The notes under the pieces are model-generated. The model worked only from the letters and a program-made list of their open reading frames with translations. It was not told where the DNA came from and made no database searches. The translations under genes were made by a program, and so were the position numbers. 64,000 bases of DNA from Apostichopus japonicus (taxonomy: Eukaryota; Echinodermata; Holothuroidea; Aspidochirotida; Stichopodidae), in the NCBI RefSeq assembly GCF_037975245.1, contig NC_092580.1:14607001-14671000 (forward strand), read 5' to 3'. This document shows, one piece after another, positions 1 to 64,000 of the stretch (positions within the stretch are counted from its first letter, which is position 1; every line of letters begins with the position of its first letter).

Positions 1-1484
1 TTTTCTCTGGTTTTTATTCCTTATTCTCACTTGGAAAGACTTTTTCTGGGATAAAGTTTGAAAATGATATCAATTGATGTGGACAAAATTAATAGGGTTC
101 TGTCATATCAGTACTATCTAGTTCCACAGAAATTGACACACTGTTGCTATGTGTTTTTGTAGCATGGGGCGACCATGAATTGAGTACAGTATATACAAAT
201 TCGTTTGCAATTATTGGAGAATTGATCGTTTGAAAAATACTCTCCAAGAAATGCAAATTGTTTCATGTTCTTTCATGAATTTGGGGAAAGTGTCATTCTT
301 TATTTTTACATTTTTTTTGCCTCATATCATTTCCCTTTCTTTTATTTCATTCATTTTCATACTTTTCTTGCAGTAACTTTTAAAAGGTTTATGACAACAC
401 AAGCACACAAAGTAGCTGATGAAGGCAAAACTTTAAAGTTGTTGTCTTCAGACTATTGCCAAGCTGCAGGTGGGGGTGGGGTGGGGGTGGGAGGGGCAAG
501 CCTGATCAAGCTCAGCTCCTGCTGGTTACCATAAAATAATAATAATAAAGTAGACTAGTATATGACAGAAGATAGAGAAGGAATGAAGAAGATAAGCAAA
601 TGAATTTTCAGACTCAAATTGTAAACAGAAATAGACAAAAGTAAAAGTATTGCCAGTCAGAGGAAGGTGAAGCTGAATTCACTGGCAGGCTGTCCCAGCC
701 CGGGCAATACCACTCTCCCAAGGGTACCTAGCAATAAATTAAAGAAGAAAACCTCTTCCCGGTGGCTGGACTGATTCCCGAAAGTGAACTTTGCTTATAG
801 AGTTTGACTAACAAGCCCTCTGAAATTAAATCTTAAAAATATAGACTTTCAGTGTTCATTTGATGCCAACTTTGTTTTAGTTGCATGCATATAAATTCTT
901 TGGTGCTATGTCCACTTTCATGCAGAGTTGCCCATATGCAACTTAACCTTAATAGGAAGTAACAAGTACAGTAGCCTTCATTGGATTTCCAAATCTAGGA
1001 ATTCCCCTTAAGTTTATGTGATATGGGAAAAAAAATCATTTTCTTGGTTCCTCTTTTGAAACTCTTTAATGGTTTCATTTAAGGTTTGTTTCAGTAAAAA
1101 ACAAGATTATATAGAATCAAATATCGTAATCACATTTGTAAGGTATGGGATGAATTCTGAAGATTTACTCATTTAAACTTAAGCAGAATGACTGATCAAA
1201 GATGTACTAAATAAATAACCAAAACTAGCAAGCAACCAAGTGTTGCCAAACTTTGGTCAATACTTTCCTGTTAAACAAAAGACAAATATTTTTTTCATGG
1301 AGAAGGTAACTCAAATAAATTCAATAAAATGTTGGTTTTGTAAAACACAAAGTTGTAAAACACCTAGAACATTTGTATAGTAAGTGCAAAGTATTTTTAA
1401 TCAAATATTTGTGATGGTAACAATTAGCTGTAATGTTATTTTACTGCGAGTTAAATCTTATATCTTTCCCCTTCATTTATGTAG
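1..1484. other. Upstream non-coding sequence (intron of FAM50 gene)
   Basis: No exon could be supported here. The first recognisable FAM50 exon starts at 1485 and needs one base from an earlier exon, so this stretch is most simply the preceding intron, with the N-terminal exons lying before the window. A G-rich run lies at about 471-495 and an AAT microsatellite at about 534-548. The 89-residue open frame at 265-534 is low-complexity, Phe-rich and runs into the poly-G tract, so I did not call it. Confidence 0.5.
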
Positions 1485-4400
1485 GTGTCAAAAAGAGGCG
1501 GATTGGTAAGAACCCAGATGTGGATACTAGTTTTCTGCCAGACAGAGATCGTGAGGTTGGTCATACGGGACGAAAGCTACTATTTATAACTAAGTGCACG
1601 ATCAAAGCGAACAATTTTTTGGTTACAGTTTGCATTGTACGAGAGTAAATTGTCATGTGCCTTATGATTCCTCACTGAAGGATCGTAAAAGCGTGTTTGA
1701 GGCCTTGGCTTCACCATGGTTTACATGAATGTTGTACTAACTTTACTGTGAAAATGGCCTTGTCATGTTCTTTGCTGCATTTCGATTTGGTAAAGGCCAA
1801 AGGTCATGGAAGGTCACTAGTGGCCATAATAAGAAAACATAGTAAACAAGCTAGCTCAACAGCTACAGAGTTGGTGAATCTCATAGTTGTTTGTAGGTAT
1901 GTAGATGCCCCTTTTTGAGTGCTAGCTGTGTGTAAAAGTTCACAACAAAGAAACGCAAAGCCTCTAGACTTTCTGGTCATTCTTCGTAAGACTTTTATAT
2001 TGTACAATGTACCAATTCTTCTACATTGGTCCGTGATCCATGCTCAAGATAAAATAATCTGTTTCTTATATTTCTTTGCTAGGAAGAGGAGAATAGACAG
2101 CGAGAACAATTAAGAAAAGAATGGATCGCAAAGCAAGAGACCTTGAAAGGTGTGTGCCACAAATTTGAAACAGGCTCAAAATTATTGTGAATGGTGAAGA
2201 AGAATTTGAGAGGGCACTACACTTTCACCACCCATTTTGTCTGTAGTTTCTAGCCCTTTAAACTCCCAGTAACCGTATTACTTCAGTAAAATGTCACTGG
2301 TCGTCTGGGTGGCTCAGACGTAGTCAAGGCTGGCTGGTATCATGTTTGGACTAGTAATACTCCCCCTATTAAGTAGTCCTGATGATAATGTAAAAGTTTG
2401 AAAATGTGAAAAATTATTTCTGCTAAAGGTTGTACTTTCATGCAGTTTAAAACGACAGATCGAACATTGGCTTAGTGTTTTCGGTGACAAAACCTCTCAA
2501 TACTTTCAGTTTTCCCCGAGGTTATCATTTTAAATACTGCTCTTCACTTGTTGAATCACTGTGCAATGCAGTGGCTATCTATTCTTACTCTTTTGTTCAG
2601 TTTAGAGTTTCACAAAATTATCTAAAAATCTGTTTTGGCAGTCCAAAATTACTTTAAACAGCATTTCAAGTTGATATATATTGTTCTAACAGTTTGACAA
2701 AACCTTCCGTGAACTGCTTTCTAAAACAAGTTATTAATTACAATTGATCCAACTAAGGCATCACCTGAATTTTGTCACCAAATGAAATTATTAAGTGAGA
2801 TAGCAGGGTTTCCAATTGATTCTGAAAAATGTTCATACCAGTATCAATCACATATCAATATGCTTGGAAATTTTCAAGGCCTTATGACTTTTCTATCATT
2901 TCTTTTTAAATGACCAGTCATTATGGTAAGTTATTGCTATGGGATATGTCAGTATTTCTATAGGATCAAACATAAATCCAGCTCAATGCCAAGACATGCT
3001 TTAATGAAAAATGAAAATTCCCCCTTTTTACATTTTTTTGGCAGCTCAGGAAATTGAGATCACATACAGTTACTGGGATGGATCAGGTCACAGAAGAAGT
3101 GTTAAGGTAACCAGCAGCAAAGAAAGGGATATGGATTCAGAAGTAGAAGGGAGGGGGAGGAAGGGGGAAGGGGGAGGAGTGGATTTTGAAATGGAGAGGT
3201 GTGCCTGTGAAGTCAGTGACGCCATTTCCCTATGTGGTGGGGTCGTTCTCCCAGAAAAAATTGAAAAGTTAACATTTGAGATGTGAATGGTGTGTTCTGA
3301 GACATATTTAGGTTATAAATTAGGTCGCAGATTAGAAAGGCAAGAAAGTGTCAATTAATACTTTACATCTTTCGTGTGAGCTTCCAATAAGGGGAATTTG
3401 TAAACACTCCCCCACCCCCCCCACCACCATTGATTTATACCTGGGGGATTGGTGTCAGTTGCAGACAAGTTAACCTCATACATGAACTATTTATTTAACT
3501 TCAATTACTTTTCAGATGAAGAAGGGAGACACAATGCAGAGATTTCTCATGAAATGTCTTGAGAGTCTACGAAGAGATTTCCATGAGCTAAAGTAAGTTA
3601 TTGATATCATTAACGAGCGCTACATTTACATGCTACATAGGTAATATAATTAGGTCATTTTTCAGTAAGAAATAAATGATAGAGATAGTGTAGACTGATT
3701 AGCTGTCAATGACTAAACTAAAATCAACATCTCTAGTTGTGTGTATTCCACAGAAAATTAAATACCGAACTTCATAGCAAATGCCAAGAGAACAAGACAT
3801 GAAATTTGTTTGGACACGAAATGTTCCTCTGGAGGATTTAATGGTTCATAAACTTAGCCAAGCAGGAACCTCCAAATGATTGGTACCTTATACATCCATT
3901 ATTGAAAATGAGGGGTGTCTAGTTAATTGTGAGAGCTTGGTGGTCAAGGCAGTGGACTTGTGATCCAAGGCTTGCGGGTTCGAGTCCTGGCCAGATCATT
4001 ACGTTGTGTCCTTCGGCAATCTCCATTGCCTCTCTTCACTCAGGTGTGTAAAGGGGGGCCTGTGAGATAAACTGTCACTTGGGCGCTGTTTATCTGCCGC
4101 CATGTGGAGGGATTGTCTCTATGTTTGACAGGTTATCGTTGACCAGCAGGGTCATATTGTGATGCGCCTTGAGCACTGTTATCGTTGGATATGTCTGTGC
4201 TTTGTAAATCCTAAATATTATTAGTATTATTAGTAATTTTTGTGATTCCTTCATGACATGATCAGTGCAACACAAAGTTGCAACCTGATTCAGAATGCAG
4301 CTTGTATTTTTGTTATATTATTTTGTGCAGAATAGGACTAGAATTAGCTTATTGGAAGATAACTGGACTCTACTAAAATGAAAAAAATCATCAGTTCTTA

Positions 4401-7093
4401 TTGTTCAGGTTTTCAACTTGATGGTATAACAAAACTAAAGGTATAGCAGTGTAGTTAATTCTATTCAGAACAAGGATATGAGTATTTTACATTTGTTTCG
4501 TTTTTAAAATGTGACTTTAAACACTTTGCTTTATTTTATTGACAGTTTATTTCACGTTTCTTTTACAGAGCTGTTACTGTTGAACAGATGATGTACATCA
4601 AGGAAGACCTTATCATTCCACATGTAAGTAATAAAGAATTTTTGGATCACTGAAAAATACCTTAAAAACTGTATTTGCAATGTTTGATAAAATATGGTAT
4701 TTGCAAAAGACAGTGTTGGTTTTAAACCACAGACCTTGGAGGGTTTGACTCAAACTTCATCAAACAAGATTGCTAGATGAAGATACATATTAACTAAGAG
4801 TAAAAATTGGAGTTTTTTTCTACCTCTCTTTCCTTTTAGCATTACAGTTTCTATGACTTCATCGTCACTAAAGCCAGAGGCAAGAGTGGTGAGTATGACA
4901 GTTTTTGTTTTTATTTTGATATTTCTCAAAATTAGGAAAATTATTTTCCTACAGACTCTGGATTACTTTTCAAACATCTATGAATATTCAATGAGTAAGT
5001 TAATTAGTAGTGCCCTTAATATGAAATATGAGATATCAGGGATGGTTACCTATGACCTCACTCCTTCCCACCCCCCCCCCCGCTCCTCCACCCCCATTTC
5101 TTGAATGCCATGATTTTAGCACAGTGCCCAACCTATATGTGTCATTGATAAATTTGATGCCCTCACATATCTCCCAGTATATACTTAAGAGGGTTAAATT
5201 GTCAAAAAAAAGTGGAAAAGGGGGGATCTTGAAATATATGATCAGTAATCTTTGTGTGTTCAAATTTAACCAAACCTGATTCCGTTTTAATGTCTGTGAT
5301 CCTTTCCTCAAGTTTAAGGTAACAACTTCTTTGTCATTTGCTCATTAAGAAAGGAAAAATGGTTTCATTGTTAATATATATATATTATTTTGCCTCTTTC
5401 AGGTCCTTTGTTTAACTTTGATGTTCACGATGACATTAGGTTAGTCCAAGATGCCACCAAAGAGAAAGATGAGGTGAGATTTTAAACACAAATATTGAAC
5501 ATCTTGTTAAAAAGTATTTAAAAACACTGGTGACATAGTTTTTGAATAAGATGTGAAAGGTCTTGTTAAGTTTGGACGAAGGGTCCATGTTGCATAGTTT
5601 TGTATGAGGAATTAATGCTTGGAATCAATTTCTCTTAATGAAATGCCTTGTTGCCGATCCGCTTGGCATTCCAATTGTCACTGTGGTAACTATTTATCTT
5701 GCTGTAACCTTATAATTCACAAAGTAGGTTAGCACGGATATTTCCTTCAATTTCTTGTGTATCACTGTGCACTTTGCTCAGTTCAAAGCCATTTGCAGAC
5801 TAATCTGTTGTCATTTATTTGCCTGTCAATTTACCAAGACAAGTTCATTGGGGAAAGTGCTTTTCATTTGATAAGCCATTGAAGGCGCATACGTCAAGTA
5901 CTGTTTTTCTACATATGGTTCCGCTTAACATATCTTTTTTTTACCCTCTTCTGTGATAGTCTCATGCGGGTAAAGTGGTCCTGAGGAATTGGTATGAGAG
6001 AAATAAACATATTTTCCCGGCAAGTCGATGGGAACCATACGACCCAGAGAAGAAATGGGATAAATATACAGTAAGTTAGAAGTTTTTGCATTGCTTTATC
6101 AATCGATCTAACCAGCAGGTATGCCTTTGACCTAAATCAAATTTAGGTCATGAATTAATTTTGAGGGAGTTGAAATCTCCCTCAAAATATTTGCTATAAT
6201 GTCATCATACTGGGACCTGAATGAGTTTTGATTAGAGTAAACCTTAGAATGTGATTCAGTCCCACCTTACCAGCTTCTCGGCCTTTTGGCTAAGATCATG
6301 TGTAGTATCTGTTCCCTTCGGGAATGGTGATGCACACCTGACGATGATCACACAGTCACAGTCCCGATGCAAGGGGACTGGGGCTGAGAGCGGATCAGTC
6401 GTTTGGTAGTTTGGTTTTCGTGCCCAGGTTCTTTCCTGGGTGACTTTTTCTTAAAAAGTACCTTACCAGCCAGTCAACCACCTGGTTCAGAAAAAAGTAG
6501 ATTATGAATTTTGTATATTGCCTACTGTACTATTGATTGGATGTTTTAACAGATGGATGCTTCATATGTAGACATTTCTGGTATATTAGTTTTCCCATGT
6601 ATTTTAATATTTTTTAGTGATGGTAGAAGGTCAATCACATAAATCCTATATCTGTTAGCATTGCAGCCTGTAGGTTGAGTACAATATTACACTGAGCTCA
6701 ATAGCTGTAATGTAGGTAACCTTTAATAGTCAAGTCACACAAAGTATGAGTCATCACGTTGTGCAATTTTTAAATACAGTATGACTGTATACTGATAATG
6801 ACTGTTGTCTAGTCATGTTTCAAGATGTTCTGGAAGTCAATGAACATTATGTTGGGGGGGGGGGGGGGGGGGTGGAGTTATCAGACTTTGAAGCTCTCAT
6901 AACAGTATTCATGAGTTGGGCTCTTTATGAGTTTTGGCATAGAAGTCAGCTCAGTCAAAGAGGTTTCATTACACTACCCAACTTTGGGACAAAGCTTTCA
7001 CAAAGGTTACCTTCTCAGTTTTATGATACTTTATTATATTTGTACTTATATTTTATTTCCCATAATTCTTTGTTCTTCTTACAGATCAAGTGA
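1485..7093 (+). CDS. FAM50A: FAM50/XAP5 family protein, 3' part (9 exons)
   Basis: Nine exons: 1485-1555, 2083-2149, 3045-3106, 3516-3592, 4569-4623, 4840-4888, 5403-5473, 5960-6070 and 7085-7093. All have GT-AG borders and the phases agree at every junction, giving about 190 codons. The product matches the conserved XAP5 domain: [15 protein letters not shown], then [42 protein letters not shown], and the terminal block [20 protein letters not shown] followed by TIK and a stop. The last exon carries only ATC AAG TGA, and vertebrate FAM50A ends in nearly the same way. FAM50A is a nuclear spliceosome-associated protein of about 340 residues, so roughly the first 150 residues are outside the window. 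A U2-derived SINE sits in the last intron. FAM50A and FAM50B are mammalian paralogues, so the symbol means the family only. Confidence 0.95.
3929..4225 (+). repeat. tRNA-derived SINE in FAM50 intron 4
   Basis: The head has a tRNA-like internal promoter: an A-box-like TGGTCAAGGCAGTGG at about 3941 and a B box GGGTTCGAGTCC at about 3977. It is followed by a roughly 200-bp unrelated body and a simple ATT-rich tail ending near 4230. The body includes GCGCCTTGAGCAC near the 3' end, a motif common in invertebrate SINEs as I recall. The unit lies within the intron between exons 3516-3592 and 4569-4623. The tRNA fold is not intact, so this is not a functional tRNA gene. Confidence 0.7.
6275..6459 (+). 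mobile_element. U2 snRNA-headed SINE, copy 1
   Basis: Bases from about 6272 to 6315 match the 5' end of U2 snRNA almost base for base, including CTTCTCGGCCTTTTGGCTAA. The match then stops and an unrelated body of about 135 bp follows (CACACCTGACGATGATCACA at 6333 and onwards), ending near CTTAAAAAGT. An 11-bp direct repeat ACCTTACCAGC lies at 6264-6274 and 6460-6470. This is the target-site duplication expected from LINE-mediated retrotransposition. The body recurs in copies at 37353-37610 and 45981-46074. It sits in the last FAM50 intron on the sense strand. Confidence 0.85.
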
Positions 7094-7255
7094 TGCAGAA
7101 CTGGGACATTGAAGTCTCTCCTATTTGTTATCAGGAATTTGAACCAAAAACTTAGAACACATTAAATGAATGACTGCATCAACATTTATCGGCCATCTTT
7201 CCTAGTCATCTTCTCTAGTCATATTTCAAAATGTTCTGGTAGTCAATGGACATTA
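6806..7255 (+). repeat. Short direct repeat pair flanking the last FAM50 exon
   Basis: About 45 bp around 6806-6850 (CTAGTCATGTTTCAAGATGT and onwards) recurs with a few changes at about 7210-7255, some 404 bp downstream. Each copy is followed, near or at some distance, by a poly-G run (6854-6872, 19 G; 7433-7445, 13 G). The repeats bracket the nine-base coding terminal exon 7085-7093. They look like a local duplication. I see no coding content in them. Confidence 0.55.
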
Positions 7256-10200
7256 CGGTCAGTGGACAGAAACATATTGAAAGTTTAAGAATGACTGATG
7301 CAGGCCTTGAAGGGAAAACTTGGAAAGGACTAAATGTACATGTGGCCATTAATGAGAACAGAAACTCATGCAGGACTCAAACATTCAGCATAGCTGGTTA
7401 TATTAACAACTTTTTACCCGATGCCAACACAAGGGGGGGGGGGGGTGGAGGGGTATTATAGAAGAATAATTACGAATAATTATTGATGTATTATTGTTCA
7501 ATATCCAGGCAGTGGTGGTGATAGTTAAAGCTTTGCAAGATAACTCACTTCTTCCTTGTTTTTCCTGCTAATATTTGATGTACAAATGTTCTTATTTTTT
7601 TGGCAAGACTCCTTACATATTTATAGTATATTCAATTTTTGAATATTGATAAGGCCAACGGCTCTAAACAGAAGTTTAAATACTTTTGATGGTTTATCTT
7701 GGTTAAGAGTAACATTTTGGAATGATTTTTGATTTACAAAGTAAGTGGGTAAATATTTTAAATATCCAAGATATGAACCAAGTGCAGGGATTATGGTTGA
7801 TGGATTAATTGGGCTTCTGTTTTAACAAATTTTGAGTAAAAGTGTTTGTAAACATTAATATTTTTGACAATAGAGCTTCAATCAAATCAGTGAGAAATAA
7901 CAGTTGAACTTTTCTGTTTAGTTTCCTTTTCATGTCTCTGTAAAAACCCTACAATTCAAACTCTTTGCTTAATACACTCACATAAATAAAATTCTATGCA
8001 ACTTTATGATTACATAAAACTGTTTCAATAACAATTAAGATGAAGCAGAATTAATTTCAATCTTTCCAAAACTGGTTTGGTTATTGAAAACACTGACGGT
8101 CAAAATTGTCTATTAAGTAGCTTTCTTTTGTTCACAGTGCTAAAATGGTACGTTAACTTCTGTCATTTAATTACAATACAACTTATATAATCATCCATAA
8201 GCATTTGCAGACTTGTTCAGCAATTAAAAGCAGTTGATTTTATTGATTTTTGGTACCATTTTAATCACTACTACATAGATATGTTAATATCATCTTACTA
8301 TCTCATGTGACTTTCCCTCTGAAAAGTTACAAGACCTATCTCTATGCTAACCTAGTCCATCTGGGTTTAATAATAATTGATCTGTCTGTGCTGTGTCATC
8401 AATGCAGGTTTACGTCAAATTAGACATCATACAACAGGCCTTGAAATTCAGGATTATTTACTTACTTACTGTCAATGGATTCATGTTTGCTTTCTGCAAA
8501 CAGAAATTAAGAGATGATGTCCCTTTTCTACTGGTAGACATTAACAAAATGATAAGTCTGGTTAGAATCGTCAGTCAGTAAATCACGCCAGTTCCAAGAC
8601 ACAAGGCCCTGCACTACTGTTGAATATCAGCAAATATTATTCAACTGCTGTCATAAGCATGTAGAATAACTGATGTGTGTTTTAATTCAGGAACATGACA
8701 GTGGGAACTTAATTCAAACCAGCAGCTTTTTTTAATAAGCACTTAAATTTTTTTAGCAATTGGCTAAAATTGTGAAATGTTAACCTTCTGTGAGACAAAA
8801 CCAGTCTTCTTATCATAAATAGTCATATCTTCTTCAGTGCAACATTAGATCTGAATATTTAATAACAACGGAATCATGGAATGAAAAGGAGCCAGGGAAA
8901 TTAAAAATTTGGTTACAAAAGGCAGAACTCTTTGTCCTTCTACTTGAGCTGTCCAGCTCTTTGTTTGAAGGTGATCCCCATTATCCATTTCAATGCTGGG
9001 GGTACTGGTTACAAGCCAAAGTGTCTTGCATACAGTGTTAAATTATACACACATCTGTATCATTTGACACAACAGCATGTGGCAGTATGGATTTCTGGAG
9101 AAATTGGGCTTTTGTTTTACTGCAACAAAGATTTTCAAAATAGGGCATATTTGTAAAAGTTTACAAATTTCTACTTTTACTGGTCCGCATTTTCTGATCG
9201 ACTGTTTCATCACTCTGAAATTACTCAACGAAGTCATCTTCTTCTACAATATATAAAGTGTATGTAATAGGAAACACACTGGTATTCAACGGACGGACCA
9301 GACGTCTCCAAGAATGGAAGTGAGGGGTGAGTAGAAACTGGCAAACGGCTCTCCATAAGTTTAAGACTGAGATCTATCTCCAAGATTCCTCATCTTTCTT
9401 CATGTTCTTGCTTCTGGTTAGACTGGTTCAGTCTACAAACAGCTTCCACTCAGTCTATCACAAGTATGGTCTGTCTGATTTTGGCCACAGTCTATGGGAC
9501 ATCCGTCGTCTTATTCCACTGTTGTTCGAGAAATGGAAAAATGAAAGACGAAAAGACATCAACTTTAGAAACAAAAAGGTTAAATGTCAAAGATTTTGTT
9601 TTGCAGGATGAGTGTCGGAATAATTAAGAGTCACACAACTTTGACCACCAACTTGACCAGCAATATTAAAGCTATACAGTGCGGTGACCATTCTTCTAGA
9701 AATATGGGGACACTATATTCATGTTGCACACACCCTGACCCCCATGTCCACATCATGGGTTTGTACCTACAATGTGTATTGAAAGGGAGGGATGCTATTT
9801 GTCTCAGTGTTGTGGTGGTTCTCAGTGTAAAGGATGATGGTTAAATACACAAGTTTTACAGCACCTCATAAGAAACAAGTATATTGTCCATAGATACAAT
9901 CCAAATCCAATGCCAAAACACTTTGCGGTAGCTGGAAATCCATGACAACATTCATGTGGATTACAGGCTATGAAACTATTCCATTAAACTATTCCTGGTT
10001 GCCTTTTATTTGTGTGGGCTGAATGAACTTTACATTTGTAGTTGTAAGCATTCACAGCTTAGGTCAAGCTGTCTCTATGAACCGGAGGCCAAACAGGTAT
10101 ACTTGAAACTATTTTTGAATCATGGCCTTTTTACAAATTCGAAAAGATATCCCTCTCAGGCCAGTATATACAATCCTAGGATATTTCTGGGGACACTTTT

Positions 10201-10976
10201 AAGCCAGGGACGGTACATGGAATCTGGGGACAGTGTACGAAATCTGGGGAATGTCTCTGGAAATCGGGGACATCAAGTCACCTTAAACTATACTTGAGAG
10301 AAATGCTCACTAATAAGTGATCTTCAGTAAAGGTTCCAGAATTGATGTAAACTCCCAGTTTTTGCTCCAAATTCACTTCAAAACAGGTGATATAGAGTTG
10401 CTAAGCAACCAATACAACATGCCCGGAACAACAACATCACCACAACTAATTGTAGAGCTAATGTCCTTCATGTTCCCTATGTTTACCCTGATACATGCTT
10501 CTTGACTGAACACATTGTTGCTAGTACATAATAAGAGTCAATAATATGCTATAATGCAACACCACACAAAGCAAAACGATAGTTAAAGTACCACTGTAAC
10601 ATTCCTTCCAGACACCTAAGATGGTTTTCTGCTGCAAACAGCATCGCTGCTGGGGTTGTAATTTCCTTGGCAAATTCTAAAGTAATAAGCATTATTTTGG
10701 TTTAAGGAGGAGGGAGGTGGGGGGAGTGGGTTTTCCTTTGCTGAGCAGAACTTGGAGATGCCAAGTAGTACCAAGGTATTCTGGAGCATTACAATGATAT
10801 GAGGAAACAGTCTCAATAATCATTGATATAAAATCCTGCCTTTTGTCAACAAGGTAAAATGATTTGAACCTGAGGAACAATTTTGTGTATTCCATTTTGT
10901 AATTTGCTATGGACTTTGACACTCTTTGAATTTATTCTGAAGGAAAACTAACAAGACAGTCTGCTGTATTGTACAC
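7094..10976. other. Non-coding interval between the FAM50 and MRPL42 3' ends
   Basis: It holds the FAM50 3' UTR; an AATAAA at 7985-7990 is one possible polyadenylation signal. Any MRPL42 3' UTR lies on the other strand. Both genes end here (tail to tail). Open frames of 60-95 codons in this stretch lack family resemblance, splice logic or codon bias. A degenerate repeat of an AATCTGGGGAC-like unit lies at about 10165-10275. Confidence 0.6.
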
Positions 10977-13900
10977 TTACATGGGGTACCATCTGTGCTT
11001 GGTGGTGTAAAACATTTTACCCAATTCCTCTGGGCTTGGTCCTTCTCTCTCTTTCTTCCACTTTTCTGAAAGAAATTTCACCCGCAGCACCCCGTCGACA
11101 GCATCCTGATTCACGAAGAGAAACAAAGATTGGTCACAATTCTTTTTCACCTCAGTAGCATGGTACAGTAGACAAGAGTCTGAAAGCCATATCAAAATCA
11201 ACTTGTATCAACCATTCACTGACCAACTAGGCTGAATTGTTGATGATGAGCTGATTCCAATTTCACTCAATAACTTGTAATATTTAGTCTCTTTCTACTA
11301 AAGAGATATTAGGGCTTTTGAGATTTCTTTACATGCATGCCTTTATACTTAAATAAAATCTAAACATACTGTGTCACAAATCTTAGTGCATACATGACTG
11401 GCTTCCTTTCTGTAAAAAATGTTGACTTTCTTTTGATAGTGGCTTTTTCATAATTCTATGTCTACAATTTCCCACTTTTTATCTTACTGTAGTTGATATG
11501 GTTCATATATGTATTATATTAAACAATGAGTGATTGCTTCAGTCTTTGTTGCTTGTTTACTTTCTTGTGTTGTTCTCCTTCAAGTTGTTGTCATGAACTT
11601 ATCTCAATGTAAAGTTGGACATTAGCATGGTCACCCGTACAATACAACATAAACAAATATTGGAATTGTTTACTGTACCATCAACAGTAACTGCCATTCC
11701 ATAAAAATATGGAAAATTTAGAAACATGACGATTTCAAATTCTGAAGACACTCATTGTAGGAATAGGCAGCTCCCCTGATATCTTTGGGAATAGGGCAGG
11801 TCGGTTCTAAGCTTTCTATCATGTTAGATAAGTGAGACTGTGGCATTTATTTGCACCTGAATAATCCCAGGTCTAATGTTATTGAATGCTGGGCATCCTT
11901 TGAAAATCCTACATTTGAATAGTTCTACTTACCTTGGGTTTTGACGGATCTGGTCTAGGTATAGGCTGACAAAGAGCAAAACCAAAATGAAAAGAAAGAT
12001 ATAATATACAGAGAAAAGAGCAATCAAAATACTGGTAATGTCTGAAAACATTTGTCAACTTTTGGGCTATAAAGGAAGCATAACCCAACACCATACACCA
12101 GCATGACAGTTACAATTATGGTGAAAAGGTCCAACTCAAATTGGGATAAAATGTCTTGGCACCATCTGGGAGATGGTTGATCACTCAACTCATATTAAAC
12201 ATAAACAACTTTGCAGAGCTGTAAGCATCCTTTTCTTTTAGTTTTAATGGCTTGAAGTTCTTATTTAGTACATGTTTTAGATTCTTTGATAGAGATGTTT
12301 GTTGCAAACAAAGCATTCATCTTGCAGTATTACCTGAATAAACTTTCGCTTTATTTCCACAGTAACAACATAAGAAAGGGAACCAAAGGAACATAGCTTT
12401 CTCAGTTTTAAACTTTTCAAGGCATTGTCATATCAAGCATTCACAAAGAAATACAGCCCCTGTCATTTCCTTAAAACTTTGGTGCTTTGTATATGGAACT
12501 ATATCTATTTAATACAAGGTGTAGGAATAACTTGGGTTTGGTTTATCTGTCTTGCTCAGGCCAGACAAGATAGAAGTTAGGGTGTTACAGCCTCAGAGCT
12601 TGAGGTCAAATAGGGAGCCGGAACTACGATAGGCAACAAGAGTCCCCAGGGTAAAGATTTATATTTTCTTAAGGACAAATGAAGAGTGACTATACTACAT
12701 AGTTATCATACCCACTTTATATCTTGTTTTGTGGTTTTGGGTAATCTTTTACAGCAAATTTCTAGCAGACTTGTAAGAATGTTTAAAAGAAGTGAAATAC
12801 CTGAATATCCCATACAATAATGCATACCTAGAAATCTCAATTTTTGGTAAATTTTGGCAGGCAAAATATTCAAACCTGCTACTGTAGACACTGAATAGAA
12901 ATGACATAACATAATTTACAAAATATAATTACCCACCTTTGTGTTTTCATATGCAAATGGATTAGTGGGATGGTAACACACTATAGACTGCTTATCAGAT
13001 GTTTCACACACTTTTGGAGAGCTGTTGAAAGTAACAAAATTGATAGGAAAATTGTTAAAATAAATTCTTTTACTTTTCTCAACTTAAACTTTGTAAATCT
13101 TTATACTGTACGGGCATTAACTGGATTGGACAAAAAGTCATCATTGTTTCTTATTTTCTAGTAATATGAAAGGTCAATGACCTGCCTTACTGTACTTGTA
13201 TCGTACCCAATACAATCATGCCAATACACTGTAAAGTATTTTACCTGTGAGATGACAAAGTCCTTGATGTGATCCTACCTAAAGATATCTTCCATGCTGC
13301 AGAAATTGGAGCTAGAAGGAAGAAAATTTAAGATTAATGAAAAACAAGAAGCTACAGTTTCTCCAAAAAGTTTGATCATATAATATATTGTCCTCACCTC
13401 CCCAAACCCCCACCTTGAAGCATGATAAAAGTAACTCTGAACTTTATATCTACTAACGTACTGTAACTGCATATTTAAAACATCTGAAAATTCATTTTCT
13501 TCCTACACCACACTGAACACATGCACAAATGACCTAGCTTACATTTTTACAACTTTAGGCTTGGCAGAAACCATGCACAAATGCTTATATATATGGCATC
13601 TCTTCATTTAAGAACATATGATTGATTTATTTGGCAGATTTAGCCAGAAACACTTTAGTAGTGTACCTTGTCAACAAACATCAACTAGGCTAGTACTGAT
13701 ATCAGTGAGCAGTTCATTTTTTTTTTTTTTCAAAGCATTTTTTTTTTTAAATTCCCCTTAAGCATAGGTTAAACAGTCATCAGGTAATTGTGTGGGCCAT
13801 ATCCTCTGTATCAAGAGATTGACAGTAGAAACTTGACAATTTAAGATAGGCATAATGATGAAATTGCAAGATTTCACTTAACCCCTGTAACTGCCTCACA

Positions 13901-15286
13901 TGCACTCCTAATGTAGCATATAGATGGTGCAGGAAACAGCCTATAATGTTATGGGTGTTATAGCCTAACTGGTTGACACTATTGACAATAGAAGCTCCTG
14001 TGTGGTGTCTTTTTTCTTTCTTTAAAGAAGATTTTTAAAGAAGTTTTATTGTGATTGTATAGGCTATTGAGTTGGAAACGATATGGTGTAGGGTATGTCT
14101 AACTTTGGGCAGGTTAGGCTGAATTACTAGGGCTGACAACAAGCCAACATTTCATGCCATTTTCAATGGCATGAAATTTCTCAGCACTCTATAACCTCAA
14201 ATTTATTCTCATTCTCAACATGCAATTGCAAGCGCGCCATGCTTATTCACACAACAGTTTGGTAATAGCTACAACCAAAAACTATACCCTATGCCAATCA
14301 TGCGTTGGGAGAACCTGTATCTGATTACACTTGAGGTTTGGTATAACAAACATATGAAGGTGATTTTGGTCTAGGCCTACATGTATCCGTGAATAGGCTA
14401 GGTCGGTTTCAGTTGTTTTCCGCATACGTTACTTTCCGCTGAAAAAATTCTCTGCGGAAAACACCTTTTTTTTCACCTTCCTGTATACTATATTTTCCGC
14501 ATATTTTAGGATACCAAATTCAGGCAGGATGATTAAAATAACATGAGAAAGTATCAAAGAACGTCGATAAAGGTTGGATAGACTGAGTTCATGTCAGAAA
14601 AGTTAAGCTGCTTATAATACAGAGGAGGCTTGGGGTGTGTAATTAGGGATTATTAAAGAAGTATGTGGTGGTCGGCCGATAAAAGGGCAAAGGGACACCC
14701 GCGTTATGAAGGATTGACTATCTAATAAAGTATTAAAACTGCGGTCCGCGTAATGATAGTTTAAAAAAAAAATTGTAAAAGGCGGTATCTTTGATTTTTG
14801 CTGGAAATGGCTGTATAAGTAAGGGCTGTTTTAATAGTCGAACACGCATTTTGCACCACCTTTCTTACGAATTACATCTAAAATCATGGCCGATTTATCC
14901 TGTTACAGTTAAATCCTATCTTCTCCACCTTCCTAAATCATTCCATGTGCCAATTCAGTAAGTCATTCTGTCCCTCAAAAAAAAAAAAACGTTACTTTCC
15001 GCTGAAAAAAAAAGTTGTTTTCCGCTGACAAATTTGTTTGCGGAAAACACCGTTTTGTTTCAGCGGAAAGTAACGTGTGCGGAAAACAACGGTACCCGGC
15101 TAGGTCTAATTACACGAGAATCGTTTCACTGTAATTACTCTGGCCTCGATAGTCCCCATACTTTATTTATGCTGCAACCAAGATTGAAGAAGTTTTAAAA
15201 ACAAAGATATTGACCGACGTAGTGCTTTCAAATTTACCTTGATTGGAGTTCCTAAAGAGACAAAACAGAAACGATCGAGAAATCAT
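10977..15286 (-). CDS. MRPL42: Mitochondrial ribosomal protein L42 (5 exons)
   Basis: Minus-strand exons in reading order: 15286-15238, 13296-13245, 13021-12937, 11965-11933 and 11105-10977. All borders are GT-AG and the phases agree, giving 115 residues. The start MISRSFLFCLFRNSNQ and the following Arg/Ser-rich exon look like a mitochondrial targeting sequence. The middle reads SIVCYHPTNPFAYENTK and PIPRPDP, and the C-terminal exon ends EELGKMFYTTKHRWYPM. These match the MRPL42 signature (CYHPS...HTKPIPRPDP...KMFFTTKHRWYP in human). MRPL42 is a mitoribosomal large-subunit protein of 142 residues in human. The final codons ATG TAA overlap a strong 5' splice site (AT/GTAAGT), so an extra 3' exon is possible. 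Intron 1 holds a long-TIR MITE. Confidence 0.93.
14405..15097. mobile_element. Long-TIR MITE in MRPL42 intron 1
   Basis: Inverted arms of about 40 bp lie at 14405-14444 and 15058-15097. The matching core is GTTGTTTTCCGCATACGTTA on the left against GTTGTTTTCCGCACACGTTA on the reversed right arm, and it continues through CTTTCCGCTGAAA. More copies of TTTTCCGC lie just inside both arms, forming subterminal repeats. The nine bases GGCTAGGTC flank the unit at 14396-14404 and 15098-15106, which would suit a Mutator-like (9 bp) or Merlin-like (8-9 bp) element. The outermost seven bases of the arms match poorly, so the exact ends are uncertain. No transposase frame is present, so it is non-autonomous. 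Confidence 0.8.
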
Positions 15287-15718
15287 TTTGCCTCGTACAT
15301 GCCAAGGTACTGTACTGTACCATGCAATGAGAAACAAAATAATGGGATTTTTGTGCGGGGACCCACGGAAGTATATATACTTCCATACCCAACTCTGCCT
15401 TGTGTAAGACCCACACTGAATAATCGCTGTTCAATACATCCACTTTCTATGATTAAGCTATATCATATCGAACTCTGAAATAATTCAATTTTTCGAAGGG
15501 GGCGGGGCGGGTATTCTAATGTATGCTTAATGAACATTAAACGCAGAGATTCACCGAGGAAGAAAATGACATGCATATTTGAAATTTCCTTGATGAAAAA
15601 ATATGGGAACATACTGGCGACAGCATATACCACTAGGTGCATTATTTCAATGCAAAATTAGAACAAACAGCAAATTTATCTTTCAGTAAGAGGGAACTAC
15701 ATGTCACAGCATGGTCAC

Positions 15719-15909
15719 CAGGGCTCGAATTTCGTAATTTCTAGTGCAGGCCAGTTTGGCCTCAGGACAGGTTATTTACTGTTGTGCATATGAGCATATT
15801 GACCAGGGCACCAAGGCCAGTTACCAGGGCCAGTGAATAGGGCACCAAGGCCAACTCCAAGGGCACTGAGGCCAGTGGCCTCACTGACCTTGGCTTATTT
15901 CGAGCCCTG
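15719..15909. mobile_element. hAT-type MITE, 191 bp
   Basis: The element begins CAGGGCTCGAATTTCG and ends with the reverse complement of CAGGGCTCGAAATAAG, giving a 12-bp terminal inverted repeat of the common metazoan hAT type. A perfect 8-bp target duplication ATGGTCAC lies at 15711-15718 and 15910-15917. The interior has four or five copies of a GGGCACCAAGGCCA-like unit. It encodes nothing and lies between the divergent MRPL42 and ASB starts. Confidence 0.92.
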
Positions 15910-16570
15910 ATGGTCACAATCACTATTAATGGTGTGCTAAGTTACTGTATAGTAATATATAACACAAAGTTATTACATCGTCGGGTGCATGTGGTCTGAT
16001 TGAGCACCCCCCCCCCCTTCCTTTTTGTTTTTATAGAAGAGTTGATTACAAATCAGATGGTCCTCAGTATACGGAATTTGCATAACTCGACTCGGCTAGA
16101 TGGAGGAAATTACAATAGCAAAGGACTGAATAGGGAATGCCCATAGTATTGGATAGGCGTATATCTACATGCCAACTACATGTAGGTGCCATGGGTGGTC
16201 TACATCTTCCCGCAGTATGAAACTGCTAACCTTTTTTCGGGAATGTCATTAAAATGGCAACACCCACTGAACTGACCCTGTTGTGTGTTTGCGCTGTTAT
16301 CATCATTCTGTTTGAGGATAAAAACATTAACTGAATAAGGAAAAACATCAAAAAAATGAGGCACATGCTTTGGTTGAGAGCACTTTAGTTTTGTGACAGA
16401 GCAAACATATGGGCGTCTTTTGGCGTTCCAAACTTTTACAGTTCCAGTTTTTTGCAATGTTCGTAATCTACGTCCGTATACTTACACGAAAGAGTAAGTT
16501 TATCTCACTGTCCGCGTTCAAGCGTACCTAGTTTATTCCCATTGCTTTGTTAGTTTGTTTCTTTGTCCAA

Positions 16571-16576
16571 ATGTAA
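16571..16576 (+). promoter_or_regulatory. Minimal AUG-stop upstream ORF abutting the ASB start
   Basis: The six bases directly before the proposed ASB start codon at 16577 read ATG TAA. If the transcript begins upstream of 16571, this is a start-stop element, the shortest possible uORF, in frame with and touching the main ATG. Such elements are known to hold back or stall initiating ribosomes. The transcription start is unknown, so the function is inferred. Confidence 0.4.
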
Positions 16577-19500
16577 ATGGCCCAAGCCAAGCAATTACCG
16601 GCGAACGAAAGAAGTAAGTTGCCATTCTTTTACTAAAACGTTACCTTTTGTACAGTTTGGTGGTCGACCCTAAGTAAGAAGCTGCGGCTTGTTTTGGCTT
16701 AGGCCAATATATAAGCCGTTGTAAAGTTAGTAGGCGTGTTGTAGTGTCTCTTCTTTCCACACAAATGTTACAAATAAACGTGTTCATAAATCATGATGAC
16801 CAACTTTTCGCATCCAGATCGGCATCATACAAGAGGTAAGTTAAGTGGAATGTAACTCTAACCCAGCAAGTGTAAATACTTTGGTACATCAACTAGCAAG
16901 AAGAAGTAGGTACGCAATGGTTTACTGTTGTACACACCTGTCAGCTGCTCGATGTAAACAAACATATTTCAAGGTCATTCCAAGATTTGCCTGCAGACAT
17001 GCATATTCGTGGGACAAAGGGTTGTTTTTGTTGTGTGTGCACAAAAGCCTCTAGTAAGTAGATAAAGAATGGAAGTTCAAAGTGAAAGAAGTGTTGAAGT
17101 CTAAATTTCTTTGCTAAAGGAATAATAGCAAGGTCTGTAGGATAATGAATATTCAGAATATTTGCAAAACAACTTTGTCATAGGCTTCAGGAGCAAATTT
17201 GTAAAAGCAGCCTAATTTTATTCCACATGATGCCTGGACTAAAGAACTGTCTACACTAGGATAGATCAAAGGAATTGGATCATATTTAAACAATTGTAGG
17301 TTTTGTGTAATTATAGCTTCTGCTCAACCAATTGCAATGGTGAATGGTGAGTATATTCATTCTTGAGCGATAAACTAATTCTTTCATACTGTTTTAAAGT
17401 TACTGTTTGTCATTGAAAAACCTTCATGGGAGAGGGAAGTGTAGCTATGTCAGAAGGCCTAATCTTTCAAACTTACCAGGATCTACAAGGTAGACTAATA
17501 GCTAGGAAAGAAAATCTCGCTACTCACATAATTCATGATATACAGTAGGCCATCAGACAGTATGATGTCATTTAAAAGTTAGTAATAATCATCGTCAAAT
17601 CCCTTTTAAGCTGAAAGCTGTATCCATGCCTATTTGTAAGATGACATTCATTTTGCAAATTATGACAACTGCAACTGGTTTACTCTCGCGTGCCAACATT
17701 CTCTGTGAAGATTATTGAATAGATGTGCAGTGTATTCTGACCAAAGTATCTAGTACCATCATCAGTACAAAGCAGAGACTGCATTAGTGTCTTTCAGACA
17801 TTGTTGTTTCTTAAAAATGGTTAAATTATGTCTTGGCATACCACAGTTGCTTTGTAAAGTAACTTTCTGTTGGTAATTTAAGTACTTTATTTTAATTTTT
17901 TGCTGGATGTTATAGATTTCTAATTTCTTATGAAAGTACTGTGGTCATTGTAATATTTTGATGTTTTTGTTAAATAATTGTTTGTGAAACCAGCATGAGA
18001 AAGAGTTACTTTCCCTTTTAGAAAGCCTAACAGGGTTACATACTTTGTTATATCATACCCATCTATTGTATGCTTTGCAGGACGGGACACAAGCTCATTG
18101 ACTCAGCTTCATTTTGCTGCCGCCCAGGGTCAGTTGCTGGTTCTACACAGCCTGATTAAGAATGGTGCTTCGGTTGATGTCAGGTCCTGCGATGGGTACA
18201 CGCCTCTTCACGAAGCTTGCGCTGGTGGTCATACATACTGTGCAAAGAATCTGATCAAGGCCGGAGCAAATGTGAGATTATATGAATGAGAAGTCTAAGT
18301 TGAGGGAGACATTGTACAAACTATAAACTGATTACTTCAACTGTCAATTGGTTACTTCTGCTCCTTCTGCTTCTTCTCTAAGAACTAGTCTGTGCCTTCC
18401 CTTTGCTTTGAGCAGTCAAAAGAAACCTTGGCTCCACAAAAATTGATGGTTATTTACCGCAAGCAGGACAGAGTTTTAAAGGTCTTCATATTGTCCAAAA
18501 CAACCAAATTTCTGTTCCAGTTCAAAACCAGCTTTGAAAGTCATCCAACAAATGACAAATTGTTGACATCAAATTCAGATTTCATTGTTAATCATTTCAT
18601 TGTCTAAAAATACAGATACATTGATATCACCCTCCATCAACTTAGAAATACTGAAATAAAACAAGAAATATTTTGTGAAGGCATATTTTGCAATATTTCA
18701 TTTTGTGACTAATGATTTTCAGATGACCAGGGTATTTTCTTTCTACATTAATAATATTGTATATTTAAAAGAACTTACTGAGGCAGTACATTTATGGATA
18801 TATAATAAATTATGTTTAACATTACTGCAGCTACAATGGCAAATCTGTTTTATTGTCGTTGAAAATATAGACCATGCCGTCATTCCATTTCCTCATGTAC
18901 TTAATGTAGGTAAATGCAACAAGTTGTTTTTGGACGACACCCCTTCACTTTGCTGCAAGTTCAGGGTCTGTTGACTGTGTGCAACTCCTTCTAGAATCAG
19001 GTGCTAGGGTCAAATCAGAGGACTCCACCATCACCCCTCTCCATTATGCAGTCATAAAAGGTTTGGTACTCTCTGTTTTTATTGTTCATTATGATAGGTT
19101 TAAGCCACTTCAAAGGTAAACATTAAATGTTTTGATTTTCATGTGAAAACAGCAGCTTAAAGGAAGTGCAGGAAATTTTTGGGCATGTTGTGTTTGAGCT
19201 TTGATAAAATCTATACAAACCAAAGAGACATAACTGTTTGTTGATTGATAATTGCTTTCAAGTATTTCTCATAAACTCCATAGCTATTTTCTCAGTTGAA
19301 TTGTTAATTGGGTTGAGCTCAAGGGTCAAAATAACTTCAGTCATTATGGATACATGGAAAAGGTTTTTGATTCTCCTCTGTCAGTTGATGAAGACAGATG
19401 AAAGCAAATTACAAGTTACATCAGCGTTACCAGATGGTTTGTAGGCGGAGACAATTTGTCAACACTGAATTGTAAACGGGCCTCTGTCCGAAAATGTATG

Positions 19501-22500
19501 ATTATGGGTACGATGTGACATATCATTGTGTACATTCAACCATATATTAACTGGCAGCTGTACACATGTATGAAGACCATGAAATTTGACAAGTTAATGT
19601 CATGCAAGCTCTGAGGAAATGAACAAAGAAGGCTGCATAAATTTCTAGTGGAGAGGTTATTTTATATATTGTCATACTCTCCTGTCTCAAAAGCCTTGTA
19701 AACATTATACTCTAGAAGTTGGAATCCAGTCTATAATCATTGGTATACTTTGACACAACAGATAGGGACATAACCTACATAGGTTGTCAGAGTTAAAGAA
19801 CAAGTTTACATTTTTTAGCAGTAGGGTTACATCATCATGAGTACCAGTACAAGAAGAATTCCCTCTTGTTATGAGTACCAGTACATAACTCTAAGTGTGA
19901 GTACAAGCACATAGTCATCAGTATCACAGTCAGATTTCAAAATGTCCAGAATTCAAGTAAGAGTAGAAATCCAGGAGGGTGTGTACACAGCAACTATGCT
20001 AAAATATGTGCAAAGACTCAATACAAGTCTGTTTAAAAAATATAAAAAAGTGATGAAAGAGAATTTTTGTGGCAATTGGATAGAAATATCCAAACCTTTC
20101 ACCTGGATACTTTCTTACAGCTTGATGTATGTCAGGAAAACAGCAGACTAATATTGGTAGATTTGTTTAAGTATTAGGAGCTACTTGCATTGTGCAGCAA
20201 CGATATTATTGTTTCCAGTTGATTTAGTTGTGTTACACTCTTGTTAACAAGTACAATGTGTTCCATATGATTCTTCTCTGACGCAAGCGAGGGTTTAGTG
20301 AGCCTTTACCATAGCCTAATCACAATATTATGTACAGGTCTACATAATGATACTCGAGTTCCTGGCAGTGTAACCGGAATGTTTTCTTTCGTCTCGTAGA
20401 TAATTATTTTCACATTTTCTCCACAGGTAACCTAGAGTGCACTAAATTATTAACAGAAGCCAAATGTTCTCTAACTCAAATGGATTCTTACTATGGGACT
20501 TGTCTTCATGCCGCAATAATGGCCAACCAGTCAGACTGTAGTCAGCATCTCCTTGAAATAGGTAATTTAAAAAAAAAAAGAGAATCATGTTTCTAGAATG
20601 TGATGACTCAAAAGAAGAAGATGTTCATTCTTGTTTAGATATAAGTTACTGTACTTCACATACTTCACTGCTTGGCCCAGTAGAGCTCACATTACTACAA
20701 CAGAACCCGATATTTAATGCTTTTTTCAACTGTCTGTCTGAAACATGTATTGCCAGATCAAATAAAATCAAACCCTCTGAGGTTACCACAAGAGCAATAG
20801 GTTTGTCTAGAAGCATTTCAAACTTCTATTGTATGTTGATATTACTGGAATAAAACTTTGGAGTACTTTTAAATAATAATCTGAAATATTCTATTTGTTT
20901 TGGACAACAAAAGACTTCTCAAGAAAATAACCATCTGTTGTGATGTTAATACAATAAACTTATAAAATGCTTTGTGCAGAATTGTATTTCAAATAATAGA
21001 GAAGTTGCAATTAAAAACATTACAGCCCTAATTTAATGAGTGAAGTTATATTGTTCTGTACATTGTGATGTCAGAGAAAGACCTGTGAAGTGTGCTAAAT
21101 GATTCCACAACACCAAGAAGTCATTGAGGTCTTTCTACATCATACATCATATTTGACTTATTTTCTTGAATCATTAATTTGAATAATTCATATGATCCAA
21201 ATTAACTGATCTGTTTATGGATGAACACATCATCTCTTGGTACATTCATTTACCCTGAAAACAAGATCTGTCTGGAACAGTTTGGTATACCTGTTGTTTA
21301 TTTCTGAGCAATAGCCTAGCCTAGCCTTGATCATGTTTTTTGTTACTATCTGAACAATCAAAGGTAAACAAGTAGAGTTTGATAATGGAACACCGTTTTC
21401 TTTGCATTGCAGGTGCTAACCCGAATACCCCTCGGCCGAGGGATCTCCAAACACCTCTTCATGCTGCTGCTAGTAATGATAATAAAGAGATAGTTGAAAT
21501 ACTTCTCACTTATGGAGCTAATCCACATCTCAGGGATAGAAATGGAGAGAAGGCAATTGACCTAGCAACAGCCAATCAAGTCACAGCTCAGGTTTTACAA
21601 GAATTTATGAGTAAGTGATAGCACACAGTATAACTATAAAAGTAACTTTAAAACGATCGTTAAGACACACAATTCATCTCAGAAGCCATCCAACATTTTC
21701 CAGCCACACCACCATTGAAACGTCTCCCCCTTAACATCCATCTAGCCTCCGAGTCCTTTCATCCAGCACCAGACCATTCTATGAAGCCAGCCACCACTCA
21801 TTGCCTCCCTTGAAAATGCTACTTTTGAAATTGCTTCTCTTCTTTGTCAGGCCCTCAAAGTTCACATTTTCATACTCTCCAAAGAACAGTCCTCAAACCT
21901 TGGAATCTCATTGTTTCCAGTCAGGGGCTTTTGCCCCTGGCTTGCTGAAGCCTCTTACGGCCGAAACAGCATATCACGAGACATATCGTATTGTGAATGT
22001 TGATGGTTAAGAGCAATAGCAAATACAAATTATCTTGTGCTTATTATGTTATCCTTAAATAAACATCTACTGGAAGGAAGGCTATTCAAATCTCCAGACA
22101 GGATTAAGAATAATGTAGTAAATAGACTTCTTAGGGATAACACAAACCAGTGTGAATGCAGCTGTGAAGTTGTTCCATACAATAGCATGGAAAACCTTTC
22201 CTTGCTTCAAACTTCAAACCTGCTATCTATCATCATATCAGCGCCTTTGTGGGTGGTAAATGGTCATAAGTTGTTATACATTGTAATACAATCTGTAACA
22301 ACTTATGTATTGGTTACTGTTTAAGACGATCATTTGAAACATGTCGAGGAGTATATGATATGGTAGGCCTCCAGTGGCCATTTTGTATCAAGAAAGCTAT
22401 TTGTTGGAATTCACAACCCAAGCTGTTTTGAGTACGACCTAAAATGAGAAGGTGTAGTAGAATATTACTGTGTAACGCAAACTGTTAAAGTTTGTCATAT

Positions 22501-22795
22501 ATGTGAACAATGTTATAGAAATTGCTCCCATGAGAGAATTTTTTTGGTCCTTCAACTTTAATGGTGTAAACCAGACACCATTTTAACCACATAACTCACT
22601 GTTGTGTTATGACCTTTCTCTCTCTTAAAAAGAAATGAATTTTTTCCCTTTTATCTTCCAGTAAATACAGAAAAACTTTCCAGTTTATGCAGACATTCCA
22701 TACGTACCAGTCTTGGAAAAGATGCCAATAGTTCAGTTTGTTCACTGCCTCTACCAGATTTACTCAAAGATTATCTCTGTTACAAATCTCCTTGA
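16577..22795 (+). CDS. Ankyrin repeat and SOCS box (ASB) protein, 8 exons
   Basis: Exons 16577-16613, 16818-16835 (18-nt microexon), 17317-17346, 18081-18271, 18910-19060, 20427-20561, 21413-21610 and 22662-22795; all are GT-AG and in phase, giving 297 residues. From about residue 32 there are six ankyrin repeats and a partial seventh, for example SLTQLHFAAAQGQ, YTPLHEACAGGH, TTPLHFAASSGS, ITPLHYAVIKG and QTPLHAAASND. The last exon is a SOCS box: LSSLCRHSIRTSLG, then LPLPDLLKDYL and a stop at 22793-22795. ASB proteins bridge Elongin B/C and Cullin-5 (LPLP is the Cul5-box motif) to substrates bound by the ankyrin stack. Layout and length resemble ASB13/ASB11/ASB9, but the orthologue is unresolved. 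The first three small exons are supported only by phase and splice sites. Confidence 0.9.
19830..19925 (+). repeat. GAGTAC-type minisatellite in ASB intron 5
   Basis: Imperfect repeats of ATGAGTACCAGTACA and GTGAGTACAAGCACA occur at about 19838-19920. A related cluster (GATGAGTACACC, GTGAGTACAAGG, ACGAGTACAAGT) lies at about 22820-22863, immediately after the ASB stop codon. No gene content was seen. Confidence 0.5.
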
Positions 22796-25700
22796 CGATG
22801 AGGGCGTTTGTCGTATGCCGATGAGTACACCTGCATTGTGAGTACAAGGTAACGAGTACAAGTGTAAATGCAAAAACAGAAAACAGGTTTAATAATTAAC
22901 AGTATTAACTTTCAGGTGAGAAGAACAAGAAGCAGGGTTTTTGGTTCGGTAATATTGAAACAAATTTCAAAAGTTGTTCCAGCACAAAGCCATGTTTACT
23001 AGAACAAATTCATTTTGTGTCTCTGTGGAAGCAACCAGTACACAGTTTACAGCAAATTATAAACTACAAATATGGATTGTGCCAAGTCTGTAAGATAAAA
23101 ATAATATGGACAGTTCAGTTAAAGTGCTTTGTGGGGTTGAATCATTCATTTCTTTCATTATTAGTCCACATGTTTTTAAGGAAATTTTATTTTATTATTA
23201 TGGATGTCACATGGGGATGGGGGGGGGGGGTTAGAGAAGTTTGTGCTTTATTTTCTCAACTGTACATCTGGTTTAGAATGGACACAGGACCAAATTTTAC
23301 ATCTACATTTTTGTAGGTGATAATATACAGGGAATAAAGATTTTGAAGGGTTACAAGATATTCATGTGTTCATTTAGGTGGATTTAGGGGAACTTAACAA
23401 TAATTCTATGTATTAAACTTCTGGGCTAGATATTTATACGAACAAATTTGGTGCAAGTTATTAACAACATTTTTAAATTTTGGGGGTTTCAAATTGTTCT
23501 TGTTATTCTTATCATTGAGGCTTCATTCCTTTTCATAAATATTAATAATTTTACCATAACTCATAAAAAGTGGATTTACAACTCATAAATTATATACCAA
23601 GATATGAGACAAAAATTTAAGAAAAAAGCACATGTTATAAGTTAAAATCCTTTATTATTTTCACATATCCGTAAAATCATAACATGCAACTCATTAAGCT
23701 TGCACATTCAATTAAGAAACAAAACTGAAATTCTCGTAATTTTTGTCATGCAATAATTAGTATCCCCGGATATTCTGTGGAATAGCAATAAGAGGCCAAA
23801 ATATTCTTCTCAAAAGCTGTCCACTTTTGAAAAATCAACAGAGTGTTATACCTATTATTCTTGTCTCTGATGGGACATGGTATTCATTTACTGTGCAACA
23901 TGATTAGTTAGCACGTAGGATGTAAGTATCGTGCAGATGGTTTTTGAATCTTTTTGTGAATTTGGAGGACAACTTGTGGTGTGGATGGGACATACTAGGA
24001 GAGTAACTATGGTGTAAGACAGTTTGTGAGCCATCCTGTAAATTTGAGGTCCACTGTTCAACATTAATAAAAGTGACCTTATTGCATAGGAAACCAGTTT
24101 GATATTCTCTAAGTAATTATGTAGAGACACATTTTAAAAACTCTAAAAACTTGAATATAAAAAGCAGCAAGACAAAGATACTTCATTAGCCGTATTTATC
24201 AATGGCAGTATTGGTTCTGCATCTAACTTATATTTCTTAAAATTAGTCCCGTAATGGAGAAATCGCAATTGATGATGGACAGGGCTTGATAACAAATAGA
24301 AACAGTGGATTTTGAAATAACGTTTGATTGCAGTATATATATTCCAGTCCTATTACTGTCTGTTTTTATTTATTTACTTCATGGACATAAGAACTGGCAA
24401 GTGAAATCATTTCATGTTTCACTTCATGATTAGAGTTTTTCTTGTATTGATGTATTTATCAAAGACTTACAATTATGAAGTATCAAGTAATATCACAAGT
24501 TTGGTTTCTTTAGCCATTTTTACAAGTGAAAACTCTTTTTACAGGATATCATAATGTTGATAATTTTCAAAGTTATTTTATATTCTAGAAGAAGTGTTGC
24601 TTTGAGGTATTGTTTTAAAGACCTTTAAATCCCTTCACTTTATAAGGAGCACTTATTTAGCCTTTGGTTTGAACAGATGATTGGCCAGTCGTTTCAATCT
24701 GCAGTTTAGTGGAAGATTGTGAAATAACAGATAGTCTAGATGTTGTTAATGTTTAGACATTTGAAAGACAGTAAAAGTTATTTTTAAAGTTTAGAAGAGT
24801 TGCTATTATGTTTTAAGAAATTTTAATCCCTATTATGTGCAAGAGAAACAAGTTTTAATCTTTTAATTGAATAGACAACTGGCCAGTCTTTGCAACCTAG
24901 AGTGGCAGATAACTAATTAATCAAGAGTAAAATTGTACCTTGCCATCATGCCTCATATTTTATTGAGGCTGTGGCGAAAAAATGGATTCCATAGAACTTC
25001 ATTAATTCTCTCACCATTATGGTGTATGCAGTAGGCAGTTGTGGTTGCCATTATAAGCATGACAAGGTTTGTTTTGACCTCATCAAGATTATGTCAAGCC
25101 TTACGGGTAAATTTTTCTTCTGATTTTTTTTTTTAACCTGTTCCTTTCTTTTCCTGTCTGCCTCTGAAGAAGGTCCTGCTATCAACATCAGGCCCTCTGA
25201 CTTCATACACTTGCCTATAAATACTTTTTTACTGTACATAAGCAGTTTTGCTCCTGTATTTTTTTCCCCAAGTAAAAATAACAAAGCACAATTAACTTAC
25301 ATTATTTACATGTGGGCATTCATTCATTCATGCACAAATCTTCTTGTCGTCTTTCTTGTGTGACTTTGGAATGTCACTTCATGATAATTAAAATAGCCTA
25401 CAGATTCAGATAATGCCATAGATTTGGACAAATTGATCAAAAGAGAGTAACAAAAACAGAGTACTGAGTTGACTGTTCTTAAGTAACCTTTATCTGTGGT
25501 TTGATGATGTAATTTAATTCCGAGGCGTAGTACCAGCAATACTCCTCAACTTGAGCTTTCAGATGGTTGCCTTAGTCATACAGGACTTATATGGTCGTTG
25601 CAATAAAATGTATGTATTGGGCCGGGGGGGGGGGGGAGGGGGAGGGTAGTGAGGGCAATCATTCAAGCAGGATGATGGTATGATACTTTTGTCCAAAATG

Positions 25701-26100
25701 TCCATATTAATAACAAGGTAATGTTTGTGCCTTTGAACTATGCTAAGGCTACACTATAGTCAATAAATATGTCTGCACGATTATCACATGTATTTTTAGT
25801 TTTGTTTTTGTTTTGTGTTGGTTTATTTTCACATCGTCTTATCTGTGAATTTGCTTTCTGCTCTGGGGTAGGTTGAGTAAATGGGTAACAATTTGTGATA
25901 CCGATTACCCACTCTGAATTAAGCTGTGATCTTCCAGTAAAAGAATCATTTTGAGAGTACTTTTTTTTTTGCTTTATTCAATGCTCCCCACTATGGGAAA
26001 TATGAAGATTGAAACTTGAATAGTTCAGCTGGGTAGGGAAGGGGGGGGGGGGTGTTAGACCAAAATTTCTCAAACAGTAATAAACAAAGTAAAAACAAGG
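22796..26100. other. ASB 3' UTR and intergenic sequence
   Basis: AT-rich, with no supportable exon. An AATAAA at 23333-23338 is a possible polyadenylation signal for the ASB gene. Poly-G runs lie near 23220, at 25624-25636 and at 26041-26052. Reading frames of up to 80 codons look random. Confidence 0.55.
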
Positions 26101-26109
26101 AAATATCTC

Positions 26110-26500
26110 AAATTCTACCGCTTCACTCGATAAACTCTATTTATCACTCGATGAACCTGATGTATCACTCAATAAACCCAGTTTATCACTCTAGAAAACC
26201 CGGTTTATCACAACCAAAAACCTGGTTTATCAAAATTAGTTGGTACTTATCGGTCAAAAATCCGAGTTTGTCAGTGGTAAACCGGGTTTACAAATTAACT
26301 GGCTCTATGTGTCTAATATCAAGAGTTATCAGTTTAAACCTGTTTTGTCGAGTGATAAACCCGGTTTTTATCGAGTGATAAACCAGGGCGATGAGGGATA
26401 AACACGGTTTATTATATGATAATCCATGTTTATCAACGACTAGACTTGGATGGTTGAAATAACTGGGTATAACGGTTGGTAAACTTGGTTTATCGGTTTC
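26110..26500. repeat. Degenerate palindromic repeat field downstream of the GPCR
   Basis: About ten imperfect units built on the palindrome GATAAACCCGGTTTATC are spread over some 390 bp. They are often joined by TCACTCGA or its complement TCGAGTGA (near 26128, 26144, 26350 and 26371). Examples are AAACCCGGTTTATCA near 26196, ACCTGGTTTATC near 26220, GTAAACCGGGTTTAC near 26277 and GATAAACCCGGTTTTTATCG near 26353. The 108-codon frame across it only reflects the repeat. The field ends about 190 bp from the GPCR stop codon and may form hairpins if transcribed. Confidence 0.7.
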
Positions 26501-26691
26501 TTGGCTACCAAATAAACTACCTTTAAAGCTTATGTTTGCTTCTTGAAGTCGAAATACAACAGTCCTAATTTAATTGGATATTCCCCAGGTCTGTCACTGA
26601 TAGGGTTTATCGGTAGGTAAATCAAACCGGAGCTACGAAAGAAGTCAGCCTTCCTCCATCGAAACTGCTACATCCATTCTCAGGGTCTCAA

Positions 26692-28047
26692 CTAATCAGT
26701 CGTTTTATTACCTGTCGTATTATCGCGTCTTCGAAAGAAACTCGAACAGAGCAAGAGCTTCGCGTGGCGTCTAATGCGTTTATTAGTTAGTATGTACAGA
26801 AAAGGATTTATCGATGCTTTTGCAAACAAAAGGGCTTCAACTGCATATAAAATTCCTTCTAACCCATTATAATTGTATCCTCGGAGATCTGCGATTACTA
26901 ATACAATCCAAAATGGCAGCCAACAAATCACAAATATCACAACAATCAGGAAAAGTTGTCTCCCTGCTTTTGCTAGTTTTCTCGCTCGAATCCTCGGATT
27001 TTCGGTGCTTTGAAAAGAATTTCCTTGCCAACTAGCAATCGACTTAGGCTTACTGTCTGTTTGAATGTGGCTTCTACTCGGATCCTGTGAATTTACAAAG
27101 GCATTGTTTTTACTTAGATGATTCAAAGTAGTTGAAACTGAAATTGCTCTAACATTATTACTTAATTTGCTTGTATTTTCCCGACCTGTAGAACGTTTCC
27201 CGTCAAATATGTTATTGCTTGTAGTAGGCCCATTTGGCAAGTTTATGACCTCACAATCTTTTAAACTTCCATGCATAACGTTTCCCGCCAAACTGGATGT
27301 AGTCTGCTCGTCGTCTTCCGTGGGTACACAGGTGGTGGTATCCCCTGTATGATTGCGGGAGTTACGATTTCGTTTGAACTTATCCAATTTGCGTTTGAGT
27401 TTAACAAACACTACCAAGTTTGATATAACTAGAGTAATGAACGGCAAGACACAATTGACTATTATTGTGACAAAACCGATTACTGTGCCAAGAAGATGTT
27501 CAGCGCAACGCGTAGAATAAAACTTTGCAGTATTGTACAGTACAAAATCGGATAGTACTAGAATGATGCTTAGCAACCACGTAATAATCGAATATAGCAA
27601 AGTCTTCTTCCTGTATTTATGTATTGAATATTTTATGGGTTCATTCACCAACCGAAAACGGTCCAAAGTCAACTGGATAGTAATTAAAATATTCATATAG
27701 TGTAAAACAAAGGTACAATAATAGTTAATGGTAAATATTGTACGGATTGGCGCCACTGTCACCATTTGAAGTATGAAGATTGGAACGGCGTAACATCCAA
27801 TCAAAATATCCACAACTGCGCGATTGAATATCAGAATATTGAAAGAGGATTTGTGGATTTCACGACTGGTGCAAAATACCAGTAAGATAAAAAGATTCCC
27901 TACGACAGCAGTAAATCCAATCAGTACAAATAGCGTGATGAATGCGATTCGAACGAAAGGCGAAAATACCAAAGAATAATTTGTAGAAATCAGTAAACTG
28001 ACTCTAACACAATCAATGTCCATGGAACGGTTATCAGTCGCATTCAT
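26692..28047 (-). CDS. Rhodopsin-class (class A) orphan GPCR, intronless
   Basis: One 451-codon frame with seven hydrophobic segments. The N-terminus has N-glycosylation sequons at N2, N6 and N23. Class A landmarks: GNLFIL in TM1 (N51), D80 in TM2, C111 at the start of TM3, W157 in TM4, C181 in loop 2, P202 in TM5, CWLPFW (375-380) in TM6 and NPFLY (414-418) in TM7. The third cytoplasmic loop is long (about residues 216-360), as in muscarinic and histamine receptors. Two departures are clear: the DRY motif is DRF (129-131), and the aminergic ligand aspartate position in TM3 (C111+7) is Met118, which argues against a classical amine ligand. An intronless gene suggests a lineage expansion or retrocopy. 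Ligand and subfamily are not assignable. Confidence 0.93.
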   Translation of the reverse strand: MNATDNRSMDIDCVRVSLLISTNYSLVFSPFVRIAFITLFVLIGFTAVVGNLFILLVFCTSREIHKSSFNILIFNRAVVDILIGCYAVPIFILQMVTVAPIRTIFTINYYCTFVLHYMNILITIQLTLDRFRLVNEPIKYSIHKYRKKTLLYSIITWLLSIILVLSDFVLYNTAKFYSTRCAEHLLGTVIGFVTIIVNCVLPFITLVISNLVVFVKLKRKLDKFKRNRNSRNHTGDTTTCVPTEDDEQTTSSLAGNVMHGSLKDCEVINLPNGPTTSNNIFDGKRSTGRENTSKLSNNVRAISVSTTLNHLSKNNAFVNSQDPSRSHIQTDSKPKSIASWQGNSFQSTENPRIRARKLAKAGRQLFLIVVIFVICWLPFWIVLVIADLRGYNYNGLEGILYAVEALLFAKASINPFLYILTNKRIRRHAKLLLCSSFFRRRDNTTGNKTTD

Positions 28048-31000
28048 GTTGGCAAATTGTTAAGAGAACGTATACTGAATTTCTAAATTAGATGCGATAG
28101 ATATACTAAGACGAAACTTTAAATTTCAATGTAGCCAACAACTGCAAAAGCTCAGCAGTAACCAATCGAATAAATGGACATCATTTGTGATTTATTGATG
28201 AGTTCGTATTGTAAATACACACCATATAAACAAACTCGTGCTTTGAAATCAATATAATTAAATCGCATAACCGAAACATGGACATCTCTATATAGTCATT
28301 TGAAATGAAAAATATAAATACAAAAATACGAATAATCGCGTAAACTTGACTTTTCGACGTATATAGATGTATAGCGTATATACTCCTTTTCTCATCCATT
28401 GCATAGAGCAGAGGTACTCTACACTGATTTAAATTGAATAGGTAATGTCCCTTTTTATATCGCAAAAAAAAACAATAATGGTTTCGTTATAAAGCGCATA
28501 ATTAGCAAACTACATTTTCAATGGAATATGTTTTATCTTCATCTTGAAAGGCTTCTATCGATTTTGTACACATTCATATGTATGATGCTGTCGTAAAATC
28601 GTGCTTAATTTAGAAACCATATTGTGAAGCAGATCATAAGGAAATCGACAAAGCCTATACGCCTTTCTCTCCCTCTTACTCTCGCTCTCTCCAACTCTCC
28701 CTCCACGTCTATTTCTGTCTCTCTTTGTGTTATAATAGCTTAATATGGATGCTAGATGACAAGTCCATTAAGACACAAAAGGATACTTAGTGAATACATT
28801 CATGCAAAACCATAAACCTTCGGTTAAAATTCTCTATATAGCCTAGAGCCTGAAAGGAAAGAAACTATACATTAGGATCTTTTTCACTGTTCTGGATCGA
28901 TTGTCACATATGTTTCTTCCGGATATTGTGCAAATTGAAAGATTTTTAGAGATATTCTCTAACTTTTACATATTTATCTGCACAGGTTTTTTGCATTAGA
29001 TAAGCAGTTTGCTAACAGTTTTTCTACTCTCTCAGATTGAAAGATGTAGGAGGAATTGGGTTATTTTTGTGCAAAAAACTTACATATCTTTTTCGAACAA
29101 ATTGTTCAGTCAAAATGTTGAGTGAATCAATGCACTGTTTTCAAACCAATATTATATACGTTCTGAAAATCATTGTGAAGGCGCGTTGAGCAGTTGTAAT
29201 CATGTTTTTGCAAAGATGCCTCTCAAATAAAAGCTTTCGTGCAAAAACAAAAGTATTATGTAAATGGTAAAGCTCTTGTTTGATAAGATCTTTGGGATGT
29301 GATGCTGCACACGTATTTCGAAATATAGTTTAGAACAAGTTTATACCGTTCGGGTGGATACAATGTTCTTACTTATTATAGTATAATGCTCAGAACATCA
29401 TGTCTGTAGCAAGAAAATGTTTACTTTCACCAGAAAAAAAGAGAGAGAAGAATATAAAGCAAAGCGAAGTTAAGAGATTTTATCTCTCATTATTACGTAT
29501 TATAAAACAACATTCTGCATGACGTACCATGAAATCCTCTCAAAATGATGGAACTATTTTGCAATGAGGGAAGAGGTCGATGTAACTGGCAACCCTATCT
29601 TGTTACCTTTGCTTCTCCTTTAAAAGGAAGAGTTCAGGCGGAATTTATAAGTCTTGATATGTTAGAATGCAAAGGGCAAAAAAAAAGAAAATTTTAAGTA
29701 CAAGCGATTATTCATAACTACGCCGGTTTTGAACATATATTCACTTTTAAATATGCTCACTTTCTATATAGCTATAGACTAAACTGATGACGTCATCAAC
29801 TCCCCCATTGCTGGTATAATGTTAACGTTTATACATTGTTTTACATATTTTAATGACTCAGTCAAAACACATTCTTTTAACTGTATAAAAATGCATCGCT
29901 GGATAATAATCAATACCGTTTGTCTTTGGCAAATTTGCATATTATACAGAACTGTTATAAACATGTCAAATTGAGGCCATAAATGTCATGTTTTGCCCTT
30001 GTGTGTCCTTTTTTAGGGGGGGGGCTGGGGGATGGGTGGGGGAGAGGATATATAACCTATGAGGAGCTGGTTTGTGTACTAAAATATACAGTCCAGTCAC
30101 ATTGATTAATCACAGCTTTTTAAAGGGTCATTTCTCAAAATATAATATGTTTTATAGAAATTCAACCTGGATTATATCAATAGATTTACATGGTCTGCAA
30201 CATAATTTTCAAAATCAAATATTTGTGCGTAAAGTCATCCTTTTAAATGTCATAACCGTTGCTCGATTGCTCAGAGTCTGGAGAAGCTTTGTCCTACCGT
30301 CTTTTTAAACCGACTTCACTATACGATAGCCTAGCCTATAACTTTATATGTAGGAATTAAAGAGGAGAGGCAGGGGAAGAAAGGGGGGAATGGGTATGGG
30401 AGGAGGATGGTAGGGTGGCTATCATGATCATTAACAGCCATTGCAATTATGCATGGTTATAAGTCATGGCATAATGTTAGACAAGACAAATAAGTTGATA
30501 GAGTTTGCGCAGAACAATGCGAGCACAAATAGCATGAGCCAAAGTTATAGGATACATGAGTTTGGCTATATATACTTAACACATTAACCTGCTTAAAGAC
30601 CTTTTCTCATACAATATTTTTTGAAGATCTGCATTAAATTGACGTATGTGTCGCATTCACTCATCTCTACCATGTTCAATCCGATTCCCATATATCTCAT
30701 TTCGTTTATGTTTTTCTCTATTCGTTTTTCCAGTTTAGACATTTTTTCTCAGAGGTCTATAATATACGTTTTGTCAATTGGCTTAGTAGGAAATATATAA
30801 GTAGAAAATCATATTCATGACATTTAAGAGACACTTGAACAAAAAGTAGCCGACGCAGAAGACTAATATCTTTAAGTGCATTTGAAAGTGTTTATTAATT
30901 CATTGCGCCTTACATGCAAATCTTGACCCTAAAAATGTCAAGAAAGATGTAGGCCTAAAATTACAATAACAAATTTTCAATTTTGTGTTATATAGCTGTT

Positions 31001-31990
31001 CTTTTGGTTGATAGTCTTGTAGCAAGGCCAGCTCCTTTTAACACGACTTCACAAGAATGGAGAAAATGCTTTGCAATACATTATGAACGAAATACTAACA
31101 TGTTTAGCATATAACCACATGATCTTAAAATGAAGCCACTAAGCTTGTGGTATTCAGTTTCGCGACACAGTCGTTTATTTACATTGAACGGGATTCTAAG
31201 TGACTTTGAGCATTGAGCTAGGGTGCCGCGAGTCTTCGGGGGTTGAGAAAGTGCACAGTGAAACGTATTAATTCATCCAATAATTATGCACACTCTCTCT
31301 AGGAAATGTCCATGAGAAATGTTCTTGTTTATGACGGATTTAGGCCTATGCCGTACAAAGTGTGTAATTATTTTGCTCATGGAATTAATGCACCTTCCGA
31401 CAGGAGATATCCTTACCATTTTTGTGCTAAATTGTGATAGTCGGGTGGTTTATTGACAGCTTTTGAGCGTTTATTTGCCTATTATTCATAAAATGTTGCC
31501 ATAGTTACCAAAATCGGGTTAAGGCACTGTACAATCCTCTTAATGAAATCACTAACCGCCACTTAAAAAGACGTGCAAAGATAATCATAGTCTTGTTGTA
31601 CAGTTAACTACATGCAGGGAGCTGTATCACAGGACGATGACAGTTAGACTATGGGGCATGTGGCCAAAACAGCTTTGTAAATTAATTCTTGCAGTCATCT
31701 CCTGGGGACTACATGAAATGTGGCTTAAAATGTAGGTATTGTGTGTCCTTTCAATATCCCAACAGTTCCCACTCCCAGAAATGGGGCACTTTTGAGTAAA
31801 TCCCGCCTAAAAACAAAACAGTAAAAACAAGAAGTCCTTTAAAAAGGACTGCGTGTCATGCAAGTGAAATATGGTATTACACTGTTTCTTCAGGGATTTG
31901 ACATCATACAATGACCCATATTGTTTTTTAATAAGTAATGATATTGGAATTGGCATCTAATAAGGACGTGCACTCCATGAAGTGTTGAAA
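28048..31990. other. Intergenic sequence without recognisable genes
   Basis: AT-rich DNA. A CT-rich microsatellite lies at about 28665-28730, G-rich runs near 30016-30050, and a G/A-rich patch at 30360-30412. No exon chain, conserved domain or RNA gene could be supported. The GPCR promoter should lie just above 28047. Confidence 0.5.
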
Positions 31991-31994
31991 CGAA

Positions 31995-34806
31995 ACTTCT
32001 ATGATAACGCAATTCGATTGCCACACGGTCACGATCACGAATTTGGAGAAGTATGCGGTCGTCCTTCTTGTCTTTAGCAGCTGCTGCTAGCTTGCCTCCA
32101 TCAGGCTGTTCACAAAGCAACAACTGTTCTTTTCTTTTTCTCCTCTGAGAGTCTGTATATGATTTTTCATAGCGGCAACAGAAGATGCAAATCTTTGGCA
32201 GGATGTGGGAAGGGACAGATGGCTCCTTCGTTACACCCGCAAGAGCTGAGCTAGATCGTAACACCCTCGGGGCTTGTGGTGGACAGTGTTCGACTTATGG
32301 CCAAAAAATTGCATAGCAACCAATTTCGACAATTGCTATACAATATTTTTGTTGCATAGCAGTTCCCCAATATTGAATAGCAGTTTTGAAATTACCACAA
32401 AACGGACCAAATGTTGGCGATCAATGTATTAACTAGAAAATGTTTGTTTATTATTATTATTTATACTAGTGTTGCTACGATAATCGTTTTCAATATCGGT
32501 ATCGGCCGATATTTGCAATATCGGCAGCATATCGGTATCGGTGAAATTTTGCCTAATTGCCGATAACAGCAAACCGATATTGAACTTTTCTTTTTAACAG
32601 CAGAGCTACCTGTACTTATTTATACTTGCAATGATTTGTTAATATGCCCAAGACGATCCATTTCTTTAGCGTCAGTTAAACTCAGATTCATTTTCGATTA
32701 ATATCCATGGAAACCTGACTCTCCGTAACATCTAAAAACACGTCTACGGCGCGCGAATATAACCAATAACCTTCGTGAACCTTGGCCTACACACAGCATT
32801 AGTGCAGCATATATACACTGTACTAACCATTCATTTCCTCAAAGGCCTCCGTGAAAACCTTGAACATGATGATGCATACAGTAACTGCACAGTTCAGCAG
32901 TGTTGGAAAACCTTGTTCAATTTCCCGCGAACACACTGCCGATTTCCCGCCGATGTTCGCCTGCCTAGCACGCGTAACGTGCGAGCATAAAGGCGTGGTG
33001 TCCAGGGGCCCGTCTTAGGGCTATGGTGGGGTCATGGGGTAGAACCCCTCGTGGGGATCCTGGGGGCGAAAGCCCCCCGAAAATTGTCATTTTTTGCGAT
33101 GTCTGGCGATGAAAAAATTCGCAGTTGAGGATGCAAAATACTGACAACTTTTTTTATTTAAATTGTCACGAAACTGATGAAAATTTTTAAATGACAAGTT
33201 AAAGTAGCTATATTATGTTATAAAATGAAAAGAGATTTAATCTGTCTCTCAATCTTTAAACAGTGCAACTTACAAAACTTCCGATATTATGAAACAAACA
33301 ACGTTCAGCAAAGCCCCGTTTCTAGACTGCCTAACAATGAATAGCGTGCACTATGCGTACATTTTTGCAACTGCAGTGTTTAACCCTATACCCAACTACT
33401 GTACCACGGTACATGTGCTGCGAATTTGCACAGGTACCTTCCCAACAACTGTGAGCTCATCCCCTGTGTAACACCTGTTTGTTAACATTTTTTTGGCACG
33501 TTGCCAGGGAACCTTTTAGTTACGTGAGATCCGTTACCGCCGAGGTGGTTAGGCTATTTGCTTTACACTTAACTATGGCAGGATATTATTTTTTCAGGTT
33601 TTTTTTCGCTACACGGTCAAGTGAATAAGTTGTACATTGAGTATAAACTCAATAAATTATAACTTCTACATTGTGATCGACAGTTCGTAAGTTAAGGTTT
33701 GAGTGTTTGCTCCCAAATCTGACTAGGAATTTGTATCGCACAAATCGGCACAATGTGCGATGCTGATTTGGAAACGTCTCGCAAGTTTGTCGTTTTGGAT
33801 CGCATTTTGCGATGCGATACCGGAAAAATCGAACACTGGTGGTGGACGTGTTGCTTCATCACCAGTATCAATACTTGAAGTTGAAGGCTCCAATTCTGTA
33901 AAGGCACAAAAGAAAGAAAGAAAAATATGTGTGAATTTTCGTTTTGTATTCTGTGTACAGGAAGATGATGGATATTTCAATGTAGCAATGAAAATAATAA
34001 AAATATTTACACCAAAACATCTGAAAAATTGGGCATAGCTCTGCCATGCATGATCATGCATTGGCTTTATATAATTTATGCAACATGATTTTTATGACCC
34101 AATATAAGGATCTAACCTAACAATATTTTACACCAAAACACATAAAGAAGTGGGATATATTGATCTGCTAATTTATATTGGGTCATTATGACAGTATTTT
34201 TTTTTTAATTTAATGACATTAGCATTGCCATAGGCTAGCATGCACCACCAATCCAACACAGTTGAACACACCATACAGCCAGTGCATTTCACCCTAGCCT
34301 AAGTGTGAGCAGTGAGTGAGTGAGTGAAAATTCTCCGTAAATGTCCATGTTTATATGACAAAAATAAAGAACCTACCTGATGTATGACTTGATTTGGCAG
34401 CTATTAGTTGCTTCTCTTTGCTTATTTTTCCTCTCTTCTGCTTCGATGAGTCGGTAAAATACCGATAACAAGTGTTATGACATCCACCAAATTCTGGAAT
34501 TGGCAAGCTTAACACACACGGGAACCACACACACGTACTCCTATGCTCTCGCAAAAAAGCTGTTGCTATATCGGCTTGATTTCCGACCAAATCCTTCCAA
34601 ATGTCCACACTTTTCAAGAATGTGGTCCACCTTGCTGTTGTAAAAGGTTTAATATCTTCTAAAACATCAGCCCAGTGAGCAAAACACCTGTTTTTGGACG
34701 AATTCAGCGACTTTCCCGCATTGCAATCCATGTTTATGTCATGTTTTGCGGCAAGCGAAGCGTCTGTGTGTACCAGCTGAGACGTAAAATAGCCGTACCG
34801 AAGCAC
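31995..34806 (-). pseudogene. Uncharacterised Cys/His-motif gene split by a hAT element
   Basis: Exon 1 (34806-34377; the Met at 34731 is an alternative start) encodes HWADVLEDIKPFTTARWTTF and later FGGCHNTCYRYFTD. A GT donor after 34377 joins in phase to an acceptor at 33895. Exon 2 begins ELEPSTSSIDTG and is broken at 33839-33846 by the element 32284-33838. The frame resumes at 32283 through PKICIFCCRYEK and DDRILLQIRDRDRVAIELRY to HRS, near 31995. The H/C pattern, CxxC and RYHRS resemble a family of uncharacterised, multi-copy proteins I recall from marine invertebrate genomes, where YHxxCYxxYT normally follows. That end is missing here: the frame after YHRS is unrelated, or a donor lies at AGAA/GTTTCG. 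Function is unknown. It is probably a dead copy of a repeated gene family. Confidence 0.65.
32284..33838. mobile_element. hAT-like non-autonomous transposon, 1555 bp
   Basis: Termini read CAGTGTTCGACTTATGG on the left and, reversed, CAGTGTTCGATTTTTCC on the right. A perfect 8-bp target duplication GTGGTGGA lies at 32276-32283 and 33839-33846. These are hAT hallmarks. Inside are clustered ATATCGGTATCGG repeats (about 32490-32580), a GGGGGC-GAAA-GCCCCC hairpin (33062-33077) and a segment at about 33400-33600 shared with the element at 55484-56835. No transposase was found. It sits inside the coding frame of the gene at 31995-34806. Confidence 0.9.
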
Positions 34807-36269
34807 GCTAATACAGCGACTCTGATTCGTCGATCGGCATAATTTTGATGTACAGGCAAATTATCGGACCAATCGCGTCAATGACAAATCTTAACAACCA
34901 GTGTCAATGAAACTTGCCATCTGATTGGATATTTTCGTTTCTACAATCGGGTAATTTTAACAGAAATATATTTGCCATTTTCACTAAATTTCTAAATAAC
35001 GCCCCAATTCCCAGTGTGGGAAACACAAAATTATGTTTTTAAAATAATATATCTAATTTTAAGATCATTTACATGTAGTCCCAAAGTGATGACAACGAGA
35101 CAACCGTCCAGAACGGCTCGCCCCACCGTCTAAGTTACATGTGTTATTACAGTCGCTTTATATAGACAGAGAGGCGTGGGTTTGACTTACTTTCCATTAA
35201 GTACTTATGAAACACATTACTACACCCTTTGCCTCTTCCTTGTTGACATCGCGTCATGCATAAGCCTATACTACTTTAAGTCATACTAAATGCACATGTA
35301 TTTTAATAGTTTAACATATTTCTTCCCTAGCCTATAGAAGGCGATGACGGGACAACAAAATAAGAAACGTCATTCGTAGATGTTATCTTTGAATAGCTTC
35401 CCAAATGAGGTAAGTACTTAATTAAGGAGTAAACTTCAGTTCACAACATTTGAAAATTTACGAACCGTTCTCCGAGTCAGTCAACTATCGCAGGTCTTAA
35501 GCTATGGACTGCCTTTTATGTGTGTATATCCTCTGCCCATCCTCCATACCCATCACCACATACCCCTTCCCTGTCTCACGTATGGAAATTAAAAATTTAA
35601 TATATACAATAGATTAAATTTAGTCTTATAACCCAATTAATCGTAAATTGTGCATAAATATAAATATTTCAAACTTTATTTTATTTCATTGTAATGCATT
35701 TGCTAACAGCGTATCTACAGCGGATCAATATAAGCAAGTACACATGTGTTTATAATGTGCAGCCTCGCTCCCTTACGACCATAGGCCTAAATATAGCAAA
35801 CACGAATAACATTTCATGTTGATGCTGCTTAGTATGTACTCACTTATGTCGAATCGAATAACTAAACCATACTGCCTACGCGCTTATTTTTACAGTGAAC
35901 TAATTAAGGAATAGTTATAAACTTAAGGAAGCCATTGGTAGAACTGGACACCAACATTACGTGTGCAAGAGATTACGGAAAGTAGGGTGAAAGGTATAAA
36001 ATCTTATCAGCTATTTGGGGAAATGGCTTATGATAGTTATCTCTAGCACATAGACCAATGCTGGTTGGGTTTGCGTCTCCTTCAACGTATCATCATTCGG
36101 GGCCTCCCTGGTCGGATGCTTATACCGAGAGAGGTGGTATCTAATATATGTATTAACAATGATAATTAACAAGCTCCATCCCTCCTTCCCTCCTTCCTCC
36201 TCATTCCCTCCTCATTTCCTCGTCTTTCCCTCCTCCTCATTTGATACGTGTCGGGTTCTGTCTGCAGGG
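34807..36269. other. Non-coding interval before the Ig gene 3' end
   Basis: No exon is supported. A CT-rich microsatellite lies at 36175-36240. A segment at about 35985-36100 is repeated with changes at about 42040-42148, inside the Ig gene. The remainder shows no recognisable feature. Confidence 0.5.
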
Positions 36270-39200
36270 TTAAGCTTGGACCAGACGGTGAATCAATGCC
36301 GTTATTATGGATGCCACTAGGAGAGATACAGCGGCGCGTCTAGCCTCCGATGAGTTGAGATCGCCTATGGAATATTTATACAAATGAATGTAATTTATCA
36401 AATAATCAAAATCAAAATGCAAGAAACATATAGTGTACATGTCAATGCAACCAAACAACTGTCTTGGAGAGATCCCATGCATGTACTTTGGACTCATTTT
36501 TTATTGTGTCATTTTTAATTTGGATAGCTTATTTTGTGATATATTGGCTACAATTAGTATAAGGCCCCACTGTTGGAAGATCCAAAATTGGGGATTTGGG
36601 GTTCGGAGTGGTAGTAGTGGTGGGAAGGTGAGTTTTGTCTTAATCTGAATTATTAACATACAATAGCATATTTAACAAGAATTTGTGTACCCCTCCCACT
36701 CTCTTCCCACTCCCATCCTACTCCCACTCCCCCCCCCCCACACCGATGGAAGATCCAAAATTGGGGATTTGGGGTTCGGAGTGGTAGTAGTGGTGGGAAG
36801 GTGAGTTTTGTCTTAATATGAATTATTAACGTACAATAGCATATTTAACAAGAATTTGTGTACCCCTCCCACTCTCTTCCCACTCCCATCCTACTCCCAC
36901 TCCCCCCCCCCACACCGATGGAAGATCAAAAATTTGGGATTTTGGGTGCGGAGTGGTGGTAGTGGTGGGAAGGTGAGTTTTGTCTTAATATGAATTATTA
37001 ACATACAATAGGATATTTTACAAGAATGTGTGTACCCCTCCCACTCTCTTCCCACTCCCGTCCCACTCCCACCCCCCCCCCTAGAATCATCTTTGTCCTC
37101 CCTGTCCATCAACTATAGTTTTAGTAAAGCAAGTATAACGCTGCGTAGTCTACTTGTCATTTGCTCTGTATATCATATTGTAGTGGTATATTAGCACATT
37201 ATATGAAAACTGTTAAAAGCTTTCGAAAGTAGTTCACTGAAGTGTCTGGTCCATTAATTCTCAGACATTTAGGATTGTTAAAATAGAGTATATAGAAATA
37301 TTTCAGTGTGGGTTCATTACAATTTGAGCAGCAGTAAAATGCTTGATGAAATTTATCGGCATTTTGGCTAAACATCATGCATAGTAACGATTCACTTTCC
37401 AACGGTATCGCGATACACATCTGACGATGATCACACAGTCACAGTCTCGATGCGAGGGGAGAGATTGGGGATCAGGGTGAATGGCAGTTACGTCACACTG
37501 TCACAGTCTCGGTGAGAGGGAGGGGACTGGGGTTGAGGGTGAATCAGTTGAGTCGTTCGGTTTTCGTGCCCATGCTCTATCTTGGGTGACTTTTCCTTTG
37601 GATAGCCATTCCTAATGTATTATGCAGCAGGAGCATGTATTTGTGACGGGAATACAGTAAACAACGATGTATACCTATGGTACATTTCATAGAACATATG
37701 TTTCCGTAGACCACCGTACTTAACTTTTTGGTACCCTCTTTTGTGCAATGAGCATGATATTGAGGTGATGTATTAACTGTCAAAATGAACGGCCTGTCGA
37801 CATTACTTTTGTTATATTTAATCTGATTTTGGAATTGGGGTGGGAAAGGGGGGAGGGGGGAGGTAAACTTTCTGAAAATTCATGAAAGGAAACGGATGTA
37901 ATTTGCTCTAAGATGTATGATTTTTCGCTTCCTGAAAGGGAAACTATGGCGTCAATTTTACCGATCTTGCATAATAATGAGGGGGGCCGCTCATTGCAAA
38001 GTCGGCAATGACTGCTACGCGGATCGCAAAGCCGGTTTCATTCGTCCAACACGGCAGCATACAGAAACGTTGTACTCAAAGCCGAAGCCAGAGTGATTTG
38101 AGCAGGTTACGCATCCGGAATCTATGCATACTAAGTTCTTCAATACTCCCCCTCTTTACCTTTAGGGAAACATTTTATACTGCAGTTTTGATTTGCTTGA
38201 AACTTTCTTCATGCATATGCCTCTACTTAAATGGATGGTGTTATATATGATGCATGCATGGAAGATGAATTGCTCGTGCTGAAAGTCGTTGGTTTTATAT
38301 TGTAAAACTATACATGTTATTCAACACTTGGCGGTTATTTAACATTCTTACCGGAAGGTTCTGGTTCTGATTTCTCTACTTTCTCTTCTTTTTCTGCGAG
38401 AGAAGGAAATTTAAAAGACGATACGCATATACGATTTCAAATTAATATGTGTCTGTTTCATGTTAGCATAGTTATCGTATTATACCACATTAACCATACA
38501 ATAAGGAAAACACCACTGGACGCATGATTGAACAATTTATGATATATTTGCTAAATTATATAAGGCCATATACCGGAGGAAGATCCAAAATTTGGGATTT
38601 GCGGTGCGGAGTGCATGGTGATGGGAAGGTGATTTTTGTCTATGAATTATTAATATACAATAGGACATATACCCTCATTGCATGAGCTCAGCTATACATT
38701 TTACAAGAATTTGTGTTCCCCTCCCACTCTCATCCCCACTCCCGTCCCAGTCCCCATCCTTAGAATGCTTTTTGTCCTCCCCGTCCTTTAACTAGTTTTA
38801 GTAAAGCAAGTATAACATTGCGTTCCAGAGTATATTGTCACTAGCTATGTATCTTATTGAGGAAACACGTGGCTCTGAATTAATTAAGGCATTTGTGAAC
38901 TCATGAGTCAAATTCATATAATCCCTAGTCCGACTATTCTATAGGTTTGGCCCAAAACGAAAAGTAAATCTTTGTCTTTATCGACTTTTGAGTATAAGTT
39001 TTACTCAACCTGTTAATGTTGGTTAGAGTGACGTCATGCAGTATCTGCTCCCCCACCCCCACCCCACCCGTGTCCATGCATGTTCTATCTCCGGTGAAGT
39101 TTCTTTATCTTTAAAATACTTTCTATAGCAAATCTGGAGGTAGCATCGATTTCCTTTAACTTACGAACGCGATGCATGGTTGCAACTCACAAAAGGATAA

Positions 39201-42200
39201 TATACTATTAATAAAGACTATATAGGTAGGTATAAATTGGCTAAAAGTTTTACTTGGGGCTTGTGGGGTGGGGTGGGGTGGGGTGAATCGATTCCATCCA
39301 ATGTTGGTTTGAGGTTCTGTGTTTAGCATATTAGGTACACAAAGAGTATTTACCAGGTAAGGTTTCTTTAACCTTTAATTGGGTGGTTGAGAGAGTGGAC
39401 CCATGTTGGTTGGTAACCTGACATTGGTAAATACCATCATCGCTCGGCTGAAAAAAAGAACAAAGTAGTTTTTTTTTTATTTAGACAAGGATTAGAAAAG
39501 AATATAAGAACTTTCTCAGATCAATGTAATTTTTCTAAAAGGATAAATAGTCAACATTAGACGTTTACATATTAGTTATTAAAATTTCAAGTTAATGACA
39601 TCACAGGTGCAATGACATACCTGAAGATGTGTGAACTTTTTCTGAATACATTCGTCAAATGTGATATTTTTGGGAGCATGTATAAGTTGCCAACTGACAT
39701 GTTCTAAACACCATATGATAGCTGATGGTTTGGACTATCATGGTTCAAATCATTGTGGTTGCTCTTGTCGCATAATTCATCCCAATTTACCAACGAATTC
39801 CTCAAACGCCTTAAGTCAACCTGAACGGTTTGGCTTCAAAAGCAGTAGTCTAATTTATACTCTTGAATATCCGATCATCAAAAACGATTAATTTTAACTC
39901 CAAACATGCCAAGAAGTACCCACATGTTGGTGTTTGTAGACAATTTCTCTCCCCCCCCCACCCCTCCCCAATCACGGTTGATCTATTTTGACGAATGTAC
40001 ATTTCGTTGATTGTGATACTTTATCAATAAGAGTGTACAACTGCAACAGCTCATTCTTTTGGACATTAATCCTAATCTAATTTGGATATAGAACGCAGAC
40101 AGAATTATCTATAGACAATCTATCTTAAAGGAATACTCGACATACCATGACCCTTTTTATCAAGAGGGCGTTTTCACCCTGTTGTTGCAGGTGATCGGTT
40201 GGTATTATTGGTTCAGCGTTGTAGAACCACACGTAGGAATCACTTTGGTCGTTTGTCTCGCATCGTAAATTAACATCGGACAGTTTCCGAACTGTTGTAT
40301 CTGAGTCCAATTCAGTTGTCAGGATAGGTGGCGCTGTTTAGAAGACATAAAGCTGACTATTTTATGAACACACATAATTGTCTACGTTGTGGCCTAAGTA
40401 TTTGTGACGCTGACGCATGTATAAGTGCATGCTTATTATTTGACCTTTATTCTAGAATCCTAAGAAAAGGAATGAAACGGGGACAAATGATACTAGTTCT
40501 TAAGAATGCTTTATTCATTCATTCATTCTAATGTATGGTATATATTATATTAGGCCCATGTTAGTATATATCTGTGTGTTGGTCGAACCTAACACGCATG
40601 TTCGAAAAGCAGGAACCTCGAAATCAGCACATATAAGACGTATACATAAACGCATTCTACCCTCTGCAGGTTGATCCATTCATGACTGTAACTTACAAAT
40701 AACTGTCAGAAGGGTATTTGCGGTGTCGGTGTTGCCGTCTTTCTTTCCAGTACAAGTGTACTCTCCGCTATCTTCAGGTTGAGCGTCTGGAATAATCAAA
40801 CGTTCTCCCGTTTGACCTATGACCTTCGTTGGTAATTCTGCACCTGTTTTCGTCCAGCTTAGACTAGGCGCAGGTCTGAAACACAAATACTCATAAGTTA
40901 TAGTACGCATAACCCTATAACCATAACCATTTGCTTCGATTTATAGGAGATGATCATAAAAAAAGAAGTCAGACAAAACGAATACATTTCTAGAGGTAAC
41001 TATTATGTAGGCTTGATTACGTGTATTTAGCCAAACAAGATATTATTATCTCTGCTTTGATATCTCCGTAATCTCCTTTACAAATATATCTCATTGAAGA
41101 GATTCGGAATAAGATCGCATAGGCCTATAGTCCCATACGTTCATTATTGAGAAAATATGAAAAATTTCACGTAATTATCCGACTTCAGTGACACATTACA
41201 TTTACAAAGAGAACCAGAATAGGTTTTTTAATGGAAACTTGCCACTACTTTTGCATGTCGTCGGACTACACTTCTTACAAAAGTTACACTTTTAAGATGA
41301 TATCGCTAATGTTCCGTATACATACGTGTTTATCTTACGGGTGCTTGTAATCAAACGTGTAAATGCATTTCTTACCTCCCAAAAAAGAAGCACTCCATTG
41401 TTGCAATTTGCCCTCTTTTTACCGTGATACTTTGAGGTAAATCAACTTTCGAAAGACTTTGAGGTGTATTTCCATCTGTGGTCGGAGAACGACGTAAGCG
41501 TTGAAAATGACAAAGCTGTGAACAGTTGTATATTTAAGTCACACCCTCAAACAATTAAAACCGTTAGCAGTATGAACTGATGCAAGCATCGAGAGTGTTA
41601 ATACACCGTTACCCGGTGTACCATTACGTAGGGCTAACACCTTTTAAGATCAAACAGTTAAATTAAGTATTTGCTTTGTTTTGTCTGGGGACTGTCATTT
41701 TGTAAATCCGTGATATCATTGTGCCATGAGCAAAAATCTGAAACATTTTACTTCCCCCCCCCCCCGGTTTTTTTGTTGTTGTGGACATTTTCACACTGGA
41801 CTGAATTTTACCAGTGTTGACATTAAAAACTTCAATTTGGCATCATTATGTCATGCTCGGAGTTAAAACGTTTTCGATTCAGCCTTTCCAAAACTCATCT
41901 CCATTAGAGAAAATAAACATTTTCATAAACGAATCCAAACATAAATAAAATGCAACGCAAGTGGCTGGATGATGTCATATTTTAGACTTGAACAAGTCTT
42001 CCTCCTTATGAGTCAAAGAACATTAAACCTTTGATATATCACCCTCAAATGGTATAGAATATTTCTTAGCTGTTCGGGGAATCATCACAGTTATCTCTCT
42101 ATCACATATTGACCAATGGTGATGGTTGTTTCTGTGTCTCCTTAGTTAGATTTTTTCTTATGTCAAACATATCTAGACCGTTCCAGCCTGATGATATCCT

Positions 42201-43912
42201 TACCTGTTACACTTAGCCTGCTTCGTATTGGATTTCGCTTGTAAGTTAGAAACAGAGCACCTTCATTGTCGAAACTACTTGCCACTGAACACTGATATTC
42301 GCCAGCATCGCTTTTCTCCAAATAGGCAAAACAAAGTCTTCCATCTCCCATTATAACTCTCCGTTCATCTTGAGGTACGTTTCCCATTGTTCCCACAGTC
42401 CAGATGGCACTGATTCCTATTCAATTTAAGCAACATTTGGTAAATAAAACAGAAAATTAAACGTTCCTACAGGTAAACGAGTCCTTTTGTAGTTCGGCGT
42501 CTCCCAACTTGTCATTTCTTCTTTGTGAGACACATCTATCCTTTAAAATCATATATATTTAAGATGTATAAGTCGTATATACGCTACGCCGCGACTAATA
42601 TATATATGACGTCATAGACAATGACGAAGCTACCAGGACTAATGTAACGTGTAAACCAGTCTTTCATATAATCAATACAACCGTGATGATGTGGGAGGTT
42701 AAATCAGCCTGTATTAGTTATCAAGATGAAAGTTTGTTCTTCCTTCCATTTCATTTTAGGGTACTTTATTTATTCGTTGATTTTCGAAGACGGTATATGT
42801 CTGTCGCAATCTGGCAACTTCGTTACTTTAAAATTTCAATTATCTTATAGATTTGGACTTGAGAAATGATAAAGTGTAATTCCCCCCCCCCCCCAAAAGA
42901 AAGGAACTAAGGATAAACAAAGAACGTATGAAGTTTAGTTTATCCTAAATATCTAACTAACCTGGATGGGCATCGGGTGGATGACAATCCAAGCAAACAC
43001 CTGAAGACTCCTGCTCTTCAACAATAATAAGTTGACTCGTGATGGACAATTCATCAATATCTGTTAAACAAACACAAAATAGAAAATCAGAAGTAGGAGG
43101 CAGTTAAAGGAGAAGGAGAAGTTCAGTTTAATTATCCATTTAATCATAACTAATACTTACAGGCTATGCTGAGTGTGGCATTATTGCTGATTATCTTCCC
43201 GAAATCATTGCCAACGATGCAGATAAAAGTATCTCCATCATTCTGTTTATTAAGTTCTCGTATTGTTAAAGCCCCATTCTCGTGGATTTGATATTGCCCA
43301 TCATTTGTAATATTTTGTCCATTGTGCATCCAGGTTATCTCCGGGGTAGGTGAACCTTCCACGGTGCAGGGAAAGTTTACTTCTCTCGCTAAATTTATGA
43401 GGATAGTTTGATCTGTTGGTTCGACTGTAAGGTACAGGAAACTGTCCTCTGCACCTATTACGTATCGAAGAAACAATGTATCGGAGGTTAATATCATCTC
43501 TGAAGGAATACTGTTTAAATCAACGGGTTACAAGGTAACATGAATTTATTAGCCATATACATAAGATTACATATCCCTGAATGTATTAGCCATATACATA
43601 AGATTACATATCCCTGAATGTATTAGCCATATACAGAAGATTACATATGCCTATACGAATCTCCTGCCCCTCCTCTCTTCATCGTTCGTGCCCAATAGAA
43701 GACAAATCAAGTCGTGTAATCCTCAGCTGTTTATGGAAAGCTATATTTAACATTTAAAGTTCCGAATACGGAAGAAACTGTATGACTTCGTCACTTCCGG
43801 TAGACTGAAAAAAAATACCCCGACAAAACTAACCCTTGTTAGATGATGCTGCGGCGATGATTGTCATGCAAATGAATTTCACCGCCAAGGAACGCCGCTG
43901 ATTAATCGCCAT
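36270..43912 (-). CDS. Four-Ig-domain L1/hemolin-like cell-surface protein (10 exons)
   Basis: Exons in reading order: 43912-43834, 43454-43161, 43060-42962, 42416-42204, 41475-41376, 40875-40697, 40333-40146, 39447-39354, 38393-38352 and 36364-36270. All are GT-AG and in phase, giving 460 residues. Exon 1 is a signal peptide. Ig1 has C56, W68, C105. Ig2 has C147/C150, W163 and DAGEYQC ending at C200. Ig3 has C257, W269 and DSGEYTC ending at C303. Ig4 has C346, W357 and SDDGIYQC ending at C393. Ig2 carries the C-HPP...QDERRVIMGDGRLCFA pattern seen in L1CAM/neuroglian Ig2. No Ig5-6 or fibronectin exons were found; instead a Glu/Lys/Pro linker leads to GDLNSSEARR and a hydrophobic tail AAVSLLVASIITALI ending HRLVQA. 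That tail is either a GPI signal or a membrane anchor. The terminal exon is assigned by phase and could be wrong. Confidence 0.85.
36575..37091 (+). repeat. Tandem repeat, three copies of a 172-173 bp unit
   Basis: Units 36575-36747, 36748-36919 and 36920-37091. Each begins GGAAGATC, passes through a GTGGTGGGAAGGTGAGTTTT segment, and ends in CCCACTC-rich sequence and a poly-C run. A diverged single copy with the same flanks lies at about 38577-38770; both are followed by TTTAGTAAAGCAAGTATAAC (near 37120 and 38798). All lie in the last intron of the Ig gene. Confidence 0.9.
37353..37610 (+). mobile_element. U2 snRNA-headed SINE, copy 2 (diverged)
   Basis: The head is a worn U2 5' end (ATCGGCATTTTGGCTAA at about 37355). 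It is followed at 37408 by the same body as copy 1 (CACATCTGACGATGATCACA) and ends with the shared TTTTCGTGCCCATGCTCTAT and CTTGGGTGACTTTT. The central part of the body (ACACAGTCACAGTCTCGATG and following) is tandemly duplicated within this copy (about 37430 and 37495). It lies in the last intron of the Ig gene. Confidence 0.8.
37930..38190 (+). repeat. Dispersed repeat, copy A
   Basis: TTCCTGAAAGGGAAACTATG (about 37930), TTGCAAAGTCGGCAATGACT (about 37994) and ATTCGTCCAACACGGCAGCA (about 38040), through to the TGCAGTTTTGA end near 38190, are all matched in order by 51905-52090 plus 52500-52632. The other copy carries about 400 extra bases in the middle. It is not coding. It lies in the last Ig-gene intron. 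Confidence 0.75.
43547..43653. repeat. 37-bp tandem repeat, three copies
   Basis: Units starting TATTAGCCATATACATAAGA at 43547, 43584 and 43621. The first two are identical over the period and the third has two or three changes and a partial end. It lies in intron 1 of the Ig gene. Confidence 0.9.
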
Positions 43913-45106
43913 GTTGGATGTATACTCTGAAAATAACACAGAACAATAAGACAGAAGGAGAAATGAGATGAAAACAAATGTTTAATGATTTGTGTCTAAA
44001 TATTGAGGCTATATATAATTGTTAGTCATGAATGCCTGATATTTTCCTAGTCATTTCACCCTTGCTGTTTTGTCCTATGGCAGTTTGTCGCGTACTTAAT
44101 AGCTAAAAGAACAGTATTTTCTTTTATGAAATTTAAATTTCAGCAATTTTATTTGCAACCAGCTGGAATATATTTTTTCAATATTAAGAATTTTCGACTT
44201 TATTTCCACTATTTTAGTACATCCACAAATTTGGCATAACTAACATTATATATCTCAGTCCATTGACCATGTTACCGTCTACATTCATTAACTCAACAGT
44301 ACAGCGTCAGAGTCTGGTATTATACATGAGTTTGTGGCCATTAGTAAGCAAGAGTTGAAAGATGGAATGTTCCACAAATTACATCTTTCAACGAATGAAA
44401 TATTTGCACTATTGCACGAATGGAAACCATTCATTATTTGTTTTATACAACACCTTCAAATTTGGATATAATTGGATGTAAAATGCACTCATGCAACAGA
44501 TGGTTTTGTACAGACAGGTTCTCTGCTCTCTTACCATTGAAAAAAGTGCTATCAAAAAAGTATACCACATGGTTCTTTTTCGTAGCGTGCAATAGAGCGG
44601 ATTTTGCATGCAATCGACGAGCAATTGACCAATCAAATGGCCGGAATATAATTAGGTGTTGTATAAAGCCTTATAACGGTAAAACCTATTCGTACGGAAA
44701 CACAGATGTTTACCGGCACCATTAGAAGTTCTTGTTCATGGTGACCTAGTAGGCCTGCATTAACCGTATATACGTATTCGTAATAGTTCGAGATCTCAAA
44801 TTCACTAATATAGGCCCTACCGTCCTTACAGTAGCTCTCGATAACTGGAAAGCCTAACATTTTATCTACATGTATAGGCACACTTAGGCCTACAGACTTT
44901 AACTTGGCCTGTATCCCTACACACGTATTTTTGACATGATGCGGCCCATGAGGATCAACACTAACACTGTAACAGTGTCACATACATTCATTGATAAACG
45001 CAGACTACCGTTCCGGTTTTGATCAGCCAATCAGAATCGAGGAAATAATTTCAGTGTCAGTTCACAGCCACACCCCCCCCCCCACTAAAAAGTACCTTCC
45101 TGCGCG

Positions 45107-45970
45107 CGTAATTTTTTTTCCTAGGAGGGTTAGGGGTAATTATCATATATAGGCGTATCCAAACCCTAGCGCATGCGTGTTACCCATAGACACTCGTTAC
45201 TCATTGCTCGCTGTAATACACATGTTTGGGCCGGGTGTACGTGGGCAGTATGTACGTTGTACAACGCAATAGATCTCCGCTGTACAGTTTTACAATGCAG
45301 TTTGCCTTTTTGGCCAAGGATTACCAAGTGAGAATTGAAGAAAATAAGTGAAAGAAATACAAATTAAAGCGCGATCAAATCGTCACTTCGTCACCCTCAA
45401 TATCATCACATAATTATTTTTCATTAGTACAATTAAACAATGATGCAAAGCAGATAAAGTACCGAATGACTGATAGTTCATAAAAGCAGGCTTAAGTTTG
45501 TATGTAGGCCTACTATATTAGTACCATGTACATGTTACACTTTACCGTAACATTAAAGTTTACCGTGAAGCTAGAAATACATGTAATGTAGGCTAGCCGA
45601 TTAACATTAACCAAATCATTAAATTAATGTCAGTCGCGCACAATGATGACGACAGATGAAATCCGTACATTGTGTCTAAAATCTGGGTGAGAGAATTACT
45701 TTAGTAAATGCAATTGTATCGAGTAACTTTACATCTAGGGCGAGATTCCAGCTGAAGATTGGCGCAAGGCTTGTCAGTCGAACAGGTCTCCATTGTTGCA
45801 CGAACGCATATACGTATATATGTGTGCAAAACGTGAATCGCGTCGCACACACTGTATGTACGACTACTACTACTAGCTATAAACTTTATACGAGTAACAC
45901 GCAAGCGCGATGGTTTGGATACGCCTATATATGATAATTACCCCTAACCCTCCTAGGAAAAAAAATTACG
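45107..45970. mobile_element. Long-TIR transposon (MULE-like), about 864 bp
   Basis: Inverted arms of about 77 bp: 45107-45183 and 45894-45970. The first 59-60 bases are identical (CGTAATTTTTTTTCCTAGGA and onwards, to GTATCCAAACC), then they diverge. The 10 bases CTTCCTGCGC flank the unit at 45096-45105 and 45971-45980, a duplication of Mutator-like size (9-11 bp). There is no transposase frame. The right flank is a U2-headed SINE copy, so the element probably inserted into or beside that SINE. Confidence 0.85.
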
Positions 45971-45980
45971 CTTCCTGCGC

Positions 45981-46074
45981 CACTGGACTGTGATTATCGT
46001 CAGGTGTGTATCACGATTCCACTAGAAGGGGAACGTACTGCTTCATATGATCTTAGCCAAAGGGCCGAGAAGAG
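45981..46074 (-). mobile_element. U2 snRNA-headed SINE, copy 3 (truncated)
   Basis: On the minus strand from 46072 the sequence reads CTTCTCGGCCCTTTGGCTAA then GATCAT, the U2 5' end. It is followed by the start of the family body (ATACACACCTGACGATAATC at about 46011). The body ends at the target duplication of the long-TIR element at 45971-45980, so the 3' part is missing or unrecognisable. Confidence 0.8.
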
Positions 46075-46580
46075 AATCCTACAAACCCGATTCACCGTCT
46101 TCTAACCATATGGCTAACTTTCACTAAGGTTTTCATTAACGTCAGATTCATTGACCTGCAGAAGCGATAAGTTCTTTTATAGATCGGTACCACCGTATTG
46201 GTTTTAGTATACGAAGTAGTTGCGCTACACTATGAACCTAGGTTAGTCGTTCAGAAGTTGCAGGGAGATTAATTGAAAGCGAATAGACCCCTGTCTCGTC
46301 AGTTTCATTTAAATTACAAAAAAGCAAGATCTTCACCAATTTCAAACAATATATTCAAACGAAATCACCACATTACACAATGTTGTGTAACTGCAGTCAT
46401 ATTCATAACTATGCCTAGGCTATGTAACGTTCGACCAGAATCACTAGATAGATAGCATTCACAATAGCAGCTTGCGCTAGGATACGTGCTTAGCCTCAGC
46501 TTAGTTAACTGTTGCACAGAAGCCTTATTCAATTTTTTTCACGAGGAATTTATTTTTGATGGTACGGCATTTTTGTCATC

Positions 46581-49500
46581 ATGAGCCATAATGATTCACA
46601 GAAACTTATTCCGAACATTGCTGTAGATGGTCGAGAAAGTCAAGTCTCTAACTCTAAGAGGTGAGTTTCCTATAAGAAACAAAAGCGAAATGTATGACTA
46701 ACGATAATATGACTAGTAACGATAAATAATGTTAGATCATAGATGTGTCTATAAATTATTACAACCGTAGCTGTAAGGGAACTTCCCTTGACATGCATTA
46801 GTTTCTATTAAGTTTGTTTTACTTTCTCCTCTTCAGACAGAAGATATGCTCAAATTCAGAAGAAGATGACTTGAATGACAGACAGTATTTTAGGTGAGAC
46901 ATCGGCTAGGCTCAGTTTCATTACAATTTCTTGTGATTGTCAGCAATAGGCCTACTAGGGTGGCCAGATATCCACAATTTAGGTTGGACAGTCTGACAGT
47001 TCAGTGTATCGTCCTCATTCTCCATGACCTTTTGCCGGTCATACGTATATCCTGCATTTCCTAGACTTCGAAAGTCAGTTTAAAGCAATCCTAAACAACC
47101 TATGTTCAACAATGACAGTATCGTACCATTGCACAATTTTAAACTCTACTTGAGGGTGTACTGCACTGGCTTTCTATGTGAATGTATATGTATACACATT
47201 ACCTATGCACTGTGCAAACCAAATACAATTTCATTACATTTCCAATTTTCCAGTTTAAATTAAATGTATTGAAACTGTACTTATTCATTTTCTGTTCATT
47301 TTATAGACCTGTATAAATGTAAACTAAGCCTCTCAGAAGCTGTGAAACATGGTTCATGGTTAGCAGCCCATCGTGTCATGTCATTCCTTGAGGTGTTGAT
47401 GTGTACCACTCTGATGCGGAAGAAGGGGAAGGGCGGGGAAGGGGATACAGCCCTGGGCTGCGAAGGGGTCAATTTCAGAGCTTGGGTGAAGTGGAGGTGG
47501 TCTGGGAAAAAGATGAGATGAATTGCAATGTATTCCTATTTCAAAACACCCTTCAGGACAAAGGAAAAGCTAGTACAAAACAGGGCCCAGTAGACATAAT
47601 GTTTCCTAGGGCCTGACCTGGCTCTCAGTTCTTCTGGATGTGCCTGGCCATTTTGATGCCATGTCGGTGGCCACCCTAGCTACCTGGGCCTAGCCCTACA
47701 TTCTTAATCATGATTTTCAATAGTGAACATACTGTTGGTTTATTTCTCATATTCAGGAGTTATGAAGATCTCAGTATTCATATGGATATGATCAAAGATG
47801 TTTCGAGAACCAATACATACAGGTATTGCAAAAGGTGTTCCCATTTACCTATTCGTCTATGAAGTTCAGTGCATATACTGTAAGAGTCAAGACTGTAATG
47901 AGACTGCCAGGTGAATAGTGACCATCGTTGCTAATTTATGCCACTCAGTAAATATAGGGAGGACACTAATCCCAAATTCAGCATGCTACAGATGAATAGT
48001 ATGACTTGCTTTTTCTTTTAACCTGGTAGCCCAATGAATGTGTATAGTCATTAATTATGAGTCATGAATTATGCTGGATGAATGATAGAGGATTTAATGT
48101 TATATATATTGAACAACACATGACAAGAATTAGTCCATTAGCCATATGTTGCATTTTTCAGCTCTCTTGACCTCAACTAAATGAAACTTTATCTCTTCTG
48201 CAAACAGACTGATTAGTTTAGAAGAGTTGATTAGTTCACACCTTGCCATGTCTTCCTTGACTTGATAGTGATTTGGCTACTAGCTGTGTGAAGAGTTGCA
48301 TAATAGGCGAATAGGCAGCTCAACTGAGGTGTGAAAAGATGGGACTGATCACTCAGCTAAACCAACTGGAAAAACCTGCCGTTCAGTACAAACGGCGGGT
48401 TTTTAGATGCAACCTATAGCTAATGGACACTTTCGTGGCATGTAATTTGAATATACATTGAATATTTAATTTACAGTATATATATATATATTGAACATTC
48501 AATTTGTATTTATATTTATGTGTATTTATACATATATATATTTTTTTTTCTTTTTTTTCTTAAGGGAGTCTTCCACATTGTGAAGCTTGTAAGCTTTATG
48601 GGAGACTTCCCTCCACTTTGTACTTTTGTGGCAAAACAAATAAATAAAATAATGTACACTGAAATGCCTGCCGTCTTGGAGGTATTTCTGGTGCTAGTAA
48701 GCCATAATCATTACACAGAAATACAGGGTTAGCTTTTCCCAGATTAGTCTCTACCCAAACAAATGATATGAAATATGATAATGACTGCAAGATAAATAGA
48801 CTACAACTATTCTAACTAATCTATAGAAATGATGGAGAGCACAATATTGTTTTCAAGAATTCCTCCCTTGATAAATCAAATACAAGTTTTATTTGTAGTG
48901 ATGATTGGAAACAATTTTTGTAACCCTTTTGTGTTTCAAATTATTGAGGGAGAAAAAAAAAAGAAGACTTATCAGTAAAACCTGGCCCGGTTGTTTACTT
49001 TAATATAAAGCTTTATCACTACATTTTTATTCACAGACTTGCCATTCTTAAAAGTTTTGGTGCAATTTCTGGGAAAGTCGTAGCAGACATTGGAGCAGGC
49101 ACTGGTGAGATATGTAACAACTTCTCATTAGGAGTTCTTATTGGAAAAAGAGCAAAGAAATTTATGCCTAGAATGGGATTTGTCTCAGAACCAGTGACCT
49201 CTGGGTTACAGGCCTGGCACCCAACCAACTGGCCCTCAGTTGATGCCCATCTCAATTCTGTAGCCATTTCTTATCTGGGGGCATCAGGCAGATGCCACAG
49301 AACCTTGCAAACCTATTTAACCAGGTATCAAGCCCCCAGTTGGATATCCCTCGTTGCCATGATATGATGTAGGGTGGTAGTCTGGGGGGGAGGGAGGGGG
49401 GAGAGTGCCCACCTGAGATTCCACTTCCTAAATGAAAGTAGGCCTACGATAATGTGAGCTCTGGACAATAATGCGCTATTTCAGTATTTTACTGAAATGA

Positions 49501-52500
49501 TCATATAATTACTTTAGTCTGTAGCGTGCAACCTTAGGATTCTATGCACTTATTGTAGGAATGGCCATAGCATATTTCCTGCCCTACGCTAATGGGGCAC
49601 ATGTCCAACCCAACCATATATGGCTAAGCTGTGGGTTAAAACAATTTAGATACACTGTGTGAACAATTTTCCAGCGCGTCTGGCCTAGCTAGCTTTATCC
49701 GCCATTTATCTGCACGATTTCACATTTCGGTTTGGCCTGTGTGTACATTCCACTAGAAAGCATCAAGGTCTATTAAAATTGCACAATTAAGCTTCACAAT
49801 TTATATACACTTCATTGATTCCACACAATAGAGCCAAGTAGATATAGCTGTAAATTTGAACTTGTCGTCAGCAGGGAGAAAGATCATTTTCTTAACTGTG
49901 ATGGTGAGCTGCCAGAGTGGGAGATAAGAAGAGTACTGATGTCACCTAGCTTGCCTAACTTTTGCCCCAGTTTTCCAAGGCGCCAAAATTTGCTCTGCGT
50001 TCAAAAAGAACACAAGGTTTAGTTTAACTGCGCTCGTCACATATATGCACAATTACCGTGAGTTTGTTTTGGTTTTCACGAGTGTTGTTTGAATAACAAT
50101 AAACGTAGAGAGCTCCTTAAATTTAACCTGCTTGAACAGTGTAGCAGTGTAATGTGAAACTAGGGTTTCATAATCATATTTATTATGTCTATGTAGGCCT
50201 ATCAGTCTCATGGTTAGCCCCTATATCAGTGCCCCAATGTTTAAACAAAGAATATTGAGGCACTGTGAATATACGTATAAAATACTAACTAGGAGGGCCG
50301 CAGTCCCTCCACTCCCATACATGGCCCACCCACTCACCTCATTTGCCCCTGCCCCACCCTAGTAGGTCCCAGTAGGTGTAAAGGATATAAGGATATTTAA
50401 CACAAACCTAACAATTAATTTACCCTAAATTCCCTTTGGCTTCCCCTCATAGCATGTATAGGCTAGGGTTTATCAACAAATGCCCTAGCGTGCTTTAATA
50501 TCTTCAATTACCTGTGTAAAACAATAAATAAAGCAGAACTAACAAAGTAATAAAAAGTCCTATTTTTCCCCTACAAAGTGATTTTACCGAATAAAAGTTT
50601 TTTAATTTACCTTTTCTGAGCTGAAAGTAACTTTAACTGACTTGCGGGGGTGGTGAAACCAGATTGTTTTTGTGCGTGTGTATGTGTGTGCATGATTGAA
50701 GTTTTACAGGGTAGGTGTGGTTGTTCTTTCCTTTTGTTTTGGATTCTGTTTGATGGTTTCAGGGTCAAATTTAATCTAATATTATATGAAGCTGGTTTTT
50801 TTTCATTTGCAATACATGAGTATTTTAACGAAAATCCTCCTTTTTTGCTGATTGCAGGTATCCTAAGCTGTTTCTGTGTTCAAGCTGGTGCCAAGAAAGG
50901 TAAAGATTATAGAAATTGATATTGGTGAAATATTCCCTCTTAGTGATAACTAAATCATGTAGATGGAATCCTAATGCCAGACGTCCGGCATTAGGCCGGA
51001 CAGTCCATCAATACGCACAATGCACAGTCCTCCATCTGGCATGATCACCCACTTGGTTTTCTAAACACTTTAATATAATCTTCCTCAGCTTCAATTGTAC
51101 TTATTCTGTACATTTAGCAAAACTAACATTGTGAAATATGTAACCTGCATGGTTTCCCACAAGCTTTGACACATATGCTTCATGACTAGTGGCCCATGTC
51201 ATCTCCTTGAGATGACATGTAGTTGTCTGACTAGATGGGGCCAGGGGTCATGGAGGCTACTGCCCTATAGCCCAGGATCAATTAAGGGCCCGGGAAAAGA
51301 TGGGGGGGCCGGGGAATATATGGTAAAGAGCATTTGTAATACACTTCAAGAAATATGAAGAGTAGAAGAAGGGGGTCTAGTGACATAATTGTCGAGGGGG
51401 TGGGGGAGGGTCGGCCTGGCACTCTACAATCTCTGGACCTATCCTCCATTTTGAAGGGAAGTCAGTGGCCAACCCAACCTACTTCATTTACCACATCTGA
51501 ACATAATAAGGAATGCTACCATATCCCTGGATTATACTGCTACTTTTTCTTTGTCTCACCCAGTCTGTGCTGTTGAAGCAAGCTCTGTGGCCGAAAAGGC
51601 AAATGAAGTCATCAGAGCAAACAAGATGGCGGACAGAATTAAAGTTATCCGAGGAAGAGTAGAGGTACCTACAAGTTACTTATCAGCCAAGTAATAGTAA
51701 AATAACGTTAAGTTATACAGTATATCATGATTAAGAGACTCAAATGAACTGATTAAAACTTTGCCCTCAATTCCAGTCAGCAAAAGGACCAGAAATGTTG
51801 GTTCAATTTATATCTGCAGAACAAATTATATAAGTAATTCCTCTAGATGGACAAAAATATAAGTCTTTCATTAACCCTTCCCTATCAAGTTCTTCCTCTT
51901 TGGTTTCCTGAAAGGGAAAACTATGGAGTCACTTTAACTGACCTTTGCAAAATTGTGAGGGGGACCGTGGATTGCAAAGTTGGCAATGACTTTGTAGCAG
52001 ATCGCAAAGTCGATAAGCACTATTACGATTCGTCCAACACGGCAACATACAGAAATGCTGTACTCAAAGCCAAAGACTTCGTTGGTATACATCCTTTCGC
52101 CTGCGACGGCAGACCATCATTTCTTAAAAAGGTTGTTTTTACTAAAATCTTAGGTTCTGCACTATTTGTCAGTGTCAGAAGAAAAACATTCAACAGGTAG
52201 GATGAAATTATCAAAGGAAAAGTAAAGTTGTACATGGTACAATTAAATTAGTTTATGTTGATAATATTAAGTAGTTAACTTGTCTTTAAATTCCATGTAG
52301 CTAAAGCATTATGTTGATAGGGGTAGTATAAGTTGGCTTAAAAAAATCCACAAGTGTAAATTTATAACGAAAATAAATGCGTGCAAGGCAGAAGACATAT
52401 TTTTTTATGTATTCTGAAATAAAGTTCTCATTAAACTACTCAAAAATGTTGAACCCTTTGTGACAAATCTTACGCGGTACAGGTATGACCCTTGCAATGC

Positions 52501-55500
52501 TGTCTGTGAGTTAATCAGGTCACACATCCGCATGCATGCTAAGTGTTCTATGCATGCTAAGTTCTATGCATGCTAAGTTCTTTAATACCGCCCCATTTCC
52601 TTTCCGGAAACCTTTCATACTGTAGTTTTGACTTTTGTTTTCGATAGGATATCACGTTACCTGAAAAAGTTGATGTCATTGTCAGCGAGTGGATGGTAAG
52701 TACTTACGACTGAATCCAAAATTGGGCGCCACATTTCTTGAGAAATGTGGGTAAACTAGAACTACTTAGACGATCTTGTGAATCATGATGACGGGCATAC
52801 ATTCTTCATGAGCATCGACTTCAAAAAGTTAAATGTTATCAAGTATTCTTCCATACGCTTAAAGCAGCATTTTGCGTCCTTTTCTATGGTTTTTCTCAAC
52901 CTCAACTGATTGCGCGATACCATAATGACATACATAACTAGCTTATCTATTCAAATCTTACTTCAAATGGTGGCATAAAAGTCGAAAAATTTACACATTT
53001 CAACTTGTTTTTCTCGAAGATATTTTCCGTTGGGATCCAAATTTTAGCAACGGCTCATAATTTAACCTGCATGTCTGATTGGTTGAATTCAAACTAGTGG
53101 GTTGGGGGAACTGTATGCGATTATTATTAAATGTGTAATTTGTCGGTGGACACTTTTCTCATTATCTGCGAATGCCCCTAATTACTCGCCAATTTATGCT
53201 TTTGGCAGGGAAAAAACTTGGCTAATATCTTAGTTTTCTGTTTTGTGATTGATATATGTAAGAAACTTGATGGACTTGTCAAAAAAGTGGGAAACGGCGA
53301 CACAACGCAAAATGCTGCTTTAAACAGTAACAGTATCCTGGTAACACTCGTTACAACTTGAAGATATGTTCTCATGTTTCTTGTCAATATGCAAATGTGC
53401 ATACAAATATCTCGGCTGGTAAAGAATTAAAATCTCAATCATGATCAAATTCAACTTGAAAAACTAACACTTTTTAAGAAATCAAACAATGTTACTGTTA
53501 AAGATGAATCAGTAACACATGGTATATTAAGTTCTGGTAAAATTAAAATTAATTAAAAATTAAAAGCCATAAATTGTGAGGTCCAAGAAGGTGATAAATG
53601 CATGCTAGCAGTAATGGAATACTATGTGATTTTCATCAACCTTTGAAAACGTTTAATTTCAAACTGCTCACACCATATAGTTATCCAGTCATATTCCTCG
53701 AAAGTAATTTAATTTGTTTCTGTAATTTGTACACGTCATTGTTAACCTTAAAGTGCTACGGATGCCTAGCCAATTTGCCTAACATTCATTACATCTGTTG
53801 TCTGTGATAAACTCATTCAAAATCTATTGAAATATTTTGAAAAGCTCTTTTGTTTTCCAAGATAAACACATCTGAAGTTGAAAAGATAAAAGCATTAACT
53901 TTGTTCAATTTCATACACGAAGTTGTTGTAAACTGTTGCAACAAAACAAGTTTAAAAAGATATATTGAGCAGTTCTGCTTTTAGTTCTCTTGCTGTTGTA
54001 TTAGCATTCACTCTAGCGTAATTAGTGCTCTTGCTGTTGTATTAGCATTCACTCTAGCATAATGGATGATAGCCTGACGAAAGAAAAACCAAATATATAC
54101 TCAAGTTAGCCCTATAGCTTTGATTGTGCAAATCCCTATTGTGAGTTTATCGGTAATAGATTCACAAAGACATTTGTCCATTTTTTTATCTCTTTTTACT
54201 TTCATCAGTACATTAAGATTTGGGGTGAAATAATTAGACAATCTACAGTGAGCCTTTATGGTGTAAAGTACTTCTTCAGCTCACAAATCTATGAAAGAAG
54301 AAAAATATAATTAGCTCTAGACTTTTTGTTTCCAAATTGCCAGCATTTTTGTACCAACTGCTTTCTTTTTTATTATGTTCATTTTTTTTAAGGTATTTTC
54401 AGTTTCATTCTTAGCCATTTTTGGTTCCTTGCTGGAAGCAAAGGAACTTTTGTTGACATGTCGTGCGTGTGTGTGTGTGTTTATGTATACATAGGGAAAC
54501 TTTTGCTCTATAAACGGCCCTTTGTCGGAGAATTAAATGCTGTTGCACGCACAGGAAGGGTTGCAGTTTTCACTCTCCGAAATTGCTGTGAGAGCACTGC
54601 ACACTGTGCTTTGTTCAGATTCGCCTCGTAAAGGAGGACTTCACAAATTTCTTAAGATGCTCTTGATTTTCTGGTGAAAAAGGGCGAGCCTTAATATTGA
54701 CCAATCAAGTCAAATTTCACTAGAGAGAGGAGTCAACAAACTTTTCTTTGGCATAGAAAAGAAATTAGTTACACAATCACACTTCCAGGAAGCACAATGT
54801 AAGCATTGAGAGATAGGGACATTTTGAAAAGTTTCACTGCTTTCCCCAGTGGTTTTTACTTTTTCAGATTAAAAAGTACGGGGCTTAGTTTACACCTGTA
54901 ATTAATAATGACACATCATTGTGAAGAGGACATTATATAATTCAAAATGACATAAGAATGAGTTTTCTGAGTGCTATACTGAGAAAGTTATGAAAAGAGT
55001 TAGCGCGAAATGTGCTTATTTTGTAGCGATATTTGCTGCATGACGGGGTGTTTTGTGCCGAGTTCAGCAAGGATTCCATATGAGTGTGAGAATTTCGTTT
55101 GTATGCACGATAACTCAACAAGGGAATGATTGATCAATGTTATACTTGGTGTGTGGGTGGGCCATAATAATTAGATAAACTCTATTAATTTTGGTGCCCA
55201 TATAATGAATATTAATGAGGTCACAGGGTCAAACGTCAAATTCTTCAATTTGCAATAACTTTACAATCATAAGTCACAGTTTCATCAAAGGTGAGTGTGT
55301 TACTGATAGGTAGCCCACACATGGCGATGTGTGTTGCAATTGATAATGTGTGTATTTATTAGGAGGTTGGGCTATGCACTATTTAGGTTACAAGTTTGTA
55401 TGATTAATAACTTCACAAGGCAATCATTGATACATTACCATGTTTAGTGAGTAGGTGCACCTAATTGTTTTGGTGCTCATGTCCAGGGTGGGAATTTGGC

Positions 55501-58500
55501 AAAAAAAGTTGGTAAGCATTTTTTCATTTTTTGATGAAATGTGCTTACCAACATGAGCCAAGATTTCTCAGTTGGTAAGCACAATTCATGAATCGGTAAG
55601 CACAGCACAATGACCTGAACTCTGTTATCCTTTTGTGACAACTTCCTGATTCGCGGCACAAGTGTACTTTATATCGAGCCGACAGCGGTGGCGCAGATAA
55701 TCCAGTCAATGCATGTTCGATCGAAATAATTACAATCCCTGTCCATCACGTTGAACTCTCCCACCAGACAATACCGTGTCGAATACTCGACTTGGTATTA
55801 GTTATTCAAATACATGATCAAAGGAAATGAATCGACTGGAGATCGTAAAAAAAACTCTGAAAATCAGTAGAGAAATTACCAATTGTGTACGAAAAGTAAG
55901 TTCGGTCCTTTCAAATTTTACGTAAGATCCAGCAAAACACTTTCAAAAAATTCACGCAAAACTGGCATATCGTGCTACATGCAACTAATGTTATGTAAAC
56001 AAGGCTCGAGTACACCATATTATGAATAAACCGTAAGACCACATCTGGTGTTAAGCAGGGGGGGGGGAGGGGGGAAAGAAAGTATTTTTTAGATTTTCCA
56101 AAAATACGGAAAAAATAATGTCCTACCATAGTTAAGTGTATAGCAAATAGCCTAACCACCTCGTCTGTTACGGATCTCACATAACTACAAAAACAACTAA
56201 TTTTGCGAACTTGACGTTTTCTACAAGAACATAGAAATAATTTTAAGCATTAGTTAATCATGCCGTGTGGCAGGTTTACTTTCATAAAGATGGCCATAGC
56301 TTGATATCTTGTGCTGCGTGTATGAACTGTGCCTCGTGTATCATGGGGAATACTCCATGAAATGTTTCTTGGAAACGTGCCAAAAATGTTAATAAACAGG
56401 TGTTAGATAGGGGATGAGCGCACAGTTGTTTGGCAGGGTACCTGGGAAAATTCTGAGCACATGTACAGTATGAACTACGCAATTGCCGTCGGCAATTGTG
56501 TAGTTCATGTGTGAAGTTGGAATAATTTGCGATGCATACACAGTTAGTCGTAGGTATGTGACGGTCCAGGCACGATCGCTGAGCTAGCAGCCAGCTGTGT
56601 GCAGCCTGTTCGTTGGTGCTTTTTGCTAGCTGCACGACAAATTAATCCTCCGTAACTTAGAAGCAGATTGCAGATAAGCCTACTACAGTCCGATGCAGTC
56701 ACTTACGGTCAGAATTTTTGGTAGGCTCATTACAAGAGTGTGTAGTACTAGGCCCAATTGATTTTCTTATTTTGGTAAGCCATATTTTCATTCCAGTACG
56801 CTAGCATACCGGTGTACCGTAAAATTCCCACCCTGCTCATGTCATGACTAATGATGAGTTACCGGGTGAGGGATTATATATCAAATTGCAGTTACTTCTG
56901 TGGAAATCATATGTTTGATCTTCAGAATTGGATTAGTGATATTTGTAGATAGCAGACACATTATGATGTGTGCTACAAATGGTTCATGCAGGGCCCTGGC
57001 TAGTATTATTTTGGTAACAACAGTTTGTACACATAACTTTTAAAAGGGAATCCTTCATCATTACATACTTGGAGTGTTCCCTGTTAATAATCAAATCAAT
57101 GAGCAGCAGCAAGGAACCATGAAATGTTTTCATTCTGTGTTTTTTTTATCATTTTTTGAACATAACAAATATGTTTTTTTCAATTCAGGGTCACTTCCTC
57201 CTGTACGAGTCAATGCTGAAATCTGTGATCCATGCAAGAGATAACTGGCTCAAAGAGGTAGGTAATTGACGATTTCTCCCCAGTCAAGAATCCACTAACT
57301 GTGAAGTGAAACTGGGAAACTTTTGATACTTTCAAATTTGCTCTTTCAACGTGTTTTCATACTTTAATGAAAAATATATCCTGGCAATGAGTTTAATAGC
57401 ACTGCTCTTTGCGTTGAATTTGTGGCCATTCTAATATACTCAAACAGTTAACAGAGGTGAACAAGTCCCTGAAAGGCAATAATTTTGTTTTTTAGTCCTT
57501 CAAAACAATACTAGTAACGATGGAATCCTGCAAAGTTCTGCAATATTAAAGATCACAGTTTATTGAATATGTGGGACACATATTTTCCTGCATTGGATTG
57601 AGACTGGATTGAGATGCATTCACATTAACTCGTGTCAGTAAACGAACAACAGGAAAAACTGACTGGATAGTGTGTTAACGATGGCAAAAAGCAAAGAAGT
57701 TTGAGGCAAGAACGGTATCTGAGTTGGACCAGATTGTAACCCAGAGGCTACTGGTTCGAATCCAGTTGTTCTAGCCACGAATTTCTCTGCTCCCTTCCCC
57801 AAAAAAATTTGAATTGAATTCCATCAAATGATTGCAACCACAAATTCTTTCAGGTACAATGAGAACTTGCTATCAAATTCGGTTGATATATAACATGGCT
57901 TGATAAGAATCACATGTTACAAACCAGTACAAACTACACAGCATTAAACTTGTCAATGAGTTTTATCCCTTCTCAATATTCTCTTTTTGATGTGGTCTGC
58001 ATATATGTGCTTGAAAGAATAAAAATGAATTTACATGAACCTAATATTTAAAGGAACCTTAAAGACTCCCAGTGGAGAAACTAGTCTAATCATTCCCTTT
58101 ACTTTCAAGGAGCAGAGCTTTCAATTAAGATGCAACCATCATTGCCCATCAGGTCAGACCACAATGTGACATATTAAGTACTCATTCTTGCCCGTTGTTT
58201 CTAGAAGTCGGTTCTACCATAAACACCAAAATCACTGATACTGTACCTACCCAAACTAAAATTTTCCGCTTTCAGTATTGACCTACAATCATTATTGAAT
58301 GACACATTTCGTTTCGCTTATATTGCATTTTCTTGCAATAATTATAAACAAAGTTCAAAACATTGGTTCAAGGTCAGGGTTTGTATTACAGACTACATAG
58401 CTGCTGCATTTGGAATAACAAATTTGCAACAACAACAGCTCGTAGAGTGTGTGTTAAATCAGTCGAGTATTATAATGTGTGACTGGAAGGCAATTACGTA

Positions 58501-58999
58501 TGACACTTTGTCATGTGACAGGATGTTATGTAATACAACAGTTATGTAATATGCCACATGTGCATGTGGAAGAATGCCGAATGACTTATTACTTGACAGC
58601 TTTTAGTTCATTTTGGATTTTTACAATTTGAAAGACCATTTCAGATGGGAAAACAGTGGATTTCTCTTGGATGCAAAGACTCATCTTACTTTTAGCCGGC
58701 CAGGGCTCGAACCCACAACCTCAGAGATTGCTAGGTTTCATGCTTCTTATGCCACCGCCTGTATCCACTAGACCATAGCACTGGATATCAATATGCTATG
58801 TTATATAGAGTTGGATATCAAGATGAGACTCTAGTGTTGTAAGTTGTAACCGTTGACTTTCATTCTCAATACATCTTGTTCTTAACGATATGAATATGGC
58901 GTCTTGTTTGTTTCTTCTTTTCTAGGGTGGTAGCATCTTGCCGTCGTCAGCACACATTTACTTGGCTCCTTTTACTAATGAATTCATTCATAAAGAGAG
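46581..58999 (+). CDS. PRMT6: PRMT6-like protein arginine methyltransferase, 5' nine exons
   Basis: Exons 46581-46660, 46837-46893, 47757-47822, 49037-49104, 50858-50899, 51564-51664, 52648-52695, 57189-57257 and 58926-58999; all are GT-AG and in phase, giving 201 residues before the open end. Motif I is VVADIGAGTGILSCFC (82-97, SAM binding) and post-I is CAVEAS (E109). The double-E loop is SEWMGHFLLYESML (E152 and E161, catalytic), then LKEGGSILPSSA. The enzyme transfers methyl groups from SAM to arginine; PRMT6 makes asymmetric dimethylarginine, for example on histone H3. LPEKVDVIVSEWMG also resembles PRMT2, but no SH3 domain precedes it. The THW loop and beta barrel must lie beyond 64000. 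Human PRMT6 is, as I recall, a single-coding-exon gene, so this intron-rich form is either ancestral or a sister subfamily. Confidence 0.9.
48370..48404. other. 35-nt hairpin in PRMT intron 3
   Basis: AAAAACCTGCCGTT is followed by a seven-base spacer and AACGGCGGGTTTTT, giving a 14-bp stem with one G-T pair. It resembles a bacterial terminator but lies in an animal intron, so it is more likely a chance or transposon-derived palindrome. Confidence 0.5.
49105..49275 (-). repeat. tRNA-derived SINE, family D, minus strand
   Basis: The minus-strand sequence from about 49270 reads GTTGGTTGGGTGCCAGGCCT, then TGTAACCCAGAGGTCACTGG and TTCTGAGAC (degenerate B box), then an AAATTTCTTTGCTC body. The same order occurs on the plus strand at 57690-57800. 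It starts almost at the donor site of PRMT exon 4 (49104). Confidence 0.6.
51900..52632 (+). repeat. Dispersed repeat, copy B, ending at a PRMT 3' splice site
   Basis: This is the partner of 37930-38190. It starts TTTCCTGAAAGGGAAAACTA at about 51907, has about 400 bases not present in copy A (about 52090-52500), then three tandem copies of ATGCATGCTAAGTTCT at about 52531-52583, and ends TACTGTAGTTTTGAC at about 52632. PRMT exon 7 begins at 52648, so the repeat reaches its polypyrimidine tract. Confidence 0.7.
55484..56835. mobile_element. hAT-like non-autonomous transposon, 1352 bp
   Basis: Left end CAGGGTGGGAATTTGG; reversed right end CAGGGTGGGAATTTTACG. A perfect 8-bp duplication CTCATGTC lies at 55476-55483 and 56836-56843. 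A hairpin TTGGTAAGCA...TGCTTACCAA lies at about 55510-55552 near the left end, and a poly-G run at about 56057-56068. Bases about 56085-56480 match, reversed, 33390-33610 of the other hAT-like element. No transposase is encoded; the 117-codon minus frame at 56282-56635 is not conserved protein. It lies in PRMT intron 7. Confidence 0.92.
57690..57800 (+). repeat. tRNA-derived SINE, family D, plus strand
   Basis: GTATCTGAGTTGGACCAGAT (about 57714) is followed by TGTAACCCAGAGGCTACTGG and the B box GGTTCGAATCC, then a GAATTTCTCTGCTC body shared with the minus-strand copy at 49105-49275. It lies in PRMT intron 8. Confidence 0.6.
58625..58795 (-). repeat. tRNA-derived SINE, family B, copy 1
   Basis: Minus strand from 58790: TATGGTCTAGTGGATACAGG (A-box region) and GGGTTCGAGCCCTGG (B box), then a body containing CATCCAAGAGAAATC and TTTTCCCATCTGAAATGG. 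The body recurs at 61826-62085. It is not a foldable tRNA. It lies in PRMT intron 8, about 130 bp upstream of exon 9. Confidence 0.75.
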
Positions 59000-59225
59000 G
59001 TAAGACATTCTTGTTAATCCTGTTAAAGTGATTTTTAAAATGTAAGTTGTATAAGGCAGTTGCTGTATGCGGCTTTCAACCTTCACCCTGCCGTATATGT
59101 AAAAAAAGATGGAGATTTATTTCTGCAAGAGAGAGATGCTGCATATCACAACAAAATCATTTTAAGGAAAGGGTTTGCCTCAAAACAACATATGTACAGT
59201 TTTCATGTATGCATTGTATGTATTT

Positions 59226-59440
59226 TAGATCCTCCTGCAAGCAGGAACTCGCGAAGAAGCCATCATTGGCTTATCAAAGCCGCATGCTGACCGAAGTCAG
59301 TCTCTTAGATTCATATTTAACATCCATGATTATGAACTGTCAATTGTCAACAACTCTGTAACTGGACGACATACATTGATCTTGGAGTGACTCAAACCAG
59401 GGACTTTATGATTGGAAGGCACTGGCGTTAACCACTGATT
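59226..59440 (-). repeat. tRNA-derived SINE, family C, copy 1
   Basis: Minus strand from 59440: TGGTTAACGCCAGTGCCTTC (A-box region), CTGGTTTGAGTCACTCC (B box), then a body through GTATGTCGTCCAGTTACAGA, CTGACTTCGGTCAGC and CGCGAGTTCCTGCTTGCAGG to about 59226. An inverted copy lies at 63093-63315. Confidence 0.8.
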
Positions 59441-61825
59441 TCTTTATAAATATCATTATGAAATGGTCTCGTAGCACAAAAATCTAGTATAAAAAATAGA
59501 GAACACCACAGACTTTAATGAATACATCTATTAATAACAACACTGCAGAACAACAACATGTTTTGAAAGTTACTACTTTCGTCGTCCTGGTTACAAACTA
59601 ATAATATACGAATAATGGTAACATATGGCTAGTAGTTATAACACAAGGTGAAAGTAGATTTTATTCAAAGAAAGTCTCCACATCAGTTGGGAGAAGCCTA
59701 ATCTGAACAAATAGATTGATAGCCCATTGTTCACACTGTTAAATTCAATTAAATTTAGGTAGATTAATCTACTTTCAATTTGTGTTATTGCTACTAGCCA
59801 AATCATTATATTTTTATGATGGTCAATGTATGTAAAAGAGCTAATTGGTTTGATATTGGCTGGAAACAGTTTTAACCTGAACATTGAAGGAGGGATTTCT
59901 TTCCTCTGTTTGTCACAGTGGGGGGGGGGGTGGGGGCAGGTGGGGGAACCTGACTCTTCTTTACATGATCCCCTCAAAGAAATTCATATTATACCAAAAT
60001 CTGAATGTATATTACTTAACTTGGATGGCTGGCTGTATATTAATTCAATATTCAATTTCTGAAACTTTTGTTTTTTTAGTTTGGAAAAAATCATTGATCC
60101 ATCATTCTGTCATTACTCTCTATATTTCAGATGGGTCTAGTTAAAAAACATCAGTACTGGTCTTAATCTGTTGTGGACAGGGAATAAGGTTACATAAATT
60201 TGGGGGTATTATAATTGCAGGCTGCAAATTTGTTGTTGTCCCGTTGAGTTCTGACACCTTTTTTTTCTATAGAAAAGTTAAACAATAAACTGATTAAGGA
60301 GATGATAGTTTGGTTGTCATTATGTCACACAACCATCAGTTTCACATGTAATGAACTTTCTCTTTGAAAAGAAAATTAGGTCATGGATAATTGAGGGTTT
60401 GTCATGAAGGTTTTCAAACCTGAAACTAGATTCAGTTTATGATCACAGTTTACTTGGCTTTACTGAACCAAAGGATTTCATCTGAAGTTGATACCCTTCC
60501 AACTTTTTATTTCTCGGTATCACCCGCTGCTTTATGAAGTCTGTTAAAGTGAGAGATGCACTAGATTTTACTAGCTTGATGTAGCAGTCAAGCTGAAGAT
60601 TTGTGCTTTAAATACTACAGTTTTGTACATAAACTGTTAGGAGTCCAACATACATCATATTCCAGCAACATACAGACATGGAACCAACTTCCAAATGTAA
60701 AGGTAGTCAGTATAGGCCCCAAATTATAGCACGCTATAATTGCTAGAAGTCTTTCAAAAAGTACTTTCCTTGAGGTCTTTACTCGCCAAATCGTTCTCAG
60801 ACATTTCTAAGGAACACACAAGATGACTGAATGTCCCAGTGAGGAAAATTTCCTCCAAGGTTGTAATCGAAACAGTTTTAAGAAATTTGACCAAAGGTGA
60901 CCATATTTGAATATCGAGCATATTTGGGGCCAATACGGCATACCTTTAAATACAAAATAAACAGGGAAATGATTAATCCAGTATCGAAATTGCAAACTGC
61001 TATGCAAGAGGGTCAAATGTGATACACGAGTAAAGATGTTGAGGAGTTTCAAATTTATTTATGTGTCTCAGTCATATCATCTTGTTAATCTTTAATTGTT
61101 TTTGATCTGCATCCAAACTGTTGCAAAGTAACTCAGCAACCACTACCTTAAACAACTAATGCAAGTAATACACCCCTATTTCATTTTTGGGGGGGGGGGG
61201 TGGGGGGAGATGCTTTTTTTTCTTTTTTCAAGTTTACATTCCAAATAACAGAATGTTGAACATTTCTGATTTGGAAGTTTCTCATGTGATTATTATACTA
61301 ACTTGGAAAATTATCTAAAAAATGGGAAAATATTTGTAGGATCAAATAAATTAAGTCATTTACAACTCTTTGTATCATCTTTGATTGATGAATGAAGCTA
61401 CTAAATTCATGTTACTTTGAGTACTTGCAATCCAAGCTTTAAGCAAGATTGGTTATTAAGCTTGGTAGAATTGGCTGAAGCAGACTTGAAATAGCTGGTT
61501 TACGTATAATCCTTCAGTAAACCATTTTGGATGAATTTAGTTTTGTGATTATTCATGAGGGAGCTGTCTGCTTGCTAGTGGGTAGGTTTTACTTGTACAT
61601 GGCTCCTTTCTCTTTTACAATTGAATGTAAAGTAGCACAGAAAACAGTCCTGTGTGCTCATCAACCGTTCGTTCAATACACGGTGGTTTCAGTTGTGATA
61701 ACACGGATCTTTGCGACCTTTGGCTTACCAGATGAGTGTTTACCTTTGAACAGGAAGATGCTCGAGATGTAGAAGCAACAAAGGATTTTGAAGTTAATAA
61801 TAATAATCAATCATAATAATCAGAC

Positions 61826-62085
61826 AGTTAGTTTTATGACGCTTAAGCAACCACGAACGTGGGATAAGCCTGCAAAGGCTAATGGGTCACAACTTTCACG
61901 TCCGTTGGCTTCCAATTCAACAATGTAACTCAAATTTGGAATCTTTCTAATTGAGAAAGTCATTTCAGATGGGAAAACCGTAGATTGCTCTTGGATGGAA
62001 ACCCACCTTACTATGACTGGGCTGGGGATCGAACCCTGAACCTCCCGATTGCTAAGCCTCATTGCTTCGTCTCTAGTCTTGGTGT
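61826..62085 (-). repeat. tRNA-derived SINE, family B, copy 2
   Basis: Minus strand: GGGTTCGATCCCCAGCC (B box, about 62033-62017) and a body CATCCAAGAGCAATC with TTTTCCCATCTGAAATGA, as in copy 1 at 58625-58795. It is followed by a longer tail (CCACGTTCGTGGTTGCTTAA, about 61863-61844) that copy 1 lacks. Confidence 0.75.
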
Positions 62086-63092
62086 TCTAATTAGTTACTC
62101 TGTGGGTGTCTGCTACTGCTAAAATGCTGTCTTGAGCTCTCACACATTTTATATTTAAATTAGCATTGACATCTCTCATAAGTTTTTAATAAAATTTTTG
62201 AACGTGGTGCTGCAACCACAGCCACCACATATGGATTTTGGATGAAATTTTCGTCTCAGAAATCTTGTTACACAAAACTTGATCATAAATAGGTAGAAAC
62301 GTAGCAAGTTATAGTTTAGTTCTTAGTACCCACTTATCATCAAACTGATCGCAAAATGCTGTGATATGTTTCACTGTAGGTTTGACTTTTCAGTGGTTTT
62401 CATCGAAAAGGCTCGTAAGTTGTTAATGTTTGCCAGGGTAACACATCACTTGAAAGTATTGTTTATACTGTGTGATTTGTGTGAGGAGCTTAGAGATTGT
62501 GAGCCTCAGCGGTGATATGCCTACCAATCCCACAATTTGACGACAGATAATAATTTATCTGGTATATTCGCATCTTAAAATGCTATATACAAAATGAGCA
62601 AAGTGCTATATGAAAGTGTCAAGATGTTTAGCAGGTTTGTATAAACCGAACCATAAGATTGTCAGTATTATTTGACGATCAAAATTTCATAAATTGCCAC
62701 AATAGCTAACTTAGCCCCCCCCACCCCCCCCCTGCTTGAATATGAAAACGTTAAGTACTCGTTGAGTACATGTTTAGAGGGGAGTTATATCTGGAGAGAG
62801 CACTCAACTTGTGTTTCCTATCTATCACCTTCCTGCTTTTGACACTAACATGTTTAATATTACTTTTCAAACAATTCGTTTTTAGTTCAATCATTTACCT
62901 ACCAAAGTTAAACTTATCTCCAAGGAGGAGGAAGGCTAGTCAATAAAGGATTCCTTTGTAGTTTTGAAAGTGTCATTCATATATTTCGATCAGTTTGTTC
63001 ATTAGGGTTAATATTATAGTTAGTTTGGATTTGAGGAGTGTTGTCAAGTGATCTACGATCCTCTTACTTCCTTCTGCATGCATTAAGTGTGT

Positions 63093-63315
63093 TCATTTAT
63101 AATACATATATTTATGCCTCTGAATCATAAGGTCCCCGGTTCGAGTCACTCCCAGATTAATGTATGTCGTCCAGTTACAGAGATGTTGACAATTAACAAT
63201 TCATAATCATGGACGTTAAATATGAATCTAAGAGACTGACTTCGGTCAGCTTGCGGCTTTGATAAGCCAATGAGGCTTCTTCGCGAGTTCCTGCTTGCAG
63301 GAGGATCTAAAATAC
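63093..63315 (+). repeat. tRNA-derived SINE, family C, copy 2
   Basis: Plus strand: TGAATCATAAGGTCCCCGGT then TCGAGTCACTCCC (B box), the body GTATGTCGTCCAGTTACAGA, the short hairpin CTGACTTCGGTCAG, and CGCGAGTTCCTGCTTGCAGG. It is collinear with the reverse complement of 59226-59440, giving an inverted pair 3.7 kb apart in the same intron. A TA-rich microsatellite follows. Confidence 0.8.
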
Positions 63316-64000
63316 ATACATATATACATATATATATATAGGCACCATTGTCAAGTGGTCAACAGTATATATGAGACAAGTGTTAACAGAAAATTCTAGT
63401 TTTCATTGATCTTATTATATATCATTCATGCTTTGAATATTTTGTCTATTTTCACGGGTCTGAGAGTTATCTCTGATTAATTCCGAGTTTAATTCATGGG
63501 TTACAGCAGCAGTCTGCCAAACTTTTAGGCCCACGACCCAGGAGCTTCCATGAGGACTGAACCATGACCCATCAGACCTCCACCTCTCATAATCATTGAT
63601 CAGAATGCATGAAAGCTAGCTTCTTGGACTATGTACGTCTCGGAAAACTGTAGACAATTTATTTTCTTATTCTCTGGAAGTATCCTGCAACCCAACTAAA
63701 CAATTTTGTAGCTCACTACTGGGTTACAACCCATAGGTTGTGGACTGTTAGGTTTACAAGGTTTGAATGAAAAAGGGTGATTTAGGGCTCTATGAGACCT
63801 CTACTTTACACTGACCTCATGTTAACGTTGTCTTTGAAATCTTTCTGCAATGTTTCTCCTGGATGGTTGATGCAACAACATGTTTTGTCTTTAAAGCTTA
63901 AACAGACTATAATGTGAAAATTCTCTATATATTTTAACATTATTAATCAAAATCATCATAATGGCTTATCTGGTGTAGGCAAAGTCTCCACCCAAATTGC

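Follow-up and report, generated by a model that had tools for sequence, protein, structure and literature searches.

A four-Ig gene of Apostichopus japonicus and its possible relationship to the contactins

Gene structure and Ig domains

The window analysed here, a 64-kb stretch of A. japonicus DNA (64,000 nucleotides; contig NC_092580.1), contains on its minus strand, at 43912-36270, a gene of ten exons encoding four Ig domains, and further downstream on the same strand a GPCR gene. Each exon was found at the coordinates given below, all nine introns are GT-AG and in phase, and the frame is open from the ATG at 43912 through the TAA at 36270, giving a product of 460 aa and bearing out the ten phase-consistent exons proposed in an earlier sequence-only reading of this DNA.

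Exon 1, 43834..43912, minus strand: start codon and signal-peptide-like start MAINQRRSLAVKFICMTIIAAASSNKG
Exon 2, 43161..43454, minus strand: entire Ig1; local Ig HMM E 6.2e-18
Exon 3, 42962..43060, minus strand: first half of Ig2 (CHPP); placed by the PDB alignment, without a local HMM match of its own
Exon 4, 42204..42416, minus strand: second half of Ig2 QDERRVIMGDGRLCFA and onset of the long Ig2-Ig3 linker; local Ig HMM E 2.9e-07
Exon 5, 41376..41475, minus strand: remaining linker and first half of Ig3; placed by the PDB alignment, local Ig HMM only E 0.39
Exon 6, 40697..40875, minus strand: second half of Ig3; local Ig HMM E 1.8e-09
Exon 7, 40146..40333, minus strand: first part of Ig4 with WFYN (WXXN motif); local Ig HMM E 0.00082
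Exon 8, 39354..39447, minus strand: end of Ig4 with the IYQC motif; local Ig HMM E 2.2e-07
Exon 9, 38352..38393, minus strand: acidic stalk, 42 nt, phase 1-1
Exon 10, 36270..36364, minus strand: hydrophobic C-terminal tail GDLNSSEARRAAVSLLVASIITALIHRLVQA, a possible GPI signal; the least certain exon

The signal peptide of the sequence-only reading is retained as a signal-peptide-like start, judged by eye and hydropathy only. An acceptor-like site precedes exon 1 (first exon base 43926), so the gene may begin with a 5' UTR exon further upstream. Little weight can be placed on codon score in this gene: in exons 1, 4 and 7 the used frame is outscored by another, and the score of exon 5 is negative. 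An HMM search of the 460-aa product against Pfam returned I-set at E 1.8e-46, and the Ig part carries four canonical Cys pairs and four Trp; with no further Ig match above noise in the window, the count of exactly four Ig domains stands. Two additional cysteines of Ig2, C147 and C186, could pair to give this domain a further disulfide.

All 2266 stop-to-stop pieces of the window were scanned with Ig and FN3 HMMs. This revealed no further Ig or FN3 match above noise, with nothing better than E 1.9 for FN3, compared with 2.7e-6 and 1.4e-7 when a left-out FN3 domain was scored as two separate halves. A continuation of the gene into Ig or FN3 exons within the window was therefore set aside. Pattern searches for the Ig F-strand matched exons 2, 4 and 8, as well as 4293 (+) and 10785 (-), and an FN3-type pattern matched once, at 50897 (-); the HMM scan was not significant at the last three sites, which were thus taken as chance. 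These results bear on the view that the gene is incomplete, either part of a longer contactin-type gene whose remaining exons lie outside it or a partial copy undergoing decay, since six Ig domains plus FN3 domains are the norm in contactins and L1 proteins (PMC5045292, PMC9633819). We consider this improbable: Ig and FN3 matches above noise are absent from 36 kb downstream and 20 kb upstream (a scan which half-domain exons can escape), the GPCR gene occupies the downstream side on the same strand, and the four-Ig gene has usable splice sites and no stop or frameshift. A bacterial promoter and terminator scan of 43800-44600 and a tRNA search and Rfam search over the window were uninformative on the four-Ig gene, and a viral-contig scan with the spliced protein gave 28 pattern-matching stretches, none of them a relative.

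Similarity to contactins and other Ig1-4 proteins

Among the best 60 of 197 rows of a PDB search, the highest scores over Ig1-4 belonged to contactins (contactin-4, 159.5 bits; contactin-5, 156.5; contactin-2, 149.5; contactin-1, 140), followed by neurofascin (134.1, with another neurofascin chain at 96.2), Robo2 (121), Dscam (112.4) and DCC (100), the scores for neurofascin, Robo2 and Dscam being sums over two stretches. Hemolin, at 76.2 bits (E 1.9e-20), was weaker than contactin-4. Since Ig1-4 of contactin-4 aligns colinearly with residues 49-410 (E 1e-45), the Ig exons taken together are not a chance assembly. Identity to the comparison proteins is 30% at best. When each Ig domain was compared with 42 domains, the best match always came from the same position: CNTN1 Ig1 for Ig1, CNTN2 Ig2 for Ig2, CNTN2 Ig3 for Ig3, and DCC Ig4 for Ig4, the last being followed by Ig4 of hemolin, L1CAM, CNTN2 and NFASC. 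Against a contactin-type head, neuroglian Ig5 was nearly as good a match for Ig1 (36.1 vs 37.3 bits); the second best of the 42 domains for Ig2 was Robo1 Ig2. The L1CAM/neuroglian-type motif of Ig2 (C-PP / DER / G-L), noted in the sequence-only reading, is indeed present, but as Robo1 Ig2 carries it too, it is not peculiar to L1.

The protein shows the sequence features published for Ig1-4 horseshoes, from which a folded-back arrangement may be predicted. The Ig2-Ig3 linker, counted from Cys to Cys, is long, with 57 residues vs 49-56 in ten horseshoe-type comparison proteins and 43 and 46 in ROBO1 and NCAM1 (DCC being a horseshoe protein, and ROBO1 and NCAM1 not known to be), whereas the remaining two inter-Ig linkers measure 42-45 in all 13 proteins. 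The signs described for a horseshoe Ig4 in PMC5045292 are WXX(N/D) and (hydrophobic)(Y/F/L)QC, and in the predicted protein WFYN fits WXXN and IYQC fits (hydrophobic)-YQC.

The protein thus resembles several known families, each with clear differences. It shares with the contactins (CNTN1-6) the colinear Ig1-4, the horseshoe signs and possibly a GPI anchor. In PMC9633819 contactins are described as having six Ig domains, and those of vertebrates as GPI-anchored; the predicted protein has four, lacking Ig5-6, and in place of the four FN3 domains of contactins the window offers nothing better than the E 1.9 match. Hemolin, an immune-induced protein, also consists of four Ig domains with a horseshoe-type Ig2-Ig3 linker, but it is soluble, it groups with neuroglian, and a pattern search of its Ig4 did not find the -YQC motif. 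The L1 family (L1CAM, neurofascin, neuroglian) has the Ig2 motif and the Ig1-4 horseshoe in common with the predicted protein, but differs in having six Ig domains, FN3 domains and a transmembrane and ankyrin-binding tail. DCC, Dscam and Sidekick are long multi-domain receptors, and Ig1-4 of DCC form a horseshoe. This is also reported for Dscam and Sidekick in PMC5045292; all three are thus alike in Ig1-4, and DCC provides the best match for Ig4, but overall they score below the contactins.

Trees of 13 and 12 rows, in which the rows for L1CAM, neuroglian, contactin-1 and NCAM1 are unverified sequences, placed the four-Ig protein beside the contactins with 89/94 and 92/94 support (bootstrap 89 and 92, not starred), a placement which is suggestive but not conclusive. 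The protein has a long branch, with 2.2-2.4 changes per column, which counts against a contactin-type head, and its position came out unresolved in an 11-row tree. Hemolin grouped with neuroglian (100/99), and in AU tests hemolin alone as sister of the four-Ig protein was rejected (p 0.004 with 13 rows and 0.006 with 12 rows), as was a group of the four-Ig protein with hemolin and neuroglian (0.031 and 0.049). The idea of hemolin as nearest relative is thus abandoned, and "hemolin-like" describes the layout of the protein, not its nearest kin.

An origin within the L1 family, by shrinkage independent of hemolin as the sequence-only reading proposed, would be compatible with any reading of the tail and is not rejected by the AU test (p 0.091 and 0.129), and the Ig2 motif is in keeping with it; we regard it as unlikely, as the log-likelihood drops by 12.3 and 7.5, the two placements with hemolin are rejected, and contactins score higher among the best 60 of 197 PDB rows. 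We give similarly little credence to a horseshoe Ig1-4 protein from outside the L1/contactin group, for instance one closer to DCC or Robo: joining the L1 family and contactins without the four-Ig protein is not rejected by the AU test either (p 0.109 and 0.123), and the DCC Ig4 and Robo1 Ig2 matches point the same way, but contactins come first in the best trees and in the overall scores. Joining the L1 family and contactins together with the four-Ig protein was not rejected with 13 rows (p 0.252); with 12 rows, the best tree already contains this group (63/28 support). The proposed membership of the L1/contactin group is accordingly compatible with the AU tests, and so is a position outside the group.

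The C-terminal tail

Exon 9 has strong splice sites, its acceptor being in the best 0.4% of AGs and its donor in the best 0.5%, and with phase 1-1 it could be skipped in frame. Exon 10 encodes a charge-free hydrophobic stretch, in agreement with the hydrophobic C-terminus described earlier for this gene, but the exon has no homology support; its acceptor ranks in the best 15%, that of the homology-backed exon 4 being poorer (21%). When a loose rule is applied to the 1413 candidate acceptor reads of the window, taken from both strands in three phases, 91 yield such a tail, so about 1.7 chance tails are expected among the 27 phase-compatible acceptors from 39354 to 30000, and the single one observed (1/27) is no better than chance. 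By a strict rule, fixed after seeing exon 10 (15-mer mean hydropathy >= 2.5, no charge), 4/1413 pass including exon 10, and two of the three others are adjacent acceptors of one open frame. The codon score of exon 10 is reached by 36/1413 candidates, itself included, and is 0.175 in the used frame vs 0.172 in another.

A soluble four-Ig protein acting like hemolin, secreted and binding surfaces or partners with exon 10 unused, is a less probable alternative. It would end in another terminal exon or by read-through after exon 8 or 9: the phase-compatible acceptor at 37931 is stronger than that of exon 10 (10.0 vs 4.1 bits) and gives a soluble tail in phase 1, read-through of the exon 9 donor terminates after GKNVK, and the chance expectation under the loose rule favours it as well. 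Exon 10, however, is alone among the 1413 candidates in having both the strict-rule hydrophobic stretch and a codon score resembling that of coding sequence, the rule being post hoc and the score weak. The strong acceptor at 33895 was also considered as last exon and set aside, because a closer open frame, ending in a donor at ~34377, also connects to it in phase; neither the reads at 33895 nor the open frame ending at ~34377 gave a Pfam match above cut-off, and this exon may belong to another gene.

If exon 10 is used, GPI anchoring of the product is possible. Its 15-residue hydrophobic stretch is flanked by RR and HR, and GPI signals do not usually have HR so close to the C-terminus. The same stretch with its flanks would suit a short single-pass membrane protein, with exon 10 as transmembrane helix and six-residue inside tail; we think this improbable, as 15 residues are short for a helix spanning the plasma membrane and the best-matching family, the contactins, uses GPI.

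Possible function and origin

The interpretation we favour, at roughly even odds, is that the gene encodes a free-standing contactin-type recognition head (Ig1-4), as a small cell-surface protein which is probably GPI-anchored. After removal of the signal peptide, Ig1-2 would fold back onto Ig3-4 across the long Ig2-Ig3 linker, and the acidic stalk of exon 9 would lead into the C-terminal signal of exon 10, in whose place a GPI anchor would probably be attached, at or close to S435 or N433. The head would then bind a partner on another cell, as contactin and neurofascin heads do, suggesting a function in adhesion or recognition, and the ancestor of the gene would be a contactin-like gene from which Ig5-6 and FN3 were lost or in which they were never present.

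More tentatively, the Ig1-4 horseshoe may have become free-standing a second time in this gene, on the contactin side and in parallel with hemolin in the L1 branch; this version would be GPI-held and has the extra Cys pair C147/C186. A four-Ig contactin-type protein was not found in the literature searched, with most subscription papers outside its coverage; PMC10559889 describes a shrimp hemolin with seven Ig domains, and the phrase 'only in Lepidoptera' in PMC4553588 refers to X-Tox peptides, not to hemolin. A four-Ig protein is in itself not a new kind of protein, but if this origin is true, the horseshoe head would be a self-sufficient recognition unit, cut free more than once in animals. 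Confirmation would mean that a branch distinct from that of hemolin can likewise put the Ig1-4 horseshoe to use by itself, and would also provide a natural minimal contactin head, useful for testing the contribution of Ig5-6 and FN3.

Gene structure and domain content

The Ig gene was rebuilt on the minus strand (43912-36270) as ten exons with GT-AG introns throughout (intron phases 1,1,1,1,2,1,0,1,1) and a coding length of 1383 bases including the stop. The ten phase-consistent exons described in the sequence-only reading were thereby recovered. The 460-residue product matches Pfam I-set at E 1.8e-46. All eight cysteines and four tryptophans canonical for Ig domains are there, while three further cysteines lie in the signal-peptide-like start (C15) and in Ig2 (C147 and C186); judged by sequence, the Ig2 pair (exons 3 and 4, 43060-42204) could bond as an additional strand B-E disulfide. 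Exon 1 is preceded by an acceptor-like site of 7.9 bits, whose first exon base would be 43926, and a 5' UTR exon may therefore lie upstream; an AATAAA is located on the minus strand at 35685. The style of the introns hints, as no more than a guess, at a marine invertebrate. Intron 1 contains a 37-bp tandem repeat (3 copies, 43541-43652), and the last intron a 172-bp tandem repeat (2.9 copies, 36574-37081).

Local HMMs for Ig (42 seeds) and FN3 (9 seeds) were run on the 2266 stop-to-stop pieces of at least 20 aa from both strands. Ig matches at E <0.01 in the window were confined to exons 2, 4, 6, 7 and 8 of this gene, in agreement with the four Ig domains claimed earlier; exon 5 reached only E 0.39 and exon 3 gave no match, so that such a scan might overlook a half-domain exon in another place. 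The FN3 HMM gave nothing better than E 1.9 over the same pieces, and scored a withheld FN3 domain, split into its two halves, at 2.7e-6 and 1.4e-7.

Relationship to contactins and hemolin

Among the best 60 of 197 PDB rows, contactin-4 was the top match (E 1e-45), followed by contactin-5, contactin-2, and then contactin-1, neurofascin, Robo2, Dscam, DCC and hemolin (E 1.9e-20); with hemolin as query, neurofascin was the first match after itself. In a comparison with 42 domains from nine proteins (Ig5-6 from three of these only), the top match of each Ig domain holds the same chain position, with same-position domains filling the first five places for Ig2, four for Ig3 and five for Ig4, and ranks 1 and 4 only of the best ten listed for Ig1.

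The trees suggest a contactin placement: the protein grouped with the contactins at 89/94 with 13 proteins and at 92/94 with 12 (Dscam left out), neither starred, and did not resolve in a previous tree of 11 proteins that lacked contactin-1 and NCAM1. These trees include no invertebrate contactin, and their L1CAM, neuroglian, contactin-1 and NCAM1 rows are provisional sequences. The groups examined by AU tests (p for 13 and 12 rows) were named once the 11-protein tree had been seen. Hemolin, to which the sequence-only reading likened the protein, was rejected as sole partner (p 0.004, 0.006), and hemolin plus neuroglian weakly so (p 0.031, 0.049). Grouping with the whole L1 family was not rejected (p 0.091, 0.129). 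A group of the L1 family plus contactins was not rejected with our protein inside it (p 0.252 with 13 rows; the best tree of 12 rows already has this group, at 63/28), nor with our protein left out of it (p 0.109, 0.123), so that the tree is compatible with a position either inside or outside this group.

The Ig2-Ig3 linker measures 57 residues Cys-to-Cys, compared with 49-56 in four contactins, neurofascin, L1CAM, neuroglian, hemolin, Dscam and DCC, 46 in NCAM1 and 43 in ROBO1. PMC5045292 gives a long linker and the Ig4 motifs WXX(N/D) and (hydrophobic)(Y/F/L)QC as criteria for the folded-back Ig1-4 horseshoe. Ig4 of our protein carries WFYN and IYQC, with a further WXXN in Ig1. By the pattern used here the second motif is missing from Ig4 of L1CAM, neuroglian and hemolin, which are of the horseshoe type, and it is therefore a sign rather than a rule.

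C-terminal tail and possible function

Exon 9 (38393-38352) has strong splice sites, while the exon 10 (36364-36270) acceptor is moderate (best 15%), that of the homology-backed exon 4 being poorer (21%). A loose rule finds such a hydrophobic tail in 91 of the window's 1413 candidates and at one of the 27 acceptors of compatible phase at 39354-30000, no more than chance. A strict rule set afterwards (15-mer mean hydropathy of at least 2.5, no charge) is passed by four of the 1413, exon 10 included, and exon 10's codon score is reached by none of the other three. This score is weak evidence, because another frame of exon 10 nearly equals the used one and a wrong frame outscores it in exons 1, 4 and 7. 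The putative tail has small residues (N433-S435) and a hydrophobic stretch (A440-I454), which we take to fit the general rules for a GPI signal.

By analogy, the product would be a surface-held recognition or adhesion head, and an immune role resembling that of hemolin is possible. PMC9633819 describes contactin and neurofascin heads as pairing via Ig1-2, and cell-cell adhesion as in many cases both requiring the horseshoe and needing no more than it.

Other features of the window

Further features recognised in the window
3008-3283, plus strand: open reading frame weakly matching XAP5 (E 0.0008, short of the curated cut-off)
6270-6353, plus strand: short U2 snRNA match (score 48.8, gathering threshold 46)
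17999-18286 and 21376-21615, plus strand: ankyrin-repeat exons
26695-28059, minus strand: class A GPCR in a single open frame (7tm_1, E 2.8e-30)
34860-33724, minus strand: two open frames with phase-matching splice sites (donor near 34377, acceptor at 33895)

The XAP5 match is perhaps due to composition, and the U2 match, 84 bases against a model of 192 positions, is likely an incomplete copy. The ankyrin-repeat exons perhaps belong to one plus-strand gene, and the two phase-matched frames, for which Pfam gave nothing above cut-off, may be another gene. The GPCR has a long third inside loop and DRF at the position where such receptors usually carry DRY; neuropeptide FF receptor 2 (1.3e-14) and the histamine H3 receptor were on top among its best 60 of 503 PDB rows.
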